Shown one piece after another: positions 1 through 44,846 of a DNA stretch of 44,846 nucleotides (the first letter of the stretch is position 1; every line of letters starts with the position of its first letter). The stretch is from a virus, in IMG/VR virus record IMGVR_UViG_3300042336_000548, positions 1 through 44,846 of that record; one strand, 5' to 3'. The translations under genes and the position numbers were made by a program. The notes beneath the pieces are model-generated. The model saw only the letters and a list, made by a program, of their open reading frames with translations. It did not search any database and was not told the origin of the DNA.

Positions 1-120
1 GAAGATGAAGATGAAGAAGATGAATTAACTTATGCTGAGGGTGGTGAAAAAATAACATACATGTCTGAAGATCAAATTAGAGCTTTTATGGCAGAAGGTG
101 GACAAGTTGAATTTTTATAA
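1..120 (+). CDS. C-terminal end of an upstream gene (partial)
   Basis: The first 39 codons are open in frame 1 and end at a TAA at 118-120, eleven bases before the next start. The visible tail begins with a run of Asp and Glu and then carries two AEGG motifs (AEGGEK and AEGGQ). The next gene has a similar EAEGGE stretch and several YGG motifs, so this is probably another protein of the same virion-related group. The start and the bulk of the gene lie outside the window. Function is not known. Confidence 0.7.
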   Translation, partial: EDEDEEDELTYAEGGEKITYMSEDQIRAFMAEGGQVEFL

Positions 121-130
121 ATAATTAATT

Positions 131-2896
131 ATGTACTATAAAGTAAGAATAAAATCTTTACCAAAAGCAAAAGTTGGCTATCAAGTAGATGGTTCTTTAA
201 AAAATGATGTGTCATCATTTGGTGACAGCAAGACTAATTTTAAAGATCATTCTAATGTTAAGGTTACTAAAAGTATAACTGCAGTACCTAGAAAAGATGC
301 TAACTTAGAAGCTGAAGGTGGAGAAACTGTAATAGGTAATATAGATGGTAGTAAAATTCCTTCATTTTTTAATATAGAAGGTCCAAGACATACTAAAGGT
401 GGTGTACCATTAAATCTTCCAGATGATAGTTTTATTTTTAGTGATACCAAAGCTATGATGATTAATGATCCGGTATTATTAAAAATGTTTAACATGCCTA
501 CAAAAAAAGGTGGTTATACTCCTGCAGAAATGTCTAAAAAATTTGATATCAATAGATATAGAGAAATCTTACAAGATCGTAATTCAGATAAGTTAGATAT
601 AAAAACTGCTGAAATGATGATTAAAAATTATGTTATTAAATTAGGTGCACTTGCTCTTGCTCAGGAATCTAAAAAAGGATTTCCTCAAGGAATCCCTAAG
701 TTATCTGAACCATATATGGAAGCTAATGGTATTACTGAAGAAGATTTAATACCTAAAAAAGAAAATCCAAAAGGTCAACAGCAATCTAAAAATAATAAGA
801 TGCCTCAAAAAGAGGAAGAAAAAGTTACAGAAATGCCAAGTGGTGAACCAACTGCACAACCAAAAGAAGAAATGATGAGATATGGTGGAATGAGAAGATT
901 AAGAAGAGCTCAAGAAGGAATGCAACAACCATCTGAAGAAGAAATGATGATGATGCAACAACAACAAGCTCAACAGCAACCACAACAAAGTGGTCAAGAT
1001 CAACAAATGATGCAAATTATGCAACAAGTTGCAGAAGCTTTACAACAAGGTGCTAAACCTGAAGAATTAACTGCTGAATTATTGCAAGGTCAAGTTCCTC
1101 CTGAAGCAATTATGCAAATTTTTGCAGAATTAGGAATGCCTCAAGAACAAGTACAACAACTTGTAATGGGTGTTATGCAACAAATGCAAGGTGGACAAGA
1201 ACAAGATCCAAGACAGCAACAACAGCAAATGTCTGAAGAAGATATGATGGCTATGCAGCAACAAGACCCAAGTCAGATGCAACAAGCTCCTATGGCAGCT
1301 TATGGTATGTCTATGGGTGGATATGATATGCCAGATTATATGGCTTATGGTGGTAGTTTGTATAAGGCTCAAGATGGTGTTACTGTAGGTGGTTATAATG
1401 CTAGAAGAGAAAAAAATTTGCCTGCAGTTGGTGGCAACGATGGTTGGAAATCAGGAGATGTTGTTGGTGGAGGAAAAAATGCTAAAGGAGTTTATAGAAC
1501 TACAAAAAAACAAGGAGTAGATGTAAAATATTATACAGGTAAAGGAGGAGGATCTGAAGAAGGTGTAGCACAAGGAATTTGTAAAAAACTTCAAGCATCT
1601 GGTGATATTGAAGAAGCAATTAGAGAAGCTTTTCCTGCATATTTAAAAGGTAAAAAAGAAGGTGATGATGGTTATGCAGAAGCAATGATAGCTGCTGTTG
1701 CTAAATTAAAAGCAAATCCACTTTATACAGATTGTATTGAAGCTTCTACAAAAAAGTTTGAAACAAATGAAGCTTTATATAATGATGAAGTAGGTGACAC
1801 ACCTTGTCTTTGTAAAAAAACTGATGGCAGTATATATAAAGATGCTCAAGGTAATACTAAAGCAGCTCCTAAAGATCCTACAACTGGTGAATGTATAACT
1901 GATGATCCATCATGTTATGAATCAACAACAACTCCATGTGTTGAAGGATCAGATGAATATATAAATAAAGAAAAAGAATGTACTGCTGCTGGTAAAAAAT
2001 TTAATGGTCCAAAATGTGATTGTGAAGAGACTACTGAAGGATGTACTGAAGGTACAGATGTTTATAATAAAGCAAAAGCTATCTGTGATGCAAAAGGAGA
2101 AGAATTTGATCCTTCAATTTGTAATTGTGCAACAACTCCTGGTGAAAGAAAACCTGCTGAATGGTGGTTACAAGATAATGTAAACACTATGGGTGCTGCA
2201 TCTGATTTAGCAAGTATTAAAAAGTATATGCCATGGGAAGCAAGAGTTGATCTTGAAGAACCAAGACCTACATTTTTAGATCCTACAAGAGAGTTAGGTG
2301 CACAATCTGAACAAGCTAATATTGCTTCTCAAGCTTCTGCATCTTTTGCAGGTGCTCAAGGATTAGGTGCCAGAAATGCTGCAACTCAAGGAAATGCTGC
2401 TGCACAAGCTGCAAATACTTTAAGTAATATAAATAATCAAAATGTAAACATAGCAAACCAGTTTGAAGGTACACAAGTAGGTATAAGAAATCAAGAGTCT
2501 ATGTTAAATCAACAAATGGCAAATAGAGTTTTTGATAAAAATACTATTGCTAATCAACAGTTTGATAATGCTAAGTTACAAGGTAGACAAAACTTAAGAA
2601 ATGCTTATAATACTGCAGTAACTAATAAATGGAAAACTGATGCTCTTAATCAAATGTATCCTAACTATCAAACTAGACCTGGTGTTGGTGGAAGAGTAGA
2701 ATATACTCCAACTGATAAAACACTTGATACTACAAAAAGAAAAAATTCTTATGCAGATGCAGAAGAACATTGTAAAGATCAATCAGGTAATGCCTTAAAT
2801 AATTGTATTAAAAATTATATGGAATACAATGCACAATATGGTGGTGAATCCTTTGAGTATGGAGGTTATGTCTATACAGTATATCCTAATTATTAA
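131..2896 (+). CDS. Probable virion protein, Gln/Met-rich with Cys-rich repeats (921 aa)
   Basis: This is a mosaic protein. Residues about 60-205 form an ordered-looking domain with an EAEGGE stretch, GPRHTKGGVPL and FIFSDTK, then KLGALALAQE and KGFPQGIP; I recall similar segments in crAss-like phage proteins near the tail and polymerase genes. Residues about 265-400 are low complexity, dominated by Gln and Met. Residues about 555-672 are Cys-rich and contain two related units of about 35 residues, each ending in CxC. Residues about 720-830 are Ala/Gln/Asn-rich and probably helical. YGG motifs occur at residues 251, 406, 903 and 910, the first two followed by AQEG or AQDG. There is no signal peptide. 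It begins the rightward block that leads into the RNA polymerase genes, which suggests a virion or ejected protein. The exact role is inferred only from position. Confidence 0.85.
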   Translation: MYYKVRIKSLPKAKVGYQVDGSLKNDVSSFGDSKTNFKDHSNVKVTKSITAVPRKDANLEAEGGETVIGNIDGSKIPSFFNIEGPRHTKGGVPLNLPDDSFIFSDTKAMMINDPVLLKMFNMPTKKGGYTPAEMSKKFDINRYREILQDRNSDKLDIKTAEMMIKNYVIKLGALALAQESKKGFPQGIPKLSEPYMEANGITEEDLIPKKENPKGQQQSKNNKMPQKEEEKVTEMPSGEPTAQPKEEMMRYGGMRRLRRAQEGMQQPSEEEMMMMQQQQAQQQPQQSGQDQQMMQIMQQVAEALQQGAKPEELTAELLQGQVPPEAIMQIFAELGMPQEQVQQLVMGVMQQMQGGQEQDPRQQQQQMSEEDMMAMQQQDPSQMQQAPMAAYGMSMGGYDMPDYMAYGGSLYKAQDGVTVGGYNARREKNLPAVGGNDGWKSGDVVGGGKNAKGVYRTTKKQGVDVKYYTGKGGGSEEGVAQGICKKLQASGDIEEAIREAFPAYLKGKKEGDDGYAEAMIAAVAKLKANPLYTDCIEASTKKFETNEALYNDEVGDTPCLCKKTDGSIYKDAQGNTKAAPKDPTTGECITDDPSCYESTTTPCVEGSDEYINKEKECTAAGKKFNGPKCDCEETTEGCTEGTDVYNKAKAICDAKGEEFDPSICNCATTPGERKPAEWWLQDNVNTMGAASDLASIKKYMPWEARVDLEEPRPTFLDPTRELGAQSEQANIASQASASFAGAQGLGARNAATQGNAAAQAANTLSNINNQNVNIANQFEGTQVGIRNQESMLNQQMANRVFDKNTIANQQFDNAKLQGRQNLRNAYNTAVTNKWKTDALNQMYPNYQTRPGVGGRVEYTPTDKTLDTTKRKNSYADAEEHCKDQSGNALNNCIKNYMEYNAQYGGESFEYGGYVYTVYPNY

Positions 2897-2902
2897 CCAA
2901 CT

Positions 2903-2935
2903 AAATTTTTAAAGTTTATTAAACTTATAAAATTT
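2903..2935 (+). other. AT-only imperfect hairpin between the 921- and 999-codon genes
   Basis: Two 15-base arms (2903-2917 and 2921-2935) are complementary at 13 positions around a 3-base loop. It sits in the only sizeable gap (71 bases) of the rightward block before the giant genes. The stem is nearly all A/T with one G-C pair per side, so it would be weak. It could be a partial terminator or an RNA-processing site, or it may simply reflect composition. Confidence 0.3.
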
Positions 2936-2967
2936 TAATATATTTACAATATAGATAAAGATAAATT

Positions 2968-5967
2968 ATGGCAACGTACATCCAAGGTGTCACAGATTAC
3001 ATTCCTCAATTTCAGCCTTTTGAGCCTGACTACAATTTCTATCAAAATATTATGCAGACTAAACAGTCTCAATATGATAATAATTGGAAGGCTTTAAATA
3101 GTATGTATAGTGAATACTATAATGCTGATTTAACAAGAGATAATAATATAAAAAAAAGAGACACATATTTAAAAGACATTGAATTTAATTTAAAAAGAGT
3201 ATCACAGTTAGATTTATCTTTAGAACAAAATGTTAATCAAGCTTCTCAAATATTTAAACCTTTTTATGAAGATGATGCTTTAATGTCTGACATGGTTAAA
3301 ACCAAAAAAGCTAAATCTCAAATTTCTCTTGGTGAAGGTTACTTAAGTAAAATTGATCCAATACAAAATAAAAAATATTGGAGTGAAGGAGTAGATAAAA
3401 TTAAGTTTGAATTACAAGAATTTAAAGATGCTACTGATGAAGAAGCTGGAAATGTTGAAATATCAAACTATACTCCTAACAGAGATATTACTGCAGAACT
3501 TAGTAAAATTACTAAAGATTTTGGAAATGTGCAATTTGCACCTGAGTTTAAGAATGGTTATATAATAACAACAACTAATGGTGAAAAGTTAGTTGAACCG
3601 TTATATAAATTATATGAAGCTAGTCTTGGTGATGATCCAGGAGTACAAGATTGGTTTAGAACTAAAGCATATGTAGATAGAAAAAGATATGGTGTAACTA
3701 ATGCAGCACAGTTTGGAGGAGATAAGAATAAGGCAGAAATGAAATATTTAGAAGACAAGTTTACTGTTCTTAAAGATCAATCTATTGCTCAGTATGATCA
3801 TTTAAATGAAGTCAATACAAATTATGATGCTCAGTTACTAGACTTAGAAAAACAAAAAAAAGAAAATAAAGGAGGACCAAATATTGATAAAGAAATTGCT
3901 CAACTTAAATTAAATAAAGACATCAATACTAAAGTATTAAATAGAGCAAAAACAAATGCTGACATCATGAAGGAAACTGTTGATGCTGATGGTAAATTTA
4001 AAAATCCTTATGGTGATGTAAAATCTTTAAGATGGAAAGTAGATAATGGAATGGCAGCTGCTTTAATGCAAAAACAATTTTTAGAAGATGCTAATTTATT
4101 TGCTTTAAAAAATATGAAGACTGATGTTAAAGTTGATCAATATAAACTTGCATCTTATAAAAATGAATTAGAAAGCCGTCTTGTTGCTCAAAGAAATGCA
4201 GCAACTATGAGTGCAGCACGTACAAGAGCTGGTGCTACAATAAAAGCAGCAAATATTAGAGCTGCTGCTGAGAAAGAAGCTGCTTATGGTAAATATTTAG
4301 TTGATACTAAACAAGGTTATATGACTGAAGATCCTGATGGTAATATAGTTTTTGCAAAATATGAAAATCAAAATAAAACTTTTTCTGAACCCAAAGGTTC
4401 ACTTAAAACTGGTGCTATTACAGATGAAACAAATAAGTATTATCAAAAAATGAAAGTAGATACACAAATGCTTATTGGTGAAAATAATGCTCAAGGTGTA
4501 CTAAAGAACATGACTCATATGTTAAATGATTTAGTTTCTAGTAACAAAATGAGTCAAGCAGAAGCTACTGAAATTTTAAGTTATAGTAAAAATAAAAAAG
4601 TTACTTTAGATGCATTTGACAAACAAATAAAAGATGATAAATCAATAAATTGGTATTTAACAAATAGAATTGGTGACAATGATCTTAAAAAAATTGTAAA
4701 TAGATTTAATAATTATATTTCAAATCATAAAGGAGATAGTACTTTTACTACATTTCAAAAAGATAATGAACCATATAGAGCTTATGTAGCTGGTAAATTA
4801 ACCTTAGATGACACTTTTAGATATTTAGATGAAACTGAAAAGTGGAAAATAAAAACATCAAAACTTATTGAAAGTAAAATAAGTAGTGAACTTACTGGTG
4901 AAAATAAACGTAATGTTCAATATTTATTTGATGAAAGTGGAAACAAAAGAACAAGAGATGAATACTTTGCTGCATTAGCAAAAGCAGGAAGATATACTTA
5001 TGATGGAAGATCTTATTGGGAAAAGTTTAAAGATATGATACCAGGTATTGGTAGATCTGAAGGTGGAGATTATGAAGAGTATGACTTTTTTAATATAAGA
5101 GCTAATAAGTTATATAGTGATAGTAAATTTATGAAAAATAATAATGGAGGTTTACCTGGAACTGGTACTGGTATGGCAGTAGATGCACTAAGTTCAATTG
5201 TTGTACATCCTAATAATCCTGTTGGTAGAACTTATTGGGGAGAAGCCATGTATGATTTAGATAAATTTGATTGGCAAAATTCTAAAACTGATAGAGTTTC
5301 TTTTATGGGTTATAGTGCCAATGCTTATGATAAAGCTGGATCTGATCTTAAAAGAAATGATTTAGGTTTACAAATATTAAATAAGTTTAGAGCAGATATT
5401 GATAATCCTAAAAGTAAATTTGGAGTAGTTAAACTTACTGTATTACCTATGGCAGGTAGTAAAAGTGATATAGGAGGTTATATTTTAAAACCTGATATAG
5501 AGTGGATTACTGAAAATACTCGTCAATTAAATACTGATGGTTCAGTTAAAAAATCAGGAATATTAAGTCAAAATCAAGCAGATTTAATGTTAAAAAATGG
5601 TATTACATATATGATGAAAAATAAAGAAATGGAAAGTCAAATGTATAAAGATTATTTTGAAGATCCTCTTGCTGCAAATATTAGTAAAGGTAAACCATAT
5701 AAATATGAAGATCTTACAGATAATGATTATAAGTTTCAAATTAATAAAAGTTTAGGAGGTCCAAGTGATTTTACTGTAACAGGTACTTTTCCTTTTATTG
5801 ATCCTAATACTGGTAAAAAAACAATTGAAACTTTTACTGAAAGTTCAACTGTTTATGGAAATCAATTAACTGAATTTAGAAATTCATTAGTTAATGAATT
5901 TTTTCCAAATCTTAAAGATGATTATTTTACTACTTTTCAACAATTGAATAGTTATGGCATTAAATAA
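2968..5967 (+). CDS. Conserved crAss-like virion-associated protein (999 aa)
   Basis: The N-terminus has ATYIQGVTDYIPQFQPFEPD followed by a Tyr-rich helical stretch and LDLSLEQNVNQA. I recall this N-terminal pattern from a protein conserved in crAss-like phages just upstream of the large RNA polymerase genes; its role was not clear to me. Residues about 285-335 are charged and probably coiled coil. Residues about 405-445 form an Ala-rich helix (AATMSAARTRAGAT, IKAANIRAAAEKEAA). The C-terminal half is mixed alpha/beta without a motif I can name. There is no membrane segment or signal peptide. The last 14 bases overlap the start of the next gene in another frame, consistent with co-translation in a virion/cargo operon. 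Confidence 0.85.
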   Translation: MATYIQGVTDYIPQFQPFEPDYNFYQNIMQTKQSQYDNNWKALNSMYSEYYNADLTRDNNIKKRDTYLKDIEFNLKRVSQLDLSLEQNVNQASQIFKPFYEDDALMSDMVKTKKAKSQISLGEGYLSKIDPIQNKKYWSEGVDKIKFELQEFKDATDEEAGNVEISNYTPNRDITAELSKITKDFGNVQFAPEFKNGYIITTTNGEKLVEPLYKLYEASLGDDPGVQDWFRTKAYVDRKRYGVTNAAQFGGDKNKAEMKYLEDKFTVLKDQSIAQYDHLNEVNTNYDAQLLDLEKQKKENKGGPNIDKEIAQLKLNKDINTKVLNRAKTNADIMKETVDADGKFKNPYGDVKSLRWKVDNGMAAALMQKQFLEDANLFALKNMKTDVKVDQYKLASYKNELESRLVAQRNAATMSAARTRAGATIKAANIRAAAEKEAAYGKYLVDTKQGYMTEDPDGNIVFAKYENQNKTFSEPKGSLKTGAITDETNKYYQKMKVDTQMLIGENNAQGVLKNMTHMLNDLVSSNKMSQAEATEILSYSKNKKVTLDAFDKQIKDDKSINWYLTNRIGDNDLKKIVNRFNNYISNHKGDSTFTTFQKDNEPYRAYVAGKLTLDDTFRYLDETEKWKIKTSKLIESKISSELTGENKRNVQYLFDESGNKRTRDEYFAALAKAGRYTYDGRSYWEKFKDMIPGIGRSEGGDYEEYDFFNIRANKLYSDSKFMKNNNGGLPGTGTGMAVDALSSIVVHPNNPVGRTYWGEAMYDLDKFDWQNSKTDRVSFMGYSANAYDKAGSDLKRNDLGLQILNKFRADIDNPKSKFGVVKLTVLPMAGSKSDIGGYILKPDIEWITENTRQLNTDGSVKKSGILSQNQADLMLKNGITYMMKNKEMESQMYKDYFEDPLAANISKGKPYKYEDLTDNDYKFQINKSLGGPSDFTVTGTFPFIDPNTGKKTIETFTESSTVYGNQLTEFRNSLVNEFFPNLKDDYFTTFQQLNSYGIK

Positions 5968-8900
5968 CAATGAAGAAGGTTTTAATCCTCTTGATACATT
6001 AGGACCTGCTGTAGGAAGTATAAATTCTCTTAATCCAGATGCTAAAAATTATACTCCATTTGAAGGTGATCCAATTGATTTTGGTAAAGCAAATCCTCCT
6101 GCTTTAGAAAATCCATTAGTTCCAAAAGGTTTAGTTAATCAATCAAAAAATGTAAGAAAATATATTGTAGGCACACCTCCAAAAAAAGGTGGTATTACAT
6201 ATAATAGCAGAGGTATAGATCCTAAACAAAAAGTTTCTTTAATTAAGAATTATTTAACATCTTTATCAAAATCACATGCACAAAAAGGTTCAACTGCAAA
6301 ATTATATTCTTATAATGCTGGAAGTAGTGGAAATGCACACTTTAAAAGATACTATGCATATGGAGCAGAAACATTTGATAAAATAGGATTTAATCCTATG
6401 AAAGATAATGAGTCTACTTTTAATGAAAATACTTCTGCATGGCAAGACTTTGGTAGACAATTAACACATTCTTTTGTACCATTATTTACAAGAGGTTTTG
6501 TAGCTGGACCAAAAAGTTTATTAAAAATGGTTCATGGTGATTTTACTAGTGGTGATTTAGATGATGCTAGAGAATATGAAGAAGCAGCTGCTATTGGTAC
6601 ATCTACTAAAAAAGGTTTAGTTCCTTTTTTTAGTAATACATTTATGAACTTTGGTTATACTGCAGGAATTATTTCTGAAATAGTAACTGAAGAAATTGCT
6701 GCTGGTCTTTTGGCTCCGGTAACAGGAGGTTTAAGTTTTTTAGGAGCTACAAAAAATTCTTTAAGTAATGTATATAAAGCAGCAAAAGGACTTAAGTTTG
6801 CTAAAGATGCAGAAAATACAGTACAAACTGTACAGTCTTTAAATAATTTAAAAAGTGCAAATTCATTTTGGAAAGATGCAAATTATCTTTTAGATACTCC
6901 AGTAGGTTCTTTTCTTAATCCAATAAATAATGCTAGAAGATCCTTTCAAAGTGCTAAAGCATCTAATCTTACAAATTTAGCTACAGCTTTTAGAACTGCA
7001 GGTGGATTTTATCAAGATGTAAGAAGTATAAATGCAGCCATATCTGAATCTAGATTAGAAGCAGGAATGGTTCAGGATAAAGTTTATAACAATAAATATG
7101 ATCAATTTTATTTAAGAAATAAAAGAGCCCCTACTAATGAAGAACAGGAGGACATGACTAAAGTTTCTGTAAAATCTGGTTTAGAAACTTTTTATAAAAA
7201 TGCTGGATTAATATATGGAACAAATAAAATAACTTTTGGAAACATTTTAAATAAAGGTGGTATAAAAAATTACTTTAAAAATGCTACTCAAGATATAATG
7301 AATGTTTCACATAAATCTTTTGGTACCATAGGTAGAGTATTATATGATAAAACAGCTAAACAATTTTTATATCAATCATCTGTTGGATATCAAGGTTTTA
7401 AAAATTTAGCAAAAAGTTGGATGAAAGAACCTCTTTCTAAATCAGTACTTGGTTCTGTTAAATATTTTAAATCTAATTTTTCTGAAGGATTTCAAGAAAA
7501 TGCACAAGAAATTATTGCAAGAGCTAATGAAAAATGGTATACTGATTCTTATAATAGTCCATATTTAAAAGCAAGTCTTTTTAATAATGCTGTTAATAGT
7601 ATTAACCTAAAGAATAATTCAGGAACACCATTAAGTATTTATAATGAAGAACTTAATAAAGAGTTTTCAGCACAAGGATTTGAAACTTTTGCTTCAGGTT
7701 TTTTTATGGGAACATTAGGTGGAGGCATGAACAAAACTTTTTCATTGTTACAAAATGCTTATGGAAGAATTTTTGATAAAGCAGGCTATAAAGCTTGGAC
7801 AGAACAAAAAGAAGCAGTAACAAATACTTTGGTAAATGAATTAAATAAGATTGATATAAATGATTTATTATCTAATAGATATGTAAATGCAGGTTCTCAA
7901 GATACATTGTCTTTAATAAAAGAACAAGCAAATACAAAAGAATCTAAAGATGCTGAGTTAGACTCATTAATCAACCAAGTTTCTACTATGATAAGAACTG
8001 GTTCTTCTGAAATTTTTCAAGATAAATTAAAATCATTAAGAGATGTTTCTGATGAAGCATTACAAGAAGAATTAAAGTTTGATGATTTAAAAGATGCTGA
8101 AAGATATAGATTAAAAATAGATAAGACAATAAATAAAATTGATTCTATAAAAGAAGCTTATGAAACTGTTTCTGAAAATTTTCCAAATCCAATAAATAAT
8201 GACAACATGCCTGATAGGAGTGATCCTAATTATGTAGAAGCTGCTGCTCTTAGAAATGGTTGGGATGTTGCAGTTAAAAATATTGTTTATGCAAATGAAG
8301 CATTTAAAGATGTTGCAAATAGAATTAGTAGCATTAAGCAAACTTATTTAAAAAATAGTACTTTAAAAAATGTTAGTAGTTCAAAAATTTCACCATTATT
8401 TCAAGTTAAGTTATTAGCTGATAGTATTAATTCTTTTGAGTTAGAATTAGATATGTTAAAAAAAGGAGTTAAGTCTAAAACTTCTACAACTATAGAGTCA
8501 GATAAAATTAAAATAAATGATTTAGAAGAAGAAATTTCAACTTTAAAAGAGTTTAAAACTTCATATGATGCATTTAATAGATTTACTAATAGATCAGAAT
8601 ACACTAAAGAAGTTCAAGAAGAACTTCAACAAGATACAGAACAAGATATTACTGCTGAAGATATTGAAGAAAAAATGTCTAAGTTGTATGGTAAAGAAGA
8701 TGATGAAGAAAAAATGATTGAACTATTAAGTAATCTTAAAAAATCTCATGACTCTTATTTACGTACATTAGCAAAAGCTCAGGATACTAATATTTTTAGT
8801 ACAGAATTAGATGATGCTTTTGTACAACTTGTAGACTTTTATAAATTAAATAAAGACTCTAGAAATTTAGCATCTCATATAGAATTACTTAGTGATCCTG

Positions 8901-11900
8901 AAAATTTTTATGGATTAGTTAGAAAAAATACAGAATGGTCTAAAAGACTATATAAAAATAGAAAAAAATATTTTAGAGATTTAGTTAAACAAGAAATTGC
9001 TAATATTGAAAGTAATGCATTATTAAATGCAATGGCTGATGAAGGCCTTTATATGAGTGCTAATGACTATTCTGACTGGCAAACACTAAGAACTAGACCC
9101 TCTGAGTTTTTTAATTCAATAGACGGAGAAGTTTATAAAATAGATACTGTAAAATATAATGAAATATATGATAAGTATTTATCAAAAGATAGAGATTTAA
9201 AAGCAAAATCTAAATTTTCAGAAGTAAGTAATGTAATAGCTGATTATACTGAAGAACTTGTTAAATTAGAAGAAAAAAAACAAAATGAACTTGATCTTTT
9301 AGAAAAAACAGTTACACAAATTCCTGAAGAATCTATTAAATTAAAAGGAAATAATAAATCAATTAGTATTACAGAAGTTAACAATGAATTAAATAATAAT
9401 TCTTATATTGAACTTACTCCAAAAAATTCTGAAACAACAATAATATTATACAAAGATGATCAAGGAGTATTAAGATACAATGATGAAACAGGAGATGTAT
9501 ATGATTTAAATGATAAAACTAGATTTACTGAAAACAAAGTTTACTCTGAAGACTTGATTCCAGATCCAATAAAAGTAACTGAGATAGAAAATAGATATGC
9601 TAAAGAAAAATTAGATATTATTGAAAACTTTAAAACTTCTAGAAGTCTAACTGATTTAGAATTTGAAGATCCTTATATTATAGGTGAATCAGATTTTAAA
9701 ACTATGTCTGATGGATTAAAAGATAAACTTTACAAAGATTTTCAAACTACTTTGCCAAGTAAAACAACTGAAGATAAAATAAATGCTCCTGATGATTCTT
9801 CAAAAGCATTTCAAGATTGGGTTAATACTGATTCTTCTGCAAAAGCTATTATTGATGAATTTAATAAAGATATTGAATTAATATCAGAATTTACTTTTCA
9901 AAATAATGATAAAACTGTTAATACTAATGACTTAACTACTAGTCAAATAATAGATGTTGTTAATGAAAAAAGTAAAGAATTAAATAAATTAAGAGAAGAA
10001 TTATCTAAACTTAAAGAAAATGATCCTAATTATAATATTAAAAAATTAGAAATTGAAACTTTAAGTGAAGAAACAAAAAAATTACTTAAAGTTAATAAGT
10101 CTAGAAGTTTACAAGAAAGAACAACTCCTCAAAAAAAGGTAATTAAAGAAATAGAAAAACTTATAGCATTAAATAAATCAGTTCAAAAAGATTATGTACT
10201 AACTGAAGATGACCCGGTAACAGGTCTTAAAAAAGGAGATAAAGCCTATTTAATAGATAACTTAGTACACAGACGTGTTACTAATGCTATACAAGCTTAT
10301 TTAGAAAAATATGAGTATAGTAGTTATAAACTAGTAGAAAAATCATATGATGATACTATTAGAAAAAATGGTCTTAATGAAGCTTCTGTAGATGCCTTTA
10401 TTAAACTTTTAAAAGATGGTGGTGCATCAGGTATTAATGATAAATTATTTACTGAGTTATCTAAAGATATAAAATCTTTTATAACATCTAATGTAATAAA
10501 TAATGAAATTGAATCTTTAAATAACCAAATTAAATTTTTAGAAGAAGATATTAAATTATCTAAAAAAGCAAAAAATGAAGATAGAGTTAAAACTTTAAAT
10601 GCAGAATTAAAAACTTTAACTGCAGAATTAGCTGCTTTAGGTACAGATACTAAAGCTGATATAGAAAGAAAAACTACAAAAGTAATATCTTCAGAAATTG
10701 TAGAAAAAGGAAATAGAAAAGGTCAAACAAGAACCGTAACTCAGACTAATTTTGTAGAAAATGTAGAAGGTATATTAGTAAGTGTAACAGAGTATGAAGC
10801 AAAAGTTGGAGACACTACCGTAACATTAGGAGGGAAAACAATGACTGTTAAAGAATTTAAAGAAGAGTTTCCCTTAGATGAAGATTATAAAGGAATATTT
10901 GAAGGTCTGGATGATGATGCAAAAATTACAGTAAGAAAAGTAAAAAGAACTCCTACTAACTCAAGATTTGATAGTATTGTAAGTATTATATCTGCCGAGT
11001 TTGGTAAAATGGATGTAGGTACTAAAAAAAATGATAATGCTTATAATGCAGAACTAGCTGCTTTAGATACAACTGTTGAAACTGATATAAACAATGAAGA
11101 ACTTTTTGACAAAGTATTAAATTTAATATCAGAAAAATCTTATGAAGATGGAAGAGTTGCTGGTAACTATGTAGATTTAATTAAAGATTATTTTCAATAT
11201 GGAAAAAAACCTGAGTTTGATGAAAAAATAATTTCTAAAAAAGCATATGAAGAATTATTTAATGATGATACTGGATATATAGTTCAACTAGGTAAGAAAT
11301 TTAAAGATGAAGGTTACTATATTGTAGGTAATAATTTAGTTGTTTGGGATTCTAATATTGTTACTGAAGAAGGTAAAAAAGATAGAATTGCTGGAGAAAT
11401 AGATTTAATTGTAGTTGATAAAAAAGGTAATGCATTTATTATAGATATCAAAACAGGTTCTAAAAGTAAATGGACAAATTTTAATTCACCAACAAATAGT
11501 TTTGATAATAAAAAATATTCAAAAAGAAATGAATATACTTTACAACAAGCAGTGTATAGAGAGTTATTAAAAAGACAAACTGGTGTTGAAACAGAAATAG
11601 GATTATTACCAATAGAAAGAGAATCTGATAAAGAAACAGATCAAATTATTTCTGCTAAAAAACCATTAGCAGCAGGTTTAGCAAAAGAAGTAATTTATGA
11701 ATTTGATGCTGATGGTAAGGTTAAGAAAAAGAAATTTAAAGATCCTAAAGGTGATAAAGACTTTGAAGAAAAAATATTTAAAACAGGTCCTAATAATGCA
11801 ATTAATGATGTATTTATTCCTCTTTCATTAGAAAGTGTTGCGGAAGAAATAGATGATTTATTAGCACCTAAAGATGATGAAGGAGCTCAATCTTTTTCTT

Positions 11901-13000
11901 TTGAAAGTCCTGATATAAAACAAACATCACAAGAAGTACAACTTTTAAAAAATAAGAATGCAGTTATTATTAACAGTTATAAAAAAGATTTAGAAAATAG
12001 TCAAATATCTTTAGATAAGTTAGAAAATATATTAAAATCAATTACTATACCTGATATTTCAAATATAGCAATTGGTAATGCTTTTATTGCTGACAGACTT
12101 AAAGTATCTGAAGATGGAGATAATAAGTTTAAAAATTATTATGATAAACATAAATCATTTGAAGATAGTACAAAACCTCCTCATGAAAATCAATTAATGG
12201 CAGCTAAAATTTTAAATGCTACTAAAATTATTACTGATGTAGAATATCAAGCAATAGAATCTCAAGATTTAAATATGGCAGAAGTTTCTGAACTTATTCA
12301 TAATGCTGTAATAAGAATTGAATATTTAATTGCAAATGATACTTCTAATGCACAAGAATTTAAAGTATATCAAAAAACATTATTTTCTTATATGGGTCAA
12401 TCTTCTTTTCATATGAATTTACAAGATACAGTTAATGTACTTGGCAATTTAAATAAGACAAATTATAATTCTTTATTAACTAATGAAATTTTAAAATTAA
12501 CAAATAAACTACAATATGCAAAAATTGATTTTCAAAAAAAGAATATTCTAGGAAGTATTGAAAAGTTAAATAATTTAAAAGATAATTTACTATCTTTATA
12601 TGGTGAAGTTAAAGAAGAATTTGTTAGTCCTATAGAAGTTAATTCAAGATATTTTAAAAATAATAAAGATTATACACAAGTTACAGTTATGAAAGTTGAT
12701 GGAGATAAAATTACTATAAAAGGAAATAGAAAAAATTCTAAAGAATCAATTGTTAATACAAAAGATTTATTAAATAAAGACCTTTATTTAACTTCTGAAG
12801 ATATTGAAAATTTAAAATCTGAAGAAAGTACTTATGAAGCAAATGAGTCTGAAAAAACTATTTTAAAAGAAGTACAAAATACTACTGATACTTTTATAAA
12901 TTCTACTGAAGATAAAAATAAAGCAACTGAAATAGGATTAAAAGATAATATTAAAAAAATTGAAGATGATTTATTAACCAAAATTAAAAACTGTCAATAA
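5954..13000 (+). CDS. Giant virion-block protein with PD-(D/E)XK nuclease motif (2348 aa)
   Basis: This very large protein lies directly upstream of the RNA polymerase gene and overlaps it as TAATG. The clearest domain is near residues 1780-1870: GEIDLIVVD with D1817, then FIIDIKTGSK with D1831 and K1833, and a downstream Gln-rich helix (EYTLQQAVYRELL). This is the classic PD-(D/E)XK arrangement of RecB-type nucleases. Residues about 825-875 and 1515-1565 look like coiled coils. The first 600 residues contain Gly/Ala-rich, moderately hydrophobic stretches (around residues 235-275) that do not clearly make membrane helices. In characterised crAss-like phages, proteins from this position are packaged and ejected with the polymerase. 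The nuclease could act on host DNA or on genome processing. The fold call is good; the role is inference. Confidence 0.85.
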   Translation: MALNNNEEGFNPLDTLGPAVGSINSLNPDAKNYTPFEGDPIDFGKANPPALENPLVPKGLVNQSKNVRKYIVGTPPKKGGITYNSRGIDPKQKVSLIKNYLTSLSKSHAQKGSTAKLYSYNAGSSGNAHFKRYYAYGAETFDKIGFNPMKDNESTFNENTSAWQDFGRQLTHSFVPLFTRGFVAGPKSLLKMVHGDFTSGDLDDAREYEEAAAIGTSTKKGLVPFFSNTFMNFGYTAGIISEIVTEEIAAGLLAPVTGGLSFLGATKNSLSNVYKAAKGLKFAKDAENTVQTVQSLNNLKSANSFWKDANYLLDTPVGSFLNPINNARRSFQSAKASNLTNLATAFRTAGGFYQDVRSINAAISESRLEAGMVQDKVYNNKYDQFYLRNKRAPTNEEQEDMTKVSVKSGLETFYKNAGLIYGTNKITFGNILNKGGIKNYFKNATQDIMNVSHKSFGTIGRVLYDKTAKQFLYQSSVGYQGFKNLAKSWMKEPLSKSVLGSVKYFKSNFSEGFQENAQEIIARANEKWYTDSYNSPYLKASLFNNAVNSINLKNNSGTPLSIYNEELNKEFSAQGFETFASGFFMGTLGGGMNKTFSLLQNAYGRIFDKAGYKAWTEQKEAVTNTLVNELNKIDINDLLSNRYVNAGSQDTLSLIKEQANTKESKDAELDSLINQVSTMIRTGSSEIFQDKLKSLRDVSDEALQEELKFDDLKDAERYRLKIDKTINKIDSIKEAYETVSENFPNPINNDNMPDRSDPNYVEAAALRNGWDVAVKNIVYANEAFKDVANRISSIKQTYLKNSTLKNVSSSKISPLFQVKLLADSINSFELELDMLKKGVKSKTSTTIESDKIKINDLEEEISTLKEFKTSYDAFNRFTNRSEYTKEVQEELQQDTEQDITAEDIEEKMSKLYGKEDDEEKMIELLSNLKKSHDSYLRTLAKAQDTNIFSTELDDAFVQLVDFYKLNKDSRNLASHIELLSDPENFYGLVRKNTEWSKRLYKNRKKYFRDLVKQEIANIESNALLNAMADEGLYMSANDYSDWQTLRTRPSEFFNSIDGEVYKIDTVKYNEIYDKYLSKDRDLKAKSKFSEVSNVIADYTEELVKLEEKKQNELDLLEKTVTQIPEESIKLKGNNKSISITEVNNELNNNSYIELTPKNSETTIILYKDDQGVLRYNDETGDVYDLNDKTRFTENKVYSEDLIPDPIKVTEIENRYAKEKLDIIENFKTSRSLTDLEFEDPYIIGESDFKTMSDGLKDKLYKDFQTTLPSKTTEDKINAPDDSSKAFQDWVNTDSSAKAIIDEFNKDIELISEFTFQNNDKTVNTNDLTTSQIIDVVNEKSKELNKLREELSKLKENDPNYNIKKLEIETLSEETKKLLKVNKSRSLQERTTPQKKVIKEIEKLIALNKSVQKDYVLTEDDPVTGLKKGDKAYLIDNLVHRRVTNAIQAYLEKYEYSSYKLVEKSYDDTIRKNGLNEASVDAFIKLLKDGGASGINDKLFTELSKDIKSFITSNVINNEIESLNNQIKFLEEDIKLSKKAKNEDRVKTLNAELKTLTAELAALGTDTKADIERKTTKVISSEIVEKGNRKGQTRTVTQTNFVENVEGILVSVTEYEAKVGDTTVTLGGKTMTVKEFKEEFPLDEDYKGIFEGLDDDAKITVRKVKRTPTNSRFDSIVSIISAEFGKMDVGTKKNDNAYNAELAALDTTVETDINNEELFDKVLNLISEKSYEDGRVAGNYVDLIKDYFQYGKKPEFDEKIISKKAYEELFNDDTGYIVQLGKKFKDEGYYIVGNNLVVWDSNIVTEEGKKDRIAGEIDLIVVDKKGNAFIIDIKTGSKSKWTNFNSPTNSFDNKKYSKRNEYTLQQAVYRELLKRQTGVETEIGLLPIERESDKETDQIISAKKPLAAGLAKEVIYEFDADGKVKKKKFKDPKGDKDFEEKIFKTGPNNAINDVFIPLSLESVAEEIDDLLAPKDDEGAQSFSFESPDIKQTSQEVQLLKNKNAVIINSYKKDLENSQISLDKLENILKSITIPDISNIAIGNAFIADRLKVSEDGDNKFKNYYDKHKSFEDSTKPPHENQLMAAKILNATKIITDVEYQAIESQDLNMAEVSELIHNAVIRIEYLIANDTSNAQEFKVYQKTLFSYMGQSSFHMNLQDTVNVLGNLNKTNYNSLLTNEILKLTNKLQYAKIDFQKKNILGSIEKLNNLKDNLLSLYGEVKEEFVSPIEVNSRYFKNNKDYTQVTVMKVDGDKITIKGNRKNSKESIVNTKDLLNKDLYLTSEDIENLKSEESTYEANESEKTILKEVQNTTDTFINSTEDKNKATEIGLKDNIKKIEDDLLTKIKNCQ

Positions 13001-16000
13001 TGATTACTTGTTCAATTAATAATCCTGAAATTGTTAGTTTATTATATTCACACATAACAGCTCAATTTAAAATATCTTCTAAAGAAGGTGTTTTTAATTA
13101 TGAAAATTATTTAAAAAGTTTATATAAAAAGTTTGCTGAAGCTACTTCACCTGAAGTAGCAGCTAAATATTTACAGTCTGTACCAAGATTAATTATTGAT
13201 GTAGCAAATACAAATTTATCTTTTATAGATATTGATGTTGATTTATCATCTTTAAGAAAATTAAGTGGACAGTATATGTCAGATAATGCAATCAATATAA
13301 TAATTGATACTTTATCAGATAAAAAAATAAACTTAAAAAATATTATAGATAGAATAAAATCAAATGAAATTGAAGAAGAAGATGATGAAAATGAACCACC
13401 AGAACCTTCTAGTAAATCAAAAAGATTATTAACTGCTTCTCCATTGAGTGGAACATTACAAACATTAAAATCTAAAGATCCTAATAAAAAGTTAATCATA
13501 GAAGAAGATGATCCCGGTAGAGCACATATAGTAAAAGCACTTGAAAACATATCAGCTTCTCAAAATATGGAAGAGGATATATATACTGTTATGTATCAGG
13601 GTAAAAAATTAATGTTTAAACCATTTATTTTAAATGATTTTTTTACTAAGAATGAAAGTTTACTTGATCCAACTACTATAACTGAAGTTAAGGATTCTAG
13701 ACATTTATCATCACAAGGAAAAAATCAAAAAAATGTAATTCAGGCAGATGAAAAAATAATCTTAGTAATCACTGATACAAACGGTAAGTTTTTATATTTT
13801 GACAAAGATGGTAATTTAGCTGAAACTGGTAAAATTGTTTATCAGTTTATGAGAAATGCTTCTGTTGAAAATAATAAAATAGTTGTAAAAGATTTTTATG
13901 GTAAAGCTATAACTATACAATCTGCAGAAACTATATACAAAAATACTTATGATCCAGAAATAAATGGTTCTACAGCTGAAGACCAGGCTTTATTTCTTAA
14001 AGAAATTAAAGAGACTTTAAAAAAAGAATCAGAACAACTGTTAGCTCTACAAAATAAAATTAAAAATAAAAAAAATACAGAAGACTTATTATTACCAATA
14101 ACAAATATATCAACTGGTATTACAGAAAATAAAATTAGTGATACATATAAGTTAAAAGAATTAATAGATAGTACGCTATTTAATAAAGAGAGTTTAAAAA
14201 CTATTGATGCTTCATCTAAAAAAGCAACTATATCTTTTAAAAATGAAAAAGTTGAAATTGACAGAATGAAAATGTCAGATCAACTTGCAATAAAAATTGC
14301 TAAAGTTTTAACTAATAAAAATTTAAAAAATAAAGTAAAATTAAATTTTGTAAAGCAGTTTTTATTCTTAGATTCTAAAGGTAATAGAAACTTTTTAATT
14401 AAAGAAGAAGGTTCTAATTTAATATTTAAAATAATTGACAAAGATTCTAAAGAAATTATTGAAGAATTAAATGTATCTAATATATCTGATGATAGTATTG
14501 AAGATTATGAAACTAAAATTAAAAATATTTTCTTTAATAATCCTCCATATCTTTTTTATAACAATGAATTTATTAAAGGAAATCATGTTTATAATGATTA
14601 TAATACAGAAACAAAAGAAATTGTTCAAGCTGATTATTTAGATTTAATTATTAGTTTAAATCCTAATATAGATTTTAAAAACATATCTAATGATGTTTTT
14701 AATTTTGTGGTAAATTTTTCAGCAGAAGATGTATCTTTTGATAATATAAAAGAAAGTATAGAATCTGATGAAGTTGAATCTGAATTATCTTATGATTATT
14801 TTTTAGAAAAAGCTAGAAAAGACCTTGCAGAAAACTTTAAACCTGGTCAAAAGTTAAGTTTTTCACTGTTTAATGTTATTAAAAGAGCTCTTGATAATGG
14901 AGAATTTAATACTCAAGAACAATTTACAAAAATTATAAATGAGTGGACAGAAATGTCAAGTTATGATGGACAACCTTCAGCCATTACTAATAAACAAAAA
15001 GAATATTTTAGAAGTCAATTTTTAGCTTTACCTAAAGAAAAAGTTGAGACTAAAGAAGTTAAAGAAATAAAATCAGAAACAGATGTTATTCAAAATACTA
15101 TTGTTCCAGGAGCAGCTAGTCCAAATGATACTGATACTGGTATTGATATAAATCATCCAATATTTAAAGGTCTTGATAGAAAAGGATTTAAAAAAGAAAA
15201 AATAACTCAAGAACAACTTGAAGATATCAATACTTGGTGGAATAGTAAAGCACTTGAACCATTAAGAAAAGTAATTTCTTTTAAACAAGTGTTTAACTTA
15301 GTTAATTCAGATGTTTATGCAACATTTATAGTTAATGCAAGTAAAATAGCTAATCCAGATGGAAGTTTAGCAACTATAGCAGTAAATAGAAAACAAGGAG
15401 ACATATTCCAAAATCTTACTTTGTATCATGAATCATGGCATATATTTTCACAATTGTTTTTGACTCCTCAAGATAAAATTAAATTATATACTGAATTAAG
15501 AAATTATACTGATTCAAAAGGGAATAAACCAAATATAAATAAATCTTATTTAGAGTTAGAAGAAATGTTAGCTGAAGATTTTAGAAATTATGCTAAAAAT
15601 CAAAAGCCAAGTCCTGAGACACCAGTTAAAAATACTTTGTTTAGAAAAATGCTTAATTTTTTAAAAGCATTATTTGGTAAACTAAATGTTTTTTCTAAAA
15701 AAGATATACTTGTTGATAGCATGAATTCTCCTATGGCAAAAGACTTATTTAATAAGTTATACATAGGAGAAATTAATAATTATAAACCTTTAATAGAAAA
15801 TGCTATTTTATATGAACTTGACCGTGGAATTAGAAAAGTTAATAATCCTTCTATAGATATATTAAGTAATCAAGATTCTTTAGAAGTAACAATGACAATA
15901 GATAATATATGGGCTGAGCTATTGAGTGACATATATAATAAAAGAAAAGCAGCTGGAAAACAAAATTTAAAAGCAGCTAATGTTTTATTTTTAAAAGGTA

Positions 16001-19000
16001 TTGAACAAAAAGAATATTTGTATAGAGAAACTAAAAAAATTCTAGAAGATAAACTTAAGAAAGAACAAGAAAAATTTAATAAAATAGAAGGTGTAACTGA
16101 AAATTATACAGAGTTAATTACTGATTCTATATCAGAAACTGTTTTAAGTCCGGAACAATCTGTTATACTTGATAATATAAGAATACTACAAACAACACTT
16201 GATAACTGGGGAAGTAAAGGGTCAGGTGTAATTAAATATCATTCAGAAAATAGTGATTTTAAAACTTCAAAAAAAGTATATGATATTGCAGTAGATGCAA
16301 AAGAAGAAACAGAACAAGAAGAAGGAGTTGATGAATTAACAATAGATGCTGTACCTGGAAAAATATCACTTCAGGACATGTTATCTAAAGAAACTATATA
16401 TGTAATAAAATCTTTATTTAAAGTTGTTAGAAACAAAAATGGAGATATTAGCACACCTGTTGATAGATTTGGATTTAAAGAAAGAGCTGATTTTTCAGAT
16501 ATATTTAATATGTTATATGGAATAATTGGTAATATATCCAATAGAGATGAAGCATATAAAAAATTAGAAAAAGAATATAAAAAATATCCAGAATTAAAAC
16601 AATTCTTTGAAGAAAAATATCCTGAACCTAACACTACAAATACTTTTGAGTATGACTTAAGTGTATCATTTTTTAATGATTTTGGAAAACCTAATGTTAA
16701 ATATGTACAATTAGTTGCATCCCGTGATGAAACTGTAAACTTTCAAGTAATTGAACTTTCTATGGAAACTTCTTCTATTATTGAGAAGTGGATATCTGAA
16801 TTTAATAGTTTAAGTATTTATAATGAGTTTATAGATGTTGTAGCTAATGTCCCTAATTTAAATTTAGATAAAGTTGTTAGTGAATTTAAACAAACAAAAG
16901 AAAATGAACTTGATAATAATAAACAATTAGAATTTGCAAATGCCATAGGAATAGGATTAGCTAATAATAATAATATTAAAGATGAATTAAAAAATAATTC
17001 TACACCTTATGGATTAAAATATATATTTAGAATTTTAAGTGCATTTAATAATGTTGATAAACTTCCACAACAAACACAAACAGCTTTACAAAAAAAATAT
17101 ATAAAAGACTTTAAAGAAAATCCAATAAAAATATTAAAAGAAGAAATTCCTAAAAATATTTTACCAGAGATAGATAAAGTAAATGTTATTAAACAAAATA
17201 CACAAATAAAAAATTTAGCAAAACTTCAATCTCAATATGGATTTGATAGTTCAACTAATGCTGTAATTAGAGCTGATGGTAATGTTGCATATGAAACAAT
17301 GAATGCAAGTTCAGTTACAAATAACTTATATGCAATAAATTCTGTATCTAAACAAGATGAATTATGGAATGGTAAAAACCCTATTCTTAATCACATGAAT
17401 TTTTTAGATCCAAAAATAAATGCTTTTACCAAAAATCTTGTAATGTTTCAAAGTTTATTTGGTATAGATAAGGTTAAAATTAAAGGCAAAGATTTAAATT
17501 TAATTGTTATAGATGGTACTTCTGAAATGGATGGTTCAGGAACAATAACTACTAAACTAGACCCTTTTAGTAAATTTATACAGGATATTAATATGATGCT
17601 TCTTAATGGTAAAGCTGAGTTAGGAAGAACAGCAGATAAGAAGATGTCTTTTGGTTTAACAGTGAAAGGAGGTTTACTTAAACCAACTCTTGCAGATGGA
17701 ACAAAAGGAACTGATGATAATATTTTTGTTGATCCAATAATGTTTACTTCTCAAGAAGACGCTGGTGAAATGTATGCTATTGAAGGTTATCTATTAAAAT
17801 ATATAGAAAGTGAATTTGACAGAATAAAAAAATTCAAAGGTGCTGATAGAGATGAGTTATTAAAAATAACTGGATATAATCAAGTAATAAAAAAAATTAA
17901 AGGAAAAGATATTTATGCAGGTGAAGTATTTGCAGCATTTGATAATTTATTATCTGATAAAACTAAAAATGAATTATATAAGTTAGCTGTTAAAGAAGAT
18001 ACAATATCAACATTACTTGAACTTTTAAAACAAAAAGATAATGCAGATTTAAAAAATAATATTCAAAATGAAATTAAAAAATATTTTAATGACAAAGTAA
18101 GTGAACTTAAAAAATATTATTATAATCCTATTAAAGAAAAAAATATATTCTCAAAAGGTATATATAAAAAACTTGGTATGGAGGTTAATAATCAAGCTGA
18201 CTTAAACATGCTTAATGGAAATGAAGAATTATCTGATGTATTATTAAAAGCTTTTTTATATAATGATTGGATATATAAATTTGAAACCTCAACTTTATTA
18301 TTTGGAGATATAGCTCAATGGGATCATTCAAAAGAAGATTGGACAAAAAGAATACCAGGTGGTACTTCTGATGGTATTAGATTTTTATTTGATGAAGGAA
18401 CTATTAATTTTATTAATAACACATTTAACAAACCTACAGAAACAAATGCTACTTATGCTTCTGAACTTAACAAAAGCTTAAGTAAAGATAATATAGATTA
18501 TAATAAATATGTATTTAGTGAAGTAATAAATACAGGAGTTATTAAAGATGCTACAAGAGAATCTATTTATATAGATGATTTAGTTGAAGCCTGGAGAGAA
18601 GATTATTTAAAAACTTTTAGTGAAGCAGAGACTGAAGAAAGAATCAAAGAAGATAGAGAAGCTTATGAAAAAATAGTTGAAAGTGATGGTATGGCTTTTA
18701 TGACTATTGATGCCTATAGAATATTACATAAAGTAAGTGGAAGAGGCTGGTCAATGGAGCAAGAAAGTTTATACCAAAAAATTGTTAAAGGAGAAACTAT
18801 TGATCCAAATACAGTTAAACAATTTTTTCCTATATATAAGTTACATTTATTTGGTGCTATAAAAAATAAGTATTTGCCAGCAATTGCTATGCATAAATTT
18901 GCTGTTAGTCCTTTAATACCAGGAGTGAATGCAAAAGAAGGATCTGAACTATATAAGTTGCATCTTAAAATGTTAAAAGATAATGTTCAGTATGTAACTT

Positions 19001-22000
19001 TTAAATCAGGTTCAAAAGGTTCTGAACTTACTAGTAATGGAGAAACTGATGATATTTTTGAAGATAAAACTGAAAATACTGGCATCAGTGATGATTTTAC
19101 ATTTACTATTAATCCAGTATACCTTGCTAACTTAAAAGAAGTTACAGTCATTAATGATACCTTTAAAGGAGGTCTTCCAATTGCTACACAAACAAGAGTA
19201 ATATTAACAGACACATTATATGATAATGGAGAGTTAATTAATCCAAAAAATAAAAAAACATTAGATAGTTATAGTAAAATAGTAAATGACTATAGTGCAT
19301 TACTTAAATTAAAATTACTTAATGAAATTGGTTTTACTGAAAAAGATGGAAAATATGTAAGCAATGGTGATTTTTCAAAGTTTATAAAAATTATCAGGGA
19401 TAACTTAGATGAAAGAGATGTGCCTGACCATTTAATTAGATTATTAAATGCAACTAAAAAAGGTAATGCTGCATCTATGGATTTTTCTATACATCCTGAA
19501 GCTCAAACAATTGAAAAACTTATAATGAGTATTGTTCAATCAAGACTAATTAAACAAACAATTAATGGTGAACCTTTAACTCAAGCTGCTTCTACATTTA
19601 CAAATGGACTTTGGAATACTCAATATAAAACAATTACTAAAGTTTCTGAAATTAAAAAAGTATTAGGTACAAATACACTGCCTTCTTACATACGAAATAA
19701 AAATGGTAGAACAGGTTTAATGAAAGTAGCTATTGCATTGCAAGGAGACTTTATTAATCTTTTAAATGGAAATGACTTACAAGGTAATAAAATTGGTACT
19801 ATAACAAGATTAAATGAATTAATTAAAGATGATGCTTGGTTAGAAAAAAATAGACTTTCAATATCTTTATATGGTCCAAGAATTCCTAATGATGCATTAA
19901 GTACAATTGAAGGAGCTGAGGTATGGCATTTTCTAGATGAAAGTTATGGTAATGCTATTATTGTTCCAACAGAAATAGTTGCTAAATCAGGTTCTGATTA
20001 TGATGGTGATAAATTATTTATGAGTATGCCTAATATTGATATAGAAGGTAATTATATAAATACCCCAATAAAAAACTTTAATAAAATATTAAAAGAAACA
20101 AAAGATAAAGAGTTTACTGGTACACTTGAATTAGGTGCATTAACATCTAATAAATTAATTAAACAGCAAGAAAAGTATTTACAAAATCAATACATTAAAA
20201 TAAGTTTAGATATTTTAACTCTTCCTGAAAACTTTGCAATACTTACAAAACCTAATTTAACATATTTAGTAGAAAAATATAGTAAATCTTTAGAAAATAA
20301 TATTGTAAATGAGTATAATAGATTAGATAATGTTTCTTATACTGATAGTGAAGTTGGTGAAAAAAATAAAAGTGCAGATGGAAAAAAAGAAGTTATAAGT
20401 CCTTCAAGAAATTATGATTATATCTATAATTTATACAAGTTTGCTGCTAATTTATCTTTAGAACCTTCATTAGGAATACAAGCTAAAAATACAAAGAATC
20501 ATGTGCTCTTTAAAATGTTGGGTGCTAAGATGCCAAAGTCATATAAAAACTCTGTTTTTAATAAAAATTTACGTGAGTTTGAAGATGGTTTAATTGACAT
20601 TCCTTTTATTATAAGATTTAAACACAACATTATAAAATCAAAAAATGGTGATGAAGTAATTTCTATATCAGGTAATAAGTCTCAAAAAGGAAATAGAATT
20701 ACAGATCTTAATTCACACATGCTTAATGGTATTTTAGATAGAGCAAAAAATTCTTTCCCTTTTGTTTTACAACTAACTCCTGAAGGAATAGGTGTAATAA
20801 GTTATTTAATGCAAGCAGGTGTAGATGAAGAAGAAGTTTTTTATTTTGTAACTCAACCTTTAATTAGAGAATACTTTTTTAAACAAAGATTAGAAAATAG
20901 TTCTTTAAATCCATTAATTTCTACAGATGCTCAATTTGAAAAAAGTAATAAATATAATATTGCATCAGAAATAAGCAATAAAATTTTAAATACTTTAGCA
21001 CCAGATGAATTACAAAGAATTATTAATAGTGTTACATTATTAAAATTAAGAACTACAATAAAGTCTTTAGAAAAAATATATCCTGCTGATGATGAATATT
21101 TAATAAAAGATAATAAAAAACAATCATCTTATTATACTTTAAATGAATTAATAAAAGGATTAAATAATAAAAAAATTAATCCATTAAATATTATCAGCAT
21201 TAAAAGTAATAATAATGAAGTTGTATATGATATAGTAAAAAGTCTTGAAAATAAAATTCTTGATAATAAAACTAAAACTTATGATTTTAGTAACAACTAT
21301 ATTTATTTATCAGAAGTTTTATCTAGAGCATTATTTAAAGATGATATTAATATATCTGATTTAAAAGAATCAATGAATAATGATGCATCTTTAAAATCTT
21401 TGGCTTTATTTTTAAATTTTATTGAACTAGAAAAACAATATGAAGGTCTGGAAACATTGCAAATGATTTATGCACCAGATACTAGTAAACTTACTACATT
21501 ACAACAAGTTATAAAAAGAATAGAACTTTTTGATAAATTAAAAAGAAATTCTAAAATAGATCAAGAATTTCTTACTGCTTTAATGAAAGATTCTTTGCTT
21601 TCATCTTTTAATCAGGATGCATTAATGATTGATTTAATCAAACCTTTATTTAAATTAAGATTAGATAAAAATATTTCTTCTTTTATTTCTGAAAAGTTAT
21701 TAAAAGAAAGAGCTAGAATTACAAGAAAATTTGGTAAAGGTGTTAAAGGTGAAGAATATTTTACTTCATCATATAATAATGCTGTGGTAGATTATATATA
21801 TCAAAACTATATGTCTAATTTTACTAATCCAGTAAATGGAAAACATATAACTATTCCTAAATTTTTAAGTTCTAAAGATGTTATAATTGATAATACAATA
21901 GAACAAGATGTAATTGTTGGAAAAAATATAATTGTAAATGAAGAAAAATTAAAATCAGATTTTGATAATAAAATATTTTTAAATGATGATGCTTTAGATA

Positions 22001-23889
22001 TGTTTGAAAAAAATAAAAATCCATTTCAAACATTTTCAAGTTATGTAAGATATGTAATGGAAAGAGAAGTACTAAGAGATTCTTTAGTTGATACTGAAGT
22101 AACTGAAGAATACTTATCTGAAGTTGCTTTATTAAAAAGTTTTAATTCTCCATACATAATGGGAAAAACTAAATATTCATATTCAGAAAGTATAATGAAT
22201 ATTATAAATAATTTTGATGATACAAAAGTAAATTTTCCAGTTTTAAATCATATAATTTTAAAAAGTAATAAAAGAAATATAAATAAAGTATTAACTTTAA
22301 ATAACAAATCTTTATTAACTAAAGAAATATCTTCTATTTATAATAAAAACTTAAAAGATCTAGCAGACCCTACAATAAATAAAGATAAAAAATCTTTAGA
22401 ATTTTTTAAACCTTTTTCATTAATTCTTTTTTATCAACATGGTTTTGGAAACAGTAAATTAAGTATCAATAGAGTTCTAGATGCTAAAAAATTTACAGAT
22501 GAAATGATTGATGCATCAACATTTTTTATTAATGATTTAGAAAGTAAAGATTTTTCTTTTGTTACTTTAAATAATATTTTTAGTAAAGTAATAGATGTAA
22601 AAAATAGACAGTTTATTGAATATACTGAAAATGCAGATCAATATAACAATCCTGTTAAAAAAGATATTGATGATGGCATAGAAATAGAATTTGATTTAGA
22701 AAATGAAGAAAATATTATTAAAACTAAAATTATATCAGATGATGATATTGCTGCATATAATACATATTTAGAAAAATCTAATGGTGTTAAACCTAAAGAA
22801 TTTTTTACTCCTTCTACATTTTTTAAAGAATTTTATAATTCACAAACAGGAAAAAAAGAAAAAGCACCGCATAGTACATCATGGATTTTACAAAAAAATA
22901 ATTTATATAATTTAGTAGATAAAGATGGAGGTGAAATTGTTATTGAAAATGTTGATTTAAAAACTGGTTATAAAATTACTAATCAACCTACTCAACCACC
23001 TATTAATGGTAATAAATTTAATAAGAAAAATTTATTTACTGTAACTCCTATACAATCTGTTGATAAAAAAGCAATTATTAAAGCCAGTATTGCTACTCAA
23101 TATATAGGATTTGGTGAGGGTATACCGGGAAGTTCAACAGAAACTTATAGACAACAAGCAGGAGACTTAGCTAATACAGGTAATTATTCTGCTGATGATA
23201 TTATATTTGTATCTGTTCCAGGTAAAAGAGGTACTGAATTACAACAAAAAACTCAACAAGATAGAACTATTAAAGAAGCTATAAAAGCTATAGAAGCCGG
23301 AGCTACTATTCTTACTGATAATAAAATTTATATAGATTTTAATAAATATAATACAGGAGAACAAAGACTTTATAAGAATATGGAAGCTAAAGGCTATAAC
23401 TATTCTGAAATTACAGTTGATGGTCAACTTATTGGTACTTGGAGTAAATCTACTCAATCATCTACTAGTGTTCCTATTAAAAAAGAACTTGAAGGACTTA
23501 ATGAAGCTAGAGAAGTTTATGAAAGTCTTTTTATAGCTACTGGTAAACCTCCAATAACTTTTACAGTAGGTGTAAGTACATGGAAGTTAAATAAAAATTT
23601 TAACTATGATTTAATTGATCAAGATACCGAGGAAGTATTACTAGCAAATGTAAATATGGTAACTGGTATAATAGAAGAAGATATTGTAGAATCAATACCA
23701 TTAACTGCAAAACAAAAAAATGATTTTATTAAAGATTTTGAACAAAAAGTTATAGCTTATAATTTAGATGAACTTCTTTCTTTATTTAATATAAATATAC
23801 AAGATGTTTATAAAAAAATAAATAATGCAACTACAAAAGAAGATTTAATTGAAATAGAAACAGAAATAAATAACAAATTATGTCAATAG
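13000..23889 (+). CDS. Giant virion RNA polymerase protein with zincin metalloprotease motif (3629 aa)
   Basis: The protein carries SGSDYDGDKLF with D2333, D2335 and D2337, matching the DxDGD catalytic signature of two-barrel RNA polymerases (crAss-like gp66, YonO and QDE-1 families). About 40 residues upstream, YGPRIPNDALSTIEG resembles the conserved Arg-Pro segment that precedes the catalytic loop in cellular beta-prime subunits. Residues about 1950-2010 (MHKFAVSPLIPG, then FKSGSKG) fit the first barrel region. Thus the polymerase spans roughly residues 1940-2500. Separately, residues 810-814 are HESWH with an acidic stretch (LELEEMLAEDF) about 45 residues later, a zincin metalloprotease pattern. 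A C-terminal domain at about 3363-3490 has IGFGEG, FVSVPGKRG and GATILTDNK. Phi14:2 gp66 is packaged and ejected to transcribe early genes; the same is inferred here. At 3629 residues it is far longer than gp66. It ends in LCQ followed by TAG and overlaps the next gene by 10 bases. Confidence 0.92.
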   Translation: MITCSINNPEIVSLLYSHITAQFKISSKEGVFNYENYLKSLYKKFAEATSPEVAAKYLQSVPRLIIDVANTNLSFIDIDVDLSSLRKLSGQYMSDNAINIIIDTLSDKKINLKNIIDRIKSNEIEEEDDENEPPEPSSKSKRLLTASPLSGTLQTLKSKDPNKKLIIEEDDPGRAHIVKALENISASQNMEEDIYTVMYQGKKLMFKPFILNDFFTKNESLLDPTTITEVKDSRHLSSQGKNQKNVIQADEKIILVITDTNGKFLYFDKDGNLAETGKIVYQFMRNASVENNKIVVKDFYGKAITIQSAETIYKNTYDPEINGSTAEDQALFLKEIKETLKKESEQLLALQNKIKNKKNTEDLLLPITNISTGITENKISDTYKLKELIDSTLFNKESLKTIDASSKKATISFKNEKVEIDRMKMSDQLAIKIAKVLTNKNLKNKVKLNFVKQFLFLDSKGNRNFLIKEEGSNLIFKIIDKDSKEIIEELNVSNISDDSIEDYETKIKNIFFNNPPYLFYNNEFIKGNHVYNDYNTETKEIVQADYLDLIISLNPNIDFKNISNDVFNFVVNFSAEDVSFDNIKESIESDEVESELSYDYFLEKARKDLAENFKPGQKLSFSLFNVIKRALDNGEFNTQEQFTKIINEWTEMSSYDGQPSAITNKQKEYFRSQFLALPKEKVETKEVKEIKSETDVIQNTIVPGAASPNDTDTGIDINHPIFKGLDRKGFKKEKITQEQLEDINTWWNSKALEPLRKVISFKQVFNLVNSDVYATFIVNASKIANPDGSLATIAVNRKQGDIFQNLTLYHESWHIFSQLFLTPQDKIKLYTELRNYTDSKGNKPNINKSYLELEEMLAEDFRNYAKNQKPSPETPVKNTLFRKMLNFLKALFGKLNVFSKKDILVDSMNSPMAKDLFNKLYIGEINNYKPLIENAILYELDRGIRKVNNPSIDILSNQDSLEVTMTIDNIWAELLSDIYNKRKAAGKQNLKAANVLFLKGIEQKEYLYRETKKILEDKLKKEQEKFNKIEGVTENYTELITDSISETVLSPEQSVILDNIRILQTTLDNWGSKGSGVIKYHSENSDFKTSKKVYDIAVDAKEETEQEEGVDELTIDAVPGKISLQDMLSKETIYVIKSLFKVVRNKNGDISTPVDRFGFKERADFSDIFNMLYGIIGNISNRDEAYKKLEKEYKKYPELKQFFEEKYPEPNTTNTFEYDLSVSFFNDFGKPNVKYVQLVASRDETVNFQVIELSMETSSIIEKWISEFNSLSIYNEFIDVVANVPNLNLDKVVSEFKQTKENELDNNKQLEFANAIGIGLANNNNIKDELKNNSTPYGLKYIFRILSAFNNVDKLPQQTQTALQKKYIKDFKENPIKILKEEIPKNILPEIDKVNVIKQNTQIKNLAKLQSQYGFDSSTNAVIRADGNVAYETMNASSVTNNLYAINSVSKQDELWNGKNPILNHMNFLDPKINAFTKNLVMFQSLFGIDKVKIKGKDLNLIVIDGTSEMDGSGTITTKLDPFSKFIQDINMMLLNGKAELGRTADKKMSFGLTVKGGLLKPTLADGTKGTDDNIFVDPIMFTSQEDAGEMYAIEGYLLKYIESEFDRIKKFKGADRDELLKITGYNQVIKKIKGKDIYAGEVFAAFDNLLSDKTKNELYKLAVKEDTISTLLELLKQKDNADLKNNIQNEIKKYFNDKVSELKKYYYNPIKEKNIFSKGIYKKLGMEVNNQADLNMLNGNEELSDVLLKAFLYNDWIYKFETSTLLFGDIAQWDHSKEDWTKRIPGGTSDGIRFLFDEGTINFINNTFNKPTETNATYASELNKSLSKDNIDYNKYVFSEVINTGVIKDATRESIYIDDLVEAWREDYLKTFSEAETEERIKEDREAYEKIVESDGMAFMTIDAYRILHKVSGRGWSMEQESLYQKIVKGETIDPNTVKQFFPIYKLHLFGAIKNKYLPAIAMHKFAVSPLIPGVNAKEGSELYKLHLKMLKDNVQYVTFKSGSKGSELTSNGETDDIFEDKTENTGISDDFTFTINPVYLANLKEVTVINDTFKGGLPIATQTRVILTDTLYDNGELINPKNKKTLDSYSKIVNDYSALLKLKLLNEIGFTEKDGKYVSNGDFSKFIKIIRDNLDERDVPDHLIRLLNATKKGNAASMDFSIHPEAQTIEKLIMSIVQSRLIKQTINGEPLTQAASTFTNGLWNTQYKTITKVSEIKKVLGTNTLPSYIRNKNGRTGLMKVAIALQGDFINLLNGNDLQGNKIGTITRLNELIKDDAWLEKNRLSISLYGPRIPNDALSTIEGAEVWHFLDESYGNAIIVPTEIVAKSGSDYDGDKLFMSMPNIDIEGNYINTPIKNFNKILKETKDKEFTGTLELGALTSNKLIKQQEKYLQNQYIKISLDILTLPENFAILTKPNLTYLVEKYSKSLENNIVNEYNRLDNVSYTDSEVGEKNKSADGKKEVISPSRNYDYIYNLYKFAANLSLEPSLGIQAKNTKNHVLFKMLGAKMPKSYKNSVFNKNLREFEDGLIDIPFIIRFKHNIIKSKNGDEVISISGNKSQKGNRITDLNSHMLNGILDRAKNSFPFVLQLTPEGIGVISYLMQAGVDEEEVFYFVTQPLIREYFFKQRLENSSLNPLISTDAQFEKSNKYNIASEISNKILNTLAPDELQRIINSVTLLKLRTTIKSLEKIYPADDEYLIKDNKKQSSYYTLNELIKGLNNKKINPLNIISIKSNNNEVVYDIVKSLENKILDNKTKTYDFSNNYIYLSEVLSRALFKDDINISDLKESMNNDASLKSLALFLNFIELEKQYEGLETLQMIYAPDTSKLTTLQQVIKRIELFDKLKRNSKIDQEFLTALMKDSLLSSFNQDALMIDLIKPLFKLRLDKNISSFISEKLLKERARITRKFGKGVKGEEYFTSSYNNAVVDYIYQNYMSNFTNPVNGKHITIPKFLSSKDVIIDNTIEQDVIVGKNIIVNEEKLKSDFDNKIFLNDDALDMFEKNKNPFQTFSSYVRYVMEREVLRDSLVDTEVTEEYLSEVALLKSFNSPYIMGKTKYSYSESIMNIINNFDDTKVNFPVLNHIILKSNKRNINKVLTLNNKSLLTKEISSIYNKNLKDLADPTINKDKKSLEFFKPFSLILFYQHGFGNSKLSINRVLDAKKFTDEMIDASTFFINDLESKDFSFVTLNNIFSKVIDVKNRQFIEYTENADQYNNPVKKDIDDGIEIEFDLENEENIIKTKIISDDDIAAYNTYLEKSNGVKPKEFFTPSTFFKEFYNSQTGKKEKAPHSTSWILQKNNLYNLVDKDGGEIVIENVDLKTGYKITNQPTQPPINGNKFNKKNLFTVTPIQSVDKKAIIKASIATQYIGFGEGIPGSSTETYRQQAGDLANTGNYSADDIIFVSVPGKRGTELQQKTQQDRTIKEAIKAIEAGATILTDNKIYIDFNKYNTGEQRLYKNMEAKGYNYSEITVDGQLIGTWSKSTQSSTSVPIKKELEGLNEAREVYESLFIATGKPPITFTVGVSTWKLNKNFNYDLIDQDTEEVLLANVNMVTGIIEEDIVESIPLTAKQKNDFIKDFEQKVIAYNLDELLSLFNINIQDVYKKINNATTKEDLIEIETEINNKLCQ

Positions 23890-26800
23890 GAAATTGTATA
23901 AATAGAAATTCAAAAGAGTATATAGATAAGTTAGCAGAAAATAATGGTGACCAAGCTGCTACTGATAAATACTTTAACTATGCAGATGAGGATGAACTTT
24001 TATTTGATATGAGTTCAGTAATGGAAGAAGGTGCTACTATAGATCAAACAGAAGTAAAAGAAAATAAAGATATTTCTGCTGAACAAAAAATAGAAATACA
24101 ATCTTTAGTTGAAAAAATAGAAGTTGAACTTAAAAAACAATTAAGTGCTTTATCAGGTCAAAAATTTAAATCAAAAGAAAAAGAACTTTTTACTTTAAAA
24201 ACAACTATTGAAAAATTAAAAGTAGAAAAAATAAATGAAGACATAGATACTATACAACAAATCAAATCTCTTGAAATATTTGTTGATGATACATTAAGAA
24301 AATTTAGACTTTTAAATAAAGATTTTCAAGATTGGATAAAACTTTCTGCAAAACCAAATTTATCAGATACTCAAAAGAAAAATTTAATGAAAGATTTTTC
24401 TCTTATTTTAACTAGAATAAATAACTATACTATACTAGATGCAATTGATAAAGCTGATATTGATAGCTTTTTTAAAGGAGATAAAAATACTCTTTCTCAA
24501 ATGGGTATAGATATTAATAAAATGACTCCTCAAGCAAGAATAACAGAATCAATTGCAATTAGAGATAAGATGAAAAAAGATCTTAATAAAAGTGCAATTC
24601 CACTATTAGCAAGTTTTATTTTAAAATATAAACCAGAATATGGTGATGCAAAAATTTTAGATCAAATTGAAGCTATTGATAAAAGAATAGAAGATACTAG
24701 AAATTATCCTAAAAATAAACCAGAATATATTGCTAAAAGAGTTAATGAATTAGAAGCAACAAAAAATAAACTTTTAGGTTTTACATTAGATGAAAAAACT
24801 TTAATAGATCAACTAACAAGTACAAATATTGATGAATCATTTTTTAATTATTTAGTTGATCCTTTAATAAGTTCAGAAGATAATGTAATAGCATTGTTTG
24901 CTAAAGCAATAAAAAGTGAAATGGAAACTGCTAGATTACAAGATATAAAAATTAAAAATGATCTTTTTAAAAATTATTTAGAACCATATTTTAAAACTTA
25001 TAGTAGAGCTACATCAATTAAAAATTTATATTCTGGAATATATGAAGAAATAGATACTTTTAAAAAAAATGTAGATTATGATGAAAATATAAAAGATAGT
25101 GAAGCTTATTTAAAAACTACAAGACTTGCTTTTGTACAAAAATATGATATAAATAAATATAATACTGAAAGATATAAATTTTTTAAAGATTTAGGTAAAG
25201 AACCTACTGAAGCAGTAGCATTAATTGCATATAAAAAGAAAAAAAAGGATTGGTATAACGCTAATACTACTAGTGTAGATCAAAGTATAAAAGATGCTGC
25301 TATAGCAGAAAAACAAAATGATTTAGTACAAGGATTTATTGATGAAGATACCTTTAACAATTGGGCATCTAGTATAGATTTTAATAGTGAATTTATAAGA
25401 CCCGCAGATAAATATTTAAATAAAAATTGGACAAGTTTGTATGATGCAAATGGAAAACCAAAAAATGAAAAAGGAAGATTGCATGAAGGGTTGACTAAAT
25501 TATATTTTGAACAACAAGAAAAATTACCATCTTCAAAAAGACCTGGTTATTATGTACCATCAATTCCAAAATCAACTAATGAAAGATTACAAACTAATAT
25601 AATTCAAGGTACAAAACAAACATTTAAAGAAGCATTTAATGTACAAAATTATGAAGATGATTTTGGTAACTTATCTGAAAGTTCTGCAATTGCAGGTGAA
25701 GGAAATAAAAACTTACCTATATATTTTATAAGTGAAATGTCAACTGATATTGTATCATATGATTTAGGAGCTAGTGTATTACAGTTTAGTGCTATGTCTA
25801 ATAAATTTGATGCATTAAATAAAATACATGCTGAAATTAATTTATTTAAATTTGCTATAGGTGATAGAGTTGTTGAAAAAACAGACTCATCTGGACAAAA
25901 TATTTTAGATAGTTTTGCTAAAAAATTAGGATATAATCTTCCTATAATATCAAAAGGACAATTTGATAATAATAGTAAAGCTCATGTAAATGCTTTCATT
26001 GATATGATTATATTTGGTGAAACTCAACAAGTATCTAGTTTTGAAACTCTTGGTGCAAAATTTGACTCAGGAAAATTAACAAATTTAGGAATTGCATATT
26101 CTGCATTAACTTCTATTGCTGGAGACTTATTAAAAGGTATTGCAAATAATTTACAAGGAAATATTCAATTAATAATTGAAGCTAATTCTGGAGAATTTTT
26201 TACTAAAAAAAATCTTTTAACTGCAAAAACAAATTTTATATCTGATACACCTGCTGCTCTTGGAGATTTTTTTCAAGGTAATGTAGCTCCTAAAAGTTTT
26301 CAAGGAAGACTAGTAGAACTTTTTGAACCTATGCAAGGTGATTTTACAGATGAATATGGAAAAGTAGTTTCAGCTTCTGTTGCCCGTAAACTTATGAGTA
26401 CAAATACATTATTTTTTAACCAACATTGGGGTGAATATGAAATTGCAGTTAGTAATATGTATGCATTAATGCATGGAACAAAAGTTTATGATATTGAATC
26501 TAAAAAAATAATTGATCTATATGAAGCATATAAAAAATATATAAATTCTCCTGAAGGTACAAATTTAGAAGGTAAAGTAGAAATAGTAATTCTAGATGCC
26601 TATAATGCACCTATAATGGAAGGAACTGAATATAAAACATTACCTTTTACTGATGCAAGAAGACAAGATTTTCAAAATAGATTACATGCATTAAGTAAAA
26701 GAATGCAAGGTATTTATAATAAGTTTGATAAAAGTACATTTCAAAAATATAGTATAGGAAGACTTATTCTTATGTATAGAAAACATATGGTTCCTGGTTT

Positions 26801-27359
26801 TAAAAGAAGATTTAAAAAATTATCATATGATATTGAACTTGATAGTATGACAGAAGGTTTTTATAGAGTATTTTTAGATACTGCTGGAAGAGACTTAAAA
26901 AAACTTAAATTTAATTTAATAAAAAATTGGTCAACTTACAGTGCTTTTGAAAAAGCTAGTATAAAAAAAACAATAATGGAACTATCAATAATATTATCTT
27001 TAGTATTAGCTTTATCATTACTTACAGGAGATGATGATGATGATGAAAAAGGATATTTTATGAATTTATTTGTATATCAACTTACAAGAATGAAATCTGA
27101 AACAGCAGCATATGTAAGTATAAAAGATGCTTACCGTCAAGTAAGAAGTCCATCTGCAATGTTAACATCTGTTGATAGAGTTATAAAATTTCTTGGTCAA
27201 TTAACTTCTCCTTTTGAAGTATATGAAAAAAAATCAGGTGTTGTTGAAAAAGGAGATAATAAAGCATGGGTTTATTTTAAAAGAATGATGGGCTTTAGTG
27301 GTTATAATTTTAATCCAGAAGAAGCTACAAAATTATATAAGTCTATATCAGAACGTTAA
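23880..27359 (+). CDS. Large virion-block protein with a C-terminal membrane segment (1159 aa)
   Basis: This is the last gene of the rightward block, starting inside the end of the polymerase gene. The first 130 residues are acidic and then coiled-coil-like (residues about 55-125). The middle is alpha-rich without a motif I recognise. Residues about 1033-1052 form one strongly hydrophobic helix (IMELSIILSLVLALSLLTG) followed at once by DDDDDEKG, a single predicted transmembrane segment with an acidic flank. Basic, helix-rich sequence lies on either side (GFKRRFKKL upstream). A membrane-active segment in a protein encoded with a virion polymerase would fit a role in crossing or docking at the host membrane during ejection, but this is inference. 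The N-terminus (NCINRNSKEYI) resembles that of the preceding giant protein. Confidence 0.85.
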   Translation: MSIGNCINRNSKEYIDKLAENNGDQAATDKYFNYADEDELLFDMSSVMEEGATIDQTEVKENKDISAEQKIEIQSLVEKIEVELKKQLSALSGQKFKSKEKELFTLKTTIEKLKVEKINEDIDTIQQIKSLEIFVDDTLRKFRLLNKDFQDWIKLSAKPNLSDTQKKNLMKDFSLILTRINNYTILDAIDKADIDSFFKGDKNTLSQMGIDINKMTPQARITESIAIRDKMKKDLNKSAIPLLASFILKYKPEYGDAKILDQIEAIDKRIEDTRNYPKNKPEYIAKRVNELEATKNKLLGFTLDEKTLIDQLTSTNIDESFFNYLVDPLISSEDNVIALFAKAIKSEMETARLQDIKIKNDLFKNYLEPYFKTYSRATSIKNLYSGIYEEIDTFKKNVDYDENIKDSEAYLKTTRLAFVQKYDINKYNTERYKFFKDLGKEPTEAVALIAYKKKKKDWYNANTTSVDQSIKDAAIAEKQNDLVQGFIDEDTFNNWASSIDFNSEFIRPADKYLNKNWTSLYDANGKPKNEKGRLHEGLTKLYFEQQEKLPSSKRPGYYVPSIPKSTNERLQTNIIQGTKQTFKEAFNVQNYEDDFGNLSESSAIAGEGNKNLPIYFISEMSTDIVSYDLGASVLQFSAMSNKFDALNKIHAEINLFKFAIGDRVVEKTDSSGQNILDSFAKKLGYNLPIISKGQFDNNSKAHVNAFIDMIIFGETQQVSSFETLGAKFDSGKLTNLGIAYSALTSIAGDLLKGIANNLQGNIQLIIEANSGEFFTKKNLLTAKTNFISDTPAALGDFFQGNVAPKSFQGRLVELFEPMQGDFTDEYGKVVSASVARKLMSTNTLFFNQHWGEYEIAVSNMYALMHGTKVYDIESKKIIDLYEAYKKYINSPEGTNLEGKVEIVILDAYNAPIMEGTEYKTLPFTDARRQDFQNRLHALSKRMQGIYNKFDKSTFQKYSIGRLILMYRKHMVPGFKRRFKKLSYDIELDSMTEGFYRVFLDTAGRDLKKLKFNLIKNWSTYSAFEKASIKKTIMELSIILSLVLALSLLTGDDDDDEKGYFMNLFVYQLTRMKSETAAYVSIKDAYRQVRSPSAMLTSVDRVIKFLGQLTSPFEVYEKKSGVVEKGDNKAWVYFKRMMGFSGYNFNPEEATKLYKSISER

Positions 27360-27366
27360 AAAAAAA

Positions 27367-27389
27367 GGGAAAAACATAATGTTTCTCCC
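27367..27389. terminator. Bidirectional intrinsic terminator between convergent blocks
   Basis: Arms 27367-27375 and 27381-27389 pair over 9 positions with one A-C mismatch and a 5-base loop. A run of A lies on the left side (27357-27366), giving U-rich RNA for leftward transcripts. A T-rich run lies on the right (TTAATTTATTTTT) for rightward transcripts. It lies 8 bases after the stop of the 1159-codon gene and before the end of the leftward 403-codon gene, exactly where two converging operons need to be stopped. Confidence 0.8.
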
Positions 27390-27404
27390 TTAATTTATTT
27401 TTAC

Positions 27405-28616
27405 TTAGAAAAAGTCAGATAAATCTTCTTCTTTATTTGTATTATCTTCAGTAACTATAAAATCTAAATCAAAATCTGAATCTGAAGTTTTTGTTTTGTT
27501 AGGATTTTCATCTAACAAATTTAAATCTGCAAAATCTTGTAGATTTTCTTTCTCTTCTTCAGACATATCTTTTTCCATATCTTTTTCAAATTGCTTATGA
27601 ATTTCTAATGAAGGTTCTATAACTGCATTATGAAATTCTATAGACTCAAATGTATTACCATCTTTATCGGTATATTGCAATATAGATTCTTCAGGTCTGT
27701 CTAAAGCTAGTTCTTCTATTTCTATTTCATCATAGATTTCTTCTTCATCATTTGCAGCATATCTGATATCTTCATCTATCATATCAGCCTCCATGTCAGC
27801 AATCTGGTCTAACAAACTAATCTGATTAGGATCAATTGCATATACTATGTCTTCAGTAACTATAACTTCATCTACAGGGACCTGTGCAGGTTGACTGCAC
27901 ACTGGAAAATTATTTACAGAATTAATAAAATAATGTAATATTCTTTGATCCTCCATCCATGTTTTAGGATGAGACTGCTGTAATGCTAAAGTAACATAGT
28001 TATAAAATGCCCATAAACTATTATTATCTGCAAACACATAACTTGGTTTATCCATTTGCTGTCTTACTATACTAGCTTGTTCAGTAGTAAGTATTTGATA
28101 TTCAGCAAATAGTATTCCTAGTAACTGTGCTTGTTTTCTTTTAGTCATACTGATAGTTTGCATAATATTTTTATCAGATACTAATTGATTATAATACATG
28201 TGTGCATTAGTTACTTGGTCAGTAATTGTAGCTATTGTTTCTGTGTCAGCTGTTCCTGTATGTTTTCTTGCCCAGTTACCCATATCTCCACATACCATCA
28301 CAGTGCCGTTAGTATTTATATAAGCACCAACACCACATTTAAATCTTACTTGTTTGTTATAACTATTAGTCCATGCAAGCATCATTGATAACTCTTGGTC
28401 AGTTCCATAGTGTAATCTATAAACTCCTTGAGCAATCTGCCCATCAGCAGTTGCTCTATATTCTTCTCTTTCAATTGTAAAACCTGCATTAATTAATGCT
28501 GTTTTTGTGTAATCCATCACATTTTCATGACTAATAACTGTATATGTATCAGCATGTACCGGTAAAGGAATTCCTGTTAGGTAATCCCATGTGCAATCTT
28601 TAATTTTCTTTGGCAT
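27405..28616 (-). CDS. DUF932-like protein with acidic C-terminal tail (403 aa)
   Basis: Residues about 60-250 resemble the DUF932 (phage/plasmid-like) family: a GVYRLHYG strand, then MMLAWTNSYNKQVRFKCGVGAYINTNG, and an Asn/Cys-containing MVCGDMGNWARKHTG segment, followed by helices. The function of DUF932 proteins is unknown; they are often carried by phages and plasmids near replication genes. From about residue 265 onward the protein becomes strongly acidic and low complexity, ending in DLSDFF, a Phe-tipped acidic tail of the sort that often contacts replication partners. It is the last gene of the leftward operon, starting one base after the stop of DNA polymerase and ending at the shared terminator. 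The family call is from pattern recognition only. Confidence 0.75.
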   Translation of the reverse strand: MPKKIKDCTWDYLTGIPLPVHADTYTVISHENVMDYTKTALINAGFTIEREEYRATADGQIAQGVYRLHYGTDQELSMMLAWTNSYNKQVRFKCGVGAYINTNGTVMVCGDMGNWARKHTGTADTETIATITDQVTNAHMYYNQLVSDKNIMQTISMTKRKQAQLLGILFAEYQILTTEQASIVRQQMDKPSYVFADNNSLWAFYNYVTLALQQSHPKTWMEDQRILHYFINSVNNFPVCSQPAQVPVDEVIVTEDIVYAIDPNQISLLDQIADMEADMIDEDIRYAANDEEEIYDEIEIEELALDRPEESILQYTDKDGNTFESIEFHNAVIEPSLEIHKQFEKDMEKDMSEEEKENLQDFADLNLLDENPNKTKTSDSDFDLDFIVTEDNTNKEEDLSDFF

Positions 28617-28617
28617 A

Positions 28618-30516
28618 TTAAAATAAACTTAATTGGTTTCTATTAGGCATAAGCCCTTCTATTTCTTTTTTTACTTTTTGTATGTAGTAATCATAGTTAA
28701 TATCATATTCAGAAAATTCTTTTTCTTCATAATTTATAAAGATACTTTGCATCCACTTTCCAGCCTCTATTTGTATCTCTCTATTATCTGTATTATTTTT
28801 CTTAACAATTTTACTTCCCCCATTAGACATATAATATCTAATAGTGTGTTGTATTTCATTTACACTGTAGTCTCCATCTTTAATCACATGTTCCCAAAAA
28901 TTCCAATCTCCTTTTATTTTTACACCACCACAAAAATCAAATATGTTTTTGTTAGCTTTAATTGTATCTATAGGTTCAACACCATTTACAAAGAACTCAT
29001 GAAGAGCCATTGGTATAATTAAGAAACTTTTATTTTTATGAAGAGCTAAATCTTTAAACTCAAATCTACCTTTACATTTAGATTTACCATCTGCTGTAAC
29101 TGCAATATAGTTATTTACATCACCTAAAACAATTTTAGTATAAGTATCATGTTCTAGTTCTAACATTGTTATTTTTTCCCACTCAGCACATATTTCCTTA
29201 TACTTATCTACTTTGTTTTTTGGTATTATAGTCTCCAAGCCATCAGTATTTTGCATTATAGGAATAGCTTCCGGAATCCCTTCACATATCATCTCATATA
29301 ACATAGTAAGACTAAGTTGACCATTAATAGTAATCCTCATAGTAAACTCAGGATCATATAGAAAACTATTAGCATCATTACTAAGCCCATAAGTAGAGTT
29401 TAATATAATCTTATATACATAATTCTTAGGATCTTTTTTAGGAATCTTTTTTCTTTCTTCAAAAAACCACTCATACAGGTTACAAAATTCTTCTCTTGGT
29501 AAATGTGCAGGAGACCATTTGTTTCTAATTGCTAAATTTGGATAAAAACTAGTAACATCTGATGTCATAATTACAGTATCTTCAGTAGAGTTATATACTT
29601 TACTAGTTCTAGCACCGTGAACACCACCTAAACCAAAATCAGTTTTAACACCTTTATAGTTAACAGAGTATTTAAATCCTCCTTTAGTTTCTCCTGGATA
29701 TAAAACTACGTCCTGGAATTTTCTAAGAAGATTTTGGAAACTTGCTGTCTTAAATTCTATATAAGGTAGTATAATATCTTTAACAATTATACTTGGTCTA
29801 CTAGTTCTCATATTTTTAAGTTCCCATTTTGGTATACCAGTATGCTTATGTAAGAAATGCAAAAACAACTCTTTAGATATCCTTGGTTCTGAAGCACTAA
29901 ATAAATTAATATCATATTCTTCAGTTAAAGTTTTTCTAAGAGCAATCTGTTCTTTACTTAAATGCATTATGGCTTTTGTAGACTTAACATCATTTATACA
30001 GTAACTTATTATACTTTCTATTTGGTCTTCTGTGATACTACTAGCATGGTGTATTGGCATATCTTTTATGTTTAGCCAATCCATAGTATATTGTATCCAT
30101 TTCAATGAACTTCTTTTTGCTGGATTATCCCAATGATTTAATTTAAAAACATCTATTTGTTTTATATGTAAATCTTTAGGACTAAATTCAGAAAATTTAT
30201 TTTCATTTTGATTAGTTATTATTGTTTGTGCTTTTGCATAAATAAATTTTGCAACAGTTTCTGCAGTTTCACTTAATAACTCATATTTATTTCTTATTAT
30301 ATATTCAGTAATCTGACTGTCAAAACTTAATCCATTAAAGGATACATGCCATTCATCAAAAGAAACATTTCTTTCTAAGAATTTTAAAAGTTCTACTATA
30401 TCATTTCTTGATTCATGAACAACAAAGATATGTTGTTCTTCAGAATTTACAGACTCAAACACTCCAAGGAAGCAGTTTGATAAAGTCTCATAATCCATTA
30501 CCCAATGTGTTCTCAT
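28618..30516 (-). CDS. Family B DNA polymerase with 3'-5' exonuclease domain (632 aa)
   Basis: This is the replicative DNA polymerase. The N-terminal exonuclease has motif I VMDYET (D8, E10), motif II FNGLSFDSQ and motif III YCINDVKST. The polymerase domain has motif A SDVTSFYPN (D320), motif B KIILNSTYG (N373 to G377) and motif C QNTDG (D425). Motif C has Asn where most family B enzymes have the first Asp of DTD; the second, metal-binding Asp is kept. At 632 residues it is short for the family, with little space beyond the core. Crass-like lineages carry either a family A or a family B polymerase; this one is of the B type. It follows a terminator, so it may have its own promoter or be reached by read-through. 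Confidence 0.93.
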   Translation of the reverse strand: MRTHWVMDYETLSNCFLGVFESVNSEEQHIFVVHESRNDIVELLKFLERNVSFDEWHVSFNGLSFDSQITEYIIRNKYELLSETAETVAKFIYAKAQTIITNQNENKFSEFSPKDLHIKQIDVFKLNHWDNPAKRSSLKWIQYTMDWLNIKDMPIHHASSITEDQIESIISYCINDVKSTKAIMHLSKEQIALRKTLTEEYDINLFSASEPRISKELFLHFLHKHTGIPKWELKNMRTSRPSIIVKDIILPYIEFKTASFQNLLRKFQDVVLYPGETKGGFKYSVNYKGVKTDFGLGGVHGARTSKVYNSTEDTVIMTSDVTSFYPNLAIRNKWSPAHLPREEFCNLYEWFFEERKKIPKKDPKNYVYKIILNSTYGLSNDANSFLYDPEFTMRITINGQLSLTMLYEMICEGIPEAIPIMQNTDGLETIIPKNKVDKYKEICAEWEKITMLELEHDTYTKIVLGDVNNYIAVTADGKSKCKGRFEFKDLALHKNKSFLIIPMALHEFFVNGVEPIDTIKANKNIFDFCGGVKIKGDWNFWEHVIKDGDYSVNEIQHTIRYYMSNGGSKIVKKNNTDNREIQIEAGKWMQSIFINYEEKEFSEYDINYDYYIQKVKKEIEGLMPNRNQLSLF

Positions 30517-30556
30517 AGGCTATTATTCAGTTAAGCTGTTTCCCCATTTAGTTAAT

Positions 30557-30588
30557 AAAAAAAGGGTGAACAATAATATCCACCCTTC
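30557..30588 (-). terminator. Intrinsic terminator downstream of the 132-codon gene
   Basis: Read leftward, a GC-containing stem (AGGGTG paired with CACCCT, 30581-30586 with 30563-30568) closes a 12-base loop and is followed by seven T. It lies between the stop of the 132-codon gene and the start of DNA polymerase, and should reduce or stop transcription into the polymerase gene. Confidence 0.75.
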
Positions 30589-30604
30589 ACTTTTGTTTTT
30601 TAAT

Positions 30605-31003
30605 TTAAACTCCTGCTACAGGTAGATCTTCTATTTCAGTTTTAATCATAAATGCTTCATAATCAAATGTTTTAGCATTAACAGCAAAAAGATGTATTAA
30701 ATCTTTAATTGCTATTTTGTCTTCAATATAAAATTCTTGAAATACTTCAATTTTGTGACGTTCTTCTTTAATTTGTCTACCATTTGGTCTTGTACTTTTA
30801 GTAAACATTGGATCTCCATTGTCATCCATTCTAGGTAACATGTGTAAACTTTGTTTAGTAATTTTAGAAATCACCACAAATACTTTTGTTTCTGGATCCA
30901 TAATACATTCAACATAAGGACATGAATCAGCTATTGGAATCATTCTAAATGTTTGTTTTTCTTGCCAAGTTGATTGGACTAACATCATTGTTTTTTCTGT
31001 CAT
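30605..31003 (-). CDS. Hypothetical protein with its own terminator (132 aa)
   Basis: I do not recognise this gene. The protein is compact, without membrane segments or low-complexity regions. It has a beta-rich first half (FRMIPIADSCPYVECIMDP, KVFVVISK), a basic middle with RPNGRQIKEERHK, and an alpha-helical C-terminal part. Leftward genes lie on both sides, but a strong terminator directly follows it, which suggests that it is made in larger amounts than the polymerase downstream. An abundant accessory replication protein would fit, but no motif supports a specific role. Confidence 0.8.
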   Translation of the reverse strand: MTEKTMMLVQSTWQEKQTFRMIPIADSCPYVECIMDPETKVFVVISKITKQSLHMLPRMDDNGDPMFTKSTRPNGRQIKEERHKIEVFQEFYIEDKIAIKDLIHLFAVNAKTFDYEAFMIKTEIEDLPVAGV

Positions 31004-31033
31004 TTTTTTAATTTTTTATAAAGTTAATATAAA

Positions 31034-31597
31034 TTATTTTAAAACTTTTAATTCTGTTACATTATTTATTAAAATTGTTAAAGTTTCTTTTTCTAAATCA
31101 GGTTTATCACATAATTCTCCTACTGTTTCTAACATTTCATTATCTACATTTAATAATACAGCATAATCATTAAAAAAATCTTCTGGATACAAATAACTTT
31201 TAATATATGCATAGTTTCCTGAATTTTTATCAAAGTAATTTAAAATTTTACGTTTTAATTTTTCATCTAGTTTACTATATTTTCCATCTATAAATTTTTT
31301 CCAATCATCTATTAGATCTGAAAAGTCAAATATAAATAAATTAGAATTATTATCTAATTCAATATGTTCAACTAGTCTATTATGTTTTAATAATTTTTCT
31401 TTGTTTAAATTCATATTTTTAGTATCAGACATTTCATATAAGCATATTAGTTTCATATCTTTATAAGAGTGAGTATCATTCAAATTAACATAAGTTTCAT
31501 TTGGAATAATAAAAGTTCCTCTTTTGATATCTAATAATGGATATATAAATATCTTAGACTTTTGGAAATACTTTTTGTAAATTGCTTTTATTGCCAT
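31034..31597 (-). CDS. Hypothetical protein (187 aa)
   Basis: I do not recognise this gene. It starts four bases after the stop of the exonuclease gene (31601) and so is translated in the same operon. The sequence is rich in Lys, Asn, Leu and Asp with alternating strands and helices, no predicted membrane helix and no catalytic motif. Its position between a RecE-like exonuclease and the terminator-bearing 132-codon gene suggests a recombination or replication accessory, which is inference only. Confidence 0.75.
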   Translation of the reverse strand: MAIKAIYKKYFQKSKIFIYPLLDIKRGTFIIPNETYVNLNDTHSYKDMKLICLYEMSDTKNMNLNKEKLLKHNRLVEHIELDNNSNLFIFDFSDLIDDWKKFIDGKYSKLDEKLKRKILNYFDKNSGNYAYIKSYLYPEDFFNDYAVLLNVDNEMLETVGELCDKPDLEKETLTILINNVTELKVLK

Positions 31598-31600
31598 ATA

Positions 31601-32611
31601 TTATAATTTTACATTACCTAATGCTAAATCATATGGAAGATCATATTGTTTGTTATCATAGTGCCATCTAATCTGTGTTACTATTTTTTCAAAATCAATT
31701 TTCCATTTGCTTAGACTTTCTGAAGACACTTGATATGGGTAAACTTGATTGTATTTGTCAATTACAATAAATGTAAGTTGAACATTCCAATCTTGTTTGT
31801 CTTTTAAAAACTTTTCAGAAGCTAACATTACATATATGGTACCTTGTATCCAATACTTGTAATAGTCAACAGATTCTGGAAAATCTTGTATAGACTTACC
31901 TGATGTCTTTAAGTCATTTATAAATATAGTTTTTGAATTATGATCAACAACAACATTATCTAAAACTCCTTTGAAACCAAATGGTAAATTTTTATCAGAC
32001 ATAGATACAATTAATTCATTGTATACTTCTATATCATCATCTTCTTGAATTTTATCAAGTTGTAATAAAGCTCTAACATCATCATTAGCTTTTATAACAT
32101 CTAAACTTTTTTTACAGTTATCTAAGATTATTTGATCAATTACTGTTTTTCCTAAGCTTAGTTTTAAAAATTCAAAATACTCATTGTTTTCATCAGTAAG
32201 AATTTTATCAAGTCTTTGTTGATCTGTTTTTAGAGATTGATGTAAGTTAATTGTAAGTAGATGTGTAAGTATGTCTTTGGAATAGTCTTCCAAAGTTAGT
32301 GTATTATTTTGATTTACCAAATAATTTCTAAAAATATTATCAATTATTTTTTTATTGTTTTCACTTGGAATCTTACTAGTCATTACTGCAAACTGATTAT
32401 CAAAATTTAAAGGTTCTAATAATAAACAGTGTAAGACCCTCCCTATTACTAAGTGAGAGTCTGTACTATCTTCCTTTTCTTTTAAAACATAATGATTGTA
32501 AAACATCCTTGGTGAAAATAATAATTTATTTATACTGCTATAACTAAAATTAAATTCTTTTTTATAAAAGTTATCTAGTTCATTAGAACCAGTCGATATC
32601 TGTAGATTCAT
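31601..32611 (-). CDS. RecE/RecB-like PD-(D/E)XK exonuclease (336 aa)
   Basis: The N-terminus has the family's lead-in pattern YSSINKLLFSPRMFYN (residues 24-39), followed by IGRVLHCLLLEP, as in the phage PDDEXK-like exonucleases (DUF3799 type). The catalytic core is GVLDNVVVD with D218, then INDLKTS with D233 and K235 about 15 residues later. Such enzymes degrade one DNA strand from ends to expose single strands for annealing. A RecA-fold Sak4-like ATPase and an SSB are encoded in the same block, which gives a plausible recombination set. The start ATG lies inside the end of the preceding gene (29-base overlap); no in-frame ATG occurs closer to that gene's stop. Confidence 0.8.
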   Translation of the reverse strand: MNLQISTGSNELDNFYKKEFNFSYSSINKLLFSPRMFYNHYVLKEKEDSTDSHLVIGRVLHCLLLEPLNFDNQFAVMTSKIPSENNKKIIDNIFRNYLVNQNNTLTLEDYSKDILTHLLTINLHQSLKTDQQRLDKILTDENNEYFEFLKLSLGKTVIDQIILDNCKKSLDVIKANDDVRALLQLDKIQEDDDIEVYNELIVSMSDKNLPFGFKGVLDNVVVDHNSKTIFINDLKTSGKSIQDFPESVDYYKYWIQGTIYVMLASEKFLKDKQDWNVQLTFIVIDKYNQVYPYQVSSESLSKWKIDFEKIVTQIRWHYDNKQYDLPYDLALGNVKL

Positions 32612-33857
32612 TATTTTCTGTTTTAGATTCTGTTAATATTTCTAATTCTTTTTCCTCTTCAATTATTATTTCAATTTCTATAGGTTCATTAACAATTTCA
32701 GTTATTAATTCATCTTCTATAACTTCATCTAATTCTTCTTCTTCTAAGTTTTCAACAATTGAAGGTTCATAATCTTTAATAACTTTATAATTATAATTTT
32801 CATTTAATAAACTTAGAGTATCTTCATTTACTGTTATAGTCTGTACTTTAAAGTAAGCTGAGTCTCCTCTATTTTTTATTTCTTGGCCATAGTTTTCAAG
32901 TAATATATCTACTTTATCTTTAGTTAAAACTTTTTTATTACATAAAGATTCCATTATATCATCTAAACTAGTGTCAATATATCTATTACTTTTACCTAAA
33001 TAACTTAATAAAGATTTAAAATTAACATGATTTTTAGTATGACAATTTCCTATTGCATATGAATGATTTTTAAATATCATTTCAATATATAATAAACTTT
33101 CTTTATATTTAGAATTAGCCAGTATCTCCATAGCAAGAATATGATTATCATCATCTGAACTACTAAACATTGTAGATAATTGTATAAACATATCAGCATC
33201 TATTATAATAGCATCATCACCATTAAGTTGATCTAATAAAGAAGATTCATCTATAATTTCTCTATCTTTAAGACTATTAAAAATACTTAGATATTCTGTA
33301 GTTACATCATAAACATATTCAGAACTACTTTTTTTGTTATTTACATAATCTAAGTATGCTGGTTGTAAAGAATAACTATTAAATTGTGGACAATCAGTAT
33401 CTGTAAAATTTCTTGCCGTAGACCAATCAGTTAAAATATATTCTTCTGTATAAAATTCTAATGCATTATCTATTTTACTAAATTGATAATCATCCATATC
33501 ATTTTTATATGTCTCAAAAAATAATTGTACAAGAGGTGTTGGAATTTTATATTTCCATGAAGAACCTGTCATTTTATCTTTTGTTTTAGATGAACCAAAT
33601 ATTATAGTTGCTTCATTTACATCTCTTACTGTACGGATACCAAATTTAGTAGCCAAGTCTTTAAGTTTTATTCTAGGAATATTAACTCCTGGTAAAAAAT
33701 AAAGTTTATCTCCTTTCATAGGAGTATATTCATTTTTAACAATATTGAAAGCATCAGTACTTGGGTCAAAATAATTTGTAGTTTCAATTCTTACATCAAC
33801 ATTATCTAATGTTGTATCTGAATATGTGTATTCAAAATTTAAATATAAATATGCCAT
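32583..33857 (-). CDS. Hypothetical protein with long acidic tail (424 aa)
   Basis: I do not recognise this gene. Residues 1-110 look beta-rich and may form a nucleotide- or protein-binding fold (GDKLYFLPGVNIPR, then IIFGSSKTKDKM). The middle third is helical. From about residue 365 the chain is almost entirely Glu, Ile, Leu and Thr (EEEELDEVIEDE and similar), ending in STDIDWF, an acidic tail with an aromatic tip like those of phage SSBs and of the DUF932-like protein in this window. It lies directly downstream of the MoxR-type ATPase, separated by a hairpin, and could be a partner or client of the MoxR-VWA pair. That link is from position only. Confidence 0.8.
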   Translation of the reverse strand: MAYLYLNFEYTYSDTTLDNVDVRIETTNYFDPSTDAFNIVKNEYTPMKGDKLYFLPGVNIPRIKLKDLATKFGIRTVRDVNEATIIFGSSKTKDKMTGSSWKYKIPTPLVQLFFETYKNDMDDYQFSKIDNALEFYTEEYILTDWSTARNFTDTDCPQFNSYSLQPAYLDYVNNKKSSSEYVYDVTTEYLSIFNSLKDREIIDESSLLDQLNGDDAIIIDADMFIQLSTMFSSSDDDNHILAMEILANSKYKESLLYIEMIFKNHSYAIGNCHTKNHVNFKSLLSYLGKSNRYIDTSLDDIMESLCNKKVLTKDKVDILLENYGQEIKNRGDSAYFKVQTITVNEDTLSLLNENYNYKVIKDYEPSIVENLEEEELDEVIEDELITEIVNEPIEIEIIIEEEKELEILTESKTENNESTDIDWF

Positions 33858-33871
33858 TTTGTTTTATATTA

Positions 33872-33899
33872 AATAAGGGAAGTTTTACCCTCCCTTATT
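33872..33899 (-). terminator. Hairpin downstream of the MoxR-type ATPase gene
   Basis: Perfect 9-base arms (33872-33880 and 33891-33899, AATAAGGGA with TCCCTTATT) surround a 10-base loop. Read leftward it comes after the stop of the AAA+ ATPase gene and before the start of the 424-codon gene. The following bases are AT-rich but are not a clean T run, so it may be a partial terminator or an mRNA-stabilising structure. Confidence 0.55.
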
Positions 33900-33915
33900 A
33901 TGATTAATAATTAAT

Positions 33916-35085
33916 TTATTTTACAGCCATTTTTACAACATCACTGTTCATCATCAACTTACTAAACTTAAGTTTATTTCCATTTACAATTTCCTTAATC
34001 ATATAATATCTAAGGTCATCAGTAAATGCATTACAATCTGTAGTAAGTTTAATTAGTCTATTAGTAAATGCATCTGTAATTGTATTCTTCTCAGAATAAA
34101 CCAAAGAATAATTTATTACTCTGGTAGCAATAATACTAGATAAATCTGCTCTAAAATCATCATCTTTACCTACAGCACCATCTAATGCTCCCATTACATA
34201 TGCTTCATCTTTAGTCAAGATATCTTCCGGAGAAATAATTTTATCTAATTTGTTATTGATAAACATAGTAAACATAGAACTAAAGTCTGGACCAACTGAG
34301 CCTTCACCAATCATTTGGATTAAAGGTAATTCTTGTTCAAACTTATCAATAGAACTAATAGCATTAAAGAATGTAGTTACTGATCTTGGATTAATCTTTT
34401 GTGTGACTAATTCAGGATGCATTAACATAAAATTTATACATCTACCATCAATATTTGCGGTCTCAGCCCACTTAGCCCATACTTTTACATCATACTTAAG
34501 CTCACATGAGATAAATCTTGTTTTCTGAGCTACATCAAGACTAGTAACATTATAGTCACCATTGTCTGGATTAGTAGTTAAGATTACATGCCAGTTCTTA
34601 GGAAGTTTCCAAGAAACATATTCTTGTCTATCTAAAATCTCCATGGTAGCTTGCATGAATCTATGGTCAGCTCTAGTATAATCATCTAATACCAAGAATC
34701 CACCTTCACCTTTGCCTTGAATCCATTCAGGAGCAGCATGAGACATTCTTTTTCCTGATACTTTATAACCTTTTGCAGTAGCTGCATTTATCTGAGATTC
34801 ATTAATCCAGGTAGTCTTACCTTCAGCATTTGTTATTTCAAATTCTTTTACAGGAAAACCAACTAAGTCACCTAATTCTTCTAACTGAGATAAATTAAGT
34901 TTTACTACTTGCATATCAAGTTCTTTACCTAACTGCATAATAGCAGAAGTTTTACCAAGACCTGCATCTCCTTCAATATTAATAGCTACAGGAACCTTAC
35001 CTTCCTTTTGAATATGTTGATTGTTACCAACCATGTGCTTAATAAATCCTTTTAATTCTTCAACATTTAATTGTACTTGACTCAT
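33916..35085 (-). CDS. MoxR-type AAA+ ATPase (389 aa)
   Basis: The N-terminal half is an AAA+ domain: Walker A GDAGLGKTS (residues 39-47), Walker B GGFLVLDDY, sensor-1-like VILTTNPDN and a KTRF segment with a likely arginine finger. These features and the neighbouring VWA protein place it with MoxR-like ATPases, which work with VWA-domain partners to remodel or load metal into client complexes. The C-terminal part (about residues 220-389) is helical and does not match a further domain that I know. The VWA/metallopeptidase gene ends 9 bases upstream, so the two are co-expressed. In cellular systems such pairs also occur in conflict-related operons; the client in this phage is unknown. Confidence 0.85.
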   Translation of the reverse strand: MSQVQLNVEELKGFIKHMVGNNQHIQKEGKVPVAINIEGDAGLGKTSAIMQLGKELDMQVVKLNLSQLEELGDLVGFPVKEFEITNAEGKTTWINESQINAATAKGYKVSGKRMSHAAPEWIQGKGEGGFLVLDDYTRADHRFMQATMEILDRQEYVSWKLPKNWHVILTTNPDNGDYNVTSLDVAQKTRFISCELKYDVKVWAKWAETANIDGRCINFMLMHPELVTQKINPRSVTTFFNAISSIDKFEQELPLIQMIGEGSVGPDFSSMFTMFINNKLDKIISPEDILTKDEAYVMGALDGAVGKDDDFRADLSSIIATRVINYSLVYSEKNTITDAFTNRLIKLTTDCNAFTDDLRYYMIKEIVNGNKLKFSKLMMNSDVVKMAVK

Positions 35086-35094
35086 AATTTTTTT

Positions 35095-36282
35095 TTAAAG
35101 TTCTAATTTAATGACCTTACCTGGAAGATCTTCATTCATACTTGATCGTTCTGACAAAACCCAAAGAACATTTCCTTTTGGTGTTACAGATGTATAACAT
35201 TCACCGTCAGTAAAATATACTAAACTTGTATATAAACCTTGGTTTTCATTATAATATTCTAAGACAGGATCAAACTCTGTTCCTCCTCTTCCTGATACAG
35301 ACATTTCTAATTTACCTTTGTAAGGTTCAATAGAATTAATTCTAGTATCACATTGTATAACTGTAATATCTACACCTGATTTATGTATATGGTGTATTTC
35401 ATTCATAAACTCTTGTAGTTCATGATCACTTACTGAACCAGAAGTATCAATACCCAATAACATATGCTGTTTCATCTTAATTTTAAGACCAGGATTTGCA
35501 TCATATCTTTTATTTTCTTTTCTTCTAACTTTTTTAGTATAAACTTTAGTTGAAATTCCATTAAATCTTCTGATATATCCTTTCCAATCAAACTTGGCAG
35601 CAACAACTTCTTCAAGTATAAGAACACCTTCTATTTCTCCAGGTACATTACCTCTCTTCTTAATTGTGTCTTCTTTTGCATCTGAGAGTATTTTCTGTAC
35701 TTGTTTCTCAATAAGCTTTTGTTCAGCTTCTGTAAGATTTTCAAACTCATCCCAAGTACTATGGTCAGGCAGATCAGCACCATCACCAGCATCCATTTGA
35801 TCACAAAGATCATCATACTTTTCATCACCACTTGTACCATTTGTATCTTTCTCATTCTTAGCCTCTTTAAGCTTATCATAATAATATCTACAACCTGCTT
35901 TAGTATCTAAATTTAAATCAGGATAATTATTAATATCAATACCACCAACTGGTAGTAAGTCATCACTAATATATTGATTTATTTCCATATCCATAGCAAT
36001 ATTTGCTAATCTTCTATCACTAAATTTAAATACTGTAGTTAAGTGACCAAAAGCAATATGTAAAAGCTCATGTTTAAGTAAGCCTAATCTATGATCTTCA
36101 GATAAATTTGTCCAAAAATCTTCATTTATTGCTAATTGGTAATTAATACCATTTTTACAAACACCAGCAGTTGGTATTCTTTTATTCCAAATTTTATTTA
36201 GTTTAATGAGAAAGAACCCATAATAGGGCTCTTTCAACATTAAATCTTTTCCTGTTTTACTTAAAGTATCTTCTCTAGTCAT
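35095..36282 (-). CDS. VWA-like protein with N-terminal metallopeptidase motif (DUF2201 type, 395 aa)
   Basis: The N-terminal region carries LLKHELLHIAFGH with H71, E72 and H75, a zincin-type metal-binding motif, followed by RLANIAMDMEIN. The C-terminal region is a VWA-like fold: GIDTSGSVSD with the MIDAS residues D279, S281 and S283, then GGRGGTEFDP and VYFTDGEC. This order of metallopeptidase-like then VWA-like domains matches the DUF2201 family. The middle (residues about 130-190) is acidic linker sequence. It is the partner gene of the downstream MoxR-type ATPase. Its start overlaps the stop of the 134-codon gene by 8 bases, indicating translational coupling. Whether the peptidase motif is active cannot be told from sequence. 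Confidence 0.85.
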   Translation of the reverse strand: MTREDTLSKTGKDLMLKEPYYGFFLIKLNKIWNKRIPTAGVCKNGINYQLAINEDFWTNLSEDHRLGLLKHELLHIAFGHLTTVFKFSDRRLANIAMDMEINQYISDDLLPVGGIDINNYPDLNLDTKAGCRYYYDKLKEAKNEKDTNGTSGDEKYDDLCDQMDAGDGADLPDHSTWDEFENLTEAEQKLIEKQVQKILSDAKEDTIKKRGNVPGEIEGVLILEEVVAAKFDWKGYIRRFNGISTKVYTKKVRRKENKRYDANPGLKIKMKQHMLLGIDTSGSVSDHELQEFMNEIHHIHKSGVDITVIQCDTRINSIEPYKGKLEMSVSGRGGTEFDPVLEYYNENQGLYTSLVYFTDGECYTSVTPKGNVLWVLSERSSMNEDLPGKVIKLEL

Positions 36283-36679
36283 TATCTTTTATTTTTACAT
36301 TTATTTCTAATTTATCTGTAGGATAACCCATATTATATAAATTATTAGAAAGTTGATTAGTAAATAATTCTAAATATAATTCTATTGATTCTTTACTACA
36401 TTTATTATCCATTAAAGCAGAAAATACTGTAGAAGAGGGTAATCTATAATCTGTACTATCAAGTTTTAAAACATTTTTTATTAGTTTAAAAACTTTTTTA
36501 CATTCTTTTTCCCATTCTTCAGCAGATGTTCTACCAAATTGGTATAATACCAATAAGTCACCTAAATGTTTTTTATGAGCATAGTTATTAAGACAAGAAA
36601 AAGCAATTATAGCATTTTCTTTATCTTCAGAAAGTAACATATTCAATATGTTTTTAATTTCTTGTTTGTTTAAAATCAT
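36275..36679 (-). CDS. Hypothetical protein upstream of the VWA gene (134 aa)
   Basis: I do not recognise this gene. It is an all-helical, soluble-looking protein (helices about residues 4-30, 45-75 and 95-120) with a single conspicuous Trp-Glu-Lys segment (EEWEKECKKVFKLI). Its last 8 bases overlap the start of the VWA/metallopeptidase gene, so the two are coupled and it may be a third component of the MoxR-VWA set. No motif supports an enzyme function. Confidence 0.75.
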   Translation of the reverse strand: MILNKQEIKNILNMLLSEDKENAIIAFSCLNNYAHKKHLGDLLVLYQFGRTSAEEWEKECKKVFKLIKNVLKLDSTDYRLPSSTVFSALMDNKCSKESIELYLELFTNQLSNNLYNMGYPTDKLEINVKIKDND

Positions 36680-36680
36680 A

Positions 36681-36803
36681 TTATTTATTTGTTAAAGTCC
36701 AAACTAAATCTTGAATTTTTTCAACTATAGTATCTTTAAGTTCATCTGTAAGTGTTTGCAATTTTAAATTGTATATCCACTTATATAATTCTTCTTCTGT
36801 CAT
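36681..36803 (-). CDS. Small hypothetical protein (40 aa)
   Basis: This short ORF has an ATG at 36803 that overlaps the TGA stop of the 31-codon ORF upstream as ATGA, and its own TAA at 36681-36683 lies just before the next gene. The product starts MTEEELYKWIYNLKLQ and is a single amphipathic, mostly charged helix with two Trp residues. The tight coupling on the upstream side and the lack of any other gene in this stretch argue that it is translated. Function unknown. Confidence 0.6.
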   Translation of the reverse strand: MTEEELYKWIYNLKLQTLTDELKDTIVEKIQDLVWTLTNK

Positions 36804-36895
36804 AATTTTGATATTACTAAATAATTTGCATATGCATCTTCATATGTCTTGGCCCATATTCTGTAGCCATCAATTATAAATAGTTGTTTTTCCAT
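36800..36895 (-). CDS. Small hypothetical protein (31 aa)
   Basis: The ATG at 36895 shares its A with the TAA stop of the 94-codon gene (TAATG), and its TGA stop overlaps the ATG of the following 40-codon ORF (ATGA). The product is MEKQLFIIDGYRIWAKTYEDA and then a short hydrophobic end. The IIDGYRIWAKTYEDA stretch has the look of a small beta-alpha unit, common in short phage proteins that describe a value and its site. Being joined at both ends to other genes by stop-start overlaps is good evidence that it is real. Function unknown. Confidence 0.6.
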   Translation of the reverse strand: MEKQLFIIDGYRIWAKTYEDAYANYLVISKL

Positions 36896-37179
36896 TAGTC
36901 TTCTATTTTAAATAAATTTAATCCCAAAATAACTGCGTCTAAAGGTTTTTTAATAGCAGGATGCATGCTTCTAGTATCTAGTATTAAACCATCTTTTCCA
37001 TCTTTATCTTTAGTTCCAAAAGAAACATATATCTGATGACCATTATATTTATCTTCAGTAAGTATATCACCTCTTTTGAATAATGAACTGTCAGGTATTT
37101 GATACTCTCCAGTTACTTTTATATAACTACCTTCTTCTATTACAGTGTCTACTGTAAATATGTTATTTACATCTTCCAT
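36895..37179 (-). CDS. Hypothetical protein (94 aa)
   Basis: I do not recognise this gene. The product looks like a small beta-barrel: alternating strands (TVIEEGSYIKVTGEYQI, HQIYVSFGTKDKDGKDG, LILDTRSM) and a short hydrophobic end (AVILGLNLFKIED). It could be an OB- or SH3-like domain, but that is a guess from the strand pattern. Start and stop overlap the neighbouring genes by one base on each side (TAATG). Its last residues, KIED, repeat the last residues of the preceding 115-codon gene. Confidence 0.75.
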   Translation of the reverse strand: MEDVNNIFTVDTVIEEGSYIKVTGEYQIPDSSLFKRGDILTEDKYNGHQIYVSFGTKDKDGKDGLILDTRSMHPAIKKPLDAVILGLNLFKIED

Positions 37180-37526
37180 TAGTCTTCAATTTTTAAAGTT
37201 TTTATTGCCCATTCTTTAGGTTTACCTGATGATATCATATCAACCCATTCTTTAGCAGTAGGAATGTAATTATTACAGTCTTCTTTTACATGTTGTTCTC
37301 CAACATATCTAGTGTATACAGTTTTACCATCTGAATTTATAAATGAGTTACCAAATACTTTTTCACATTCAAATATACCTTCACTATGATGTCTAAACAT
37401 TCTGTGTTTACTGTGTCCTATCCAAGCCTTAGTTTCATCAAACCAATCATGAATAAGTTGGTAATCAGATAACTGACCACCCCATTTTCTAACTGAGGAT
37501 TTGCAATGTTGCATTGGATGTGCCAT
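37179..37526 (-). CDS. DUF6915-like protein (115 aa)
   Basis: The sequence follows a pattern I recall from the DUF6915 family: an N-terminal SSVRKWGG, then IHDWFDETKAWIGHSKHR, MFRHHSEGIF, GNSFINSDGK, and RYVGEQHVKED near the C-terminal end, with an IPTAKEW helix after it. The many conserved His residues suggest metal binding, but the family's function is unknown. It is found widely in phages and bacteria. Here it is part of a chain of small genes joined by one-base overlaps, between a DUF6878-like protein and a 94-residue unknown. The family name is from memory of the pattern. Confidence 0.8.
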   Translation of the reverse strand: MAHPMQHCKSSVRKWGGQLSDYQLIHDWFDETKAWIGHSKHRMFRHHSEGIFECEKVFGNSFINSDGKTVYTRYVGEQHVKEDCNNYIPTAKEWVDMISSGKPKEWAIKTLKIED

Positions 37527-37930
37527 TATTCTAAACTTTTACTAATTAAATCTCCATCATGTTCAAATTCTTCAGTATCAGTAACATAAATAGTATTAGC
37601 TATTTCATATTCACCTGACGGAATTTTAATAATCATTACTCCATAACCACCATCATTATTCCACCAATCTTCTAAATCATTTAGAATTTTTTCATTTGCA
37701 AAATCTGTTAGTTCATCTTTAAGTTCACCATCAAGATTTGCTAAATAAAGAACATCTTCTCCATGATTAGACAAATTCATAATATTATTAAATGCAGCTT
37801 CTTTAATTGTAGTATATACAACATCATCAATATCTCCTGAATCTCCTCCACCTGAATAGAATATTTTAATTCCCGTAACACCAAGGTCAGCCAACTTTAA
37901 TAGAAGGCCTGTCATTTCATTTTCTGTCAT
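37526..37930 (-). CDS. DUF6878-like acidic protein (134 aa from the preferred start)
   Basis: The core pattern IKIFYSGGGDSGDIDDV followed about 80 residues later by WWNNDGGYGVMI resembles the DUF6878 family, whose function is unknown. The protein is acidic overall. Two starts are possible: an ATG at 37969 inside the end of the upstream gene (147 residues) and an ATG at 37930, one base after that gene's TAA (TAATATG). I prefer 37930 because neighbouring genes join in the same close way. The gene's stop overlaps the start of the DUF6915-like gene. An anti-defence or host-interaction role is possible from context, with no direct evidence. Confidence 0.75.
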   Translation of the reverse strand: MTENEMTGLLLKLADLGVTGIKIFYSGGGDSGDIDDVVYTTIKEAAFNNIMNLSNHGEDVLYLANLDGELKDELTDFANEKILNDLEDWWNNDGGYGVMIIKIPSGEYEIANTIYVTDTEEFEHDGDLISKSLE

Positions 37931-37931
37931 A

Positions 37932-38357
37932 TTATTTTGTTTTGTAAAATCTGCCAAGGATATTGGCATTTAAATAATTTTCTTTCTCAAGCACTTCATA
38001 CTTAAACTGGTGCTTTACTTCTTGATAAGTTAATTCTGTAGCAGAATAACAAATTAACAAGATCTCTCTTTTAATAGTAACTCCTGCTTTGTGAGCTTCT
38101 TTTAATTGTTGATTACTACTATAGTAATTTTCAAAATTAGCTTTTTGTTCTTTAGTATATTTCTTTAACCTTTTATCAGTAACTAATGCTAAAGCTTTTT
38201 TACCAAGTTTCTTTTTTACATTTGAAAAGAAATTCTTTTTACCAATATAGGCATAAGTATTTCCATTTAATATCACTGACATGTGATAGATAAATCCAAT
38301 ACCATTTTCAGGTATATTTGTTTCAGTAAACTTTTTACCTTGGTATATCCAACTCAT
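37932..38357 (-). CDS. GIY-YIG-type nuclease-like protein (141 aa)
   Basis: The N-terminal region has GFIY (residues 21-24) and YIGKKNF (37-43), the spacing of the GIY-YIG nuclease core. A basic helix follows, then NYYSSNQQLKEAHKAG, a strand REILLICYS, and YQEVKHQFKYEVL with a candidate catalytic Glu, ending in YLNANILGRFY. This resembles phage Seg-like GIY-YIG endonucleases, which lie free-standing between genes or repair and recombine DNA. No separate DNA-binding domain is evident, so it is close to a bare catalytic module. The start overlaps the stop of the primase gene as ATGA. Confidence 0.75.
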   Translation of the reverse strand: MSWIYQGKKFTETNIPENGIGFIYHMSVILNGNTYAYIGKKNFFSNVKKKLGKKALALVTDKRLKKYTKEQKANFENYYSSNQQLKEAHKAGVTIKREILLICYSATELTYQEVKHQFKYEVLEKENYLNANILGRFYKTK

Positions 38358-39337
38358 AATGATTGTTTTAGTAAAGGTAATAATATATCTCTAACTTTAT
38401 CAATTCCATGTTTTGCTACTGAATCAGATAAATCTTTTTCCATAGGAAGAACAACATAACTAAAATTATATTTATGTTTATATCTTTCAGCAGCTTTGAT
38501 ACCAGGTTCATCATTATCAAACAATACAATTATAGATTTATAACTTTTACTAAGTTTATTAATTATAGTTTCTGAAATCATAGTATTCTCACTGTCTGGT
38601 GCTATACATTCTGCATTAGCTATTTTGAGTTTTTGAAATACCATAAGATCTTTTAAAGAAGAAGTTATAATTAAATAATCTTTTTCATAACTTATCTGAT
38701 CAAGACCTTGTACATAATTTTGTACTTTAATGAATTTTTTATCAGAATTTTTTGGCATATAAACTTTATACAAAGAACCATCATTTCTAAAATATCCATA
38801 AGTATATGGTCTTTCAAATTTAAATAAAAGTATATTACCATCTATATCTTTTTTTTTCATTGTAAAATACTGCAATGGTGATACATTATAATGCTCAAGT
38901 AATTTAGAACCAATTTTAAATCTTGTCCAATATTGTTGATCTATTGTATTCCAATGTCTTATTTCATGGTCAACTACTTTAAATTTATCATGAATTTTAA
39001 ACTCTCTTTTTTCAAAAAAAGTATTATTAGCAAGAAAGTCTTCATAATCAGAAAGTATTTTATTTACTGCATTAGCCCTAGTTGGCATATTATATAATGC
39101 TTTAACTAATTCTATGCTATCTCCTTGAATACCAGATGAAAAATCTTTAAACTTATAGTATCCTGAAATTGTATCTGTATAAATACACATTGAAGGTACT
39201 TTATCTTTTGAATTAAAAGCAGATAATATTTTAACATCTTGTCCTGTGAGTTTTTCTTTTAAATTTAAATAATTTTCAAAAACCCATTCTCTTGGTACAT
39301 CACTTAAATCTGAAATTATGTGTTTAGTTGAAATCAT
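38354..39337 (-). CDS. TOPRIM-domain DNA primase (327 aa)
   Basis: The N-terminal 200 residues look like a phage primase catalytic region: an early DFSSGIQGDSIELVKALYN segment as in DnaG-like primases, then a beta-rich block. The TOPRIM domain covers about residues 215-300: DYLIITSSLKD, then SIIVLFDNDEPG with D274 and D276, then AERYKHKYN. The position usually filled by the TOPRIM Glu (as in EGEKD) is Ser here. I recall this SSLKD variant from Bacteroidota phage primases, so the change may be normal for the group. There is no N-terminal zinc finger. It would make RNA primers for lagging-strand synthesis with the DnaB-type helicase of this operon. Confidence 0.85.
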   Translation of the reverse strand: MISTKHIISDLSDVPREWVFENYLNLKEKLTGQDVKILSAFNSKDKVPSMCIYTDTISGYYKFKDFSSGIQGDSIELVKALYNMPTRANAVNKILSDYEDFLANNTFFEKREFKIHDKFKVVDHEIRHWNTIDQQYWTRFKIGSKLLEHYNVSPLQYFTMKKKDIDGNILLFKFERPYTYGYFRNDGSLYKVYMPKNSDKKFIKVQNYVQGLDQISYEKDYLIITSSLKDLMVFQKLKIANAECIAPDSENTMISETIINKLSKSYKSIIVLFDNDEPGIKAAERYKHKYNFSYVVLPMEKDLSDSVAKHGIDKVRDILLPLLKQSL

Positions 39338-39354
39338 AATATAAATTTTAACAA

Positions 39355-39385
39355 TAAAAAAGAGGAACCATTTCTGATTCCTCTT
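39355..39385 (-). terminator. Strong intrinsic terminator after the SSB gene
   Basis: Read leftward, AAGAGGAA (39378-39385) pairs perfectly with TTCCTCTT (39360-39367) over 8 bases around a 10-base loop, followed by six T. It lies directly after the stop of the SSB-like gene and before the primase gene. This is the best-formed single-direction terminator in the window and would give SSB more transcript than primase. Confidence 0.85.
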
Positions 39386-39400
39386 ATAACTAAATTTTAA

Positions 39401-40081
39401 TTAGTCTAAATTGAAATCAGAACTTGATTTTGTAGTTGTAGAAAAATCATCATCATCACCAAATTTCTTTACTTCAGTAACTTCTAGTTTTTTAAGATGT
39501 TTTGCTTCATCATATACTAAAACTTTACCTTGTTCAATTTCACCATAACTATATTTTCCTTTTTCTGCTTTAGCCAAATACATATCATAATTAGTATAAC
39601 CAGATTTGTTTAAGTATTCTTTACCAGCTACACAAAATTCTAAATACTTATCTTGAAAAAGACCTGCTTTATTAAAAGCATTTACAAAATCTTCAATAGT
39701 TTTATGTTTATCATTTTCTCCTACAAACCATTCATTAAAACCAAGAGTTTTAGATAAATTTTGTAAGAAAATTAATATTGATCTGTCTCTCTGAATTTTA
39801 ATTCCAGATTTAGTTTCACCATCTGCAAATGCATATTGACTAGCTTTTACTCTACCAATTTGACCTTCATAGTGTCCTTTTGACTCATCATCTTTATCAA
39901 TCATAAATCCTTCAAAACCTGCAATTGGTTCAGTTTCTACATTTAAAATTAAATGATAAGCATTATCAAGAAATCTAAAATCTTCTAATACAAGACTATT
40001 AATTTTTAATAAATGATTGCCTGGAGCAATTGTTTTTACTCCTCCTGAGCCTGTGCCCAAGTCTGTTGTACTTAATCCCAT
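39401..40081 (-). CDS. Single-stranded DNA-binding protein-like (226 aa)
   Basis: The fold looks like an OB domain with a long loop: GNHLLKINSLVLEDF, YHLILNVETEP, a charged turn, HYEGQIGRVKASQY, then a helix-rich part and KYLEFCVAGKEY. The C-terminal tail is acidic and disordered (FGDDDDFSTTTKSSSDFNLD), ending in a hydrophobic-acidic tip. Such a tail is typical of phage and bacterial SSBs and binds partner proteins. It lies between the Sak4-like ATPase and the primase, and a strong terminator follows, fitting a protein needed in large amounts. I have not matched it to a named family, so SSB is a structural inference. Confidence 0.75.
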   Translation of the reverse strand: MGLSTTDLGTGSGGVKTIAPGNHLLKINSLVLEDFRFLDNAYHLILNVETEPIAGFEGFMIDKDDESKGHYEGQIGRVKASQYAFADGETKSGIKIQRDRSILIFLQNLSKTLGFNEWFVGENDKHKTIEDFVNAFNKAGLFQDKYLEFCVAGKEYLNKSGYTNYDMYLAKAEKGKYSYGEIEQGKVLVYDEAKHLKKLEVTEVKKFGDDDDFSTTTKSSSDFNLD

Positions 40082-40102
40082 TTTTTTTGTTTTTATTTTT
40101 TA

Positions 40103-40210
40103 TTAAATTATTATTGATAAACAATATCCTATTACAATAATAGATACTATAACTGAAATTACTTGTGCTGTTGAATCAACACCATCTGGTTTTTTTTCTT
40201 CTTGGTTCAT
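40103..40210 (-). CDS. Small single-span membrane peptide (35 aa)
   Basis: An ATG at 40210 opens a 35-codon ORF ending in TAA at 40103. The product has a charged, soluble start (NQEEKKPDGVDSTAQ) and then one hydrophobic helix of about 19 residues rich in Ile and Val, with GYC. The ORF fills most of the 148-base gap between the ATPase and the SSB genes. This polarity suggests a membrane peptide. It is short, so translation is not certain. Function unknown; a membrane link for the replication machinery is one possibility. Confidence 0.5.
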   Translation of the reverse strand: MNQEEKKPDGVDSTAQVISVIVSIIVIGYCLSIII

Positions 40211-40229
40211 TTTATTTTTTTTTTATTTA

Positions 40230-40952
40230 TTACACATATATTTTATCCCAGTGAAAAATAATTTCACCTTTGTCATTCATTTCAGAAACTACTATTTCTT
40301 CATTTCTTAGGTGTTCTGGTCGTGCACCACAAGTTACTTCTTCACTAGTTTTAAAAGATAAAATTGTTTTATCACCTTTTCTAAACATATATCCTATTGC
40401 ATCAGCATTAGCACATATTAAGGATTTAATTTTACCAGTTAAATCTATGTTAGCAGCCATTACCATTTCTCCTTTATCATCTACCTGTTTGTCTTTAATA
40501 TGACCAGATAAAATAATATGGGGTGCTAAGGTATCAATAAAATCTAAAACTTGAAAAAAAGCTTGTCTTAAATATAAATATCCTGCACCATTAGGTAAAC
40601 TTAATACATTGTCTCCATCATAGTTTTTACCCATAGATGTTTCTTTGTATAATTTTATTGCCAAAGGCATTACCATATCTTCTAATGCAGTTACTGTATC
40701 TATAGTAAGATACTTATATGGATTATTTGCTTCTTTAATTGCTTTACCAGCATCTAGAAGTTCCTTAAGACTTGAAATTTTAATTTTCATAGCTTCTACA
40801 TAATCAGAACCATTTTCTAAATCCATTAATAAATTATCTTCTAGACCAGAAAAAGCAGTTGTTTTTCCTGTTTTAGGTTTAGAATAAATAATTAATCTTT
40901 TAGGATTAAATCTTGTTGGTTTTTCTTTTTTTGTTGGAAGTACTATACTCAT
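40230..40952 (-). CDS. Sak4-like RecA-fold ATPase (240 aa)
   Basis: The P-loop is YSKPKTGKTT (K30), followed by LLMDLENGSDYVEA and a Walker B strand YLTIDTVTAL (D85). The order and length match phage Sak4-type single-strand annealing ATPases, reduced RecA-family proteins. The later HIILSGHIKDKQVDDKGE segment and ITLTGKIKSLIC-like segment (residues about 150-190) are usual in this family. It probably promotes strand annealing or recombination with the SSB and exonuclease of this operon. Its start overlaps the stop of the 215-codon gene as ATGA, indicating coupled translation. Confidence 0.85.
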   Translation of the reverse strand: MSIVLPTKKEKPTRFNPKRLIIYSKPKTGKTTAFSGLEDNLLMDLENGSDYVEAMKIKISSLKELLDAGKAIKEANNPYKYLTIDTVTALEDMVMPLAIKLYKETSMGKNYDGDNVLSLPNGAGYLYLRQAFFQVLDFIDTLAPHIILSGHIKDKQVDDKGEMVMAANIDLTGKIKSLICANADAIGYMFRKGDKTILSFKTSEEVTCGARPEHLRNEEIVVSEMNDKGEIIFHWDKIYV

Positions 40953-41596
40953 TGTTTTTCAATTAAAGTATTTAACCATAACTTATTACTAACTGGTTTT
41001 TTCCACATAATAGCAGCAAAGTCAGTAATAGACATTTCAGATAATAAAGCATCTTCAGTTATTAAAACGTCATCAAGTGTAACTTCTTTCTTTGAAAAAT
41101 TTTCTTCAAAATCTGGAAATATACTTAATGTTGTTTGTAGTTTAGGAACAGATTCTTCTTTTTGACTCTCTTGTTCTTTTCTTTTTTCAAACAAACCATA
41201 AGTAATTTCACTTCCATCAGCAAGAACAACATTTAATTCAGATAAAGGAATTATAAATGCATGATAAGGTTCTCCTTTAGAATTACTACCTTCTTTTATT
41301 TCATATTCTTCTGAAAAATAAGGATTATATTTAAATTTAAATAAATCTCTGTTAGAGTTAGCAGGTGTAAGATCCACATCTTTTCCCTGACTATCTCTTA
41401 CAACTTCAATAAATTCTATAAAAATATCTTCTCCTCTTTTCAATTCACTTTCAAATAGTTGTATTTGTTTTCCATATTTTCCTTTTTGGAAAAATGCTGT
41501 TTTTACAACAAAGAAAGGATCATTTATTTTGAGTTTATTAAACCTATCAAGATGATAAGCAAATAACTCTCTTTCTTTTTCTTTTCTATTAAACAT
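40949..41596 (-). CDS. Hypothetical replication-block protein (215 aa)
   Basis: I do not recognise this gene. Residues 1-130 look like a beta-rich domain (PFFVVKTAFFQKG, IQLFESELKRGED, YHAFIIPLSELNVVLADG), possibly an OB-type fold. The middle is charged and low complexity (KRKEQESQKEESVPK). The last 45 residues are a helical tail with MSITDFAAIMWKKPVSNKLW. It sits between DnaB-type helicase and the Sak4-like ATPase with a coupled stop-start to the latter, so a helicase- or recombinase-associated role is reasonable from context. Confidence 0.75.
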   Translation of the reverse strand: MFNRKEKERELFAYHLDRFNKLKINDPFFVVKTAFFQKGKYGKQIQLFESELKRGEDIFIEFIEVVRDSQGKDVDLTPANSNRDLFKFKYNPYFSEEYEIKEGSNSKGEPYHAFIIPLSELNVVLADGSEITYGLFEKRKEQESQKEESVPKLQTTLSIFPDFEENFSKKEVTLDDVLITEDALLSEMSITDFAAIMWKKPVSNKLWLNTLIEKQ

Positions 41597-41605
41597 ATAT
41601 TATTT

Positions 41606-42604
41606 TTAAATTGTTACTTTTTTTGTAGCTTGGGCAGGTGTTGCTATTTCTACAATTCTCATGTTAGTTCTATCAAGTTTAAAAAAACTTAATCTTGTAG
41701 TACTATTTCTAGACTTAAGAAAGTGAAATACTAATGTATCTTCATCAGATATAATAAACCTCTCGGGACCATATTGTCTTATTTTTCTTATAGAAGGTTT
41801 ATTTATTCCAAGAACTACATCAGCATGTTGTAGTAAAGCATCTGCACCAAACAAATCAGAATCTAATACATAATTTCCATATTCACCATCACGGGCTCTA
41901 TCAGCATTATCAATATTTCTATTTAACTGACTTAGAACAACAAATGCAATTGGATATTTTTTCTTCATCATAGTTAGGCCTTCACCTAATGCATATAACA
42001 TTTCAAATTTATCTTTTTGACCTTTGCCAACTCTAAATAAAGCAGAATGATCTATAGACACAAGCATATTAGGATATGTACCATCTTCTTCTTTGTATTT
42101 TTCCATTTCATAATGAATGGTAGAACACATTTCATCAACTGTACAAGCATCATAAACTACATTTATAAAATCTTTATCCTCATATTTGTGATAATAATCA
42201 ACACATTTTTGATAAATTGCTTTATCTACTGGTGAACCTTTACTCATTAATGTATTATAATCATACCCTGTATTCAGACTTAATTTTCTTATACCATTGG
42301 TTTCATCCAACATTTCAAACTGAAACTTTAAAACTCTAAATTCTTGGTCAGCATTGTTATCTATAACATCACTAATTAACTGTTCCATAAATAAAGTTTT
42401 ACCTGTTCCAGGTCTAGCACCAACTACGGTGATAGTTCTCCATTCTAATCCATCACAAAAAGCATCATTAAATTTTGGCCATGCACTCTTAAGTGATTTA
42501 ATATCACCATTTCTTCTTGCTTTCATTTTCAGAATAGCCTTTTTTAAAGAGTCTCTTTCACTTACAGGCACCAAAGGCCTTGCACCATTAAATAATTCTG
42601 CCAT
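41606..42604 (-). CDS. DnaB-type replicative helicase, ATPase domain only (332 aa)
   Basis: The sequence has the RecA-fold core of DnaB helicases: Walker A VVGARPGTGKT (K69), a helix with LNTGYDY, Walker B MLVSIDHSAL, and FVVLSQLNRNID followed by ADALLQHADVVLGINKP. It lacks the N-terminal primase-binding domain of bacterial DnaB (about 450-470 residues), which is common in phage helicases of the same group. It unwinds DNA at the replication fork and works with the TOPRIM primase encoded downstream. A short membrane protein gene ends two bases before its start. Confidence 0.9.
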   Translation of the reverse strand: MAELFNGARPLVPVSERDSLKKAILKMKARRNGDIKSLKSAWPKFNDAFCDGLEWRTITVVGARPGTGKTLFMEQLISDVIDNNADQEFRVLKFQFEMLDETNGIRKLSLNTGYDYNTLMSKGSPVDKAIYQKCVDYYHKYEDKDFINVVYDACTVDEMCSTIHYEMEKYKEEDGTYPNMLVSIDHSALFRVGKGQKDKFEMLYALGEGLTMMKKKYPIAFVVLSQLNRNIDNADRARDGEYGNYVLDSDLFGADALLQHADVVLGINKPSIRKIRQYGPERFIISDEDTLVFHFLKSRNSTTRLSFFKLDRTNMRIVEIATPAQATKKVTI

Positions 42605-42605
42605 C

Positions 42606-42788
42606 TTAATCTAGATTAGGTTTAATTTGAATTTTTGCTATATTATATAGCGAATGCATAACTGTAATAATTAACTCTATAAAAATATAGTTAAGTACAC
42701 TTATATTAATAACTAATAAATCAATCAACATAAAAGCAATCACACTCCCCACTATAGCAATCATAAATAACTTTGTTCTTTTACTCAT
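42606..42788 (-). CDS. Small two-span membrane protein (60 aa)
   Basis: The product has a basic start (SKRTK) and two hydrophobic segments, about residues 8-28 and 33-50, with a polar C-terminus (KIQIKPNLD). It looks like a small inner-membrane hairpin protein. The start overlaps the stop of the 195-codon gene as ATGA, and it ends 1 base before the helicase start codon, so it is bound into the replication operon. Function unknown; superinfection exclusion, holin-like activity or membrane attachment of replication are all possible. Confidence 0.7.
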   Translation of the reverse strand: MSKRTKLFMIAIVGSVIAFMLIDLLVINISVLNYIFIELIITVMHSLYNIAKIQIKPNLD

Positions 42789-43372
42789 ACTATTCTTTCT
42801 TTAAAATATACTTGTTCCTCATCAGAACCGTTTATTATTATATCACAATAATTTGCTAAATCAGACTCATATGTTTTATCAATTCCTTGTTTTCTTATAA
42901 AATATTGTGCAGTTCTCATAAATTCAAAATTTCTTATGCTAAATTCATCAACATACTTTTCTGTAGCTGCAATAACAATACTCCAATCATAATTGTAATT
43001 TTCAAAGAACCATCTAAAAGCAACTTCAAGGTTTTTTGGATTAACTCTTGCATATTTGCCTGAAGACAGTTTTTTATTAGGAAATATTTCAACATATTCC
43101 TGTATTTTATCTAAAAAATCAACTCCCAATAAAGTTTTTGACGTTTTCTTTTTGCTACTTTTAAAGTAACTATTTATTTCTGTAACAAATATAATACTTT
43201 TATTTGTTAAAGTCAAATTTTTATTTAACCAATTATCATTAATTAATTTTTTTGTTTCTAATTCCCCATTAACATAAGAATTTGGTATAATATTTTCTTT
43301 TATACAATTTAAAACATAAAAAGAATTAGGTGTTATTTTATTTTCTGCTAGTTTAATAAATATTTCTGTCAT
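42785..43372 (-). CDS. Winged-helix-like protein, first gene of the replication operon (195 aa)
   Basis: Residues 1-75 look like a winged helix (ITPNSFYVLNCIKENI, then a helix with KKLINDNWLNKN, then a two-strand wing LTNKSIIFV). The C-terminal region has a helix-rich domain with conserved-looking aromatic residues (AFRWFFENYNYDWSIVIAATEKYV, FMRTAQYFIRKQG). The domain order, DNA-binding-like N-terminus and helical end, recalls DnaD-like helicase loaders or replication initiators. It is the promoter-proximal gene, two genes upstream of DnaB-type helicase, which fits a loader or initiator. I recognise no family; the role is inference. Confidence 0.8.
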   Translation of the reverse strand: MTEIFIKLAENKITPNSFYVLNCIKENIIPNSYVNGELETKKLINDNWLNKNLTLTNKSIIFVTEINSYFKSSKKKTSKTLLGVDFLDKIQEYVEIFPNKKLSSGKYARVNPKNLEVAFRWFFENYNYDWSIVIAATEKYVDEFSIRNFEFMRTAQYFIRKQGIDKTYESDLANYCDIIINGSDEEQVYFKERIV

Positions 43373-43400
43373 TGTTAAATTATATTTTTATGTTTATTTT

Positions 43401-43429
43401 TTTGTTAATCTATTTTTTTATTATATTTG
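43401..43429 (+). promoter_or_regulatory. Bacteroidota-type promoter for the 121-codon gene
   Basis: TATATTTG at 43422-43429 fits the Bacteroidota -7 consensus TAnnTTTG exactly. A TTTG at 43401-43404 fits the -33 element with a 17-base gap, slightly shorter than the usual 19 or so. It lies in the 72-base gap between the divergent leftward replication operon and the rightward 121-codon gene, 15 bases before its ATG. No clear matching element is seen for the leftward operon in the same gap. Confidence 0.6.
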
Positions 43430-43444
43430 TTAAAAAATTATATT

Positions 43445-43810
43445 ATGCCACAAACATTTACAGAAATAGCTGATAATGCTATTATAGACATTAAAGTAAA
43501 TAAAAGTTTTTATTTTATGTTAAAAAACTTAGGTTTTACATTATTTAAATTAATGAGTAATGAAGAAAGTAATATCTTTAATGAAATTATGCTCAAAAAA
43601 GATACTAATTTACTCCCAGATTATAATGAATTATCTGAACCACAACAAAATTTTTATACAATAATGTTATTGTTAGCAGAAATTGAAAAAGAAGCTATAA
43701 AAAATAATTTAACTCAATCTAAAGAAGTATTAATGCCTGAAGATGAAGGATTTAATCCTGAAACTATTCAAAAAGAATTTGATCTTCCAGATCCAACTAT
43801 TCAAGGTTAA
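43445..43810 (+). CDS. Hypothetical protein (121 aa)
   Basis: I do not recognise this gene. The protein is helical and acidic (NLGFTLFKLMSNEESNIFNEI, then IMLLLAEIEKEAI), ending in a Pro-containing acidic tail (LPDPTIQG). The start chosen is the ATG at 43445; an in-frame TTG at 43427 would begin inside the -7 promoter element, so it is unlikely. It is a single-gene rightward unit behind a good promoter, and its last 14 bases overlap the end of the leftward 124-codon gene. This suggests early or independent expression. Confidence 0.75.
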   Translation: MPQTFTEIADNAIIDIKVNKSFYFMLKNLGFTLFKLMSNEESNIFNEIMLKKDTNLLPDYNELSEPQQNFYTIMLLLAEIEKEAIKNNLTQSKEVLMPEDEGFNPETIQKEFDLPDPTIQG

Positions 43811-44171
43811 TATTATATATTCTTCCAATTTCTATACAAGCTTGTATAGTTAACATTATTTCATCTTTGGAACAATCTGCAAAAGATTTACATACTGTTT
43901 CTTCACCAGTACTATAACATAGTCCTGATTGTTCTTTTACTAAAGTTTTCATTTCTTCAAATGTATAACCAGATTCTTTAGCTAATTCTCTTATACATGC
44001 ATATACTTTTGCAAGTTGTGCAACACTTTTATTGCTTGTTGCTAAACCTATAAATATTTCAATTTCCTGGCCTTCAGGAAGTTTTTCTAAAAATAATTTA
44101 TAATTTAATTTTGATTTATCATCTAGATAAACTAACTTTCCACTTTCTTTTATTAATTTTGATGTAAACAT
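43797..44171 (-). CDS. Hypothetical protein, possibly recombination-related (124 aa)
   Basis: The sequence has a beta-rich N-terminus (LVYLDDKSKLNYKLFLEKL, EIEIFIGL) and then helices with AQLAKVYACIRELAKESGYTFE, EQSGLCY and a KSFADCSKDEIMLTIQACIEIG segment. The helix-rich C-terminal region reminds me weakly of NinB-type recombination proteins or of phage replication accessory proteins, but no residue pattern is diagnostic. It is convergent with, and overlaps, the 121-codon gene, and is divergent from the metallophosphoesterase gene, sharing a 31-base start region with it. Confidence 0.75.
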   Translation of the reverse strand: MFTSKLIKESGKLVYLDDKSKLNYKLFLEKLPEGQEIEIFIGLATSNKSVAQLAKVYACIRELAKESGYTFEEMKTLVKEQSGLCYSTGEETVCKSFADCSKDEIMLTIQACIEIGRIYNINLE

Positions 44172-44202
44172 AGTTGTTTTTTTTATTAAATATAGTGATT
44201 AT

Positions 44203-44846
44203 ATGTCAATTGTAAAGCAGCCAAGTGCTAAAAAAAGTAATACTAATATAATATTAGATTACTTAGAAAAATTTCCTAATGCTCCTTCCAGAACTATTGC
44301 TAAAAAAATCTATAATGAAAATTCTGCATTTTTTACAGATGCTGAAAATGTATATTTTAGAGTTAGATATTATAGAGGACAAAGTGGAAGTACAAATAGA
44401 AATAAATTAAAAAATACTAAATTTCAAAAAGAACTTAAAGTTAAAGTTATGATACAAAAATTACAATTACCAGAATCACATACAAAAACAAGAAATTCAT
44501 TTACATTTCCGACTGGTTGCAAAAAACTAGGAGTATTTGGAGATGTCCATATTCCTTATCATGATAACACTGCTTTAGAAGTAATGTTTAAAAAGTTTGA
44601 AGAAGAAAAAGTAGACTCTATTTTTATTAATGGAGACTTATTAGACTTTTATCAACTGTCTTTTCATGAAAAAGATCCAAGAGAAGTTCATTTTAAGGGT
44701 GAAATAGAAGCAGGAAAAGAATTTCTTGCATATATCAGAAATAGATTCCCGGATATTCCTATTTACTACATTACAGGTAACCATGAAAATAGATTTGAAA
44801 GATACTTAAGAATAAAAGCATCTGAACTATTAGACATAGATGAATG
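44203..44846 (+). CDS. HTH-metallophosphoesterase, cut by the window end
   Basis: The first 214 residues are visible. Residues about 10-60 look like a helix-turn-helix (NIILDYLEKFPNAPSRTIAKK, then YFRVRYYRG). The calcineurin-like phosphoesterase domain follows: GDVHIPYHD (D114, H116), NGDLLDFYQ (G144, D145, D148) and GNHENR (N193, H194, E195), which are the first metal-binding motifs of the family; the later His motifs lie beyond the window. Such proteins in Bacteroidota phages may act as DNA repair/recombination nucleases (SbcD or Mre11 relatives) or as phosphatases. The ATG at 44203 follows a 31-base divergent gap. Confidence 0.85.
   Translation, partial: MSIVKQPSAKKSNTNIILDYLEKFPNAPSRTIAKKIYNENSAFFTDAENVYFRVRYYRGQSGSTNRNKLKNTKFQKELKVKVMIQKLQLPESHTKTRNSFTFPTGCKKLGVFGDVHIPYHDNTALEVMFKKFEEEKVDSIFINGDLLDFYQLSFHEKDPREVHFKGEIEAGKEFLAYIRNRFPDIPIYYITGNHENRFERYLRIKASELLDIDE

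Follow-up and report, generated by a model that had tools for sequence, protein, structure and literature searches.

Proteins of up to ~6000 aa have been ascribed to crAss-like phages in a review, and three giant virion proteins, gp47, gp49 and gp50, are described for phage PhicrAss001 (Bayfield et al. 2023). According to the main text of that paper, the constrictions of the PhicrAss001 tail are <50 Å wide, so partial unfolding is required for passage, and the disulfides of the virion are located in the tail and the portal vertex, i.e., elsewhere than in the counterparts of the proteins A, B and C discussed below; neither "protease" nor "cystein" occurs in that main text. PhicrAss001 samples were published there in both reduced and non-reduced form. 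In the account of polyvalent proteins by Iyer et al. (2017, PMC5512222), zincin peptidases are found fused to N4-type virion polymerases, for which self-processing is proposed, and the N4 virion RNA polymerase gp50 appears as a giant, packaged protein with a zincin-like domain. Protein B of the present locus joins a polymerase and a zincin motif in one chain.

The window, i.e., the whole 44,846-base stretch of viral DNA that was analysed, carries consecutive giant genes on its plus strand: the gene of a 999-aa protein comes first, and those of three proteins here named A, B and C follow (Table 1). The nuclease-like domain of protein A was recognized by Pfam (DUF3799; E-value, 3.3e-7). Based on gene order and PHROGs, the giant-gene block faces a replication block on the opposite strand: the minus-strand genes of the right side code for DNA polymerase, exonuclease, ATPase, primase, Sak4-like and DnaB-like proteins. 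The same layout, giant plus-strand genes against minus-strand replication genes, is seen in crAss-like phages, although in PhicrAss001, unlike the window, the gene for A is located on the opposite strand. No near match to the first 25,000 bases was found among 50,697 phage records, and in a scan of 22 proteins of the 44,846-base fragment capsid, portal or terminase was never the best PHROGs family with a clear score.

Table 1. Features of the giant-gene block, in window coordinates
Feature	Position	Strand	Remarks
999-aa protein	2968..5967	+	upstream of A; occupies position of a cargo protein
Protein A	5954..13000	+	2348 aa; PD-(D/E)XK nuclease-like domain, residues 1801–1908
Cys2347 codon of A	12992..12994	+	tail side of A|B break
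Protein B	13000..23889	+	ATG start, 3629 aa; predicted virion-type RNA polymerase, N-terminal extension, zincin-like motif
Cys4 codon of B	13009..13011	+	head side of A|B break
Zincin-like region	15121..15789	+	~residues 708–930; approximate limits, from conservation
HESWH	15427..15441	+	residues 810–814
E855-M-L-A-E859	15562..15576	+	probable third zinc ligand and partner
gp66-like stretch before core	15841..17145	+	residues 948–1382; structural match to gp66 76–512
Polymerase core	17197..20769	+	residues 1400–2590; model matches 6VR4, then QDE-1
YGPRIP	19870..19887	+	residues 2291–2296
DYDGD, catalytic DxDxD motif	19996..20010	+	residues 2333–2337
Cys3628 codon of B	23881..23883	+	tail side of B|C break
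Protein C	23880..27359	+	1159 aa
Cys6 codon of C	23895..23897	+	head side of B|C break

The first-pass annotation of the window had reported a 3629-codon frame with HESWH and DYDGD motifs and had assigned it to the two-barrel RNA polymerases. The frame and both motifs are present exactly where they were placed, and the assignment agrees with the results of profile and structure comparisons. A profile made from 27 aligned sequences (residues 1400–2590 of B), in which R-I-P and D-x-D-x-D are invariant, retrieved 6VR4, the gp66 polymerase of phage phi14:2, as the sole PDB sequence at E ≤ 1 (hmmsearch; E-value, 4.4e-27). The proposed comparison with the gp66 structure gave the same answer: the AlphaFold2 model of the core (mean pLDDT, 78; pTM, 0.76) matches 6VR4 (Foldseek; E-value, 5.6e-29; TMq, 0.62), with QDE-1 as the next match. 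When the 600 residues around DYDGD were used as a tblastn query, 65 phage records were matched, and the 40 matches listed are all crAss-like by name (cr..._1, crAss002, PhiCrAssBcn, etc.), with identities of 22–29%. Four matches of a phmmer search with the whole protein, to pentatricopeptide-design chains over residues 1827–1923 (E-values, 2e-4 to 1e-3), were taken as helical similarity and set aside. Upstream of the core, the gp66-like stretch aligns with gp66 over 330 residues (VIA-align; Z, 8.8; rmsd, 6.4), so that gp66 corresponds to B minus its first ~870 residues; the zincin motif directly precedes the start of this gp66-equivalent part. On profile and modelled fold, protein B is a true relative of gp66, i.e., a two-barrel virion-type RNA polymerase of that family. 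Its size, which the first-pass annotation had regarded as exceptional, is not: cr118_1 and cr50_1 have proteins of 4946 aa and 4774 aa, respectively, and frames of 4,000–5,700 residues are ordinary in crAss-like phages.

The HExxH of protein B is followed by two glutamates, E855 and E859, which lie 45 and 49 residues beyond its first histidine and which, by likeness to gluzincins, are presumably the third zinc ligand and its partner. H810, E811, H814 and E859 are kept in all 34 rows of an alignment of relatives, and E855 in 33. This alignment had been gathered partly with patterns from the zincin motif itself, so the relatives were resampled by polymerase patterns alone (best 80 of 457 relatives, some of which are repeated copies of one contig, while 4 of the 80 are cut upstream). 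HE[AS][WF]H was present in the polymerase frame at 76 of 76 assessable loci; the third-Glu pattern was found by script in 73 of these and by eye in the remaining three. The presence of a conserved gluzincin-like motif in the chain of the predicted polymerase is supported by both samples. As regards a zincin fold, helices are predicted at residues 803–820 (HExxH) and 850–867 (third Glu), but the model of residues 690–1400 (28 sequences; mean pLDDT, 66) gave no Foldseek match at E ≤ 0.001, and VIA-align returned nothing but gp66 above Z 5. No peptidase family is present among the 25 Pfam families listed for 28 members, where matches were scattered and weak.

For the analysis of a wider sample, the 389 of 418 entries that have a recognisable polymerase frame were kept, and 272 clusters were obtained after merging near copies. 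HExxH is located in the polymerase frame in 144 clusters (139 with the third-Glu pattern), and in 28 it lies in the final part of the protein upstream; among the 252 assessable clusters, 80 gave no match to the motif, a further 20 of the 272 being not assessable. In Suoliviridae (cr118_1, cr10_1 and cr50_1) it is part of the giant polymerase protein itself. In cr112_1, crAss002, ZA, cr11_1 and others, HExxH is near the C-terminus of a separate upstream protein; the third Glu of crAss002 does not align. CrAssphage ZA and cr11_1 share with the window the block, the motif (HESLH or HENLH, near the C-terminus) and a cysteine pair at the break, but have the zincin in A rather than B, B and C fused, and the RNAP gene separate. 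The gp66 of phi14:2 begins just past the place of the zincin and, unlike in B, no HExxH was found by motif search in g066 and g067 of that phage. The joining of polymerase and zincin, pointed out in the first-pass annotation, already has a precedent in crAss records: the polymerase neighbour in CrAssphage ZA and cr11_1 is annotated as "putative RNAP associated protein fused to zincin protease". The reported motifs are correct, and a polymerase-zincin protein is ordinary in kind; the unexpected element of this locus is the arrangement of its cysteines.

Proteins A, B and C together comprise 7,136 aa and contain just four cysteines, all of them within 6 residues of an end; the chance of such a placement for four random cysteines is 6.5e-10. 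The single Cys of A is residue 2347 of 2348 (...KNCQ), the only two of B are residues 4 (MITC) and 3628 (...LCQ), and that of C is residue 6 (MSIGNC). The 999-aa protein before A has no Cys. Among the minus-strand genes, 17 of 20 have 4–40 Cys per 1000 residues, and three small ones have none.

The same placement recurs in relatives of the window. In 80 loci selected by polymerase patterns, A ends in ...DLDC, ...NCQ or ...ICE, so that the cysteine is kept while the sequence around it varies; B begins with MITC, MAITC, MKITC or MINC and ends in ...KLC or ...KCK; C begins with MSIGNC, MLGNC, MPC or MSFC. Among named genomes inspected by eye, which represent Suoliviridae, Steigviridae, Intestiviridae, Crevaviridae and Flavobacterium phage Fpv1, the pair is kept at each break shown (21 of 21). 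The pattern is also present in phi14:2, with cysteines at residues 3 and −2 of gp66, −1 of g067 and 3 of g065. The 272 clusters provided 367 junctions, of which 302 have a cysteine on both sides, 62 on neither, and 3 are discordant (Fisher p, 9e-67, with kinship handled by clustering only). The A|B junctions include 121 with both, 58 with neither and 2 discordant, and the B|C junctions 181, 4 and 1, respectively. The relatives behind these counts were the best 80 of 457, the best 80 of at least 466 and the best 80 of 457, and any ATG within the first 60 codons was accepted as a start; a piece of the window (L001), the controls (L143–L145) and ends cut by a contig edge were left out. With starts restricted to the first ATG and with narrower windows, 448 of 461 unclustered junctions agreed with the rule. 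Thus, paired terminal cysteines at gene breaks are a pattern across the crAss-like phages sampled.

Opposite-strand genes served as a control: in 242 of them Cys occurs in residues 2–9 in 23 and in the last 12 residues in 25, or, with wider windows, near the N end in 41 and within 25 residues of the C end in 55, at an overall 14 Cys per 1000. They were used instead of an earlier non-cargo control (39 of 79 with N-terminal Cys), which had been mixed with proteins of the block. A prediction set down in advance was scored on 84 loci, drawn from a scan of genomes together with a further scan of viruses (best 80 of 315 relatives), which gave 50 new clusters; these share <75% of words with the earlier ones and are still relatives, and L334, cut at both ends, was omitted. 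All of the 59 new junctions agreed, 45 with a pair, 14 with none and none discordant; the lenient start rule was used for scoring, and all 45 paired junctions also satisfy the stricter one.

The cysteines follow the gene breaks. In Suoliviridae, where A and B are fused, the N-terminal Cys is gone and the C-terminal one, toward C, is kept; in Intestiviridae and Crevaviridae, where B and C are fused, the A|B pair alone remains. Seven apparently fully fused frames (4942–5683 aa) have no terminal Cys and 0–3 Cys in total, five of such frames (4942–5646 aa) have none at all, and eight more from a later sample (5005–5641 aa) contain 0–2; "fully fused" was inferred here from length and because no other giant frame comes next within the few kb examined. 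Median frame length is 3344 aa with Cys at both ends (n = 89), 4427 aa with Cys at the C end only (n = 46), 4579 aa with Cys at the N end only (n = 27) and 5496 aa with Cys at neither (n = 9; range, 2126–5683). Conversely, an extra split is accompanied by an extra pair: the proteins of 671 aa (L104) and 767 aa (L069) inserted between B and C have Cys at both ends; in L193, two proteins make up what follows the polymerase, with a Cys pair between them. In the clade of the window the A|B break precedes the zincin, in others it comes after it, and the pair is present either way; the median distance from the start of B to DxDxD is 2500 residues for the 116 frames with N-terminal Cys that include the zincin, and 1656 residues for the 85 in which the zincin is not included. 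Free ends are mostly devoid of cysteine, as observed for the N end of A in 49 of 49 cases and for the C end of C in 128 of 131. Since both cysteines are lost on fusion, the pair appears to be the equivalent of a peptide bond.

A disulfide is the simplest and most likely bond for two lone cysteines, and on the sequence evidence we consider it probable, with some reserve, that A, B and C form a disulfide-bridged cargo train that behaves as one thread and is uncoupled in the reducing cytoplasm. B would be the middle link of this A-B-C train, which, as we infer, is carried in a crAss-like phage head and leaves by way of the tail. At each gene break, the thiol near the C end of one protein and the thiol near the N end of the next would be joined within the virion, the order of exit would be A, then B, then C, and reduction of the bonds by the host cytoplasm would uncouple the proteins and free the polymerase, whose two-barrel core may start early transcription. 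In fused genes a peptide bond would replace the pair, hence its loss. The scarcity of other cysteines may be explained by the need of the cargo to pass unfolded, as interior thiols in crowded, unfolded chains would cross-link randomly and are, therefore, expected to be avoided. A parallel for such avoidance is provided by the RTX proteins of type I secretion. The chances seem about even that what crassviruses and their kin inject is, in effect, a single thread of several thousand residues, whose gene can be cut at many sites provided that a Cys is placed on each side to make up for the lost peptide bond by a disulfide, and that this bond, stable outside the cell and broken in the cytoplasm, makes redox the switch releasing the polymerase. 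If true, bridged breaks would account for the order and equal numbers of the proteins, for the absence of Cys elsewhere, and for the shuffling of the cargo among one, two, three or four genes; the rule bears on two matters, the passage of several hundred kilodaltons of enzyme down a narrow phage tail and the order of this passage. No mention of it was found among the papers listed in literature searches or in cysteine word searches of three crAss papers.

Several observations count against the disulfide reading. The gut is a reducing environment, where disulfides might not form unaided. In three Intestiviridae genomes, a smaller cargo protein ends in Cys while its neighbour has none. The B+C fusions of six named Intestiviridae contain 4–15 Cys, and the proteins of L246 hold 5–19 each, which indicates that interior cysteines are tolerated in places; the B|C break of L246 still has its pair. 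As for the three discordant junctions, the expected MVNC start of L092 is present in another frame, the downstream neighbour in L190 has 9 Cys per 1000 and is probably not cargo, and the upstream neighbour in L246, of 787 aa, may not be A. L305 is one further breach of the rule.

Other explanations of these features were weighed against the bridged thread. It is conceivable, as suggested in the first-pass annotation, that the polymerase carries its own protease, the putative activity of which would cut the giant chain at assembly or ejection, or host proteins on entry. The residues that would bind zinc and act as general base are conserved, the zincin sits between the N-terminal module and the gp66-like part, and P1 DdrB, with such a domain, is processed according to Iyer et al. 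(2017, PMC5512222); in the same account, however, the N4 virion polymerase is packaged uncut. Moreover, HExxH persists in genomes that encode the polymerase separately (cr112_1, ZA, cr11_1 and crAss002), and almost a third of the assessable clusters are without a detected motif; these two facts speak against a simple form of self-processing. The model of the region matched no zincin fold. The persistence after the split and the clusters without the motif also weaken the narrower proposal of a zincin serving solely to separate A from B. As regards the cysteines, they could bind a metal or a common docking partner (portal, cargo protein 1), so that pairing would result from assembly and not from a disulfide. 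Cysteines are classic metal ligands, multiple copies of A, B and C may build a four-Cys site, and the smaller Intestiviridae cargo protein ending in Cys in three genomes would fit such a role, but there is generally one Cys per end, and the simultaneous loss of both on fusion points to mutual partners; we regard this option as unlikely.

Less likely still is that each Cys belongs to a packaging or ejection tag that is read separately at every protein end. The N-terminal Cys is often part of a short recurring motif (MxITCALS..., ...CPNKNSxEW), as a tag would be, yet the free ends of A and C, as counted above, are almost never tagged, and fused proteins would carry fewer tags. An artefact at the level of DNA or of history, i.e., codon context at overlapping genes or intein scars at old splice points, is hardly credible: although some crAss-like phages are described as rich in inteins and introns (Yutin et al. 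2021), the pair is kept with A encoded on the opposite strand (A tail and B head, 8 of 8 clusters) and at breaks in differing places, most junctions that involve smaller cargo proteins or precede A are without it, and unused scars would not last so long.

A low cysteine content is not in itself special to crAss-like phages. No Cys is present in N4 gp50, gp51 and gp52, the latter two of which we take to be ejected proteins, in T7 gp15 and gp16, or in P22 gp7, gp16 and gp20. N4 gp50, with 0 Cys in 3500 aa and consequently no terminal one, is a T7-type polymerase made as a single chain, unlike B. The six T7 (gp14–gp16) and P22 proteins contain 1 Cys altogether and are without head-and-tail pairs; this lone Cys, at residue 2 of T7 gp14, has no partner in gp15 or gp16, which counts against the disulfide reading. 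By these counts, Cys-poor internal proteins are shared with N4, T7 and P22, and it is the terminal pairs that stand out. A link to virion proteins is provided by L226, whose B (276.9 kDa) and C (154.5 kDa) have the masses given for PhicrAss001 gp50 and gp49, respectively (Bayfield et al. 2023); by elimination of masses, the A protein of PhicrAss001 (262.5 kDa) is presumably gp47. In this locus B has Cys at 5 and −9 and C at 5, and A, which is cut in the locus and located on the opposite strand, ends with Cys at −3. A thioredoxin gene is found near the block in several relatives, and may or may not be of relevance.

The internal and ejection proteins of three unrelated podoviruses, N4, T7 and P22 (L143, L144 and L145), which served as controls outside the crAss-like phages, are nearly free of cysteine. 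In total, a single cysteine was found over nine such proteins. For comparison, ten further proteins of these phages, from the virion or the terminase, were inspected: nine have 2–11 cysteines each, and the N4 major head protein has zero.

The cysteine rule, according to which one cysteine lies on each side of a break between giant cargo genes, is also obeyed by Flavobacterium phage Fpv1 (L136), the record of which gives no Crassvirales placement. Its 4401-aa protein carries a C-terminal ...NCN and the next protein begins with MAC...; a HEVIH motif is located near the C-terminal end of the same 4401-aa protein. In three Intestiviridae (L052, L133 and L141), the C-terminal cysteine of a smaller cargo protein is unpaired, the downstream neighbour having no N-terminal cysteine. 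Reading TAG as a residue fits better in 25 of the 333 entries (L043, L049, L050 and L051 among them), and in those inspected by eye the rule is kept as well.

The polymerase frame is interrupted in cr108_1 and cr116_1, and these interruptions are possibly introns. In several crAss-like phages (L133, L135, L139, L141 and L042), thioredoxin-like genes closely neighbour the polymerase block, the run of giant genes around the virion RNA polymerase.

Features located in the window and in two compared loci
Feature	Location	Description
cr108_1 polymerase frame interruption	L042:19344-19635	stop within catalytic motif; frame restarts ~290 bases later
cr116_1 polymerase frame interruption	L138:19596-20437	648-base gene separates two polymerase parts
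921-aa protein	window 131-2896	16 cysteines, first twelve at residue 484 or later
PD-(D/E)XK nuclease-like domain	protein A (window 5954-13000), residues 1801-1908	

The PD-(D/E)XK nuclease-like domain in the giant protein A of the window agrees with Yutin et al. (2021), who describe such domains in crAss transcription blocks. In some relatives (L031, L041, L047, L140, L336 and L337), an additional HExxH motif occurs in the protein downstream of the polymerase.
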